Shown here piece after piece: positions 1-64,000 of a stretch of DNA of 64,000 nt (position 1 is the stretch's first letter; each line of letters starts with the position of its first letter). The notes under the pieces were generated by a model that saw only the letters and a program-made list of their open reading frames with translations, made no database searches and was not told the DNA's origin. The stretch lies in contig CP114125.1 in the NCBI GenBank assembly GCA_029959195.1, positions 1,426,001 through 1,490,000 of the forward strand. Reading direction: 5' to 3'. The DNA is from Dictyophora rubrovolvata (lineage: Eukaryota > Basidiomycota > Agaricomycetes > Phallales > Phallaceae). A program made the position numbers and the translations under genes.

Positions 1-379
1 CTATCACTCGCCGAGGAGGTTTCCCTTCCCCTGAGACTCTCTTCCATATGACATGACGAACCCGGAGCGTCATTTCCGGCGCGTTTCGTCACGCGGGGTC
101 ACTCCGCAGTGCGGAACCAAATCGGTATTGATATGGCGCGCCACTGCCTGCCACATGTACTAGCTAGGAAAAACAAGGTGAAAGACGAACATTTGAGTTT
201 CGGTTTCCGACATCCACGAGGACTGTACCTGCATAGTACTCCCTGATTTTGTTTCACGGGGTACGGGCCTTCATTGCCTGATCTTGATATTGAGGATTCA
301 CGATCAATTCAGTCCGAGTGTTTCAAGGTTCCAGTTGTTGTAAAAAAAGGGTCAATACTGACGGTGATAATGACGGAGC

Positions 380-1170
380 GTAGGCAGATGAGACCGTCCG
401 TAAGTTGCTGAGGCAGCCGCCTGACAAAATATGAAACTGTTGATATACGTCAAGTTGGGGACTTGTACCACAATGTCGTCCAGAAGGGCCCGCGTCGAAT
501 GTCCCTCGTCTTGTATGTTTTCAATCCCTGCCATTATCCTGATAACCCAAGATGCCATTAGCAAGACCTTCCACGTCCAGCTTTTCCAACAGCAACCTTG
601 ATGGGACAGCCGGTAGGCAGTTTGCGCATATTATCATCTTCTTTTCGATCCATTACCATTAACCCAGGTTGTCCCATAGCGCCAATGAGTTGGTCCTCAA
701 AGAAGAATTCAGTTGGCGAAGGTAAAGTGTTGCTTGGTGATCCTAGTGCCTTTATTTCCAAATAGGAACGGGTGTCCTGTATAGGTGTAAAATACGCCTT
801 AAATCTTCAATACTAAAGAGTGTAAATAACCTTTTATTACTCCGTGAGAGAGTGTGGCGGCCGCCGGCAAGTTGTGCAGCATTTCTGAGTCGATGGGATT
901 ATAAGCCGCAACATCCAGCGGGCAATGGAGACATGACTTGATTTCGTTCAGTTCCAAAACGACGGATTGAGCTAGATAGGCGATCTGGGCGTATATCCGT
1001 GGCACATATCCCAGGGTAAAAAGTCGGGGAAGGCGAGCAGTGTGGGGACACAAAAGTGGGTCACATAAGTTACGGAATTTCGGGACATCCCGCACAGTGC
1101 GCACGAACCGAGCGGCGAGTCCTAATCGAATGTACTCTCGCGTCTCAAGGCATGGATTTCGATATTCGTT
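380..1170 (-). CDS. Hypothetical multi-exon protein
   Basis: I do not recognise the family. The minus strand shows a good open exon from an ATG near 1170 down to 841, ending in a GT donor. A 63-base intron follows, and phase 0 continues at 777 with a second exon rich in ordinary coding residues (TEFFFEDQLIGAMGQPG). A third open stretch (IENIQDEGHSTRALLDDIVV) lies at about 400-545, after a second short intron whose exact borders I could not settle. The 3' end is also unsettled. No signal peptide, membrane segment or catalytic motif is visible. It may be a real gene or the remains of one. Confidence 0.35.
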
Positions 1171-1173
1171 CAC

Positions 1174-1963
1174 GCGGCCTATGACGGGTTTTCAGGTATA
1201 AACTGTGCGAATTGCTGGCAATCTCCTGAACGCGTAAACAACGAGAGGCGCGAATTAAATCGCTTCAAAGTAAGTTTAAACTTAACCTCTTGTTCAATTT
1301 GAGAAATATAGATTAGTATTTTCGAATTAAGGACATCGTGGATATGTCCTCTTGTCGAATCTAAGGCATTTGGGTACTATGTGAACTCATTTTTTTCCCC
1401 TTGCTACTTTCCCACAACATACAACCTCCTATCAGTCCTATGAGCCTATAGTGTTCATCCTAAACACTTTGTATTTGCCTCCTATTACTCCATTGATTGT
1501 CTCACATGCCTCTTTTCTATTTTCCCTGTAGACTTGTTTACCCCTTCATGTGTATAAATAAAGGGCTCTTTTAGCCAAATATCCCTATGAAATTCAACCG
1601 GGTGCCCATCTACTTCTTCTTAGTTTTCCTTTGTTACTCCACTTGTGCAAACAAGCCGTCGCCAGGACTCAAGGTATCAAGTCCAATCTAGTAATTCGCC
1701 AGAGAAACCTTTGAATGTTTTGCCTTCGACAAAAGGACCTCAAGTAACTCTGCCTTGCACTTCCATAGACTTTAATATTTAGGACATCATTCACACGCTA
1801 CAAGGGGGTAAAACCAAGTTGCGATCAAAGAATATCTCGCCCTAAGACTTAGGCTACCAACCTGCACTTTTTGACGAACTCCACCAGCCGGCGGGAACCC
1901 AATCTGTCTGCAGTGCCGAGCAACTTCGATCCAACTCCACAAGGAAAGCAAAAGGAAGAAATC
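1174..1963. other. Intergenic stretch, no gene seen
   Basis: AT-rich spacer between two genes pointing away from each other. A TATA-like stretch (tataaataaa) lies near 1552. Nothing else could be supported. Confidence 0.5.
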
Positions 1964-2560
1964 ATGGCAACGTGGAATCCCCCAGGAAATGTGGTTACGG
2001 CCCGGATCATGCCTGTCAATGGCTCAACGTCATTGTCGACAGCCACCAACGTCGTTTCCCCCCAAATGAGGAACACACAGGAACCAACCGACTCAAAACG
2101 ATCTCTTATAAGATCTCCAACAACTACTACAGCCGGTCTATCACCAGTGTTCCCCTGTTCCGAGGACGATTACGCTCCAGGCCTGTACGTCCGGCTTGCC
2201 TATAATGCTTGGAAATGCCTTTCCAGGACACCCTCAAAACCAAAAGTCTTCTGTGGCACTGTCTTATCCTCAAAACACAGTCTGAAGGACCACATCAACC
2301 GTCTTCATGCTGCGGAGAAGAGGGAGCTCATCAGGAAAAGGTCTCTTGGGCTTCAGAGGGCCGTGGCAAGGGCCGTGGCAATCCCTAAAGAAGCGATAGG
2401 AGTCTTTGTGTGTGAGCTCCCGGATTGTGGGTATTTGAAAAAGTATGGAATGAAGTGCCATATTATTGGTTATCAGGTTGATAGACAAAAGCAAATCCAT
2501 ATACGCGACTATCATAGGCTTCGTGAGTCCGGCTCCGCTAACAGAGAAGGGAAGGTGTAG
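1964..2560 (+). CDS. Small protein with C2H2-zinc-finger-like motifs
   Basis: Single-exon frame of about 198 residues counted from the first ATG, at 1964; the frame is open further 5' but without an ATG. The N-terminal third is Thr/Ser/Pro rich and looks disordered. The middle holds a C followed by 12 residues, H, 4 residues, H (KVFC...SLKDHINRLH), the right half of a C2H2 finger, but its first Cys is not at the usual 2-4 spacing. A second candidate (CELPDC ... HIRDYH) follows near the C-terminus. A basic stretch (KRELIRKRSLGLQR) lies between them. This suggests a DNA- or RNA-binding role, but the fingers are irregular and it could be a degenerate or non-zinc protein. No partner is evident from neighbours. 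Confidence 0.5.
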   Translation: MATWNPPGNVVTARIMPVNGSTSLSTATNVVSPQMRNTQEPTDSKRSLIRSPTTTTAGLSPVFPCSEDDYAPGLYVRLAYNAWKCLSRTPSKPKVFCGTVLSSKHSLKDHINRLHAAEKRELIRKRSLGLQRAVARAVAIPKEAIGVFVCELPDCGYLKKYGMKCHIIGYQVDRQKQIHIRDYHRLRESGSANREGKV

Positions 2561-3299
2561 GGCCGATGATTCAAAATCTGCATAAAATGTGTTTTTTTTT
2601 AGTTTTCAGTCAATGGTTGTGTAACGCGACACACAATAATCGCTTCTTTGTGTCAATGGTAGGGCAGTCAGTACGAAATACATCTCTGAAGCCTCAAAAC
2701 AAGAGGTTTATATAAGTACTCAATCACAAAACCAAAAGGGAAAGCGAACACATTAAGTTATAACGGGAATTTTACCAGTTCAATCGTGTCCAGGATGAGT
2801 AAATAATCGATCAGGGATATGGAAGGCTTTTCACGGCTAAATGGGGTGGGACTGAGGTCAAACTCATAGGACCCTCGTCTTATAAAATTACAACAGACGT
2901 ACTTAATCAACTCTGCCGCTACAGCATCGTAGGATTAGTTGTCCCCACCAACGAGACAAGCTTGTGGGTTAACTGCAACTGTCCAATCCTCAGTATTTGG
3001 TTTTACATCGCATAAGTTTTGCTAAAGAGAAATCCAATAAGAAACGTAAGATGGATAAGGATCAAAGAAGAGAAAAACTGTCGTATCTGCCCGAACTCAT
3101 AAAGGAAGGCCGTAAGGCTGCAGATTCACAAGCGCTCGGCGACACCAGCTGTTGCCGGCATCACCACAAGATTCCAATTAGAGCTCCGACAAGGCCTGAA
3201 AATAGCCGCTCTCTTGAAACCAACGTCGGGGAGAATGCCCGGACACGATAGGAATTCATCGATCTCAACCTCGACTGCAACAACAACAAGACAAGACAA
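2561..3299. other. Intergenic stretch upstream of the peptidase
   Basis: About 740 bases with one 84-codon open frame that lacks a convincing start and has poor codon character. Probably promoter and 5' leader of the downstream gene. Confidence 0.4.
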
Positions 3300-4260
3300 A
3301 TGACCACTCAAGAAGATTCGTTTGGCACGTACACCGAAGGGCACATTGCTTTCACCTACCAAGGAGAGACGTTCAAAACGTACTACAGACTGTACGGCAC
3401 TTTGGAAGGCTGTACTCACAATCCTCTCATAGTATTGCATGGTGGACCTGGTCTTATCCTCAATTACCTCCTTCCGCACGCAGACCTCGTCAAGAAGTTT
3501 TCAATCCCTGTCATATTTTACGATCAACTAGGAAATGGACAATCTACTCATTTGAAGGAGAAACCCAAGACATTCTGGACCTTCGAGCTATTCATGGATG
3601 AATTGGACAATCTTACCCGTCATTTCGGCGTCCAAGGTTCATTTGACCTTTACGGTCATTCATGGGGAGGCTGTTTGGGTGTCGAATATGCTATTCAAAG
3701 GCAGAGACCCGGTCTCAAACGTTTGGTTCTTGCGAATTCTTTGGCGGCGGGTGCTTTGTGGGGGAAATCCACTATGCAACTCTTGGAAAGTTTTCCGCCG
3801 GATGTCGTGGAAGGTATAAAAGCTGGGATGAAGGATCCAGCAAGGTACTATGAAGCGTTGAAGGTCTTCCATGCCAAGCATGGATGTACCGTGAAGCCGT
3901 TGCCTGCAGTATACGTCGAGACATTTGAGACTGTTTTTGGTCCAAATGGCGATACTACCGTTTCGAGCGCCCCGTAAGTGCTTGGCTTACAATTATGTCG
4001 AATGTATTGATGATTCACTATTCACAAGGATTCTCAACAATTGGTCCTGCATCGACAGGCTTCATAACGTCAAAGCGGTAACGCTTGTTATAAACGGACG
4101 TTTAGATATCGGGCAGGATTTCGTTTGTTCGCCGTTCTTTTACAAAATAAACAAATGCAAATGGGTTCGATTTGAAGAGTCCAGTCATATGTCTTTCTGG
4201 GAGGAGCGCGAGAGGTATATGGAAGTTTTGGGCGGGTTTTTGACAGAGAATCTGGAGTGA
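3300..4260 (+). CDS. Proline iminopeptidase-type alpha/beta hydrolase (MEROPS S33)
   Basis: Two exons, 3300-3973 and 4029-4260, joined by a 55-base GTAAGT...AG intron, give about 301 residues, the usual length for fungal proline iminopeptidase or L-amino-acid amidase proteins. The oxyanion-hole motif HGGPG is at residues 47-51 and the nucleophile elbow GHSWGG at 119-124 (Ser121). After the intron come the acid strand (VINGRLD) and the catalytic-His region (SSHMSFWEERERYMEV). All three triad positions are present, so the enzyme is probably active. The family cleaves N-terminal proline or other amino acids from peptides, or amino-acid amides. There is no signal peptide, so a cytosolic location is likely. 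The substrate cannot be read from sequence. Confidence 0.9.
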
Positions 4261-5047
4261 CTGGGATATTGAGATCTACGGACATTGTTCTACTGGATAA
4301 ATGGTGATAAGTGTATGTCGAATATGACTAATAAACTGGAATCTATATAGGTATTCAACGTTCCATCGCAATGCACGTTGAACATCTCTGGAGTACTCCG
4401 ATGTCGAGCCATATATCATACGGCGTATTTGTAATAGCCGACATATTAACATCTTACAGATCCACGCCATTTCTTCAGCCCATTATCACAAATGACAATT
4501 GACGTCCCGCATTTTACATAATTTCCTAGATCTATTCGGAAATTGTGTTTTAAACATAGGTTATACCCACCGGACGAACCACACCCCATAAGTCTCTCGT
4601 GCGCGCACTACTTGTCTGATCACTCGACGGCGACGTGATGGTGCGAATGACCGTGATTAATCGCGATTGTCCAACGGGTGAATAATTTTCACTCCGACAT
4701 TCTTGCAACTTGACGTGCTCGATCATATAACCAATGGAATAAAATGCGTGAAAAGGTGCGATACATTCTATGACAATGTTTAGGTTAATGAATGAAAGTA
4801 TCGGCGGTGCAGAACACAAAATATAAGAGAAATGATGATGTATTTTACGAAGTAAAATACGTAATATATATATATCAAACAAATAAGAAGACGAAGGAGG
4901 AAATGTCCGGAGGACAAAGAAATGAATCTCTAAGATGCATGAAAGAAGGAAACTGCGCGTGACAGATAATGATGTAATCTATAAGGTCGAGGTGAATAAA
5001 GGAAGGTAAAAATAGAACGAGACAAGACGTGTAACTACACAAAGTAT
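4261..5047. other. Intergenic stretch between convergent genes
   Basis: AT-rich, with a short (AT)n run near 4863-4874. Several open frames of 60-110 codons show no coding character. Probably the 3' flanks of two genes that face each other. Confidence 0.5.
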
Positions 5048-6354
5048 TCACATTTGACAAGCATGTCTGTCTATTACTTTCTGTATCTCAGGAATGTCAT
5101 CAATCGGAACCTTGCTATAACTTTGGGGGATCTCGATGCCCGGGTAACCGTTCGTGTCCAATTCAAGGGAACTTTGAAGCCACCTTTCAGGAGAAATTAA
5201 CTTGTGGAGGGAATAAAGTAGAATTTAAACACTTACAACTTGAGTTCTTCAAGCTTGTACTATTTGTGAAACAAGTAACTGTGCAATATCTCGTCGATAT
5301 AAGACCAGAAGCTTGTCTGTACAGAGTCGACATTGTGGGCGCAGCGAATTGGGCGCTGTAAGAATAAAAAAAGGATCGATTAGTCTGGACTAAAACTACG
5401 GTAACGTACATACCAGAAGGGCTAGTCGTTGCAGGAATTCTACTGTAATGGTGAAGTCACACTTGTTGGCAAGACAGCGCAAGGATGGTGATATGCCATT
5501 TGGGAATATCGGAGGCAAATGGCATATCGAAGGTATCTTTTTGCTTCTTCCCAAAGATTGTTCGGGCTGGGAGAATATATTCGTGATTAGCACCAATAAT
5601 GGAGAGAGCAATACATACTGCTTCTTTAATATGATAACGAGTTCTCGCCGCGACATCGCTCACTTTCGAAGTGAAAATGTTAGCGTGGTTGACATTAGTG
5701 GGAGCTGGAAGGTCATTGACATGACCATCTTGCATTGTCGCCTGAGGAAAAAAATGTCACAAAGACAATATGGTAGCAGGCCAGAATAGTCATCATACCA
5801 GTCTGTGACTCGGCAAAAAGGGAGAGAGTGTTAGCCTCCAAACATATGCGCTGATATTCACACTCAAGCTTTGCGAGATAGAATACGCTGTATCTTGCGA
5901 AGACAGAGCAGCACACACTAATCGGTGCGTAACTAAGGACTGGGCGTAGTGGGAGACCTCGTGCTCAAAGGGACTTGTCTAAAACAAATGTGTCAATGGG
6001 ATAGGCCTTTGCATAATAAAAGCAGGCATCATTTTAAGTACATACCGCGGCCCAATCAACGATGTCCTCTTCAAGATCCGTCAGGAGTGGATATTTAGGT
6101 TTCATTTGCGTGAGGGCGCGGCGACGACGTGCAACAAATAATGTAGGATCATCGTCGCTATCCGAGTCGCTTTCAGGATCAGGACTCGTCTCAATATGGG
6201 GGAGTTTGCCACTGATCACAGATTCACCATCTGATGCATCGTCGACATTTGGCGCTGCCGGTGGTGTGACGTTCCTTTCTTCAGCTTGTATACCCTCAGG
6301 GCTCCGCACGCGACCACTGCCCGTTGTTTCGTCATAACGGTAGGAAGAAGTCAT
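5048..6354 (-). CDS. Hypothetical protein, multi-exon
   Basis: Unrecognised. Start ATG at 6354 (MTSSYRYDETTG). The first exon is acidic and Ser/Asp rich (SDSDSDDD), followed by a basic RRRR stretch, and ends after DIVDWAA at a GTATGT donor. Further exons can be joined in frame: THRL/LECEYQRICLEANTLSLF, then DGHVNDLPAPTNVNHANIF, then a segment ending VEFLQRLALL, and finally WLQSSLELDTNGYPG to a TGA at 5048. Introns are 50-65 bases. One join near 5290-5350 needs an intron to pass a TAG; otherwise the gene would be interrupted there. The central part looks helical. No enzyme motif, signal or membrane span is visible. A nuclear scaffold role is possible but is only a guess from composition. Confidence 0.55.
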
Positions 6355-6483
6355 AGAAGTTGAACAGGGTGTGAAAGTAAGGCTAAGAAGATGGATTCGC
6401 AGGCCTGTGGCATTCAAGGACTGATGATTTTATATGAAGCAACTGGACAATACGTAGTGTCCACAATGCAGGCTCTCAGGGAT

Positions 6484-6510
6484 CCCTTCCCTTCCCTTCC
6501 CTTCCCTTTC
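6484..6510. repeat. (CCCTT)n short tandem repeat
   Basis: About five tandem copies of a CCCTT unit, at the head of the segment homologous to the inverted copy near 53.3 kb. Confidence 0.8.
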
Positions 6511-6830
6511 ATCAACCAACACAAGGAGCCTCTTGTTTTATATCTATTGACTCAGCTTTATTCCACTGATAAAATCTTTACATCATCATGTCTCCATTTG
6601 ATTCCTATGCACCGCTGCCTATGAAAACGTCCCACGACATACTTCTGAATTTAAGTGGGGACAACCAAGAAAATATCCCCATACACGAATAGTGGGTTCA
6701 AGGAAGGCCCGACGTCTGTTCAAAGTCGCAGTTGAATGAAAAATGAGGCGGTCAGGACAGACCAAGAGTGTAAAACGCCGCTTACTCATAAGCGCGGGTT
6801 GCGTTCATTGGGCGCTCCTCCTCGTGGACA
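6484..6830 (+). pseudogene. Decayed copy of the small basic ORF at 52972-53241
   Basis: This stretch matches the reverse complement of about 52970-53345 along its length: the CT-rich leader, a shared leader (catcaaccaacacaagga versus ...aagaa), the sequence just before the start, and the coding part. The ATG at 6588 opens MSPFDSYAP, matching MSTFYSYAP in the other copy, but the frame stops after about 34 codons and further in-frame stops follow through the Arg/Lys-rich region. The nucleotide match fades after about 6830. It is therefore a broken, inverted, distant duplicate of that gene, lying about 46 kb away. Confidence 0.7.
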
Positions 6831-7493
6831 TTATCAACATGGGCCAGTAATGGAAATTGTCAGTCAAACAAAGCCACGTCTCATCATTATTACGAGAGTG
6901 ACTTACGATTAGTTTAGATTCAACTCGGACAAACACGAACTATGTTGCATAGGATCCAAACCAGGCGAATTCTTCTTCGAAATTGAACCAGCACGCCATC
7001 TGGATTCTGCAAGCGCTGCTTACTCGGCCTGCGGATAGTCTCTACATGATTAAGTATATCGAAAAAAAGATTACACCTGGTCTTAAATCAGCCGAGACTA
7101 ATCAGTGAGAAGAATTTCGCTTCTTCTCTGACAATACTCTGAGCTGATCCCAATCTTGATAGGGTTGAGTCACGAAGTGAATTTTCATTATGCATCGCTT
7201 TTTTTCAGGATGGACAGAAACTCCTAAAATTCTAAGCATATCGATCGGAAACTCGACGTTTCTTGTATACATATAGCTGACGTTGATCCCGGCGACACGC
7301 TGAGCGACATTCGAAAATACATCTCTTCCGAGCTCTTCGATGCGGCGAAGACACTCGATGAAGAGCTTGGAATAGATTGGCGCCTAGAGCTGTCAAGGTG
7401 TTACGGAGCGTATTGCTGGACCGAGTGGCAGCGTTACAGGTATTTTTTCACTCTCATTGTGTAGAAACTTGCATTTGCTTATAACTTTTTCTA

Positions 7494-8554
7494 AGCTAAA
7501 TTATTTAACTATGCCGTTAAGACAAAAGTGGACGCGCTTCGTTCTACTGGGAAACTAGATCACCCCTTCTGGGATAGGATTGTTTTCAATAAAGTCAGTA
7601 TATTATATTTTGCTTGTCTTTACTCTATCTAGTATGTTACTCTACATTGCAAAAGCGTCTTTTTTTCGTTTTCGTTTTGACCGTGGTGCACCCGTTGAGA
7701 CTGTCCTTTCTCGCAGATAAAATCATCCATGGGCGGAAACCTTGCCATAGTGCTATGTGGTTCCGCAGTCACGTCTCCAGATATACTTGATTTTGCTCAA
7801 GTTGTGCTGGGATGTCGAGTGGTACAACGGTGTGTCTTCAAAATTTAAATCCATGTCTTTCATTTATGTTACCATGTTTCTTAGGGTGTTTGAACTCTGG
7901 TTCAGATACATACGTAGGGAACGTTTCTTAATTCGAAAATATACAGGTATGGCTTGACGGAAACGTTCGCACTTTCGTGTTGGGTGTTACCGTACGACCC
8001 TTCCGGATCGTTTACCATAGGACCAGTAGTTTCATTTTCCGAAGCCAAGCTAATTGATGCTCCAGAGCTGGGATATTTTGTGCAATCTCAAAAGAAGTTA
8101 AGTATCACCGGTTCTACCGAAGAAGACTCGGGCGCGTTCCGGCCTCGTGGTGAATTGTGCTTGCAGGCTGCGCCTGGTGGGAGGTGCCCGGGGTATTTTA
8201 AAGGTCTATTGTCTACTGCGCCGAGGCTGATCATACCGGATCTGATTTTCCATGCTATTTTGCCGATAGACCCAGAAAGTACGAGGTATACGTTTGACTC
8301 CGAGCAATGGATTCATACAGTCGACATTGCCGAGTGGGATGAGTGTGGAAGGTTTAGGATTATCGGTCGTCAGAAAGTATGTACCAAAAGTGGAAAAATA
8401 AACTCAAAGCTTATCGTTTCCCTTTCATTTACAGAATATCATCAAACTCACGCAAGGCGAATTCGTGACCCTTGAAAGGGTGGAGACTTTGTACAGCGCT
8501 TCGCCAGTTCTGTCGCAATTGTTCCTATACATCGATATGACCAAAGAAATTTGA
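7494..8554 (+). pseudogene. Truncated long-chain acyl-CoA synthetase remnant
   Basis: Four segments join in frame: about 7498-7593, 7717-7829, 7947-8376 and 8435-8554. They match the second half of long-chain fatty-acid CoA ligases (AMP-binding superfamily). Landmarks are VDALRSTGKLDHPFWDRIVF, IVLCGSAVTSPDILDF, YGLTETFALS, RGELCLQAAPGGRCPGYFKG, and RIIGRQKNIIKLTQGEFVTLE. The first half, including the Thr/Ser-rich P-loop that binds ATP, is not found upstream. The frame also ends soon after the hinge-lysine region, about 100 residues short of the usual C-terminus. Some usually constant residues are altered (for example GSAVTSPD in place of GSAPLSP). I read it as a non-functional fragment, though it may still be transcribed. 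Sequence at 7280-7440 is open but does not resemble this family. Confidence 0.75.
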
Positions 8555-9462
8555 ATGTCGAGACGAGACTTGCGAAATCGCGTTCTCTACTTCGCATTAC
8601 ACCGTAGTTTCCCCAAAATCGTTAGTTGGAATAAATTGTGCTGTCGATATTCCCAACCTGACGGGTGAATAATATCCTTGCGAAGAAATTATCCTTGAAT
8701 TTGCCTCATACCAGTCACGATCAAGAAGATATGACACTTGGGAAGTGGGTTCTCAGGCGAAAAATCTCCTAACAGGGTCACTCGATAGAACAAAAGATGT
8801 ACATTTTGATATACCATATCATGCGTGAACTTCTTGACACCATGTTGATCACCTCATGTTGATGAACATCGCCGTGCGCAGGTTTCGTCCTCGGGTGCAA
8901 AAAAAATCTGTTAGCCAATTGAAAAAGATAGAAGAGGCAATAAGATCCCTGGCGTGTTCAACTTCGAATGAACCTGGATTGTCCACAGTTCACTATTGTT
9001 GTTATTTTGGGTCCAACTGTCACCTTACACGCGGATACGGCATAGCACCAGGCACACGGTGTTTTCTTGGGCGTAAAGTCCGAAAACATATTTGGGACAA
9101 AAAAATATGTATCTATTATATTCCGAATGGAAAATGACCCTAAGTAACCTTTTCAGCATGATATGGACTGACAATTGTGCATGCTTATCGTCATTACCCC
9201 TACAGGAAAGTTCTTATTGTTCTCATCGATATCGATGACGAAAACCTGTTTTCAATTTTGTTGTTCGGTGGCATATCACCTTCCGAGCTTCGTTTCTGGT
9301 GTCCGAGTCTTGAGACCGTAGATGTTACGACGAGTGACTAGTGACGCGGACGCACATGCCAGTGACACGCGTCATCAACTTGCGCTCATTTCTCGTTCCT
9401 CCCAAGTTCATCCTCAAGGTATAAAAGACACGACTTTGCATAGGTAAGTTCCCCAGTTAACC
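8555..9462. other. Intergenic region with promoter of the FunK1 gene
   Basis: No convincing gene; one 93-codon frame at 8856 lacks coding character. The last 120 bases hold a TGACGCG / ACACGCGTCA cluster at 9349-9375 and a TATA box (TATAAAAG) at 9420-9427, about 36 bases before the kinase ATG. Confidence 0.5.
9420..9427 (+). promoter_or_regulatory. TATA box of the FunK1 kinase gene
   Basis: TATAAAAG lies 36 bases upstream of the ATG at 9463. Confidence 0.55.
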
Positions 9463-12400
9463 ATGTCTATCACAATCAAAGACACTCCGCCTAAAACTCC
9501 CTCTCATTCCATAAATCCTAGCTCTAGAGCAACCGCAAAAGATGTCATGCAGGCCGTAAAACAGGACTTGGATGGCTCTGTCGTTCTAACATCTAGTGAT
9601 TTTTTCTTGCGCAATATCCTTGACATAAACAGCACGCCTGGGGATCCTTTGCCGGATTTGTTGGAAGCCGTGTATAAAAAACACTACTCTGAGGGACGCC
9701 GCCGATGGCGTGACTTTCCTATGGGCAACCAATTGGAAGATACTTTCTATGGGCCCTTTGTCCGCTTGGCCAATGAAATCGCCGAGAAAACTGTTCAAAC
9801 CTTTCCTAACGACAAGCACACAGTCAGAGGCAAGTGGATCGATTGCCATTCCATTTCCCCGACGAAGACTACCGACTCGGTGGCCGATATACGACCGGAT
9901 TGCGCTTTTGTTCCAAACGCAGATTTAGTATTGGATCTGAGAAAACGGTATTCTTCTTTGAAAGGAGATGTTTGTCACTCTTTCTCTTTCTCTTTCACCA
10001 GGCGACTGATAACACAAATAGATGGCAGCCGGCTCAGACGACAACAAGGTACATGGCCATTTTCCTCTCCTAGCAAATAGCTGAATTGTGCTTAATCCTT
10101 ACCTTCCCATTGTTTACAACCATTGAACATCATGTAACAGGAGCAAGTCGAAAAGGTAGATTCCGTTTATTATGATGTTGAAGATTGTTAATTGAGATCT
10201 TCATACCTATTTAGGTTCGTCAGCTTTGGTGGAGCCAGATCGTCGTCGCGGTCGAAATGAAGAGAGCCAAGAAGGAAAACCCGTCGGATCAGGATGCTCA
10301 ATACCGCGGAGCCTTACCCCAGCTTTGCGGGTACATTCGACAAGTCTTTCGGCAACAGCTAGACAGACGGTTTGCCTTAGGCATCACCGTCTCTTTCGAG
10401 AACATCGCCGTCTGGCTCTGTGACAGATCTGGAGTGCTTGGGATGTCCAAAGTTTGTAATATCCACAGCGTCAGTGCATAGTTTGTCATTCCCTCTTAAC
10501 TATTCCTTCTGATTAGTGCAACAGGATCCAAGGACTTTTGTCCGCATAATTAGCGCCGTGTCTCATCTTCCGAGTTATCGGCTGGGATATGATCCTACTA
10601 TGCAATTGTATGACTTGTCTCTCAAAAGATTTCAATTTTCACACCAAATCCCACGGTCGAAATCCAATCCTCCGCCACAATTAGCCGAAAGCAAATGGTC
10701 GTTGACTGTAACGGATAACCGGGATTCAAACCTGCGCCAACCAGTGATTCGCCAAGTCATTCTTGATGGACCACCGTTGTTGGCCCGTAGCGCCGAGGTG
10801 ATGAACGGTCGCGCTGTCCAAGTACACCAAGGTTATTTGAAAGAGGATTCAGAGAAATTCTACAGGGTAAGCGTCAAGGTTTTTTCCATGGAATAACACG
10901 CTTACATTCATGGACTGCAGTCTCCGTTAGTGATAAAGACGTCCTGGCAACCATCAACGAAGATCAAACCCGAAGGGTCCCTTTCTTTTGAAGCCTATTT
11001 TTATAGTTTGATTCCCGCCTTCAGAGACCGAGTTCTCGCAGCCTCTGTCGTAATGGCTAACGATGGCTGGGGTGATACTCACGACGTCGGTGATACTATT
11101 GCTGTTTCCGTTTCAACAATGAGTTATGTTCGCAAACATGCTCAAGCGGACATCAAGACAACTACAGAAATTAACCGTAAGATCAGGGAGTCGTTAAGTA
11201 GGAAAGAAGACTTGGACGAGACAAAAGAACCCTTAGCGTTTTTGGCATTTGGCAATGCTACGACTGTTTCAAGTGATCATCTATATTTTGCGCAGGACCC
11301 TTCGGGATTGGCCGACCGACTTCAGACAAGGATCGTTTTGAATGTTTGGGGCTATCCGTTGAAATTCTTTACGTGCCGGGAGGAGTTGCTTAGGAATATT
11401 AAACACACGATTGAAGGTCAGTTTTATTGATTTCGTTGATGTGTTCAATAAAATAACGATAACTGTAGATCATTTAAAAATGTTTGAATCTAAGGTCTTG
11501 CATAGAGATCTGAGCGATGGGAACATCATCATGCAGCCGATGCAGCCAGTGAAAGGAGTTAATATCTACGACTTAGTTTCTCAAACGACCGGAAAATTGA
11601 TTGATCTCGACCATGCGAAAGGAGCTAAAAAGAAGAAGACCGTTGGAAACTTGGCTCCGTCGTCAGACATTGTCAAAGTTCACATGCCTTTTCTCAGGGC
11701 CGTCCATAATATTCAAATCACAGAAGATGCTGTAGCACGTGCACTGAAATTTCTACCTTTACAAGCGGTCAGTTATTGTGAAGCTGCAATACGGTTTGAT
11801 GTTATGAAATCGGATACGGAAGGCAGCTGGACTGCAGAGGATCTCGGATGGAATGATGTGGTATAAAAAATGTCCTCCAAATACATATTCATCAACTAAT
11901 CACATGCAGGGACCACAACCGGATTTTGACTCACATACTCCCGACGTTGTAAAACGAACGGTAATCTCCTTCCATATTTCATATCGACAAAACGTTTATA
12001 TTGTCTCCTTAGGGCACGATTCCTTTCATAAGCCATCGGTTGATGACAAAAGAACCGGACCTTCATAACGCTATCCATGACATGGAGTCATTGTTTTGGG
12101 TTCTTATTCATATATGCCTCATTAGAGAGTCCGGAGGCGGGCATCGATGGAAAGATCTTCCTGAGGAACCGACAACATCTGGGTCACCTGTGGGACCTCG
12201 GCCTGAAGACCCCAAAACGCCTGAAAAACCTAAAACGCCTAAACCTGAAACGCCTGAAGAGCGTAAAAGGCGGGAAGAGCGTGAAAGGAAAGCCCTTATC
12301 GGAGAACTTTTTTACTCTGATCAGAAATCCATTAGTTCAGAAAAGGCGGTTTATTTCAACCCGAACTCAAACGCGCGTTTCGAATACTTACTCGACCACA

Positions 12401-12984
12401 TTCACAATTATTTCGACTCCTTCAAGGACCTCTTGCGACGTTGGCGAAATGTACTCGTACTCGGTTATACTTTCCACGCCTACGAGTATTACCTCGTGCA
12501 CCATTACATTATGAAAATCATTGAAGATACCTTAACGCTCCCAGAGGTTCAAAATGAAGCCAAGAATACACCCGTCATTCAGCAGGAGCTGGCTCGGCGG
12601 GCTAAAGATTATCAATTCATCTGCAAGATTCCCGATACTCAAGGCGGTAATCCCTCTTCTTCCATTAATCCTCTTCCCCTAGCGTCTCCTCCTTCCCTTC
12701 CGTCTTCTGTAAGTCAGGCCCAGGCACCCCAATCAGCTCCGCGGGTCCCGCAGGCTGCTCTAAACCGTGCTTCGAACCCTTTGTCGACCGTGCCTGTTGC
12801 GAACCATCCTTATCCCTCCGTTCCTACTCCCGGACCCACTCCATCTCATCTTCATACTTCATTCCCTTCCTCAGCTTCCGTCCCGACGACTCCTACTAGT
12901 AACCGTGCGAATCCTTCCGCAGTCCCTCGGCAAACCCACACTTCGCCAAAGATGCCTATTCCCAAGAAGGCTCGCAAAGAATGA
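9463..12984 (+). CDS. FunK1-type protein kinase with proline/serine-rich tail
   Basis: Exons I could join: 9463-9947, then an unresolved small-exon zone at 10002-10160, then 10215-10469, 10525-10866, 10921-11416, 11469-11860, 11910-11960 and 12013-12984, giving roughly 1,000 residues. The N-terminal part carries the family's IRPDCAFV and VVAVEMKR stretch. The kinase part shows a candidate beta-3 lysine (LVIKTSW), the catalytic loop HRDLSDGN near 11,505 and the metal loop LIDLDHAK near 11,600 in place of DFG. Next come GTIPFISHRL and HDMESLFWVL, hallmarks of the fungus-specific FunK1 family. The tail holds a KTPEKPKTPKPETPEE run, a long Pro/Ser-rich stretch and a terminal basic PIPKKARKE that could be a nuclear signal. 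Targets are unknown. I could not find a frame-keeping join across 9948-10214, so a lesion there cannot be excluded. Confidence 0.85.
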
Positions 12985-13315
12985 GCCGTTATGGGTATGG
13001 ATCAGTATTTTCCAATTTTGTCGCAAAGTTTATGCCGCTGTGAAATGTTACATGTACTCAAATTCTGTCAATAAAGTTTTTTATCTACATAAGTCGTACA
13101 TTTTGAAGGATGGTTGGCCTGACCGCAGCGGTAGCCCCCGGGCCCTCCCGTACTGGCATTATCATGGACGCTCTAACTTAAACCCTGTGGAAAATACCAT
13201 CTTAGGATATCTTGATAAGTAATTTGAAGGGTGCGGGAAACCCGGGACTGGGAAAATCACGCTTGGCCATGTTGCCATCGCACAAATTTGCTGGCCCTCC
13301 AATCCTTCAACGTCG
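12985..13315. other. 3' flank, no gene seen
   Basis: Contains a likely 3' end signal region (aataaag near 13070) of the kinase gene. Open sequence at 13110-13200 may belong to a lost 5' part of the next ORF. Confidence 0.35.
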
Positions 13316-13588
13316 ATGGATTACGATGAACCGATTCATCTTGGAGCATGGGCTGGAGATAGGTTGGAAATTGTCTCGAAAATTCAGCATATTCAAGAAC
13401 TTGAAGAAGCAGCAAAAGCGAGTCACAAACGTGAAGGCTTAGCAAACAAGAACATCACCGAACACGACTCTTCTCTTGAAAATCTAACATGGAGCCAGCG
13501 CAGGTGGAAAGATGTAACTGAGGAATGCATAAAGCTGAGAGGATATCTGGGAGGCGGATTACGGTATAAACTGGCGAAACAAGCCTAG
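13316..13588 (+). CDS. Orphan C-terminal fragment of a hypothetical agaricomycete protein
   Basis: Open frame of about 90 codons beginning MDYDEPIHLGAWAGDRLEIV and ending at a TAG (13586-13588). The middle is charged and helical (IQELEEAAKASHKREG). The DEPIHLGAWAGDR phrase reads like a conserved domain core rather than random sequence. The frame is open upstream to about 13215, where it meets an in-frame stop. No start context, intron or partner domain could be identified, so this is likely a truncated gene piece. Confidence 0.35.
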   Translation: MDYDEPIHLGAWAGDRLEIVSKIQHIQELEEAAKASHKREGLANKNITEHDSSLENLTWSQRRWKDVTEECIKLRGYLGGGLRYKLAKQA

Positions 13589-14046
13589 GCACTAAGTCTC
13601 ACCGTCAATTATGGATGGGATTATAATGATCTGTGAATACCGAGAACGAGTAAGCCAGAGTTTATGCCATTTACATACTCAGTGTGAGCATTAAATATCA
13701 AATGTTAAGTTAGCGTCATACCCCTGTCTGGGTTTGAAAGTGAAGTTCCACAGAAATTCTTCGATCCTTGTTCTACACCTATAATAAGAGTTTGGTACTA
13801 TGATTGTCATTCATCCCGTCGTTACTTCTTTCCTTATCCAGGAACTTGTCCAGACTAAGTATTTGTTAGAATGGTGCAACCTAATGATTATAATACGCTT
13901 AGTGTGCCGCGGCAAATTCCATATCTTTAGGCTTCCCAAAAGCATCTTTTTATAATGGGGAAAAGACGGAAAACGCAAGGATCCCATATTGCCCGAACAA
14001 AAAAACAGTCAGAGGCTCAGAGCTACATGTTGTGTGTGAAACAAAA
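13589..14046. other. Intergenic stretch, nothing recognised
   Basis: AT-rich spacer. It ends at the left border of the inverted duplicated segment. Confidence 0.5.
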
Positions 14047-14742
14047 GGTCCTGAAGAAATATGAATAAAACATCGATTAATCAAGTAGAGCTTAACATGG
14101 GATTAGAACTTTGTATGATAATACGAGCACGTTATTTGCGTTAAAACGGACGACGTTGAACAAATGACGCGCCGGCCGCGCGCGCTCAGAAAAAAAGCTC
14201 AATCTTGCTGCTCGGAGTCAAATTTTATAAGGGCAGCGGACTTTCAGTCAGACTTAGTAGCGGCGTAGGACAGCTCTTAACCTACAAGTTCTCTCCGCGT
14301 TCTATGACCTGCAAGTTCTCTACACGGTTTATGACTTACAAGTTCTCTACACCTTCTTACAAATAAGTCCTTTACCATTTTTATATCGTCTCGTACTCAC
14401 CCTCTTGTTCCTTCTTCTCCAGTGGCTGACGAAGAAGTTTCACAAGAATTTCTTGACCTGTGCTTTGACCTCATGAGGAGATCTCATACTTCTTCTGCTC
14501 TCACTACGGGCCCCAAATCTGGCTTCATCTCTACAGATGACAGCATCACTACTTCAATCGAGGATGATGACGTTGATCCAGAGGCGACAATGTATTATCA
14601 CGGCTTGCCTTCAAGACCCACCTGGATCTTTCGTACGGGGCCACCATCAGAGAAGCTAACCGGCCCTGAGGCATACTCTATCAAGAGGGAGATCAGGCCA
14701 GTCTTCAATGACAAGCTCACAACCGTCTGGGAGGACTTGTGA
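14047..14742 (+). repeat. Arm 1 of an inverted segmental duplication
   Basis: The first 110 bases (ggtcctgaagaaatat onward) and the last 370 bases match the reverse complement of about 31775-32735. The middle, about 14165-14355, differs between arms. The shared part covers the last codons of the NIS synthetase at 32.7 kb, its 3' flank, an intron-bearing leader and the 5' end of the peptidase-like gene. Confidence 0.8.
14422..14742 (+). pseudogene. 5' fragment of a serine-peptidase-like gene
   Basis: About 106 codons (ADEEVSQEFLDLCFDLMRR ... KLTTVWEDL) closely match the N-terminal part of the gene on the minus strand at 30595-32110. The frame stops at 14740-14742, where that paralogue continues, and no peptidase domain follows. 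The leader intron's donor, GTAAGT in the other copy, reads ATAAGT here, so normal splicing of the leader is probably lost. It is a truncated duplicate. Confidence 0.75.
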
Positions 14743-14918
14743 AGCAGTGTTATCCCCCGTTGCGATTTTCGGCTATTAGCCTCGTATTGCTTATATTGTT
14801 ACTCAACGTGGTCAACTATGTTAAGTTACTGGGGACAGATGAATTCGCAATTAGCCGACGATTTTCGCGTTCATGAAGAAAATTTGCATACGAACAATGT
14901 ACATATAGCAAAAAAGGT

Positions 14919-16294
14919 TTATATCAGGTTCCAGCTAATCTTCATAATTTTTCGGGCAACCCCCTTTTTGGTTTCGAAAACGGTATCAGAATGTCCACCA
15001 TCATTTTCAATTGCTTTAACAAAGCTCTCGACCCCTCCACCTACGCCAAAATAAATGACCTTCGCAGCTATTAAACACAATGACGCCGTATGTGAAGTTG
15101 AAATTCCGCTGACGTTCACCTCTGGCTTTTGGGAGATGGCGTTTCGTAAAAGGGTGATGAGACTCGGCAGGCTAGATATCCGATAGATGGTCTCTGATGA
15201 GAGAACGAGAGAATATGTAATTCCCGTTTGTGATATCCATTTGTTTGTGTCATGCCATGATCCCCCTATGAATTTAATATCAATGCGATACGCTTCCAGT
15301 GAGTTTTGGAAGGCTGAGATAAGTTTCGAGGTTAGTGGGAGTTCCCCAGGCTCAGCAGCGAGTTGTGCTGCGTCCGTGTGAAATTCTTCGTCTTTGTCCG
15401 AAATTTCACGATATTTCTCCGAGGCAGAGGATGCGTCTACTGGTCGGTCAGTTATGGATGGAGGGAGGATTCAACGAAGCCGTACACCATGTCAAAATTA
15501 CATTATAGAAAGTTACCTAAAGTGGAGGTCAAATAAGGTGTATATTTATCAAAGATGTCACTCGCTAGTTTCAAAACAATGAAATTGTAATCTTGAAGAT
15601 GAATTACAGTCCGACCACTCGAAGGAGGAGGACGGCTGAATAAACGTTTCAAACAGTATAGTGACGGGATCGCAGTACCACAGCCAATCTATCGTAACAT
15701 TAGTATGCTTACACTTCAATGTACAGAACAAGTTACTTCTAGGATAGCAGAGTCGTTATCGGACGTGTTCAAGCCGAGTTCCAGAGTAGCAAGGTACCCT
15801 GCTAGATCGAGACTGCATTCCCAGGTTTTTAGTCCGCCTTCATATACACCAGCAATTAAATCGGATGGTGTGTCTACGAATGTTAACGTGTCACTATCGC
15901 CGCCAGCCTTGATATTATTTTCTTCAGACGGTATCAAAGAATCTTCAGAACTAAGCTGAAATCGCGCGTCAAAAAGATCTCGTCGATGTAATGTTACAAA
16001 TTGATCAATTGAATGAGAATTGTGGGCTGGTACTTGTACTTTGAGAGGAGAGTAAGATATTGCAGGAGGAATAGTGGAAATCTGGATAAATAATTAGGGA
16101 TTATGCAAAGAAAAACAGAAGGATTTTTTTTTTTGACGTGCTAGATCTGAAATTGAGGATACGTTGAATGATACAGAAGATTCTGGTTTAGTGTTAGATG
16201 GTTCTGCGTCGTTTACCGACTGATTCAATATGTTCAGAACATCCGGGTCGTCTTCTAGTTCTAGCTCATCGAGGTTGAAGTCGAATTTGAACAT
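14919..16294 (-). CDS. HPM1: Histidine protein methyltransferase (HPM1/METTL18 family)
   Basis: Start ATG at 16294 (MFKFDFNLDELELEDD), stop at 14919. Later exons carry the family's signature DTPSDLIAGVYEGGLKTWEC and SLDLAGYLATLELG, then the SAM-binding motif IGCGTAIPSLYCL, the HLQDYN motif and VTFYNVILTW. The closing block is CLIAAKVIYFGVGGGVESF and VARKIMKISW. Yeast Hpm1 and human METTL18 methylate a histidine of ribosomal protein uL3 (RPL3), so a ribosome-maturation role is expected. Five exons are inferred. The fourth exon join, LKL/VTFYN at about 15565-15515, works only with a GC donor (GCGAGT). The acceptor after the first exon is uncertain because of a long A run. All core motifs are present and the gene looks functional. 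Confidence 0.88.
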
Positions 16295-17159
16295 GCGGAG
16301 GGTGGCTAAGCCGGAACACTGAGCTTGGTCAGCTACGCGCCTCCACAGGCCTCAAGGCTGCTTTCTCCGCTTCGTCCCCGACGTTTAAGGATTTCCCCTG
16401 CTTCTGACAGCTGCTTCTTTCTTATTTCCCGGTAATTGTCTGAAACTGTATACAAAAGATGTTCTCTCTGAGAATCAACCGGTCCGGTGGTAGGTCAACT
16501 ATAAAAGTAACTCACCCTGACCGAGTCAGACTGACATATGCCTCGTTTTCACCGCCTTCTTGTCTTCCAGCGCGATTTGCCTTTCTACCATGAGTCGATC
16601 CCATGAAAAAATGTCGCAATGCTCGATCTCGATGTTTTTGCTGGTACAAAATCATTTCAGTCCTCACGGCGATCCCAATATGGTTTATTTTGCCAGTCGC
16701 TATGTGCTCCATCTATTAATTCTGTCCCCAAATAAAAAAATTGCTGATTTTTTTCAACATTTATCCCATTTTTCCAGCCGTCATATCTCCCACCAGCTCT
16801 GCAGCCCCTCACATTTCGCACCTGCTCTTTTGCTGTTCCCTCTCACTCTTGCTGTCTTTTCTATTCGAATTACCCTCAATATTAGCGATGTGGAATGGGA
16901 TTCATTCTCCATATCAGTAATTAGACCCGAATAAACACACTTTGTAGCTTGTCTGACTTGGGTCTTGTCTTTTCTTAGGTGTCGCGCAATGCAGTATGTT
17001 CCTTTCAGTTCCGTTTCATTGAATTCACCTGTATTTTCAGGAATGACTTCAATCATTCGGCTGTGCTGTGTGTTGCCAATTGCATTCTATTTCACTTAAC
17101 TGATCATTTTTAGGCCGTCAACCTCGTCTCTTCAATCCCCTGTTTCATTGTCAACACCG
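16295..17159. other. Intergenic region upstream of the MULE-type gene
   Basis: No supported gene; open frames on either strand lack coding character. A CT-rich stretch at 16785-16870 may be promoter. I looked here for an inverted repeat matching the 22.6-23.0 kb flank and saw none. Confidence 0.45.
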
Positions 17160-20100
17160 ATGGAAAATGTCAATAGTGACAATCCATTTCAACTTCGGTT
17201 GAACCAGGTACGTTTGTTTTCCAGTGTTTAGAGTTAAATTGACTTGAAATCAGTTACGTGAAAACATACCACCACATCCAACCAAACGTCTTATACAAAG
17301 AGGGGGGGATATTATCGTAAGTAGGCCCCTTCATCATATTGCAAGATCACTTAGCTCAGTTTTAGGTGCCAATAAAAATGCTGCATTGCGATGAAGTACA
17401 AATAGCAGAGATTCAATCAATATACACTGAAAACCATCACTTTCATCGGGTTTTCAACTTGAGTGACATGTCGCAAAACGAAGCATGCGGTATTCTGGAG
17501 CAGCATGGACTGAAGGTGGATTGCTTGGATGATTTGGGGAATGGTTGGAGTGTTAGGTGGAGTAAGAAGAATAATGAAGGTTTGGGTCATATAAATCATA
17601 GCCGTCGAATTTTGTTACAATGGTAGGAAGAAACTACCAATAAAGTTTTTTGTTCAGAATAATCTTTTTTTTCTTCTCTAAGCCAACGGGGAACTAGTAC
17701 AACGGCCCGTCAATCCAAATTTAATAATCAACAAATGAAACACGGTAAACAGCCATCTGAGAAAGCATGGTCACGAAAAGCACCGTATGACTTCACTGGA
17801 TGCCTAGCGCATCTCGACATCACATTAAGCTTGAATGACCACATTATCCAACGAATTACTGGTATAACCAATCATAATTTGGCCTGCCAAGATGAAATTA
17901 TGAAACGATTGCCTGCCATACCTCTACACCCACACGTCTGGCAGATTGCTCTTGAACAATTAAATGCCGGCGCTTCGTAAGCTTTTTTACTTGTGAAATT
18001 TATTCTATGATATTAACATAAAAATAGTCTTACTGCAATTCAAGAGCGTAACTGTCAACTTCTTCGTGCAAAGATGTATCATGATCAGCATAATTATGAT
18101 CCGGCAACAGCGAATGTTCGGTACAATCTCCTCCCAAGCGATACATGTCGTCTTTACCGCAAGCAAGCAAATAATAATGGAGTAGACTTGCTTGAAAAAC
18201 CTGAGTATAACATTCATAACTGGCTAGATCCCGAAAGCAGTGAATATAATTGTGTCTTCGCAAACGTTGTCTTTGGATATCACGGTCGACAACACAAAGA
18301 TGAACGATTCCAAATCTGTCTACATACTCCAGAGATGCGAGAGGCAGCTTGGCGATATGCACATAACCACCAACTTCTTCTTGACGGAACATTTGGTATA
18401 TGTGACCGACGACTTCTACTTTTTATTGCAATGGCCATTGATGAAGACCGGAAAGGGTTACCAGTCGCCTTCTTTTTATTTTCAGCTCCCACCGGCAACC
18501 AGGCCACACATGCAGGCTATGATACAGAAATTCTCACTGAACTACTTCAAGCTTGGAAGATGTCATTAGGAAAACGAAGTGGTATCAGCTTCACTCCGAA
18601 AGTTGCAATTACCGACACTGACTTAAAAGAACGTGGAGCATTACTAGCTGTCTTCCCATCTATCTGCCTACTACTCTGTAAATTTCACTTGCGCCAGTGC
18701 TGGACGAATAAACGCAATGCTCTACTACCATGTAAGAAAACATTCAACTTCGACAAAATGCAAATACAAACTCGTTTAAGGGCACTCGAGGAAGCGTATG
18801 TTCAACATCATTATATCTCATTCTTGTAATCCTTGACTTTACATACATAGTTTAATTTCAACAACATCATATCAATCTGCTTCTACACTCATAGAAAATG
18901 AACGATCTGCTTTGAGTCTAATGTCAAAAGATGATGGTGCAAACCCTGCTGCCAACCAAGGTATTCAATTCCTCAATTACTTGGTATCTACTTGGATGCC
19001 GGAAGCTCTGTGGAAGAGCTGGTCTCGTTTTGGAAAAATTCGAGCATCCCAGCTGCTCAAAATTCCTATTGATGGCGTTATTCCGACAACTAATCACTTA
19101 GAAGCATTTAATGGCATTTTGAAGCGCAAGTATATACATGCAACAAAACGTGGAAACCAACGAGTCCGATTTGATCTTCTCATTTTTCTTCTGGCAACAC
19201 GTATTTTACCTGAGCTCTATAAGCAACGATCTGTCAAAAATAGCTATAATATCTGGCTTTCAAACCGTTTCAAAGAACAAGCGGGAGGTGCAATGTTAAT
19301 GCGATCCACAAGGCATCCCAAGGTTGCACCAGTGAATGAAGGTTCTGAAGACAAGTCTGGACCTGATGATGTTGGACCATTAGCATGGTGGAATGAGGCT
19401 CTTGAGTCTAAAATGCAAGAAGAAATCACTCAAATTATATCTCGAGGCCGGATAACTCTGTTGGGCTGGACGCAACCTCTGTTTACCCTCCTTGGAAGTT
19501 GCGCAAGTACACATGCAGATATTCGACAGCCTAATCACCCTCGGTATGAGGTTCGGATTAATTGCTATGGCTGGGCATCATGCACTTGTAATTATTTCAT
19601 TGACAAGAAGGGTGCGTGCAAGCACCTATGGGCCTTTCGAAAATTTCTCGCCAAATTTCAAATTCAATATCAAATCACATATCCACCAACTGCAGCGGAG
19701 GCTATAAAAGTTTTTTCAGCATTATCTCCATATTGTATATTTATCAGTTACTGTTTGATTATCATGCTAATTTAATTAACAAACAGATGACAATAAAACT
19801 ATCACCGAATTATCCAATCTCACCAATCAGAATAACAACTTGGAACAATCTGCACTTTTGCCACCACCAGTAATTGATCTGCTTGCTAAACTGAATGTCG
19901 AAGTTAGCACTATTCTTGCTGAAACAACTATTGCTGATGAAAAGAGGTCTGAGCATAATGATGATGAACCCAAGTCGAATGATGATGATGATATCAATGA
20001 TGAACAAGAAAATGATGACAACCTGGATTTAGAAGCTCTCCGCAGCCAAGGGTGTATTCGGTTGGAGCATGAATTACAACAGATATTGCCACGTTTACAT

Positions 20101-20434
20101 GGACTCTCAATACTGCTCAACGACACTAAAAATTATGAACCAACTGCAACAGTATTCAAGCAACTAACCGAACTCAATTCTGTTATCACAGACATAAAAA
20201 ACATTACTTCTCCACTAGTGAATAAATCCTCAAATCAAGTACGTTGTTTGTATTTTATTAGTTCCATTTAGTTTGATCAAATTTTTCAAGTCCTTTAATA
20301 CCTTTGTAACGCCAACAACTTCCTCATTTACAAAGACACATGCTGCATGTACTTCTGATTTGCCGCGACCACGACTTCTACCTCCATCACCTGAACATTC
20401 CCAAAAACGACACAAATCATACGCAATTATGTAA
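17160..20434 (+). mobile_element. MULE-type transposase with SWIM zinc finger, apparently intact
   Basis: Eight exons join without a stop: 17160-17207, 17254-17316, 17366-17622, 17683-17976, 18028-18795, 18851-19734, 19787-20238 and 20291-20434, about 969 residues. Order: an N-terminal Cys-containing DNA-binding-like part (RGTSTTARQ, PYDFTGCLAHLDIT), then a MULE DDE transposase domain with first Asp in LLLDGTFGI, second Asp in AITDTDLKERG, the CKFHLRQCW segment, and the likely acid in TTNHLEAFNGILKRK. A SWIM finger follows (CTCNYFIDKKGACKHLWAF), then an acidic Asp-rich tail and a Pro/Ser-rich end. Such proteins move Mutator-like DNA transposons, and some are domesticated (plant FAR1-type regulators). 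I found no terminal inverted repeats, so a domesticated gene or an element with diverged ends are both possible. Confidence 0.85.
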
Positions 20435-20619
20435 ATGTAATATTCTCACTGTCCTACACTCTATAATGGTTGCTCATACACAAAAGCATATTCTTTCCTT
20501 AAGAATAATATTAGAACATTAAAAACAGTGTATTGCGTAAACTAATTTTTCTACAAGAAAATATTAAGATTTCTACTTTTGTTGTTTTGTAGCAAGTATT
20601 ACAGGAGTTCAAGAAATTT

Positions 20620-20805
20620 GATAATTTTTTTTCGATATTTTTTGAGAAAAAAAAGCAAAGAGAAATTAATGGAAAGAAACACAAGACAAATATAATGGAA
20701 AGAAACACAAGACAAAAGAAACACAAGAAAAAAAAGAAAGAAAGAAACGCAAGAAACGCAAGAAAAAATGAAGAAAAAGACATGAGAAAAAAATATGTGA
20801 AACAC
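20620..20805. repeat. Purine-rich imperfect tandem repeat
   Basis: About 190 bases made almost only of A and G with recurring units such as GGAAAGAAACACAAGACAAA and AAACGCAAG. It sits exactly between the 3' ends of two convergent genes. Confidence 0.75.
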
Positions 20806-20840
20806 TTAAGTTGGCTTGACACAACTGCCTAAACACGGAA

Positions 20841-22589
20841 TTAATCAGAAATGGAGTACGGAGTATTTGGATAAGGGGTGGAGTCTAGAGACTGGATGCC
20901 TGAATCAAAAAGATTGGATGGCGGTGCAGCTGCTGGTAAAAAAAATGGATCAGGATTATTTGGTACCGATGGAGCTGGGGTATTATGAGGCACAGCGGTG
21001 TATGTTAGAGCAGGAGTAGGTGTCAAGGATGTAGAAGTCAGATGAGAACCGTCACCACATATTTCAAGGTTAATCTGACGGTCAAGGCAACGGCGAGCAT
21101 GTTCATGGTATAGATAATGTCGGGTGAACCATCGTTCGCAATCACAGTAATCAAATGCTTGCTTAAATCGTGCACTTGATACACCTTCAGGAGATGTTAA
21201 CTCCCTGAGCACATCATTAATCTGGGAGGGATCTAATGCATCTATCTCCACGTTTTTGATGAAAATGCTGCGGGGGGATGGTGGTTCAAACAATGGTCCC
21301 CAATCCCATGCAAGCCGGTTGCATGGGAACTTGTACATATAAGCTACGTTCAATTATTTAGTGAATAATATATGAGAATGAAAGGCTGACATACATGGTT
21401 GGGTTTCTTTATTAGTTGCCGGCAATGTTTTGGAGATGTGAGGTTGGGGTGTAGCAGAGGGAGATAAAGATGAGGATAAGAGTGACGTTGATACGGATGT
21501 AGGGGTAGCAAAATAATCTGTCTCGGAAGTAGTTGGTGTCGAAGCAAATAGATCAGTCTCGGAAGTAGTTGGTGTCGAAGTAAATAGATCAGTCTCCGAA
21601 GATGCAGATATAGTAGGGGTAGGTGAAGAATGGCGAGAAACATATGGAGGCGGCTGGGACAACTGTGATCTACCTAAGGGGACTGCAAAATTTTAAAAAT
21701 CGAACAAATAAAACATGATGTTTACTTACTCCTTGGACTGTTAAGCTTTGGAAGACGGCGACTTCCTCCTATAATGATGATAATTAGCAATGAATGAATC
21801 AAACGAGATGAAACTTACCCTGAGACAAAAAGCCTGACTTGCGAATGGGACTTTTGAATGGAGACGGTGCCGCTGGTAACACATCTTCTGTTTCGTTAGT
21901 GTCGAATGATTGCGCAGTCAGACTTTGTTTGTTAAAACGTGATAGGCCTGTCAAAATTTTCAGTATAGGCTAACAATTTGGTAGAATAAAGGAAAATGTA
22001 CCTCTACCTGGATATTGTCGGCGTGGGTATTTTACACAGACAAGGTCAACATTATAGTAAAGCTGCGTTAAACAGCCTAAAAAAATCATTCACATCGAGA
22101 ACAGATAAAAGAACATTGATGAACTTACCCCAGAGATTGCATCCGTCATCTTGATCTTGACAACTGATGATAGCCTGACCTTCATACGGTGACTGGTACT
22201 TCTTACAGATGCGAATATGAAAAGGGTGGCTGGTGGGGCTTTCCCCGACTTCTTGTGAATAGCGAGGAATGTCGTAGTTGCGAAAGGCATCATCAAGATC
22301 CCGCCAATGAATCCGTTGATTATCTTCGTCAAGTGGCCTATAATAATTCTAGTGCGGTACTCGAAAATGATACTAAAATGTGTACATACCATGACCAGAC
22401 TTTGGGGTTTTCAAGGTCTGCCGTTATGTAGTCCAAAAGAATGCCTTGCGCGAACGCTTTGTTGAAAGCTTCTTTAACCGGACCAAAGACAACTTGGCGG
22501 ATTTGATCGTCCATCCTACTGCGCTCAGTAAGATTGCGTTTGCGGGGTGACGACTTTGATGGTGACGACTTTGATGGTGATGGACTCAT
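20841..22589 (-). CDS. Hypothetical protein with internal TSETD repeats
   Basis: Start ATG at 22589, stop at 20841-20843; exons join in frame through short introns. The N-terminus is basic and Ser/Pro rich (SPSKSSPSKSSPRKRNL), then VVFGPVKEAFNKAFAQGILLDY and a structured block (WRDLDDAFRNYDIPRYSQE ... IISCQDQDDGCNLWG). The middle holds near-identical 12-residue repeats (TSETDLFASTPT type) encoded by a 36-base DNA repeat. The C-terminal part has FDYCDCERWFTRHYLYHEH, with several Cys/His that could bind metal, and ends in a Pro/Ser/Asn-rich tail. The family is unknown to me. It is convergent with the MULE-type gene, with 400 bases between stops, so it may be that element's second gene or merely a neighbour. 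Confidence 0.65.
21521..21597. repeat. 36-base coding tandem repeat
   Basis: Two near-perfect 36-base units plus a partial third, inside the hypothetical gene. The units differ by single bases, pointing to recent expansion. Confidence 0.8.
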
Positions 22590-23486
22590 GAACAAGATTA
22601 AAAGGATATGTGGAAAATAATGGAGCGCGAAAAATCAGGAGGGACAGTAGGGATGCGATGGGGGATAAATTATGGAACGAGGGCGAAAGGGGTGAACAAT
22701 GGCCAAGTGCGAGCATGCCTTTTTATGTTTAGGATGTTTGTCACTATTTAGAAAAAGAGAACTCACCGTCTATAGGCCAAAATCTGCCAAAATCGAGCCA
22801 AAGAGTGACCATTATTGTGGCGGGAGGGGCGCAGTCGTGTGCGCGCGATGTGTTACCTCCAACACGGACACGAGGCGTGACTTCTGGAGACCCAAAAGAT
22901 TGGCCAACGCCGCGGGCGTTACAAAAAGCTTCTCCGGCTTCTGAACTTCTCGGCTTCTATTAAAGAAGCCGCAGAAGCTTCGGCTTATATAACGGCTTCT
23001 GATTAAGTAAACTCAGTGTTCCCGCTTAGCAGCCCATGCGGAGGAAGATATAGCGCCCATGCTAGCGTCTAAACTATTCTTGCGGATCCTTTCTGCAGCT
23101 GGAGGGATACACATACAGACTGAGGTTAGAAGTCTACAATCTTATGTTTTCTGAAGAGTCAAGGTTTGACAATTGACAGAAGATCTTCCGGTTGGGTCGC
23201 CTCAGTCATGTCCTTGATTACCGACGATAAAGGTCCATCGGAGCCATCGAATGTTTTGAAAAATGATAGAATATCATAGAAATTATAAGGAAACACGTAC
23301 GGTAAAATCACATACTCGGGGTAAAAAGACGATACGGAAGGAATCATAAAAACTGCGTGATTTTAGTGATATTCAAGTGGTGAGATACGCCAGGGGTAAT
23401 TATTCGACGTGAGAGCGCTTTTCTTGTCACCGAGTCATCACCGAGTCACAATTCAATACTCAATTTTTTAGCCCAAACTAGCGCCA
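22590..23486. other. Intergenic region with hairpin, upstream of SHMT
   Basis: Contains the GAAGC-rich inverted repeat at 22926-22980 (listed separately). A 62-codon minus-strand frame at 23162-23347 has sensible residues but no family match or partner exon, so it is not called. Confidence 0.45.
22926..22980. repeat. Inverted repeat (hairpin), 17-base arms
   Basis: The left arm at 22926-22942 (aagcttctccggcttct) pairs with the right arm at 22964-22980 with one mismatch, leaving a 21-base loop. Extra GGCTTCT copies lie inside the loop and just downstream. Confidence 0.8.
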
Positions 23487-25488
23487 ATGCAACGACTTTT
23501 GTCTTCCCACTTTGTTCGTTCTCTTTCATCTGTCTCACTTAGAAGGACAATGGCCACTGCTACGACTCAGAATTTCGTAAGAGGTTGTAATTATTTGAGA
23601 AACGAGGGTCTGACGATGCCTCAGAACAAGATTTTGTACACACCCTTGGCGGAAGCAGATCCCGAAGTACAGAACATCATTGACAAGGAGACATGGCGAC
23701 AGTATACTGGTCTGGAGCTAATTGCCTCGGAGGTATATATTCAGGAATTTTTCCCATTTCATGTATCTAACTGAAAAACCGTGAAAAGAACTTGACAAGC
23801 GTTGCAACTATGCAAGCTAATGGTTCGATCCTGACCAACAAGTACTCTGAAGGTCTCCCTGGAGCTCGTTATTATGGAGGAAACGAATATATTGATGAGC
23901 TTGAAATCCTTTGTCGTAAGCGTGCTCTTGAAGCTTTTGGCCTTGACGGAACAAAGTGGGGCGTCAACGTTCAACCGTACTCTGGAAGTGTGAGTTTTTC
24001 CGTCCGTTTTACTGTTTTGCCACGTGTAGGATACAGATTGCTTCTTCCTTAGACTGCCAAGTAGGTCCAATATTTGTTTGGATGTGCCTTTCGTTTAGTT
24101 CTTTCCCGCTAGTTTCGCCGCTCTCACGGCTTTGATTCAGCCGCAGGATCGCCTGATGGGTCTCGGTCTTCCTGATGGGGGTCATTTAACCCACGGATAC
24201 TATGCAAGTCTTTCGCGCACCACACTGGTTCTGTGTTTGTTTTAAATCGATGTCTTTTGTGTGTAGACGGCCAAGAAGAAGATGACAGCGTCATCGATAT
24301 ACTTCCAATCGTTGCCTTATGGATTGGATCCTAAGACTCAGCTTGTGGATTACGCTCACTTGACATCTCAAGCCCGTCTTTTCAAACCCAGACTGCTAAT
24401 TTGCGGTGCATCTGCCTATCCCAGAGACTGGGACTACCAAGCGCTAAGGAATATAGCCGATGAACATGGTGCATTCTTGATGGCAGATATCGCCCATACC
24501 AGCGGTCTTATCGCTGCCGGTGAACTCAACAACCCATTCGACTTTTGTGATGTTGTGACAACGACAACGTTAGTTTGCCAATTCCCTATGTGAATGTATT
24601 GGCTGACCCACTTCATAGGCACAAGACTTTGCGTGGACCTCGTGCTGGTTTAATTTTTTTTAAGAAAGAAGGGTCCCAGGCTGATGATTTGGAGAAGCGA
24701 GTTAATGATGCTGTCTTCCCTGCTTGCCAGGGAGGACCCCACAATAACGTCAGTTTTGCCCAGGATAGTCACCCATAACCCTGATCCCAATTGATTTCCA
24801 GACTATCGCGGCTGTAGCCACAACACTTAAACAGGTGGCCGATCCCAGTTTCAAAGCTTATGCTAAGCAAGTCATTGCAAATGCTAGGGCCCTTGCGGAG
24901 GAGCTAGTCAATTACGGATACAAACTCCAGACCAGTGGCACTGATAACCACTTGATCTTATGGGATCTTCGGCCCATGCGCTTGACTGGTAGCAAAGTTG
25001 AGAAGATCTGCGATCTTCTTCATATCACAATTAACAGTAAGCAAACGTTTTTCATAATACGGTGCCGCAGTTGGTCTAACGTAACATCCAGAAAACGCCG
25101 TATCTGGAGATGGTAAGCCTACTTACGGTTTGATCAACGTAACCGCGCGATAATGACAATTTTTTTTCTTCTTGAATTAGCTTCTGCGCAAGTTCCGGGT
25201 GGGATTCGTATTGGAACATCGGCTTTGACTTCACGAAATCTCACAGAAGCTGATATGAAAGTTGTCGCTGGCTTCTTACACCGTACCGTTCAGGTCTCTC
25301 TCACTCTTCAGAAAGAAGCCGGAAGCAAGCTTTTAAAAGATTTCTTGAAAGTTGCCACTGGCAACGGTGCGGGTGCCAAAGCTGTCAAGGAACTCAGACA
25401 GGAAGTCCGCGAGTTCGCAATGAAATGGCCACTCCCTGGCGCGGACATTGCAACCATCCAGAAGCCTGCTGGCATTATCGATGATTGA
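23487..25488 (+). CDS. Serine hydroxymethyltransferase
   Basis: Exons 23487-23732, 23789-23989, 24053-24060, 24113-24203, 24267-24568, 24619-24748, 24802-25036, 25092-25112 and 25181-25488 join in frame to about 513 residues, normal for eukaryotic SHMT. The enzyme moves the serine hydroxymethyl group to tetrahydrofolate, giving glycine and methylene-THF, with PLP. Visible motifs: [72 protein letters not shown], the PLP-lysine segment [28 protein letters not shown] and IGTSALTSR. Every core residue seems present. The first 21 residues ([20 protein letters not shown]) resemble a mitochondrial presequence, and Met22 offers a cytosolic start. Odd splicing includes an 8-base exon and a GC-AG intron at 24204. 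Confidence 0.96.
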
Positions 25489-26238
25489 GAGTGGTGTCCT
25501 TTTCTCTCAATTTTGCTTCAATAGCTGTTATCTTCTTTTTTTTCTCATACTTGCATCTGTCGACATTCAACATCGTCGGTCATTACAATCTTGTATCCAT
25601 ATATCGGGCCTCAACTCCTACAAATTACACGTAGCTGCTTATATTATACACTGCTTCATGTTGAACCATTGCTGTTCGGGTATCTGCTGGTTGTCGTCTG
25701 AAAGTGAGGTTTGCTGAGGTTGACGACAAGTGCCAATATAATTATAACAATCGAAGCTAGTCGACGGGCTTCTTTTCTGCAGGTGATTGTTTGAGGATGC
25801 GGCGGCTGTGCGTCGCGTTGTTCCTACATTTCTTTTACCTTCAGGAGCACGTGAACAATACTAACGTCACAACGCACATTCGACATATTTGAATGTGAGG
25901 CGTGTAATATGGAATGATTTGCAAACTTCCTCTTTTCTTTCAGTCTTTGGCCTGGCATCGTAGTGTTTATATCCCAGGCCGGCTGGCCTATGTATAATTA
26001 TAATTATTTACACGCGTATGTCATGTAACGTATGTTTAGGTGCAGCGGGGTGTTTTATACGTAACAAAGGGTGTAGATGACAATTCAGACAGCATTTTTC
26101 TCATTGTGCTATTCAAAAAAAGGAAGTCGGGTGAGACAAGGAGGTCTCCGGTCAACACAAGAGTCGCCATGGTGTCGGAGTTTGAAAGTGAAGCTATTCC
26201 ACCCGTCACCCTCTTGAACTCCTTTTCGTTCGACCGCG
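25489..26238. other. Intergenic region between SHMT and WW-protein gene
   Basis: 3' flank and promoter only. No gene or strong motif seen. Confidence 0.5.
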
Positions 26239-29200
26239 ATGGATACTGAGGATGTTATGCTTGATTGGGGAGCAAATGAAGATGACGAAGGTACACACCC
26301 GCGATTGTAATTTAGCAACGACGCTGACGAATGTTTCAGTGCTGACGTCCGTACCGCGAAAGGATGCAGCCACACTGTCTGGTGCCAAATCTCTGCTCGC
26401 TCTGGCGTCTGGTCCAGGGCAAAAACCAAATGGAAACGACAAGTCCAAGGTGGTTGGTGAAGATAAGGACTCGGATGTAGTTTCTCTTGGAGGCGATGAC
26501 GACGACATGGATGAGCTTCAAGCGTATCAGACCAGGACTAACTTGGGTGGCATGTCAACAGGCGAAGCAAAATCAACTCGGGCTACTAAGCAACAATCTC
26601 GTCAGAAGGTCGCCCCGGATAGAGCATTGTTTAATGAACGCCCTTCATCTCCACCACGTTCTGTAATCTCAACTTCTGTCTCTCCGGGTCCAACAGCCAC
26701 CACCGACGTCAAGAATAACGGAAACTCCTCCTCTAGCAGAATAATTTCAGATGGACGTCTCGTAAACGGTAAAAACCGGGAAGACTCGTCTTCCCGTGAT
26801 AGACATCGTTCTACCTCATTTAGTGAACCAACTCGCCCAGCTTCTCTGTCAGGCACCTTACCACCCCCAGGGACTCACGGATTGCCTCCAAAGCCTGTTG
26901 CAGCTGCGTTGAATGTCCCGTATGTTCGACCTTCTCATCCTTCTATAACATCTGCTAGCACGATGGCTCCTCTGCGCGACCGCGACCGCGATCGCGATCA
27001 TCGCCGTCTCGCGAGTCCAAAGCGAGGAAGTAGCCGTCACTATTCCCCTGACAAAGATTTACCACTAGCACCTGATTGGGAAATGCGCATTGCTCGAGAT
27101 GGATCGAATGATCAGTATTATTTTAACTCTAAGACAGGCGAAAGCACTTGGGATCGCAAAGTAGCGACTGGACACACGCCTTTATCACCACCACCACCAC
27201 CACCACCACCACCACCTCGTCCTTCTTCTTTTTACTCAACTGGAAAACGTTCTCCTGGATATGATGATATCAAAAGAGGTCGTTCATCTCGACATGAGTC
27301 ATCATCTGGGAGAGCTCCGTCGCCCCATTTAAGCTATGGTGATCGTCACTATTCTCCGCCCAAAGACGGCTATTTTGTCTCACGTTCTGAACGTGGCGAT
27401 TCTCAACGTTACCAGAGGGCACGCTCGCCAGCGTTTTTGCCATCTCATACAGGCTTGCGTCGTGGTGACGACAGAGACATTTCCGGGTACGCACAACGTG
27501 CGAGATCATACGATGACAGATCGATTAGTGACGAGCCACCATCGACTAGACGAGGTGGTGAGAAGATTATTGAACGCCCAAGATCACCTTCTCCAGGAAG
27601 AGATAGATATGAAGGTAGTCACAGAACTCGAGGGAAAGATTCCATCAGAGTATCATCTTCGAAAGAAACTAGACCTAAAGAACTTAGGGCCGACTCGTAT
27701 GAGGACAGAGACGGTAATGACCGAATGGAACCATCTCCACATTATCGTACGGCAGTACTACCATCCACAGGCTCTCATCCTTCTTCATCAGCGCCTCAAT
27801 ATAAAAGAGCAACATCTCCTCAGCGCGATGATCGGTATATATTACCGAACCCCGAGACAATCCGTACGTTATCCCCTCCCACCCTGACCTATCATACGAC
27901 CACTTTCTGTTCCTGTTCCGATGTGGTGGAGAAGCCATGGCAGTGTTTGACAGACGTTGTCGAGGAACCTGCTACTGGACTGTCTTTTCTACATTCTCTG
28001 CATCGCAATGCCGCATGTATTTGGACGATTAATGGATTGTTCATTCTCTCATCTCTTTCATCCCTTCCCTCATTTCTCATATCCGTCGGTCTTGTTATAT
28101 TCATGCATCCTTCTTTCTTTTAGGAGCCCGTGATCTTTCTCCTCCACAGGCTTTTCACGATAGGCCACCTAAACGTTTGAGATCTTCCAAGTCACCGACT
28201 AGGCCTCTAGATCATGGGTCGTCATCTTCCCAGTTGCTCCCTACCGAATGGACTGCGCAGTACAAAGCAAGCAAGGCGAGACACTATACTGGTCCACCGA
28301 GGGACAGACCCCCGCATTTGGAGCCTCCCACTTTGATCCCGTCCGCGAAATATATGGAACGTGAAGAAAATCAAAGGCGCGAACTGGAGAGAAGTTATGA
28401 TACAAAGCGTCGGAAGACAACGGACGATCCAGATTCAACTATTTCTCGCCGAGCTTTACCTGACCAGTTAGATTCCCGTGATGCTCGTGACAACGGTATG
28501 CTTGTCTACCTGGATCATGACCATCTTCTGATACCGCTGGAAGATCACGCCTCTGGGCGCTCTCATCCCCAAATCGATGGACCTCGGACAGCACCAGTAG
28601 GACCACGACGCAGAGATGGTTTGCATCCCAGAAGAGAGATGGATAGTTACAGACCTGACCCTTCTTCTGACATACGTTCAAGGGATGATCTTTATCCTGC
28701 GCGACCCGCCAGAGGACCAGATAGAGATAGGGAGAGGGATGGCAGCCGCCTAGAGCTACCCACAGGACCTCGTGCTATGGAATCTGATTCATATCGCCGT
28801 GATTCGCATTATCATAGGCAGTCATTTGAAGGGCCATCTACTAATGACAGCATATCCGAATCTCGCGGAAGCGTCCAACCTCTTCCCGCAGACAATAGAT
28901 CCCGCCAGCATAATAATCGCAATCGTCGTGACGAAGGTCCTCGCGATAACGGAGAGGTGCTTCCGGTCTTGCTACATACCATTTTTTTCACCATCCTCAC
29001 TATTCCTCTTCTTGACAGAGCCGTTGTGCGCCATCAATTAGTAACGCGCGGTATGACGCTTTTCATTCTAACCGGCCTGCCCCGCCTCCTGGCCTTTCTG
29101 GTGCCAATACCATACCTTTGAAACCGCGCTTTGGGGACTCGTATCGTCCTGATGAACAAGATCGTCGTGATAGGTTGTCACCGCAAGATGCTAAGAGAAC

Positions 29201-30096
29201 GAATAACAGTATTGGCGAGGTTTGCTCTCGGCTCTAGCTTCTAGCTTCTGTTCTACGATAGCTCATAAACTCGGGTTTAGTCATATCGGCCATCAATTGA
29301 TGAACCCAATCAGGCTTCTCATTATTCTCCTGGTCATTCCCCACCGCCTCTTCCAGTTGCCGATGTAGGTACTTCTTCCAAGTTCTTTGAACTTTTCTCT
29401 TACTATTATGTCTTTACCTTAACCTAGCGATCTGCTAATCAAAAAGAGGAAAGCCAGACGCAACGGCAACGACCTAACTCTCGATTCAAAGATATCGAAG
29501 GACCACTCTCTGCGTTTTCAGTGCACGATCAAAAACGTGGCGCGCAAATGGACAGCCACCCCGCCATCGCTGGGGATGCTGATGCTACGATGGTCGACAA
29601 CGCCCCAAGAGCCGATACTTCCACGCCAGCTAATGTTCCACCACCGGGACACATGGAGGTAGAGAGTAACAATGTGACTTTTCCACTAACCTCGGGCAAT
29701 GCCCGAAGAAGGTCGGGCAAAAATGTTCAACGATCAGAACAGCCTGATGGAGATGCTGCTGCTTCTTTGAGACCGATTCATGGGCTACCTCCAAAACCAA
29801 TCGTGCGACCCTCATCACTTCTTGATCGACTATCAAATCCTGGGACCATCACCAAGTCGAGACAAAGCCCCAACTTGCGCGATCGTGTTGGACAAGACGT
29901 GTCTTCGTCAAAGACGTCTGCAGCGTCTACTCATAATACTAATGCTCGACCTTCGCTCCGTGACAGGCTGGATTCAAATCCTGAAGTTATTGTTGAACGG
30001 GGTGTTGAGGATCATTATCAGAGACAAGGAGGCAGCCACACGCACAGTAGTAATAACTGGAAGAATAATCGATCTCGTAAAGGAAAAGGACAGTAA
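26239..30096 (+). CDS. Large WW-domain protein, Arg/Ser/Asp-rich
   Basis: Exons 26239-26290, 26340-27863, 28124-28956, 29019-29219, 29281-29364 and 29428-30096 join in frame to about 1,120 residues. The N-terminus is acidic (MDTEDVMLDWGANEDDE). One WW domain lies near residues 258-292 (LAPDWEMRIARDGSNDQYYF ... TGESTWDRK) with both signature Trp residues and the central aromatic pair. It is followed directly by a nine-proline run, a possible self-ligand. RD/DR dipeptide runs and RS/SR-like stretches fill the rest. WW domains bind proline motifs, and this makeup is common in pre-mRNA splicing or transcription-coupled factors, so a nuclear role is likely but inferred. The 260-base second intron is unusually long for this window; that region is open, so intron retention would lengthen the product before a stop. 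Confidence 0.85.
27186..27217. repeat. (CCA)n trinucleotide run coding for poly-proline
   Basis: A run of CCA triplets inside the WW-protein exon encodes nine consecutive prolines. It is a likely site of length variation. Confidence 0.85.
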
Positions 30097-30594
30097 TAAT
30101 AGTGATAATAATGGAGACAATTTTGCTCGCTTTCCTATTTTTTTTTGTTGTTTATGAAATATTGTATTCCTTTGATGGTTTTGGAATGATGTTGCGCAAT
30201 AAACGTGTCGTTCTTCTCGGGTGCATCAGTGCGCACGGATGATAAAGGAGACTGCGTGGGTGCGATTTTAAACAAAGAAAGAGTCTAGATGGTTAGGAGA
30301 GGCATTTATTGAAGAATAGAATACATCATTGTATTGATACATAAAATGAAATTGAGAATATTACGTCTCAGATTGTCCGTGATGTTCTGAGAGCATGTGC
30401 AAAAAATCTGAGAAAAAGTTTTTTTTTAGCGTCCGTCGCGAAACCAGATTACTGATGAAGGGGGTAAAGAAAGGGGAAATGATACACAAACGTCAGGAAC
30501 ATTCAATAAACAAAGTACAATAGTACAATATTGATGAACAAGTAGAAAAAGACGAGAAGAGATGAAATAGAAAGGAAAAGAAAAGATTCATAGC
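30097..30594. other. Intergenic stretch between convergent genes
   Basis: AT-rich 3' flanks, with an aataaa signal near 30199 for the WW-protein gene. Nothing else supported. Confidence 0.5.
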
Positions 30595-32113
30595 CTATGC
30601 TGTGGTCGGGTGGAAATGGGCGTTAGGGAATTTGGCCTTAATACGCTCCCAAAGCCACTCGAAGGGGATTGCGTACGTGATATCAGTCGACTCCGTCTGG
30701 CCACTGGATCCACCAATAAGCAGGGCTGCGGCACGTCCCTGGTTGTCGACGATGAAGGAACCAGAGTCACCGCGGTGGGAGAATACTTCGAACTTCCTGT
30801 ACCCAAGAATGGCAAACTCCATCGACGTTTGCGGAGTGTCGTCTGGGAAGTAATCGCGCACGAATGATTTGATGCCGGTTCCACGGCCAATGGTAGTGTT
30901 CGTCGTGCGACCATTCTTGATCAGAAAGATATATGGCTCACCGGCTTTGTCGCGCATTCGTGGGTGGGCCAGCTCGTCTTCCGGGACGATGCCCTGAATC
31001 GGAAGGAGACGGTCGTCGGGATACTTGAAGGTGAAGGGGGCCGCTGGATCGGGGTAGATCGCTTGGTGGTGCTGGCACCAACAGTAATAGGAGGGGCGTA
31101 AAAGACGCGGCCAATGACACGGTGATTCTTTGGCTGACGTCGCTGTGGAATTTGTTGAGCTCCTTGATCGACGCCTTCAAATTGAACTCGGCCATCTCCC
31201 GCTGTGCCTCGACGCCGCGTGTCTTTCCACTCTCCTCCCTCATCTGCAGTCTGCCAAGCTGCTTCTGGTACTGGTCCACCATGACCGTGTTTCCAGCGAT
31301 CTTGACCATGACGGATGCTAGCATGCCTTCGAAGGCCTCGGGACCGGGGAGCACGACTTGAACAGGGCGCTGTCTGTTCTGTGTACGGTGATAGAGACTG
31401 TTCGGCACATCCTTGGGCGGGAATACAACATGCCGTGTTGTGAGAACATATACCGTCTCACTGTCACGGCCTGCGGAGAGGTAAAGACCTCCGGTGCCTC
31501 CAGTGTACGGAGTGGAGAGGGATGCGATGGGGAGACCGAGTGCCGGGGTGAGAGGACTGCGAACACAGGCGGCTGGGTCTCCAGTGGGGACGTAGTCGAG
31601 GAGCCTGAGGCCAGACCGCCTGAAGAGCGATTCCCGAAATGCTATCTCGACGCCGACGATCTGAAAGGAAAGGGGGATATCCTGGCAGGCCGCGACCTGG
31701 GCGAGCTTGCGGGATATAGACCCAGGCATCACACCGACCCACAGAACGATGGGACTCGTAGACAAGTGTGCCCATGTCCTCCCACACGGCGGCGAGCTTT
31801 TCGTCAAAGACTGGCCTGATTTCCCTCCTGACAAGGTACGTCTCAGGGCCAGTGAGCTTCTCCGATGGGGGTCCCGTACGAAAGACCAACGTTGGCCGCG
31901 AAGGCAAGCCGTGGTAATAGGTTGTCGCCTCTGGGTCGGCGTCGGCGTCCTCGACTGAAGTTGTGATGCTGTGATCTGTTGAGATGAAGCCGGACTTGGA
32001 AGCCGTAATGATGATGGATGATGTGGTGATGGTGGATGATGTAGGGGATTTAATCGCGATATTGAAGCATAGGTCAAGAAATTCTTGCGAAACTTCTTCG
32101 CCAGCCACTGGAG
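30595..32113 (-). pseudogene. Decayed trypsin-fold serine-peptidase-like gene
   Basis: The minus strand carries, in order: AGEEVSQEFLDLCFNIAI, LPSRPTLVFRTGPPSEKLTG and IRPVFDEKLAAVWEDMG; in a second frame GVMPGSISRKLAQ, VYVLTTRHVVFPPKD (a His-containing strand) and a helical linker; then NGRTTNTTIGRGTGIKSFVR and FSHRGDSGSFIVDNQGR with the GDSG nucleophile motif, ending AIPFEWLWERI. This is an agaricomycete family of peptidase-like proteins, often annotated only as hypothetical. The reading frame changes near 31,750 and again between about 31,130 and 31,030. At both places blocks expected for the family are missing, so it is not a working gene. The leader intron splits the first open ATG (A/TG). 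Confidence 0.7.
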
Positions 32114-32735
32114 AAGAAGGAACAAGGGGGTGAGTACGAGACGATATGAAAATGGTAAAAGACTTACTGAGGTTCAGCGGACATAGATCGGGCTAAAGAG
32201 TTTACTTCCTCAGTGTTAATGAACAACCGAGAAAAACTAATTCTAACGGAGACGAGCCATTTATATGAAAATTGAGAATGACGGAATTGGGACACTTCTT
32301 TCGTTTGTAAGCGTATTAGTAAGCTACACTTGTAGGAATGTGTAGAAAACTTGGGAATCATAGACCGTGTCGAGAAATTCTAAGCGATAGAACGCGTAGA
32401 GAATTTGAACCAAAACGTGAACTGTTCTACGCCAAGGCTGCAAAGTTTAGGCGTCCAACTGAGTTCGGCCAAATGTTCGCACGCCTGCCTTTCATGAGGG
32501 TTACATAATTCAGTAAGATTTTGATAGTGACTCGTGACGCGTGACGCGTGACGTAGGGCGGCTGTGCGTGCTATACTAGTATATGGACGCTGACCATCAT
32601 TTGTTCAATCATGTCGTCGTCCGTTTTAACGCAAATAACGTGCTCGTATCATACATACATAACAAAGTTCTAATCCCATGTTAAGCTCTGCCTGATTAAT
32701 TGATGCTTTATTTATATTTCTTCAGGACCCTTATA
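31775..32735 (-). repeat. Arm 2 of the inverted segmental duplication
   Basis: Reverse-complement partner of 14047-14742. It starts within the last codons of the NIS synthetase gene and runs through its 3' flank and the leader and first part of the peptidase-like pseudogene. Confidence 0.8.
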
Positions 32736-35230
32736 GTGTATCAAGTTAGGAAATGGCGCGTGCAGATGCTACAGAGTAATGTCAACTGCCACTGGATTGC
32801 TATACAAGAAAGAAGTAGACTTACAGTCCGATACATTCCTTGAAACCTCATTCTCATGAAACATTTTCCTTGTAATGTCTCCGTCTTTGGGTCTAACCAC
32901 AGCTTCCGTAACTCATGCCCTACAGGAATCTGCTTTTCTAAGACGCTCTTCACGATTGCCCATCCAATCCCGTTGTAATGGAGTTTAAGAACCCGTATAA
33001 GTTGCTGGAGGTGGTTGTGTATGAGAGTATGATATAAACGCGTGTACACGTCCTCAAGCGTGTCTGCGATGATCGAGTGGCCGGGAGCTATTACACCGTC
33101 AAGGGATTTGAGTGGTGTTGACTCTATCACGGAACGTTCATGGACTCTCAACCCTCCAAAATCTCGCACAACGAATCCTTTCAACTCCTTCGTTTCTATA
33201 TCAAACCGTGCCAGTACGTTCTGTGGATGTGCCTCAAATGCCACTCCATTGGCAATAACGGAAGGTAGAAAGGCCGCGAAGAATAACTCGACGAATCTAA
33301 TTGATATTTCGTCATGTCGACATCAAAACAATCACCGTTCCGTGATCGGAACATACCTATGCAGCCAAGCAACTCGCTTCTTTTCGTCATCAAGGCCGAA
33401 GATGATTTGCGCTAAAGGTGCCTCATCGCTACCACTATACCCTGTTTCGACAAGTGCAGTACAAACGATAGCTCGTTCATTACGCTTCGCTTCAGAAGTG
33501 TTTTCATAACATTCGCGGATGATACATCCTAGGTGTTTGGCTATTTCACCGTCCGGGTTGACTGAGGATACACTCGCCAACTCCTTTTGAACAATCATGA
33601 GAGACCTGTCATACTTAAGGTGTGGGACAACTTGGCTGGAGAATCGAGGTCCTAAGAATGCAGATGCGGGCGATATTGTTCGTACAGCAGAGGTTAAGCG
33701 TATGCCAAAAGCAAGCTTCAGGTGTGTATCTCGCAGTACTTCCGGAATGATTACTGAACTAACGCAAACAGTTAGCACACGGGACCATACATTGGTATCC
33801 CAATTCAAAAACTATACCGCAAACTTTGTTGTGCGTATGCAGTGAGCGAGTACTCCTCGGGAAGAATGCGTGCTTCGGGAAACTTCTTTACTATGTTCTC
33901 AATCTGGAGCTCATGGATGGGGATTAGAACCTCTTCTGGCGATTTATCCGGCGCTGTTCTTCCTGCTTTGCAGATTTCATTGAAAATGGGAGAGATATAA
34001 TTATCCCATGGGCCTTGAATGTTTAGCTTGTCTCGAAGAACTAGAATCATCCGTATACTGGGTTCTTGCCAGTTGAATTCTCCCGGTAAAAGCGGAGGAA
34101 TCGGAGGAAGTGTACGACGCATCTTATGCATCTGCTAAATTGGTAGGAATCGAGGCGGAAAATAACGGGAAAAAAGGGACTGACAGGATGGGTGGGATGG
34201 CCTTCGATGATGCATTGCTCCCAAACAATACTCGGTGATTCCCATGTTGGCATAAGAGGAGGATTCTCATATGCGTATTCTAGAAGTAATAATGTCAGGT
34301 ATCTGACGTTGACCCCTAATGAAACCCTGGTGGGTCATTAACGCACGTTGCCATTCCATCGAGTTCAGAAGCTCTTCAGCCACGTCCATTTCGAGATTTT
34401 TTCCCATTCCGTAGTGCTCTGCGTACTTTTTCCAAAGGTGCAATGGACCGGGACACGAAACAAGTTCGAAGCTGAAGATGCCAAATTCGCTGATCGCGGT
34501 CTGTACTGCCCCTTCTATGTCGCAGAACTCCTGGAAAGATCATCAGAAGCCAGAACTGTTTTTTTTTAATCAGAGGAATATTGTGGAAGTGATGCCGACG
34601 AAATTCCATGTTTTTTCCCTTCGACCACCATAGGCTGCCATTATGAGAAGCGAGAACGCCGCTTCTCCATGAGCTCTATTCGCGGCATCTGCCACGTCAA
34701 GGATAATATCAAGTTTTTGATTTGAGTCATATGCAAATGCAACCCTAGACTTCCTCAATCAAATTTAGTCTGTGCTCCACCCCAGACATCCATCTCCAAG
34801 CCGTCATCGCGTCATCCTTATCCATCGAATTGGCTTCTTTGCGAATATGTAGTCTCACCTTTGGAAACCCATTAGGTGTTGGATGGCTGTCATTTTCTGG
34901 CATCTTCAGTTCATAAACATATGGTAACATATCCAGTGGATCGAGAAGATTGATGATATTACGCTCCTTCAGGAAGGGTATATGGCGTAGTGGGATCACA
35001 GCGAATACCTCTTCCGTTCGAAATGGCCCGGGGCCCATTGATAGACCGACAGCATCGGAATTTAGAACGATCGCGATCCCTTTCAAATTCTTGGTTTTGG
35101 AATTAGATGCTACGAAGAACGCTTTCAAGAGTGATTCTGTAACGAGGCATGACAATAGGCGTGCCGCGGCTGCGAAAGATGCGCGTTTGGATGGCTCCAG
35201 ACATGACGCAGACAACGCAAACATGCTCAT
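32712..35230 (-). CDS. NIS siderophore synthetase, IucA/IucC family (copy A)
   Basis: Eight exons join in frame on the minus strand: 35230-34788, 34744-34600, 34530-34347, 34279-34185, 34134-33818, 33758-33357, 33296-32825 and 32768-32712, about 704 residues. Family landmarks: RLLSCLVTESLLKAFF, IIEGHPTHP followed by MHKMRR (the ATP/substrate HPxHP-K motif), IPIHELQIENI (HxxQ; bacteria usually have HPWQ), a basic VETGYSG segment, VAFEAHPQNVLARFD, and VVRDFGGLRVH. The family joins citrate or similar acids to amines or alcohols through acyl-adenylates, without NRPS. No signal or membrane segment is seen, so it is cytosolic. An inserted block (residues about 148-196) is absent from copy B. Divergent from copy B over a shared 1,036-base promoter with iron-GATA boxes. 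Confidence 0.9.
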
Positions 35231-35571
35231 GCTCGAGGTCTTTGAGGGAAGAGGAATCGATAAATCTCGAAGGATTACGACAGATTACGTCCTAGGGCAA
35301 GCTCTTTATACAATAACGACATCCATTCGCTTTATCCAAGATCAACAACAACGGAATCGTGGTCCGTGTTAATTAGGTCCTGTACCGGCTATCAGTCCGC
35401 GCGATGCGTTTCCATAACCAAAAAAAAAAACACCTTGACCAACGGAATCTCGTGAGAGACGAGTTTCTAATACCTCGAAGATGGTTCTAATTTCTACCAT
35501 GTAAAATGCCCCATTTTTTCGGCAACAACAACCCGTGGAATTTTGCCGCGCGTAATCAAAACTCCGACTTT

Positions 35572-35580
35572 ATCAGATAA
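35572..35580 (+). promoter_or_regulatory. Iron-GATA box ATCAGATAA
   Basis: Perfect match to ATCWGATAA, the site of fungal iron-sensing GATA repressors (Urbs1, SreA, Fep1 type). It lies about 342 bases upstream of the copy A start and 687 upstream of copy B. Confidence 0.7.
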
Positions 35581-35601
35581 AAAAACATTGATAGGCGTTC
35601 C

Positions 35602-35610
35602 TTATCTGAT
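35602..35610 (-). promoter_or_regulatory. Iron-GATA box ATCAGATAA (minus strand)
   Basis: Second perfect ATCWGATAA site, inverted, 22 bases after the first. Close inverted pairs suit dimeric or double-finger binding. Confidence 0.7.
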
Positions 35611-35698
35611 TAAATCGTGATAGGAAATGGGTTCCTTCGCTAAAAATTTTCTTGAGTCGATGTGCCACAATATCCTTTCACATCGGATCCGTCGTCCT

Positions 35699-35707
35699 TT
35701 ATCTGAG
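35699..35707 (-). promoter_or_regulatory. Iron-GATA-like box CTCAGATAA
   Basis: One mismatch at the first position from ATCWGATAA. Same orientation as the second site. Confidence 0.45.
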
Positions 35708-36266
35708 CCTTAGAACTGGGTTCATGGGAGAAACGTCAAGGAAAGCCCTAGCGTTGCATTTACGAAATTACTTGCGAGATTTAGGAATATAGGCGAGTTT
35801 CTGTCTTATTTCTTATAACTGGTATTTCCCAGCACTAACTGCAATAGATACTAGGTCGTTTTTTATTTACGGAATGGTTGTGGTCCCCGAGCGCCTTTTT
35901 ATCTCTTAGTCACAATCTTAATTTTCAGGATATCGTCATCTCGGGATCTGATTTTCCTCCAGAATCCTGCAAGGTTTTCCGACAGTGCCTCGATAATTTT
36001 GGACTCATTATTACATTCCAAACAAATCGAATTGCTTTTAAACACGTCTAAACTTCATATTGGCTCATCATTTGACTGCGCAATCATTGTGGGAGTAAAC
36101 CTAAGACGAGGGTTAAATTGTCCACATTCTTCTCAATCAACTCATTTATTGTCGCTTGTATGTCATTTTTCCTGTCGGCTATCTTTTTTTTTTCAGCCAT
36201 ATAAATATGTTTCTCTAGGACCGGTTTAGCCTTACTACCCACCCCACTTACAAGTCAAACTTCCCC

Positions 36267-38480
36267 ATGCAAACATTACGCTCTTTGTCTCTCGCAGACC
36301 GCGCAGCATTTGCGGTTTCTTCTCGACTTCTATCATGTTTAGTAACCGAATCTCTGCTCAAAGCAATTTTTATCCCCGTTGATCCTAGCTCGAGCTTGTC
36401 TGGGACATGTGGAACTTGTGTCATTCTATCGAACAAGGCAAATATATCGAATGTCCCTGTAGGACGACCGTATCATCCGTCGGATGTCTTGCTGCTTGTT
36501 TCGTTGCGGTTCCCCCCTATTCTCAAGAAGCCAGTTGACGATGCAGCGGCAGCAGAAGTCGGCCTGGTGGATCCATCAGATATGCTTCCATGGATATTTG
36601 AGATTCGGGAAGACCATAATCCACGTCAAGCCGATGCTTCTTCAATGGCTAGTGCCTTCTTATCCCATTTACTTTCTCCTAAAAACTCATTGCTCAATAG
36701 GCAGCCCACTTGACCCAGTGCTTTCCAGCAGAGTTCTGTGATGTTACACGATATACTATCTCTTCTTTATCTTTGGATCCCATATACATATGGAACAAGT
36801 TCTGCGCTGATATCCAATTTAACGATGACAGTATGATTAGTATTACTAAGGAGCTGAAAAGCTCCATGGAGTGGCAAAGTATTATATTCCAAGTATTTCG
36901 TATTGAGAACCACCGCTCATTGATGGCATCTTTACAGAGATAGCATATGAAGAACGAATAGCTCGACCAACTCTTGCATCTTCAGAATTGGAATGGGAAA
37001 AAGCCCTTGTTGAGGGACATTCAACGCATCCCGTAAGGAATATATTACATCAAGCCCGGCTCGGACATCTCTATAACTACAACTCATCATCATATTGCAG
37101 ATGCATCGAGCGCGTCGAACAATCTTTCCACTACCGGTTATAATACCCGGTCAATACGATTATTATAAGCCTAACGTTCGTTTTGCTTGGATACCGCGTG
37201 AACGCCTTCTAATACAGGGAGAATTCGAGGCACTGCTACGATCCCTCCGGGATTCCGCCGAGAAGAACGCTGGTCATCCATTAGAGGATGTTCCGGATCA
37301 TGTGCTGTTTCCTCTTCATGAACTGCAAATCCCAAATATTGAGTCGAGGTTTCCCGATGCGGTTATACTGCCGGAAGAGTACTTTGTGGCAACTGTGGCC
37401 CAAGCGAGCATACGGTGCGGAAGTCGTTTTTTTGAACTATGAACTTGGACTAATACAAAATTAGCACGCTAATACTGGCTTGTTCGGAAAATCTGGCCCT
37501 CAAAACCGCTGTCGGTGTCAAGATATCTTCTGCTCTTCGCACCATCTCGCACTTTACGGCATACTTCGCACCCAAATTTGGTCGGGATATTCTCCCACGA
37601 CTATCCATTGATCCAAATATTTTGGTTATCGAAAAAGAAATAGCCAGTGCGGTTTATAATCATGAAGACCCAGAAATTGCCAAACATTGCACAGCTATGC
37701 TGAGACGTACCTACAATGGGAAAGAAAGTGGGGAAAAGGTTATTCCTGCGGCTGTTTTGATAGAATCCGCGTACCAGGACATGGAAGATGGTGTCCCGGT
37801 GGTTGTTACAGCTTTGGGTTTGGATGATGAGTCGAAGAAATATGCTTTTTTGGAATGGTATGAACTCATTTGAGCTAACACAGTCCTTTTCCCTTACTAA
37901 AGTTCTTTTCTGAAATAGCTACGTCAACCTCATCTTTGACGCTTTTATACCTCCTCTCTTGATAAATTGCGTTGCATTTGAGGCACACGGACAAAATACT
38001 TTGGCACGGTTTGACCAACAAACAGGAGAACTCAAAGGTTTCGTTTTTCGAGATTTCGGAGGTTTTCGCATTCATCCGCCCACCTTATATGATTCCACTG
38101 GTATAGTGATTGACACTTTACCCGGTCACTGTGTCTTGGTAAATGACGTGGAGGATGCTTATCGGAGAAGTTACCACACGTTGATACATTGTCATGTCCA
38201 ACGTTTAATCCGTGTTCTCGGGTTTCATCAGGATGGGAGAGGATGGGCTCTTGTGAGAGATGCATTGTCCGCTCGAATTCCTCGCGGTACACGATTGTGG
38301 GAGTCTTGGTTGAACCCTGAGAGACAGGTGGTTATGGGGAAGTCACTGCTGAGAATGAAGATGGAAGGAGTGTATCGCGATGTAGGTTTCTTGCTCACTT
38401 GACTTATTAGGTTGAAACTGATGTTTTTTATAAAGGCAGTGTATGAACAAGTTCCTAATCTTATTCATTTTCGTGGCTAA
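36267..38480 (+). CDS. NIS siderophore synthetase, IucA/IucC family (copy B)
   Basis: Seven exons join in frame: 36267-36651, 36729-36878, 36938-37032, 37101-37414, 37465-37857, 37919-38385 and 38440-38480, about 614 residues, close to bacterial IucA/IucC length. Landmarks parallel copy A: RLLSCLVTESLLKAIF, LVEGHSTHP then MHRARR, FPLHELQIPNI, LPEEYFVATVAQASIR, VAFEAHGQNTLARFD, FVFRDFGGFRIH and the ending PNLIHFRG. Most shared intron positions match copy A, so the pair arose by gene duplication within a fungal lineage. The two differ enough (for example EGHPTHP versus EGHSTHP) that they may use different substrates. Expected to be cytosolic and, from the shared promoter, induced when iron is scarce. 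Confidence 0.9.
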
Positions 38481-38856
38481 GTATCTTGTTTGAGAAAAAC
38501 CCTTATGTAACGTATAGGGAGATCGTTTACCCCCATGACTTTAATTATTCCATCCATTGCATAATATGGAACTTTTATTTCCGCAACTTCCTGTTCGTGA
38601 TCTCCGGTTGGTATTTCAAATGAACTGGGAACGACAGATTGTACCTTTTAAAAATCCAAAATTTATATCACCGTGCTTCGATCGAAATTTGAAGAAGTTT
38701 TTATTTTTAGTTTATCTTGGTTGCAGACGCTGCATACAAACAGTGAGCCGCTAGCCCCAATTGCCGAATTTGAACCATTCATTGGGCTGCACCTTTCTCT
38801 CGACCGCTGGCTCTATAACCCAGAGACGTTATAACCATTTCACCTCAATAAATAGA
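38481..38856. other. Intergenic stretch, no gene seen
   Basis: AT-rich flank. The last 80 bases resemble the sequence before the second GMC gene, marking the start of the tandem duplicate unit. Confidence 0.5.
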
Positions 38857-41800
38857 ATGACAATGACAAAGCGCGCAAATGTTGAAGATATTGCGAATAG
38901 ACAGTTCGACTATATCAGTAGGAAGAACTGCTCCATCACTGCCATCCCACCGTTATCAGTAGCTGATTAGAGCGGTATGTAGGGGGTGGTGTAAGTGCCG
39001 TGTCGATAGTTGCTTTAATTATGATTATGAGCTGACAGACGACGGGATCAACTCTTGCCGCTCGTTTGAGCGAAAATCCTGACATCCTAGTCCTCGAGGC
39101 AGGCAAGTTGCATGTCAGTGATCCCCTCATCGGTATGTTTTTAACATGGTAATGAAATGAGGACACTATAACTGCTGACAGACACGCCTACAGGATGTTT
39201 TGAGCAGTTGGGAAATGCCGATTATGACTGGGTCTTCCGGGCAGTAAGCCTTCTCCGGTGTCGATTTTTTGTTGAGATATTCAATGTCATTTAGACACCC
39301 CAAAAAAGGCTCGGAGGGAAAACTTTGATATGGAACAGGTTTGAGAAATAGACCATTATGTGATTTTGTATTTCACCATCACTACATAGGGGCAAAGGTC
39401 TTGGAGGAAGTTCAAACATCAATTATATGGCATGGACACGACCTGGGAAAGATGAGATTGATGGTATAAAACCCCTCAAATAAAAACACTTTTTTAACAA
39501 CTTCTTAGCTTGGGGAATCCGGGATAGACGTACGATAAGTTTATCCCATACATCAGGAGGGCTGAAAGGCGATTGAAAGAGATACATGTACATCGTATCG
39601 TGATTCTTACTGTTGAACTATCTCACAGCTTCCATTTTCCGTCCCAAGACATTGTTGAACGCGAGTCTTTAGTCGTTGAGCCCTCCCGGCATGGCAAAGA
39701 AGGTATTTGCAAACAATACTATGTTGCGAATCGATCAGATTGTTTTTACCGTCTGTCAGGGCCTATCTCTGTATCTTTTTCCGACAGGCCCTCTGATCCT
39801 GAACCAATTATCAGAGCCGTATGCACTCGACAGCCTTCCATACAATCAGGAAGACTTAACAATCTTAATCTAGACTCTCAATAACGCTGGTATTCCCAGT
39901 GTAACGGATCCGTGAATAGAAGCGCAATTTACAGAAGAAGATTTCTTGAATTAAATCATGACATAACAGGTTAACGGGAAATACTCCGGAACCTGGTGTT
40001 CTCCTGCGTCAGTCAATCCAGTCACACTAGCTCGATCAACTGCATTTACGGTATATTTCAGTCATCTTGTACTCTTTTAGAATGCCGTTGATTATCATAG
40101 GGCTATCTTCAACCAAGTATGGGACGACCAAATCTAAGTGTTTTAGTGGAGACCTACGTCACCAGACTGTTACTTGATGGCAACTCGACCGAACCTGTTT
40201 CGGCCAAGGGAGTAGAATTCAAGTACGGAGATAATGTATATGTGGCTTACGCTAATCAAGAAGCACTCCTATGCGCCGGGTCAGTTCATGAGTCTTCCCC
40301 TCGATTGACCTATTGATCCTTTAACTGGCAGTGCTCTCAAATCTCCCCAGATTCTTGAGCTGAGCGGTATTGGAGATCCAGAAATTCTCACACCTCTTGG
40401 AATTGATGTCAAAGTCAATCTTCCTGGAGTCGGGGCTAATCTCCAGGAACATTTCGCTAACTTCGGTATTGCATTTGGAAGTATATGCTCGAACAAATTC
40501 TTTCCATTCAAATAAAATTGTTCTACAATTTTAGAATTCAAACCCGCATTCAAACCCTCGATGTGTTGTCAGATCCCATAGAATCCAAAAGTACCACTGG
40601 CACGAGCTTTAGTCAGTAAATGTGCCTTTCATGAAATTATTTCGTTAGCCTAATCGTACCCAGTCAACAAAAGCGACGTGGACTTCTTTCATTCACAGTC
40701 TCCGGACTAACATTTGCCTCACTACAAGCAATATCCCCTCAAGCTGACATGATCATCACCCGATTGGAGGAAAGGCTAGCTAGCAATGAACTTATATTTT
40801 TCCCTGGAATCCGAGAGCAATACAAGATTCAACTTAAAAGATTGAAAGGCCCAAAGATGCCGGATGGCGAGATTATCATCAACCCTATGTTCAATGGATT
40901 CATTAGTTCGTGATATCAATAATGGGATTTTTTCCAATTCTCTAACGACTCTTCTGTAGATCAAGCCGAACCGGGCAAACGCTATGTCTCCTTCCTATGT
41001 ATCACGGTGACACCCTGGTCTCGTGGGACTGCTGTATGCACAACTGTCTTTTGTTTCGGAGAACTTTTTTTCCCTAAATGACTTCCTTCAAGCACATCAC
41101 CTCCAAGGATCCATTTATCAATGATGCCTTAGATGGCAACCTTTTGGCTGAGGAAATCGACCTCGATATCATCGTGGAATTATTCAAGTTTACTCGATCT
41201 TTGGGTTCGTTTGAACCTTAAATATAGAGCACATTTGCCAAAATCTAAGCACCGTGTGGCGTATGTGACTCATGATGTCAAGTTGCTTTCGCAAGTATCT
41301 TACGAGACCCATTTCCAGATACATCGAGCACCTTGTCAATGCTCCCGAGAGAAAATGGTGATGTCGTTGATCCCACTCTCAAGGTATGTCGACATCATGT
41401 CCAACCTAACTGACGTTCTCATGGATAAATAGGTCTGGGGCACATTCGTGTGTGTGATATTTCTATCATTCCCTTGCAGATTGGGGTACACACGCAATGT
41501 ATATAGTTACTATAAATAGGGGATGTCAGAGTAGGTCGTTTCAAGGCCGTTTCACTGTCCGTTTCGGTTCCAGTGAAACGGCTGGTGAAACGGCGAAACG
41601 AGTGAACTGAGCGAAACGGCAGCCGTTTTGCTGTCCGTTTCACCCATCGGCCGTTCTCGGTCAGGGATGAATTTTTAAAGACAATTTCTAGAAATATTTC
41701 TTTAATAAATCATATAAAATTTTTTTGAGCAACTGTACAACATAGGTGAAACAGCGCACGAAACGGTCATCGAAACGGATGGGCAGCGGGGGTGTTCAGA

Positions 41801-41973
41801 GTTAAAACGGGATAAGTGGTATTCCCGAGATATTCCCGACATCTCGAAACGGGCAACGAAACGGACAGCGAAACGGCCTTGAAACGGCCTACTCTGACAT
41901 CCCCTAATGGCTGATGACATTAACTGGCACGACCATAATAGGTATTGCCTATGGTATAGCGGAAAAGGGTTAG
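38857..41973 (+). pseudogene. Decayed GMC oxidoreductase (tandem copy 1)
   Basis: Aligns along its length with the gene at 42301-45162, with the same exon order. Recognisable parts: VEDIANRQFDYI, the STLAARLSENPDI segment, GLGGSSNINYMAW (GMC signature 1), [33 protein letters not shown] (signature 2) and ending AYGIAEKG. The Gly-rich FAD loop is damaged at the first exon end (YIIIG of copy 2 is not kept). About ten bases are missing in the exon near 39,510, shifting the frame, and roughly 95 bases are missing near 41,220. A MITE sits in the last intron. It is therefore not expected to make an active oxidase. Confidence 0.8.
41519..41904. mobile_element. MITE with about 50-base terminal inverted repeats
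   Basis: The left end (ggggatgtcagagtagg...) and the right end (...cctactctgacatcccc) are inverted copies over about 45-50 bases with few mismatches. GAAACGG/CCGTTTC units recur many times inside both ends, like subterminal transposase-binding repeats. There is no coding capacity. TAA flanks it at 41513-41515 and 41905-41907, suggesting a 3-base target duplication as in PIF/Harbinger elements. The matching intron of the second GMC gene lacks the element. Confidence 0.85.
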
Positions 41974-42300
41974 TAAACCAACTATCTTGGAATACTTCGT
42001 TCGTTTACACTGTTCCAGCTGCAGATATGATCCTGAGCCGTGTTTGACCCACCTTTCCCGCCGGTGTAAATGATAACCAATTTATTTCGTTTTATTATTT
42101 GCTATCTGAGAAATGTATTGAAAAGTGGTGCTGATGTCCCACCCCACCGTCGTCCCACCCTGCATCGGTTTCATCAGCCCGAATAGATTAACTCGCTGAT
42201 CAGTGAACTAGCAATCACCGTGCTTAGGCTGCCCCTTTCTCTCGAACACTCTTTAGTCCAGGGAAAATATCACTATTTCGCCTCAATAAACGGAGTAACA

Positions 42301-45162
<2,862 letters not shown>

Positions 45163-45633
45163 TAAACCAACTATCTTGGAATACTTCGTTTACTATGTTA
45201 CAACTGCATTACAGCCGCAGATATGATCCTGGGTCGTGTTTGACCCACCTTTCCCGCCGGTGTCACATGATAACCAATTCGTTATTCATTCGACCTTTCC
45301 GTTTCTTATTATCTTGCCGCATTATCGGAGAACTTGTGTTACTTGAATATTGGTACCGCAATATATCACTATTTCTGAAGAATGCACCCATGCAAATTTC
45401 CTGGAATTTACTGCCAGTTTAGTGTGAATTATTTAATGAAAGCTCGAGATACTTGAAGGGGATCATTCATTAGTATGAGCAGCTTCGGATTCGGAAACAG
45501 ACGAGAACGGCGGAGATTCCATCCATACCAATCATTAGCGACATAGAAGTAATGATAGAGGTAAAAAAGTGCATTATAATATGGCATAGAAGTAGTGTAT
45601 ACAACAGAGTAATAAATATCGAAAATAAAATCA
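45163..45633. other. Intergenic stretch between convergent genes
   Basis: 3' flanks of the GMC gene and the P450 gene. No other feature seen. Confidence 0.5.
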
Positions 45634-47698
45634 TTAAGAGCTCGCCCTTGGAGTAATAACATAATCGAATTTTTCAGGAAGACTAAACAAGAGTGATTAT
45701 CTGATTTTTTGTCGAAGACTAAACCAAGAAGTGACTTACGCTACTAAACCTTCCTGGAAATTCGGAGGTGGAATAACAGGTTTACCGTCTTTAATGACAG
45801 GTTTGATGTCATACGTAGCAATAAGGGTCGCACTTGCTAGCCATTGCATAGCTTGTGCGAGATATACACCTGGGCAACGCCTGCAGCAGAAGTGAAATGA
45901 AAGTTCATGTTTGACTCGTAGTTTTTGAGTTAGTTACCTGATACCAAATCCGAATAGATAATCACGCGGATCCTTTGCTTTGTGCTCTGCCGAGAGGAAG
46001 CGGTCTGGGTTGAATTCCTCGGGGTTGGGATACATTTCTTTGTTGTGTAAGAAGCACCTAAAAAACAAAGGGCTACGATAAACGGCGGTTGGTAGGATAA
46101 AATAAGCTTCGAAATGTACCATGTGTTCGGAATAACAATTGAACCCTTCGGAATGAGATAATTATTATGAACATCGTCTTCTGTGGGGACGTGTTGCAAA
46201 CCTATTAATTAATGTAACATTCAACGCGAAGGATGGAGATTTTGTAGAATGGAACGCATACCGGTTTGACCTATTGGATACACACGATGTATCTCCATGC
46301 ACAGGGCTTCAAGGTAGGGCAACTTGAAACGATCGGCTAAAGTCGGTAAACGGTCTCTTCCAACCACGAAATCGATTTCAGCTTGAGCTTTTTGCAATTC
46401 GGCGGCGTGTCTGACAATTCCGAGTATAAAGTTGGACAGTCCTGCCCCCGTCTAATAATGTATAGGGATTTGTGAGTATACTGTCGTCCCGACAAAATGC
46501 GAATGAATTGTTTACCGTAAGGGCCCCGCCTAAGAAGTTTGTTAGCTGTGCACACATAAGAGTAAAAGTAATACGTACCGGCGTGAATACCAGCTGCAGA
46601 CCATTGTATGATTCTCTCTTTTTCGGGTGTCAGATCTTTTTCTTCCTTTAGAATGTCTGTAACGAAACAAGAAGTGCCAGCAGATTCCGATTTCTAAAAA
46701 AAAGACGTTTATGGGAAACACATTACCAAAATTATGAAAAACAAATACCATTTGTTCTTTTGTCCATTCATATGGACGTTGAAGCATTTTATCTACCTCT
46801 TCACGATACTTCACCGCCTTTGTTTTCCAACCAGCACCGGGGAACCATTTTGGGACATAACGGACTGAACAGAAGATGCTCAACGAGCAATTTTGACGAA
46901 GAAGTATTACTTACGTGCAGGAAAAAGGTCAACAGCAAAGGCCCCGCTTTCGGTCATTTCGGAGAACCCGTGCATAGCATTGTTAACGACCGTCACGAAA
47001 GGATCGTTCTCATCGACAACTGTATAGCCATACACAAGCCTTAAAAAAACAGCACCAGCATATCTATTTGGAACTTTCAGCTTCCGAAACTCAACCGTGA
47101 AATGCGTCCTACTCACGACTGAAATAGGTCGATGTGGTTTTCCGGTGCTTTGACAAGGCGATCTAAAAGGGTCTTGACTTCCTCTTTCAGAATGGGCTCA
47201 TACTCTTCGACTTGTGTAGGGGTGCCCATAAATCCTCCAAAGTGTTTGCGATGAGTCGCCCAGGCTTCGTTGGCTTCAATCAGGACTGGGCTTTTATCCC
47301 ACCCAACCATTTCACCAGCCATTATAAGAGTTGGTCGACGGCTGTACAGTTTTCCTTTGAGGTCGAGCATTTCATACGCGTATTTTGGGTCGTTAAGAAT
47401 GACCAAGTGAAGTCCTACAACATTAATGTGTACAATTGGGCCTAAAAGGACGAGTTAGTCGAGGTGGCTCATGACTTTGTACACTCAAAGAACCATATAT
47501 CTTCGCCCACTCTGCAAATTTCTCATACGCTCGCGTCTTGGGCATGTCTCTAGCATTTCCGATTATAGGTAATGGCTTAGGGCCCGGAGGCAACGAAGGC
47601 TGTTTCTTGAACATGGGGAAGCAGGAGGAAGCGTCGATATCGATATCGGGGATGTCCTGGACAGTGAAAAGGGTTAAGATCGGGGAAGATGAGTTCAT
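45634..47698 (-). CDS. Cytochrome P450 monooxygenase
   Basis: Start ATG 47698, stop at 45634-45636; about twelve exons join in frame to roughly 500 residues. The proline hinge [14 protein letters not shown] opens the catalytic part. Later come the C-helix [22 protein letters not shown], the I-helix AGIHAGGALTTG, the K-helix ExxR (MEIHRVYP), the PERF-like FNPDRFL, and the heme loop FGFGIRRCPG with the Cys ligand. The architecture matches the O-methylsterigmatocystin-oxidoreductase-like P450s common in agaricomycetes. Two oddities: the acid usually found before the I-helix Thr (AGxDT) is Leu here, and no hydrophobic N-terminal anchor precedes the hinge ([19 protein letters not shown] is not a convincing membrane span). 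An upstream anchor exon may have been missed. Confidence 0.9.
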
Positions 47699-49052
47699 AG
47701 CCTTTTTAAACGATTTAAACCTAGTGAGCTTATGCGCCGCGGATCAAAGTTTGACTCAGTTTGTTACCTCATGCCCGCTCGGGGTTTTAGAAGTTGCACT
47801 CTATTTTACGGCAATGGTCACTGCTTGCCCGAATGGCATTTTAATGACAGCTGCGGGCTCGTGCCTTTCGGATTCGTTCTTCAGCGGAACGGTCTTTATT
47901 CGCTAAACATACGCAAAAAGAACCAAGCTGAAACAAAGGAAGGTTGGGTACTTTCAAGGTACTTTGGTTTGTTGGGTGACAAAGGGAACAAATACCTCAT
48001 AACGCTGTACTTGTGTAAAATAAACACCACCAAGATGGATACATTACTCGGCATAAACTCGCCGAAGGTCTCAGATATCATGCGGAGTGTTGAGGCCAAG
48101 GCGATGTCGCGGAGCAAGCACCCCGAGCGAAAGCTGACTAAGACAGAAGCGCCCAAACCGTGTTGTCCTCATTTAAACATCAAAGGCGAGGTTTCATAGT
48201 CCCGTATTCGCACCCACGGATGACACTGCAGAAGGCCCAAAACCCGAGGCTCGTTTGGGTCCAACTTCGTATTAAAATAGACCGTGACGGGTTCACGAGT
48301 TTATTCAAGTCGCTACTTAAGGCTCCTGTTCATTGAAGTCGTATGCGTGTATTTGTCCTTGGAGCTTTTGGTTATAAAAAGTGCACGCAACATTGTGCAG
48401 AATGATATGCGAACCAGCTGGCGTCACTGATGGGACAGCGGATAAAAGATGCGTAGGATGGAAAGGCCAAAAACTTGATTGAGAGAGAGCGTTCTAAGGT
48501 ATTTGCTTTACTTTGTGTTTTCCCTAAGCATGACGTCGTTTAAAATTTGCCACAGGTTAAGCCTTGGATTGGATTGGAAAATTGTTCTGAATTGGGGGGA
48601 ATTGTCGTCAATGACTTCATACGTCTACTCTTTCAAGAGGACCGCGATGAGCGTACAAACTTCGAGATAGAATTTCTTCTTGACACCAGTGGCAGGACTA
48701 GGTCTTTTCGAAAAGCGTGATACTATCTCGTCCATACGTCATGGCTCAGGTAGCTGCGAACATAGTACTTTATCAACTGGCTTAAAGATTCACTTAGCAA
48801 TCGTACTCGTTATTTGCCAGTTTATTACAGCTATTAATACTATAAATGTCCAAAACACAATTCCGGGGCTAATAAACTTAGTCCGTACGTATCAGTAGTC
48901 CTTTTTTGTAGAGCTTCGTGCGGCCAGTCTAAAAGAGCAATACTTCGTACGTTTTTTCTGGGGAAACCGAAATCTTCGCATTCATTGCGATCCATTTGAA
49001 TATTCACTTACAACAAATAACTCTGATCGAATGTGCACGCAAATACCAATGC
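47699..49052. other. Intergenic region, no gene supported
   Basis: Open frames of 100-155 codons at 47538-48199 run partly antisense to the P450 and lack family features. A short stretch near 48128-48146 (gagcgaaagctgactaag) recurs at about 58057-58075. Confidence 0.4.
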
Positions 49053-50801
49053 CTAAACATGATCGGTCCCGGACTGGCAGTGGGGACCCAGATCTTCAAC
49101 AGACTGACCGGCGTCGTCTGGCAATCCAGTAGGAGCATCAAAATCGTTGATCCCTGCTTCCAAATTCACGTTTTCATCTTGATCGCCCATTTCTATGAGA
49201 AAAGACTGGTGTACGTGTTGTAGAACACTTTGAATTTGTAGTGTTGGTAGCGATATGTCGCTGGCTTCTATAAACGCAGAATTGCGTTGACGAAGATCCA
49301 AGATAAAGTTAGAAACCAGGATAATGACCAGGCTATTGGATGGAAAATGAAAATAAAATTCAAAGGAAATTTCAAATTATCTCACCTATTTTCGCAGACA
49401 ACCAGAACATCAGAGGTTGGATCCTAATCATATTTCAAGATGAAAATGCAAAACGCATCACGGAGGCTGAACTTACGTCCGAAAACTGAGAAGAAAATTA
49501 TGAAATGTAATAGGGCTATATGCGGAACTTACCACTTCTTGAAAGACCGTACCTATAATGGATATAGTGACCCCGAAGCTTACAAAGCCATATGAACATC
49601 ATTTTCAAACCGAGGAATTTTGTATCATATACTTACAGTATTCCTGAGATAGCTAGTTGGATTATTAGACGCAGTCATGCAAATCAGTTGTTAAAACTTA
49701 CTCTGCTTAAGGAATATGGAAACAAGGTCACTGCGGTTTCGAATTCCAGCTTTGATCCCTGATCTCCAAGTTCCCCAAATGTTCCACCAGCATATTCCAA
49801 ACTCTATGAGACCACTAATAGTATTGATAATATTTGAAATAAAGCTAACCAGAACCGTCTCATCTGAAAGGTGTGAATTTTGCGTTACAGTATGGTAGAT
49901 AGGCTGGGGCGTAAGATTGGCCTCAACCTTGTCAGGTGGTTGACATACTAGTGACACTAGAATTTGAAAAATGAGAATGAATTAACGTATAGCTTGCATG
50001 CTTAATTGACTGACTTTGTAGCGCATCCTTGGAATGCTATAGAGTCTGGAAAAAGGTTTGTCAATATAATCACATGACACAGCCATATTTCGAGATAGTC
50101 CCCTTACCAAAAACTTGTAAAACCAGTCCCGAGAAGAAAGTCAAGGCTAGAAGCCCCGTAAGGATCTTATTCCCTTTACAGAGTGCGTATGCACGGGCTA
50201 TCAATAAACCTAAATGAAGATCAAACGAAATCACAAAAGCAGATACTGCGTACTGACCCCTAAAACCAATAAACACCAAAATACCAATAACGTTAATCAC
50301 ATTGGCAAGAGTATCACAAGTCCTATTGTCAATTAAATTCTGAGTTCTACGATTATGGGTAAGCTCTTACCTCCCCAGCTGCAGGAAATCACCGAATAAT
50401 TAGCACTATAATTGGAAGACTTTTGGAGTTCAATGTCCCGCTTACTGGCAAAAATTCATTCCAAATGGTAAATGCTGCGGTAATCAACGCTCCATATCTC
50501 GCGAAAATGTAGAGTAAGGCCGGAAGACTAAATCGCTTGAACCAGATATATTCAATTTCCTGTCCAAGTCCGAGAATGATAGGGTAGAGTGATAGTACTG
50601 CAATCTCTGAGCTCGTCTTAGACTTTCATTCAAACTTAAGTAGCTCACCTAGACTACCGAAAAGACCCGATTGAAGAATATAACTAAGATATCATAATGA
50701 GTGAGTATACCAAAAATATTTGCAACATAGAAAATAATCCCATACAACTCATATGTTTCTTGTATCAAAGTCTGACTCAGACTCTCCATGATCTGAGTCA
50801 T
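49053..50801 (-). CDS. DUF6533-type multi-pass membrane protein (copy 1)
   Basis: Start ATG 50801, stop at 49053. Early exons give ETYDYILQSGLFGSLE, then YPIILGLGQEIEYIWFKRFS and LPALLYIFARYGALITAAF, which match the agaricomycete DUF6533 membrane domain (EIEYIWxKRxS). An 8-base exon (CTGGGGAG) joins WNEFLP to RTCDTLANVINVIGILVF. Several further hydrophobic segments follow (AFVISFDLHLGLLIARAYAL, KILTGLLALTFFSGLVLQVF), giving about seven predicted spans. A soluble acidic tail follows with LDLRQRN and LPTLQIQSVLQHVHQS. The family is fungus-specific with unknown function and may be receptor-like. Some middle introns are not fixed exactly. Confidence 0.7.
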
Positions 50802-52971
50802 GTTACTACTGGCTGTGTTGTTCATTCTCGAGTATTAAGAGTTAAAAGGAAGGGGACAGCACCAGGCTGCTTGCAAAGAAAGAAACAAGAAAGGATCAAC
50901 GATTAAAAGGGTGAAAGACGAAATTTGAAAGCTTGAAGGGAACCAGAGTCCAATAAATACAAATGCTGATAAAGTAGCAGCATTCCTGAGCTGAGGCTTT
51001 ATGGCGTCTCAATATATCAAGACAAAACTCAGACGTTTCTGTTTGGTCCTTGAACCCAGTGCCACACGTACTTTCACTACTCCGTTACTCTCTGATATTA
51101 CGTGTCCTGAATTACGACACGCTAGATGATTTATCCGTTCTTTTGCACAAACTATTGACGATATCCATCCCGCAACAACAAACCGTTTGACAAAAAAAAA
51201 TAGGTGGCCCGTGCTAGCGTTCGTTGAGTGCCACTTCAGCTTGAAAGATGATCTCATTGTTTCGTTCAATTCCCCTTCTTCCATCAGCACAACATCAGCG
51301 AGTTGCTACAGCAATAGTGGCAAAGAAAATCGCACCTTCTTAGCACTGCAAGTCATAACTCAACTCCGAGTCGTCAACCGCTGATTAAGCTGCCATCGGG
51401 ATTGACATGGGCCATTCAAATTTGCGTTTGTGCCGAAAACAACCCGTGCCGTGTATTGAAATTTTCCATCAAGTTTCAAGCTTCGATTGTCTGTTGCCAT
51501 GAAGAATTTTAAGAGTTGTTATTATGATATGAAAAGAACGGAAGCTATTTTCTCCATTTGTCCGCGGAACTCTGTTACCAACGCACAGCGCGAAAGGTTC
51601 TACTGTGCCCACAATACCGGATTCCTTTGATTGCCATCTCTCTTTCTTTAGTCAAGTCTCACTCCAACCTTCCGATCCCTTCAGAACAAAGAATTTCGAC
51701 CCATTCAGCCTTCTTTCATTCACAACCAGCCTCAGTCCATACCTGTAGAAAATGATGGACGTCAAAATTTCGAAGGACATACGAAGTGAGGGGAGAAGTA
51801 AGAGCATGCTTCAACAACTTATGGGCACTTGGCCAATCCTTCTATCACAAATGATTGTCAATCCCCACTTTTAAACGCATCAGTCAGTCCCCCAACCTGA
51901 ACACCTTGGAATAGTTTTTTATGTAGCGGGTTTGGATAGTAATAGCGGTTACTGGAGCCCGGTATGAAGGACGAGATTCAAGTACGCGACGACGGGAAGT
52001 TCGCTCCTGTTTCTGACACTTCTGGAAAACGTGGCTATACATCCCGTTAAAGTATTCCCAACGAGAAAGGGTCTGTTGATGGAGCCAAGATGGAGTTGAG
52101 ATCGTGAAGCAAACTACATCACACCGTCACGCGTCACGCACAAATGTCACATGTTCTGCCCATGGCTTTGCTCACGCTATAAATAGAGTAGAGCGCTGGA
52201 TACTCGAGCTACTCAAGGCCTACTCAAGTACTCACCGCTTGTTTTTAATCCCCGAATCTGTCCAAAATACTTTTCGTTGAAAAAAGGGTTTTTTTATCAG
52301 CTTTTTAGGGATGCAATAAAACCAGTCTGACAAAGTCACGCTTGAGCACATTGTTCTCTCGCTAAATTGCTTGTTCTCTAATAATGCCACTTCAACGGCT
52401 TTGAGTTACCATGAACCGATTGGGCTGGAGATAAGCGGGAGATCGTTTTGAAGTTGGCATGACTGAGATAATTGAAGATTCAGAAGCGGAAAAATTGAAT
52501 CAGAAGAATTCAGCGAACACAAGTGCTGAGAGAACTGCTCTCCTGCCAGGGCCCAGAGGCCATGCAACAGGTGGCAAGTACGCGCGAAATGTAACTGAAA
52601 ATTGACAATTTCCAATACTGGCCCATGTTGATAATGGTAGTTGAAAACTCGTCACATAGCCCTCTTTTCAAATTGAGTTCGTTGGTCACCCGATGACTAG
52701 TCCACTTGCTTGTCAACGTGTCAACCCGGAACCAGTCACACGCAATGGTAAAGACTTAAAGCTAAGCAGGACATTCATTCATTATTAGGGTTTAAAAACC
52801 AAAAAAAAAAACAGATCGCGTAAAGGTATAGCTAATTTGTGATACATATCCCTCGAAAATACGTGTCAAAGTTTATGTTCAAGAAAAGAGTCTAGGGGCC
52901 CAAAGGTGAGGCGATCTAGCTAAAGACATAGAGCTTACGGACCGCAACCTCCTAAGATGTCGCTCACTAGT
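50802..52971. other. Long gene-poor region
   Basis: About 2.2 kb with only short, unsupported frames. It holds promoter-like sequence at 52100-52230, with CGTCACGCGTCACGC at 52125-52139 and a TATA-like ctataaatag near 52180, but no convincing gene reads from it on the plus strand. Confidence 0.4.
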
Positions 52972-53241
52972 TCAGAAGACATTGCCGTAATCACCGTACC
53001 AGAAGGGCGCCCAATCAACGCGAGTTACGCGACCCGCGCCGATGAGTAAGCGGCATTTTACGCTCCTGGTCTGTCCTGACCGCCTCTTTTTCATTCGACA
53101 GCGCCCTCTGAACGGACGTCGGACCTTCCATGAACCTATTGCTTGTGTGCGTGGTGGAACACCCCCTTGGTTCTCCCCATTCAAATTTGGGGGTACATGA
53201 GACTCCGTCGTGTGCGGTGCGTAGGAATAGAATGTGGACAT
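52972..53241 (-). CDS. Small basic hypothetical protein
   Basis: An 89-codon frame from ATG 53241 (MSTFYSYAPHTTESHVPPN) to a stop at 52972. The middle is strongly basic (RRPFRGRCRMKKRRSGQTRS) with a few Cys, and the end is aromatic (WAPFWYGDYGNVF). A TATA box lies about 100 bases upstream, followed by a CT-rich leader. A decayed inverted copy at 6484-6830 shares leader and coding sequence. That makes a real transcribed unit more likely, because both promoter and frame were duplicated. No known family; it could be one exon of a larger gene. Confidence 0.45.
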   Translation of the reverse strand: MSTFYSYAPHTTESHVPPNLNGENQGGVPPRTQAIGSWKVRRPFRGRCRMKKRRSGQTRSVKCRLLIGAGRVTRVDWAPFWYGDYGNVF

Positions 53242-53342
53242 GACGATGTAAAGATCTTATCGATGGAAAAGGAAGATGGGTTAACAGATATGAAACAAGA
53301 GGCTTCTTGTGTTGGTTGATGAAGGGAAAGGGAAGCGAGGGG

Positions 53343-53351
53343 CTTTATATA
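53343..53351 (-). promoter_or_regulatory. TATA box (TATATAAAG)
   Basis: Reads TATATAAAG on the minus strand, about 100 bases before the ATG of the small basic ORF. Confidence 0.5.
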
Positions 53352-53678
53352 CATACCTTCACAGATCGTGGACACATAAATAATACGTAATTTGCTTGGA
53401 ACGTCGTCCAGTGGCCCTACATTTCTGAGAATCCACGTTGTCGACACTACCTATCGTCCAGCTTTCATATATACCTATCACCACTCAAGTTGAGAGTACA
53501 GAACAGTCTCATATAATTACAGTCCACAAAAAATGACACTTCGTTCATTTTTGGACTCCCGAAAGTAAAACATTATACATAGCACAATAATTTACAAAAA
53601 ACCACCTTGAATATGCACGCAAACACTGGTACCGCGTCAAACAGTCACGGTACTGATCATCTCTGAATCAGTCCCAGT

Positions 53679-55441
53679 TCAAATAGACTCCGAGTCGTTG
53701 ACATCATCTGCTAACTCGTCTCCAAGAGCGAGATCGCCATTATTTCCTGCCTCAAAAGTAGCATCACGATTTAAATTATCATGATCCCCCAGTTCCGCAA
53801 GGATGGATTGGTCCATGTGTTGCAGGACAGTCTGAATTTGCAGTGTTGGCAGCGTTAAGTTGTTGGCCTCTATTTCTAGGGAATTACGTTGACGAAGATC
53901 CAATGTAAATCCAGTAATCAAAATAGGCGATAGGCTGTAATTAGGATGAGAATCATGAAATCAAAATAACGTTTAGAGAGTCTCAAACAATCTTACCTAT
54001 TTTCGTAATCGATCGAAATATTAAATAGAGGACTCTAATCATAAGATTCAGAATACAAAATTATATTTGAGTCTGGGTGCAAAAAATCTTGGTGCTTACA
54101 TTGACCCCCTGGAAAAGAAATTAAAAAGCTATTGAACTAAGGCCATATGCAAACTTACTGCTCGATGGACGATTACGGTGGTGATGGTTATAGTGATCAC
54201 GAAGCTTATCAAGCCAAATAAATATAATGTATCTATAGCAAAATTATATGCTCACAAGAATCTCGAGAAAACTAAGTGGATTAACTCATCAGAATGCAAT
54301 AGATCTTTACAACGGAATATTATTGAGACATACTTTGCGCCAGGAATATGGAAACGAGGTCATCGCTGCTTTGAATTCCAGCTTCACGTTTCAATTTCCA
54401 GGTCCCCCAAATGTTCCACAAGCAGACTCCGAATACTAGGAGATCGGTAATGACGGTGACAATGTTTTGAAGAAGCCCGACAAGCACCAACTCATCTGAG
54501 ATGTAAATAAATTTATCAATAAATTTGACGACGCTGAGAAACAAATTCATAAAATGTGAACATACTATTGGCACTATAAATCGAATATTAGCAAGAAGTG
54601 GGATAAAGGTTGTTTGACTGACTGACATGGGAACGCATCCGTTGAATACGATTGCCTCTGCAAAACAGGTTATTAGCGCTATCTCACACCATCCAGTTAG
54701 CTTGAAAAGCCTTCTTACCAAAAAGTTGTATAGCCAGTCCTGAAAAGACACTGAAGGATAAAATTCCACCCAATATCTTATTACCCCGACAGAGCGAATA
54801 TGCTCGGGCAATCAACAAACCTAGCGTAAATCAGGTTATCCATACATACCCGGTAAACACTGTTGCACTAACCTTGAATACCGAAATATGAAAGGAGAGC
54901 CATAGCATTTGACGCATCGGCGAGGCCATTGCAAACCCTTTGTTCTTTTTAGCCTTCTGATTTCACCAATTATAACGATAGAATCATACCCTCCCAGCTG
55001 AAAATGGTCATAAAAACGATTGGTACTTATAGTCATCGGGAAATTACTAAGGTTTTTTCACTCACCGGTGAAAATTGAACTGCAATATTGAGTCCTTCAC
55101 CAATCAAGGTCCCATATCTCGCACAGATATAAAGGAATGTTGGTAGACTGAATCGTTTGGACCAGATATATTCGACTTCCCGTCCGAAATTCAGTAGGGT
55201 AGCATAAGTTACAAGTGCTGCAGGTCTTCAAACCCGGCTCATCGGTCTAATCAAAATCGGGGTAACTCACCTAGACTGCTGATAAGACACAATCCGAAAA
55301 CATAGCTAGGCGCACATTAAAACATGTTTTGTGACTGTAGAAAGATGGTTTATGTACATACCTTTCAAATAGTTCTTGATTTAAAGCATCCATCATGGCC
55401 GCATCCTGAGCATCAGTCATGTTACTGGTCATGTTGTTCAT
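53679..55441 (-). CDS. DUF6533-type multi-pass membrane protein (copy 2)
   Basis: Start ATG 55441, stop at 53679. Paralogue of the gene at 49053-50801, same strand. Exons give SYVFGLCLISSLALVTYATL, then LNFGREVEYIWSKRFSLPTF and LYICARYGTLIGEGLNIAVQ, and then a 7-base exon (CTGGGAG) joined to RVCNGLADASNAMALLSYFG. Later hydrophobic segments and the tail motif LDLRQRN ... LPTLQIQTVLQHMDQS parallel copy 1. About seven membrane spans are expected, with an acidic cytosolic tail. The matching microexon and tail show that both copies kept the same structure. The copies flank the small basic ORF, so this is an interrupted tandem pair. Function unknown. Confidence 0.7.
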
Positions 55442-57017
55442 TTTTCACAAAAGAAAAAGTTGAATGGCGAAAAGACTTGTGTGTTTAATTATTGGAACTA
55501 CTGGTACAGGAAAAAAATGAGAAAAGCCGAAAGAGATTTGTTTCGGTCTGGGGGAAAGTGGAGCCTATTAAATAAAGATAAGCTCTGTGCTGTGGTGAGC
55601 ATTGGCCCATCTGACTTAGGATAGGATTTCGTTTCATACTTACTAAAATAAGCCGAAATCTTTGAAATTCGAACTTTAGTGTGCAGTGTCGGAACGAAAT
55701 CAGGCGGAGCTGATGCCAGTTACCGATCCAATGAATGTACATCCGTCAAACTCAGGCCGCCCATCATGCATCATGCATCATGATATGTAAATTATTGTAA
55801 CGTTAATGTTATCGTCGAGTGCTGGCTGTCACATGTCAGAACTCAGCGCTTTAACACAGCACTGCGTCGAATTGTAAAGGATTTCTGGTTGAGGGAGATG
55901 TTGAGGTTGATTATTGATTCAATCCAATTTGAAATACGTAAATACACCGCCTCCAATTCGCCTGCTGCTGTGCTATGGGGAATTATCGAAACTATTGAAA
56001 AAAAAGACCGTAGTGATCACAATCGGGGAACACAGCTACTGCATCGCACTATGACGAACCATCGAGACTTTTATTTTTGGCAGAATGATTCTGCAAATGC
56101 CCAGAATTTGCTCATGTGTACGAAGAGATTTAATCTGCATTTGTTTCAGCCAATCTGATAAACTTAAACCACAAACCCCCATGTTGACTAGATTGATTGG
56201 ACGTACATATAGTCTCTCTCTTTATACAGAGCCCACTAAACAACTACAAAAATGGTAAATCAAACTCAACAATGAACCTTGGAACGAACTTTAATCAACT
56301 GACAATCAAGTCTGGGACGGGGTGTAAGAAAGAAGAAGTAAGAGCTGGGTGTAATAGTCTAGACAATACAAGGTTAATTTCGCACAACGACGGATCATCA
56401 CACTAAGTCATCGCATGGCTTGCATTATCAGTATCGTCAAATCTCAATCACCCCAACATCGAACTTTTTAGGCACAAGCCAATTACGGATAGCATGAGAA
56501 ACTGAAATTTCGAGGTACGCGACGTCCGAGAATCTCGATTACTGGGGTCATGAACGCTCGATACCTGAGATAAATTTCCGTCATTTCCAGGAGAACCGAC
56601 AAAGGAAGAGATAAAGTAAGGATCGTGCCAATGTTGTGCCGATGGCAGGATAAAAGTGAACTACGTCACGCATGTCACGCGTTTAAACTAATACAGACTC
56701 CGCTACCGGCCAGCATCGTGGTACAACGGTAGGCCGCAACTCACTGAATCGGAATCATCTTGATTGCAGACTCGTCTCAAGTATGGCTCCTTTCAAACAG
56801 GGCTGAACACAGAAAACGTATCAATATCAGGAGCAGTATAAGATTGAAAAGTGGGATAAAGATAGGTTAACCACGATGGACATACAGTATGTGGGCGGCC
56901 ACTATCAAGTGATGGCGATGGTGATTTTGAAGTTGCGGTCAGAAGCACAGTAAGTATATCAAATATGTATACATTTAACGAATTAACATTACAACGAAAG
57001 ATCTTTCACTTTCACTA
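55442..57017. other. Gene-poor region
   Basis: Short open frames only (one of 89 codons at 55889 without family features). CGTCACGCATGTCACGCGT at 56664-56682 matches the repeated promoter-like motif seen elsewhere. A triple gcatcat run lies near 55765. Confidence 0.4.
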
Positions 57018-57632
57018 CTAATTTATTGATCTTTTCAAAACGGATGACAGCAAATTACGATGTTCTCTGAGTTTTTGGGTGAGATGGTCTTGCCAGCCGT
57101 CTCCAATTGAATGCTCAGTGAGAGATTGTCGGGAAAAAGCATTCCGAACAACATTTGAAGGATGATCTCGAGGATGTTCATTAAGACTCAGTTCGTGATG
57201 CATGAGCTAATAGGACCTGGAGCGGCGAACCGGTCGAGCAATGGGTTGACTTCCCCAGTCAATTTTCGAGGCTTGGAGTCAACAAGGTCGCCAGATTTTT
57301 CTTTATAAAGTTTCCTCTTTTCATATTCCTCGAGCCATTTCGCACGTGCAGCATGTACTGGGTGTTCTTCGAAAGTGTATGGATGAGGCTGAATTCGAAC
57401 TGCTCGCACGGTCGATGGTTTTGAACGCGATACAACTTGAATATCATCAATCATCAAAAAGTAAGTTTTCTTTTTCAGGTTGGCATTCACCTGACGATGG
57501 AACAAATGCTATTTTCGCTCCAAACATGGGACCAAAATAGGGATCGGTCATCCAAGGATCTCTTGGTACTAGGGCGTATTTTCCGAACGGATGACGAGGA
57601 AGTCTAATGTTCGACGGCACCAACGTAGGCAT
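57018..57632 (-). CDS. Small hypothetical protein, three exons
   Basis: Start ATG 57632, stop at 57018-57020. Two in-frame introns: one of about 54 bases after FVPSSG, the other of 50 bases after LLDRFAAP, with a good branch-like tcttaat and acceptor TCGAG. The product is about 165 residues: a Pro-rich start (MPTLVPSNIRLPRHPFGKYA), a charged helix (AKWLEEYEKRKLYKEKSGD) and an Arg/His-rich end (LTQKLREHRNLLSSVLKR). No signal, membrane or enzyme motif. The short basic start and helical body could fit a small mitochondrial or ribosome-associated protein, but that is only a guess. Confidence 0.6.
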
Positions 57633-60409
57633 GGTTGCGTAATTGAAGCGAACGAGAATACTATATGGATAGAGTGGCTAACGGGACGTGGATTGAGAGT
57701 CAGCAGTGAGCAAAAATGAGAACTTAAACTAATTCCTACTAGATATTTGAACCTGTTCAAAGAAAGCGAAATAACAATTAGACCACTTGAGCTTGAACGT
57801 CTCATATTTAAATGCATGTGCACTGCATCATTTTCGCAAGCTTCCTTTTTTCTTTTGTGAAACAAACAAAGGAACAGAAAAAAAAAACGCGCCGCGATGG
57901 AACAAAGGTACTGTTGAAACGTGTCTGACGAACAACGGAAGCGTTTTAAGTGTTTAGGATGATACACTACACCAATTATTTTGCATTCGCGAAATAAGCT
58001 CGACGGGCGAGTACTTTAATTATCTTAACTATCAATTGCTCAAAGTGGGGATCAAGCGAGCGAAAGCTGACTAAGGCTGAAGCGCACAGAACAAGCACAG
58101 AATGTTCGCAGTCCTAATTGCCACAGGTCGTGTAGTCCCGTGTATTTTGTAATCTCAATTAATATAATGCATCGACACTCTTCAATAAGTCTGTTGATCC
58201 TGTACATGTCCCGGGGAACGGGCCCCCAGTTCGCCATACTTCTCGCCACGCTTTGTCAGTCCAGCAACTGGCAAAAATAATGCAAAGCGTACACTGGAAC
58301 ATGGGCGTTCCCATTCAACCACGCCAATCCCATTATATATTGGGTCCGCGTCCATTGGGCATTGGATCTGGTCGTCCGACGTACATAAACCCCAACTCCC
58401 TTCTAGCTCTAACCCCGCTTGCCACTTGCGCAATCCACCAAACAGTACAACTTTAACACATTATTCCAGATAAAAGTCAAGGAAGAGGACGTTCCAGACT
58501 ATAGTAGGGGTCGTCCGGGCCGTGTCAGTACCGCATAGGTCGTTGGAAGGTTCCTTCCTTATCTGCATACGGGACTGAGAGCACCCTATAGCCGCCAACT
58601 CAGCTACAATATGGCAATGCCCTTTTCCATCAGACGGTTTGGGGTAAATGTGCGGGTCCCAGGTTTCCCAGTAAATAACACTCGAAACAACATTATAGCG
58701 ATGTGCACGATCTTGGGTAGAAAAAGGAGAGAGCGGGAAATCTGGGGTACCAGCATGCTTTAGATACTCATCCGGAAAAGATGAATGAGTATATCTGGCA
58801 TTTAAAAATGTTTTGAAAGAAGTTCCATTCACTCGGTTATTCCCTTGACAAGACAATCGCTTGAGAGATTGTCATACAGACCGGTCCCCGCTGGCTGTAG
58901 TGTCTATACCTCGAGTTGCGCAACATGTTTCTATATCATGTCTTTCGGGATGTTATTGAGTAGTGTACTGTGATTGATCCTAGTTATATAGATGCGTTAT
59001 GCAAAAAAGAAAAGAAAAGAAAAGAAGGGGAGAGAAGGGAAAAGAAAAGAAAAAATGGAACTCATAGATGATAGAAATATCCTCCGGCTAACATATTGCG
59101 TCCTTGAGATGGCACCGCACGATTGTCAATTGGGCCCAACGAGAAAAGACATCTCCACATACTGCGACTGATTTTGAAGCTATAGCCTAGTACGCGCGCC
59201 AAATTCCTGTGAAGCTGTTAGTGTCATTTTGCACCGTATGGCTGAGGAATGGACGCAGTGGGAGTGGAACAAAGCAGAGTTGAAAGCAGATGGATGAAGG
59301 TCGATGGCCGGCCATCGATGAACACAACCACGTCACGTAATGTCACGGACTCACCACCACGTATCAATGCCACGAACGAGTATATTTAGGCAGAGAAAAC
59401 CATGTACCGAATCTTAAACCGAAGTTGTGGAATTTGTAACGCAGATAAACCAGTTTGATTGGAGACTCGTCTATGTTCTTTCCAAATTGCCTAGTAAGCT
59501 TTGTTCGGTGCTACTTGTGATTCTTTCTTTCTCTCAACTTCTTTCACATTCACAAGCTCCCGACCACGCACATACGGCCTCTGGTACCGCATCATGTCTC
59601 TGTATTGATTCCCTCAAACGACAGTCCCTTATAAAGCCAGATAATGCATGAATTGACAAGTTGAGAGTGAGAACGACCTCTTTCAAATGGAGAGTATGAG
59701 AGCGCACATAGCAGCATGATTTATGTGGTAAGGCTTCCTCTTTCGTCCACGATAGATCCCGTTTTACCATACCCGTTAGTAGTGTTTACGACAACAATCA
59801 TGATATCACAACGTTCGAGTATTTGAACGCAATCTTGTAGGCCAGAAGTGGACGATGACCTTAATACTCACAAGGCAGTTGACTTATTTGCAAAAGTCGA
59901 AAATAGACGAAAGGCGAAGATGCACACTAGTAAAGGCACAGCAGATTACACGTAAGCTTCAACACCTCCCAAATTCGCATTTTACCTTTGCGTCTGCCTC
60001 CTTCCAAATCCGATTGAGAGATCTTGTAGATAGGTGGGATGCTCGCAGTCTCGGGTTTGCACTACTTTTACTCATTGTGATCGTGCACCCTCCTTTGGGT
60101 ATATAAGAGTCGTTTATTTCTCCTCGAAATTGTCATCTTCCTATGTTCGGCGGCAGGCATCGCTTAGTCGCTTAACCGCGTATGGTTTAGATATCCGAGC
60201 CTCCAGGGGAGACCTGCCATACTTGTCATTGATATCGATCTATCATGATGCGAAGATTTTCGGTGCGGTGTCCGCTCAGCTGCGCAGAAGACCATGGTAT
60301 GCAAATAACGCTGAACATTTTTTTCAAACTTACTACTTGACTTCCTCTTTGACATTACTGGCCTCTTGCTGATACTACTATCATTCTACGGACTCGTTAC
60401 TGTTCACAT
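57633..60409. other. Gene-poor region
   Basis: Minus-strand frames at 58182-58433 and 58461-58856 have protein-like stretches (VIYWETWDPHIYPKPSDGKG) but no start or join that I trust; they may be remnants. 59331-59347 holds CGTCACGTAATGTCACG and a TATA-like tatattta near 59382. Confidence 0.4.
59010..59055. repeat. (AAAAG)n purine repeat
   Basis: Low-complexity AAAAG/GGGAGA tract in the intergenic region. Confidence 0.8.
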
Positions 60410-62447
60410 ATGCCAACAAGTCCCACACGTTTTATCCAACTAACCAATGATAATTCACTTATAAAGTATGAGCCTGGTGGTAGTGCATGGAGTAGCGTTC
60501 CAAAAACAAGCAATATGTTTCAAATTGGAACCATGGGATCTCCTATATCTTCCTCTCTAAAAACTACGAACAACGGCACGATTTCTTTCAGTTTCGAAGG
60601 TAAGTTAACTTTGTTTAAGTTCATCTGAGGCAGATCCCGTCTTTACTACTCCACTTTTTTTAGGTTTTGATATAGTGGTCGTAGTATCATACATCCCGCC
60701 TTCGTCAAGCACAGGCTCCGGATCCAGTCCGATTGTGAACTGCAAAGTAGACGACAAAATATTAGGTACTAACATACCACAATCTGCGCAGAACAACTGG
60801 GCTATTTGCGATAGTGGGAATTTGTCAGATGGCGAACACACCCTTGTAGTCGATATTCCAAATGCCGCTGGTTCTTCAATCTTTTTCGACTACATCCTAT
60901 ACGCTCCTTCACCGAACAGTCAGCCAGATCTGACCGATGTATCCGTTCGAATTGAGGCAGATGACACGTCTATAAGTTATTCCGGAGGCTTTGTGATCGA
61001 AAGTGATACGGGCTCAGCTCAGCTTACCAACGCTGGAAATGCATTTATCAAAGTATCATTTATTGGTGAGCTGAATCACGCCCTATTGATTCAATAGTAA
61101 TACTGATAGACTAGGCCAACAACTCACTTGGTACGGAGTGTACTCAACTTTCCTGCCATTTATCCCATCCACAGCCGAATATTCCGTCGACGGGGGATCT
61201 CCCATACAATTCCCTCTTTCAGGTCTGACGGACGATGGGTCCAACACAACAGCCTTACTCAATCAAATTTTGTTTCATACCGAAATTCTTCCGCAGGGAT
61301 CTCACGAACTGACAGCAACATACCTTGGAAACGAGGAGCATACGGAACTGGGTCTCGCTTTTGTAGTGGTGCAGAATGGAAGTGGTGTCGCCGCACCTTC
61401 TACTGGCCCTAGTGGCCCTGTCGACACTCCTACAGCTACACCTTCTCAGTCGACTTCGACAAAGTCGCACAATAACAGGAACGTAATCATTGGCGTCGTT
61501 GTCGGCGTCAGTGGCGCCTTTCTCTTGCTCGTAATTGGCTTTTTCCTCTTTAGAAGACACATAAAGCGTACCCTGAAGAAGAAAGAAATGTTCAAGTCAA
61601 AAGAGTTGCCAGAATCCGATCCTATACGCCCCTTCAAGACGAATTCTTCCGAGTTCGTTAATCGGAATTCAAATTCCCTTCAAATTACCCGAGAACGAGT
61701 TGACACGCCAGTACGACTCAGTCAAACGGTCACATCAGATTCTTCGTACAATGCACCAACTCTGATCATTCCGCCGATTCCGCCGATAATCCCGAACGAG
61801 GCACAGAGCATAAACTCAGCAAGGATGTTGACACTGGCTCAGTCAATTGATACTCCTGAAACTGCTGCGTCATTAATCTCGAACGTGCAGTCACCCTACA
61901 CCCCTACTCCAACTCCATTTCACATTCCGACTCTTCCGACACATCAAATTATCGAAGCGGATCAACAGCGACCTCAAATAACAGTTGAAACTGGCCCTCT
62001 TCAGACACCCCATATCGACGGATTTCACTCGCATAACGATCACAACTTCGCCGATGTGGCCGCTAGTACTACTAGTGCTGTCATGGACAATGACAGGCAA
62101 TTACAACACCGCAATTCTCCAGTGCATCGAGAGGTAAATCTAGGTGTTAGTGTAGAACAGCCTGGTGTTGATACGTCCCCTCGGGAGACAATGGAAATGC
62201 CGTCTGCCTCCCCTTTGAACCCAATAGCAGTCCCAGCTTTGTTAACTGTGAGTAAAGTTTATATGAGATACTGACCCCGCATTTCACACGTTACTTTAAA
62301 TTAATGATCTTTAAGGTCTTCAACGAAGAAAGATATGCAGATAGCGGAGTTCGTTTGGGTAGGCAGCAGACACTGTCGTATGGAGCGTTATCGTTGGCTT
62401 CTACTATGTCTAAAGATGGGTTACCTCCTATGTATACTTCTCGTTGA
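60410..62447 (+). CDS. Single-pass membrane protein with beta-sandwich-like ectodomain
   Basis: Exons 60410-60599, 60664-61065, 61115-62247 and 62316-62447 join in frame to about 618 residues. The N-terminal part (RFIQLTNDNSLIKYEPGGSA, W-containing, then GTISFSFEGFDIVVVVSYIP) and a second similar half (LTWYGVYSTFLPFIPSTAEY, ELTATYL) look like the duplicated galactose-binding-like beta sandwiches common in agaricomycete membrane proteins. A Ser/Thr/Pro stalk (STKSHNNRN) precedes one strong membrane span (VIIGVVVGVSGAFLLLVIGF) followed by basic RRHIKR. The long cytosolic tail is Ser/Thr/Pro rich and ends YGALSLASTMSKDGLPPMYT. No clear signal peptide is seen; the span may act as the signal anchor. 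Possible cell-surface or wall-sensing role, inferred only from architecture. Confidence 0.8.
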
Positions 62448-63055
62448 CGTTGGTATACGTATGTTGGTGAAGTCACAGTAGTGTTGTCTCTTCTGTATGA
62501 GAATATTGTTCTTTCTTACAAAAAGAAGCCCTATATTATAATCCAGTCGTAGCAAGAGCTTATCGCAATAATACATACGGTTTTCAATGAAAAGATAACA
62601 AAGCGAATGGGAGAACATGATTTATCACTCCTAGCCAGTGTGACAACAGGTTTTCGGGGATCAGACTCATGAATGGGAGTAAACGGGAGCGGGTCGCAAA
62701 GGATAATCCACGAAAGTTGAACTTCATTACTAGTAGATTATCTGTATATTTTCTAACAGCACAGCTTGAGGACACGGACTACCAAATTAAGACATCGTAT
62801 GTTACATGACAAGTCTTAACCTGCGTTTCGCCATCATCCATTGAGTGGCATTGACATGAACGATATATGCCTTCAAAATTAAAAGCTGTCTAGCAAGTTG
62901 AAACAAGGAACACACAACAAGGATCGGGCATAATTAAATCAGATATCTTCTTCTACAGTTGAGATATCCTTCCCTGACATCCCATCCGGAGCCCCCTGTA
63001 GTACCCCCTAACCTGACTAACGTCTTTTGCCACTAACAACCATCTCGAGCGCACC
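62448..63055. other. Intergenic stretch, no gene seen
   Basis: 3' flank of the membrane-protein gene and promoter of the next; nothing further supported. Confidence 0.5.
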
Positions 63056-63600
63056 ATGGAAATCAAAAGAACCACCGTAGAAGAATTTCTCGAATTCTTC
63101 AGATATCAGCCTAGAAATCCAAGGCGGAAATCACCTGTAAAACGTATCTATCATGTGGTATGTCCAATTTTTTCGTGTTCTTTCGACTGTATTTTGACCG
63201 TTGTCAATGTGTATCTTAGGATCCATCCCTCGAAGATTCGAATGGCAATTCAGATGCCCTAGAATCGTATGCAGCCTTATCTCCCCTAGAGGTAGAAAGG
63301 CTCATAAATGAATGGAGCGAATATAGCAAAAGCCAAGTATGTGCCTTCGAATTTGCCTCAATTGACCAAATTACCCACCTTCCTCAGGCGGCAATATTGT
63401 GGGGAACTGAACTTATCTTCAACTTGTGAATTATTTAAGGTATATTCCATACGGGATGCTCATATAATAACATTTTCGAATGTTGTTATCTTGCTTAGAC
63501 GATTTGTTCAGATGTCTCACCTCCTAACCTGTGGCACGCTCGATATGAGGGACTTAGGGTTGAGAACGATGATCTTTGACATCTGATATTCTTATTTACT
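63056..63600 (+). CDS. Hypothetical protein, 5' exons
   Basis: ATG at 63056 opens MEIKRTTVEEFLEFFRYQPR and a basic RNPRRKSPVKR. An intron at 63158-63219 leads in phase to DPSLEDSNGNSDALESYAAL ... LINEWSEYSKSQ, ending at 63336. Further exon-like stretches follow (AAILWGTELIFNL near 63388, SPPNLWHARYEGLRVEN near 63510), but I could not fix their joins or the 3' end. No family recognised. Confidence 0.45.
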
Positions 63601-64000
63601 TATATAATATTACCATAGAATTGCCAATCAATATACGGAACACGGCAAGGCAAGCAGTAGATTCGAATTCAGCGCATTCCCTTTTCTCGGACTGATGTCC
63701 GGTATATTGAATTTGCAAAAACAAATACACATGCTGTGGAGCGAATTCCCAATCACTAAAATCTGTCATCATCGAGCCATAATCATAAAATCCCCCGCAT
63801 CGACTTCTTTATCAATTACCGCATCCTCACCCATAGTCGCTTCACCCGTAATCTCTGCCCGGCGCCCGCTAGATTAAACACTGGTGCAGTCGCGCATTTT
63901 CCCTAATCAGATCTTCTTAAAATCATATAGCTCTTCCCGAGCCGGCGGTTTCACCAGCTTACCATTGTCTCGTACAGTTTTCATTCTACGTCCTTTTCTA

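What the first reader, a model, noticed from the sequence alone, without database searches (positions are those of the whole stretch)
32712..38480. Divergent pair of intron-rich IucA/IucC (NIS) siderophore synthetases in a basidiomycete
Seen: two full-length frames with EGH(P/S)THP, HELQ, VAFEAHxQN and RDFGG motifs, mostly shared intron positions, and divergent orientation. Known: NIS synthetases are chiefly bacterial. In fungi the characterised example is a rhizoferrin synthetase of Mucoromycota, and basidiomycete siderophores studied so far are mainly NRPS hydroxamates. Many bacterial NIS pathways use two paralogues in consecutive condensations. Inference: this locus could make a carboxylate or mixed siderophore not yet described for mushrooms. 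The HELQ variant of the bacterial HPWQ motif may mark a fungal subgroup.
Basis: partly seen in the sequence, partly recalled or inferred. Interest (0 to 1): 0.88.

Follow-up and report, generated by a model that had tools for sequence, protein, structure and literature searches.

The report
Paired mushroom siderophore-synthetase genes
Two neighbouring fungal genes that face away from each other encode enzymes of a family known mainly from bacteria that build iron-scavenging molecules; the pair is real and probably iron-controlled, but similar pairs have already been reported in cultivated mushrooms.

Summary
NIS-M (minus strand, 35230→32712, 631 aa) and NIS-P (plus strand, 36267→38480, 622 aa) are open across seven exons each and divergent. 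Both pass Pfam cut-offs for IucA_IucC and FhuF. They are 41% identical, share 5 of 6 introns in position and phase and are sisters (100/100) against 55 bacterial and archaeal NIS rows. Each keeps 19 of 24 columns invariant in nine bacterial homologues, including the main active-site motifs. The NCBIfam model both match best is FslA (rhizoferrin), far below its cut-off. New here: the shared 1,036-bp upstream region holds two SreA-type iron GATA sites 32 bp apart (about 1e-4 by simulation).

The implied novelty does not hold. NIS synthetases are published for Armillaria and relatives (PMC10700112), two-core NIS loci for Agaricus bisporus and Pleurotus ostreatus (PMC11942895), adjacent pairs for Coprinopsis and Hypholoma (PMC8874372). 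I saw no product assigned to such a pair. Best reading: a member of a known mushroom locus type, probably making a citrate-based siderophore under iron limitation. HELQ occurs in 0 of 148 bacterial or archaeal rows; whether it marks fungi could not be tested.

The parts
32712..35230 (-). NIS-M: IucA/IucC-FhuF NIS synthetase gene, 7 exons (35230-34859, 34530-34347, 34279-34185, 34131-33818, 33758-33357, 33296-32825, 32768-32712 including stop), 631 aa
   Evidence: gene model; Pfam; introns
34531..34858 (-). first intron of NIS-M, 328 nt if single; a reading with two introns and a small exon cannot be excluded
   Evidence: one search lists the open alternatives; one search shows FPKEFCD and FPAEFCD aligned across the junction
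36267..38480 (+). NIS-P: IucA/IucC-FhuF NIS synthetase gene, 7 exons (36267-36651, 36705-36878, 36938-37032, 37101-37414, 37465-37857, 37919-38381, 38436-38480 including stop), 622 aa
   Evidence: gene model; Pfam; introns
35231..36266 (.). shared divergent upstream region, 1,036 bp, 41% G+C
35570..35580 (.). palindromic iron-GATA site TTATCAGATAA (ATCWGATAA on both strands)
35602..35610 (-). second iron-GATA site, ATCAGATAA on the minus strand

Best explanation
The locus is a pair of paralogous NRPS-independent siderophore (NIS) synthetases in a fungus, most likely an agaricomycete mushroom. They most simply arose by duplication of a gene that already had its introns. Shown by sequence: family, open frames, most conserved residues, shared introns, sister relationship, iron-type GATA sites in the shared upstream region. 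Inferred: each enzyme adenylates a carboxylate, most likely citrate, with ATP and passes it to an amine. The two act on the same or successive condensations, as SfaB and SfaD do in staphyloferrin A (recalled), giving a citrate-based iron chelator. A SreA-type GATA factor represses both genes together when iron is plentiful.
For: PF04183 and PF06276 above cut-off in both. Of 24 columns invariant in nine bacterial homologues each window protein keeps 19, among them G-H of the GHP motif, H of HPWQ/HELQ, S-x-R, K, R of SxxRT, E-x-H-x-Q-N and D of RDxxG (alignment). Solved-structure match AsbB, E 1.2e-6 for NIS-M alone and 9.5e-13 with the two-protein profile. Best NCBIfam match FslA (rhizoferrin) for both, 4.7e-9 and 1.1e-12. 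The top rows of the genome-contig scan are staphylococcal, and 19 of the 20 Staphylococcus loci returned carry two NIS frames in divergent orientation. Two independent ATCWGATAA sites lie in the shared upstream region; two or more arose in a fraction of 0.0001 of 20,000 simulations. The same consensus is given for SreA in PMC10500206 (passage) and reported in the Mucor rfs promoter in PMC9226013 (passage).
Against: No product, expression or iron response is shown. Both proteins depart from bacterial consensus at some near-universal columns: E (148 of 149 rows) is F in NIS-M and Y in NIS-P; NIS-P also has C for a G and S for a T that are invariant in 147 of 147 rows. The FslA match is far below its cut-off of 1000 bits (35 and 47 bits). 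The tree does not resolve where the pair attaches, its stem is long (1.95), and the program warns of long branches meeting and of odd letter make-up in many rows. No transporter or amine-supplying gene was recognised in the 20 frames scanned of 103 frames of 100 aa or more. In Armillaria, siderophore activity in culture did not fall with added iron (PMC10700112, section read). In C. cinerea, which has an adjacent NIS pair, the NRPS product coprinoferrin is described as necessary for extracellular iron acquisition (PMC8874372, passage), so the pair does not replace it. The GATA consensus comes from Aspergillus and was chosen after the region was seen; plain WGATAA is not enriched in the window (101 against 90.9 expected), and of the CCAAT/HapX-like strings tried only one ATTGG and one ATCGTGAT turned up.
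Confidence: 0.57

Rival explanations
1. Only NIS-M is the working synthetase; NIS-P is a redundant or drifting copy whose substrate range has changed or whose activity is fading.
For: NIS-P has the longer branch (0.77 against 0.47), the weaker PF04183 score (68.6 against 95.2 bits), GHS in place of GHP, and C and S at two columns that read G and T in 147 of 147 other rows.
Against: NIS-P keeps an open frame across seven exons and 19 of 24 bacterial invariant columns, the same number as NIS-M. The third position of GHP also varies in bacteria (GHR, GHN, GHT). Two-core loci recur in other mushrooms (PMC11942895, PMC8874372), which suggests that both copies are kept.
Confidence: 0.23
2. The two enzymes are amide or ester ligases for a metabolite that is not an iron carrier.
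For: No iron-uptake gene was recognised beside the pair in the frames scanned. The chemistry is generic acyl adenylation; AcsD accepts several amines and alcohols (PMC3323832, passages).
Against: Iron-type GATA sites in the shared upstream region; the closest family models are siderophore synthetases.
Confidence: 0.15
3. The gene models are artefacts or the genes are decayed.
For: No RNA evidence; the first intron of NIS-M has several open readings.
Against: Twelve GT-AG introns give two full-length homologous frames with 41% identity, and 5 of 6 introns agree in position and phase between the paralogues.
Confidence: 0.03

Closest known systems
Two-core NI-siderophore clusters of Agaricus bisporus and Pleurotus ostreatus (PMC11942895; passages read)
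   Same: two NIS core genes in one cluster in an agaric
   Different: orientation, introns and promoter sites are not in the passages I saw; not compared by sequence. The paper gives the number of A. bisporus strains as four in one sentence and five in another
Adjacent IucA/IucC core genes of Coprinopsis cinerea and Hypholoma sublateritium; split homologues in Stropharia rugosoannulata (PMC8874372; section 3.6 and passages read)
   Same: two IucA/IucC genes side by side; the S. rugosoannulata homologues carry PF04183 and PF06276 and are expressed in mycelium
NIS clusters 1 and 2 of Armillaria and other Physalacriaceae (PMC10700112; abstract, parts 1-3 of 8 and sections 18, 19, 20, 25 part 1 and 32 read)
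   Same: PF04183 plus PF06276 proteins; cluster 1 genes have 6-10 exons, the window genes 7 each
   Different: there the two synthetases lie in separate clusters; ABC transporters, C2/MRP-like and Frag/DRAM genes of cluster 1 were not recognised here
Rfs, rhizoferrin synthetase of Rhizopus delemar (recalled; described in PMC10700112)
   Same: fungal NIS synthetase, type A' by that paper
SfaB/SfaD of staphyloferrin A (names recalled; layout seen)
   Same: two NIS synthetases transcribed divergently
   Different: bacterial, intron-free, a third frame of 392 aa lies between in L011; similarity only about 22-27% in the tblastn rows

Membership tests
NIS synthetase family (IucA/IucC) | PF04183 domain above curated cut-off | tested here: met
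   68.6 and 95.2 bits against a cut-off of 25
NIS synthetase family (IucA/IucC) | C-terminal PF06276 (FhuF-like) domain | tested here: met
   46.8 and 48.9 bits against 25.2
NIS synthetase family (IucA/IucC) | conserved ATP- and carboxylate-binding residues | tested here: met
   each keeps 19 of 24 columns invariant in nine bacterial rows, with the GH, H, SxR, K, R, ExHxQN and D positions; five departures each. Assignment of E442 and R305 of AcsD (PMC3323832, passages) to the EAHxQN and SxxRT motifs is by recall and spacing
NIS synthetase family (IucA/IucC) | ATP-dependent condensation of a carboxylate with an amine or alcohol | not testable with these tools
   needs purified enzyme
Type A' NIS (citrate plus amine) | groups with FslA, SfaB/SfaD, LbtA, Rfs | tested here: inconclusive
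   best NCBIfam match is FslA but far below cut-off; attachment point unresolved in the tree; no Rfs sequence available
FslA (NCBIfam NF041038) | score above curated cut-off of 1000 bits | tested here: not met
   35.1 and 47.1 bits
Agaricales two-core NI-siderophore locus | two adjacent IucA/IucC core genes | tested here: met
   criterion from PMC8874372 and PMC11942895
Agaricales two-core NI-siderophore locus | orthology with the published pairs | not testable with these tools
   no fungal sequence collection is held
Physalacriaceae NIS cluster 1 | neighbouring ABC transporters, C2/MRP-like and Frag/DRAM genes | tested here: inconclusive
   not recognised among the 20 frames scanned of 103 listed; a P450 lies about 7-9 kb downstream of NIS-P

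The most novel reading that the evidence does not exclude
The pair is a two-enzyme pathway run from one iron-repressed bidirectional promoter, in which NIS-M and NIS-P carry out successive condensations to a citrate-type siderophore not yet described from mushrooms, a fungal parallel to staphyloferrin A rather than to one-enzyme rhizoferrin.
Probability: 0.28. Interest if true: 0.6.

Novelty: new member of a known kind. Interest (0 to 1): 0.35.

Why it matters
Most Basidiomycota species are said to make hydroxamate siderophores (PMC10500206, passage), so a carboxylate pathway would add a second iron-uptake chemistry. Paired NIS genes have been reported in several mushrooms, but in what I read nobody says what they make. 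The iron-type GATA sites in the shared upstream region and the conserved motifs of both copies make a direct test (deletion and metabolite analysis) straightforward.

Tried and rejected
Whole-genome search of the window's own assembly: none is held. The first genome-contig scan, with only the two window proteins, gave no relative; it was repeated with bacterial homologues added. A first model of NIS-P with the start one base off and the acceptor at 36699 gave internal stops; the model with ATG 36267 and the acceptor at 36703 is open. Bacterial-type promoter and terminator scan of the shared upstream region: no promoter-like site and two stem-loops, not relevant to a fungus. Rfam and tRNA scans of the window: nothing. 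Ganoderma adspersum siderophore paper: no NIS, Iuc or rhizoferrin in the text search. Search for rhizoferrin with basidiomycete and carboxylate: 7 papers listed, seen as a listing only, except PMC10500206, of which passages were seen. Structure prediction was not tried because spliced proteins are not a letter-for-letter translation of window DNA, which that tool requires. One paper search of ten was left unused.

Limits of the comparisons. The tree used 57 rows: the two window proteins and 55 of 149 hits, from 34 chosen loci. Of 149 hits, 148 are distinct; L070 and L003 are the same plasmid. In one search, 23 of 171 aligned rows had gaps at HELQ and were set aside; 171 rows come from 149 proteins because some split into pieces. 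NIS-P was not searched alone against solved structures.

For that reason the best explanation went from 0.60 to 0.57, the NIS-P rival from 0.20 to 0.23 and the novel case from 0.30 to 0.28.
Full report
WHAT IS THERE. Two genes face away from each other around 1,036 bp of shared upstream DNA. NIS-M (minus strand) runs from ATG 35230 to its stop at 32712, and NIS-P (plus strand) from ATG 36267 to its stop at 38480. Each has seven exons; spliced, they give 631 and 622 aa. All 12 introns used are GT-AG; 11 are 50-68 nt long and one is 328 nt. The 328-nt first intron of NIS-M is the junction in most doubt: many two-intron readings and some other single introns stay open too, but this one joins FPK to EFCD, which lines up with FPAEFCD in NIS-P.

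FAMILY. Both proteins pass Pfam's cut-offs for IucA_IucC and for FhuF. Of 24 columns invariant in nine bacterial NIS proteins, each window protein keeps 19. Kept in both are GH of the GHP motif, H of HPWQ, SxR, K, R of SxxRT, ExHxQN and D. Departures shared by both include F or Y for a nearly universal E (148 of 149 rows in the larger set) and L for the W of HPWQ; NIS-P alone has C and S at two columns that are G and T in 147 of 147 rows. The only NIS protein among the solved-structure matches is AsbB (for NIS-M, for the profile). In NCBIfam both are closest to FslA, the rhizoferrin model, but far under its cut-off, so they are not FslA by that rule.

PARALOGY. The two are 41% identical over 601 aligned residues. 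Five of six introns agree in column and phase; the first differs. In a tree of 57 rows the pair is a clade with 100/100 support. Its attachment to the bacterial and archaeal groups is unresolved and its stem is long (1.95); the program warns of long branches meeting and of odd letter make-up in many rows. The simplest reading is duplication after the introns were gained. NIS-P is the faster copy (0.77 against 0.47).

BACTERIAL PARALLEL. The first rows of the genome-contig scan are staphylococcal. In 19 of the 20 Staphylococcus loci returned, two NIS frames lie in divergent orientation; the twentieth (L039) shows one. In L011 a frame of 392 aa lies between. I take this from recall to be the staphyloferrin A locus; the gene names come from no call. 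In plasmids, 82 records matched NIS-M, none over 80% of its length; the 40 rows listed lie at 22-26% identity.

IRON CONTROL. The SreA consensus ATCWGATAA (PMC10500206, passage) occurs five times in the window, against 1.89 expected; 3 of 100 shuffles reached five. Merged across strands these are four sites, and two of the four lie 32 bp apart in the shared upstream region (35570-35580 and 35602-35610). In 20,000 first-order simulations of that region, two or more sites arose in a fraction of 0.0001 and two within 40 bp in 0.00005. The motif is the known fungal iron element but was tested after the region had been read, so the figure is somewhat generous. Plain WGATAA is not enriched in the window (101 against 90.9), and CCAAT/HapX-like strings gave only one ATTGG and one ATCGTGAT. 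The same review passage says SreA is conserved in Basidiomycota. A matching element was reported in the Mucor rfs promoter (PMC9226013, passage). Against simple iron repression: in Armillaria, siderophore activity in culture did not fall with added iron, which its authors put down to different siderophores (PMC10700112).

HELQ. At the HPWQ position both window proteins read HELQ. Of 148 bacterial or archaeal rows with letters there, 131 read HPWQ and none HELQ. Whether HELQ marks fungi was not testable: no fungal sequences are held.

NEIGHBOURS. Downstream of NIS-P lie two tandem copies of a gene that reads like a GMC oxidoreductase (by eye; direct repeats 3.44 kb apart), then a cytochrome P450. 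Beyond NIS-M lies a gene with no confident Pfam match. No transporter was recognised in the 20 frames scanned of 103 listed. The pair is therefore not shown to be part of a larger cluster.

WHAT IS ALREADY KNOWN. PMC10700112 (abstract, parts 1-3 of 8 and five sections wholly or in part) describes two NIS clusters in Armillaria and other Physalacriaceae, assigns them to type A', and names Rfs as the first characterised fungal NIS synthetase. PMC12973365 (passages) finds both clusters in an African Armillaria with putative expression of some genes of its siderophore clusters. PMC8874372 (section 3.6 and passages) says the two core genes are adjacent in the majority of fungi, naming Hypholoma sublateritium and Coprinopsis cinerea. 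PMC11942895 (passages) finds two core NI-siderophore genes in clusters of Agaricus bisporus and Pleurotus ostreatus, and single ones in Lentinula edodes. PMC11574748 (passages) lists an NI-siderophore region in Hohenbuehelia grisea. PMC10989895 (passages) reports NI-siderophore clusters in Cladobotryum, an ascomycete genus, with unknown product. In the parts of these texts that I read, and in the listings, I saw no product assigned to a basidiomycete NIS gene. That is a statement about those searches only; most papers in the listings were not opened.

VERDICT. The finding is real and well described, but it is a new member of a known kind. The function is most likely citrate-type siderophore synthesis under iron limitation; the product and the division of labour are unproven.

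Noticed in passing
window 38782-39063 and 42224-42500: Direct repeats about 3.44 kb apart (81-93% identical) mark tandem copies of a gene that reads by eye like a GMC oxidoreductase.
   Followed up: partly
window 41517-41906: Inverted repeats of 58 nt, 91% complementary, 274 nt apart, resembling a small MITE-like element between the two GMC-like copies.
   Followed up: no
window about 45700-47740, minus strand: A cytochrome P450 gene in several exons; one frame matches PF00067 at 5.5e-8.
   Followed up: partly
window 18017-18826, plus strand (open frame continues at 18837-19772): MULE-type transposase frame (PF10551, 1.9e-8); the following frame had no Pfam match.
   Followed up: no
window 12013-12981, plus strand, perhaps from 9448: End of a fungal-type protein kinase (PF17667, 2.7e-6), a family I recall as expanded in mushrooms; the frame at 9448-10077 had no Pfam match.
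   Followed up: no
window 14335-14739 (plus) and 31467-32192 (minus): Two frames with nearly the same protein start (SFTIFISSRTHPLVPSSPVA.EEVSQEFLDLCF), so a second, shorter copy of part of the gene next to NIS-M lies 17 kb away; the longer frame had no Pfam match.
   Followed up: no
window 23472-25485, plus strand: Serine hydroxymethyltransferase exons (PF00464, 7.9e-25 on the frame 24769-25113; the rest by eye).
   Followed up: no
L020:1198-5374 and L023:2035-5215: Divergent NIS pairs also occur in a Brevibacillus (184 bp between the frames) and in Streptomyces genomes (frames as called overlap in L023), so the arrangement recurs in bacteria.
   Followed up: partly
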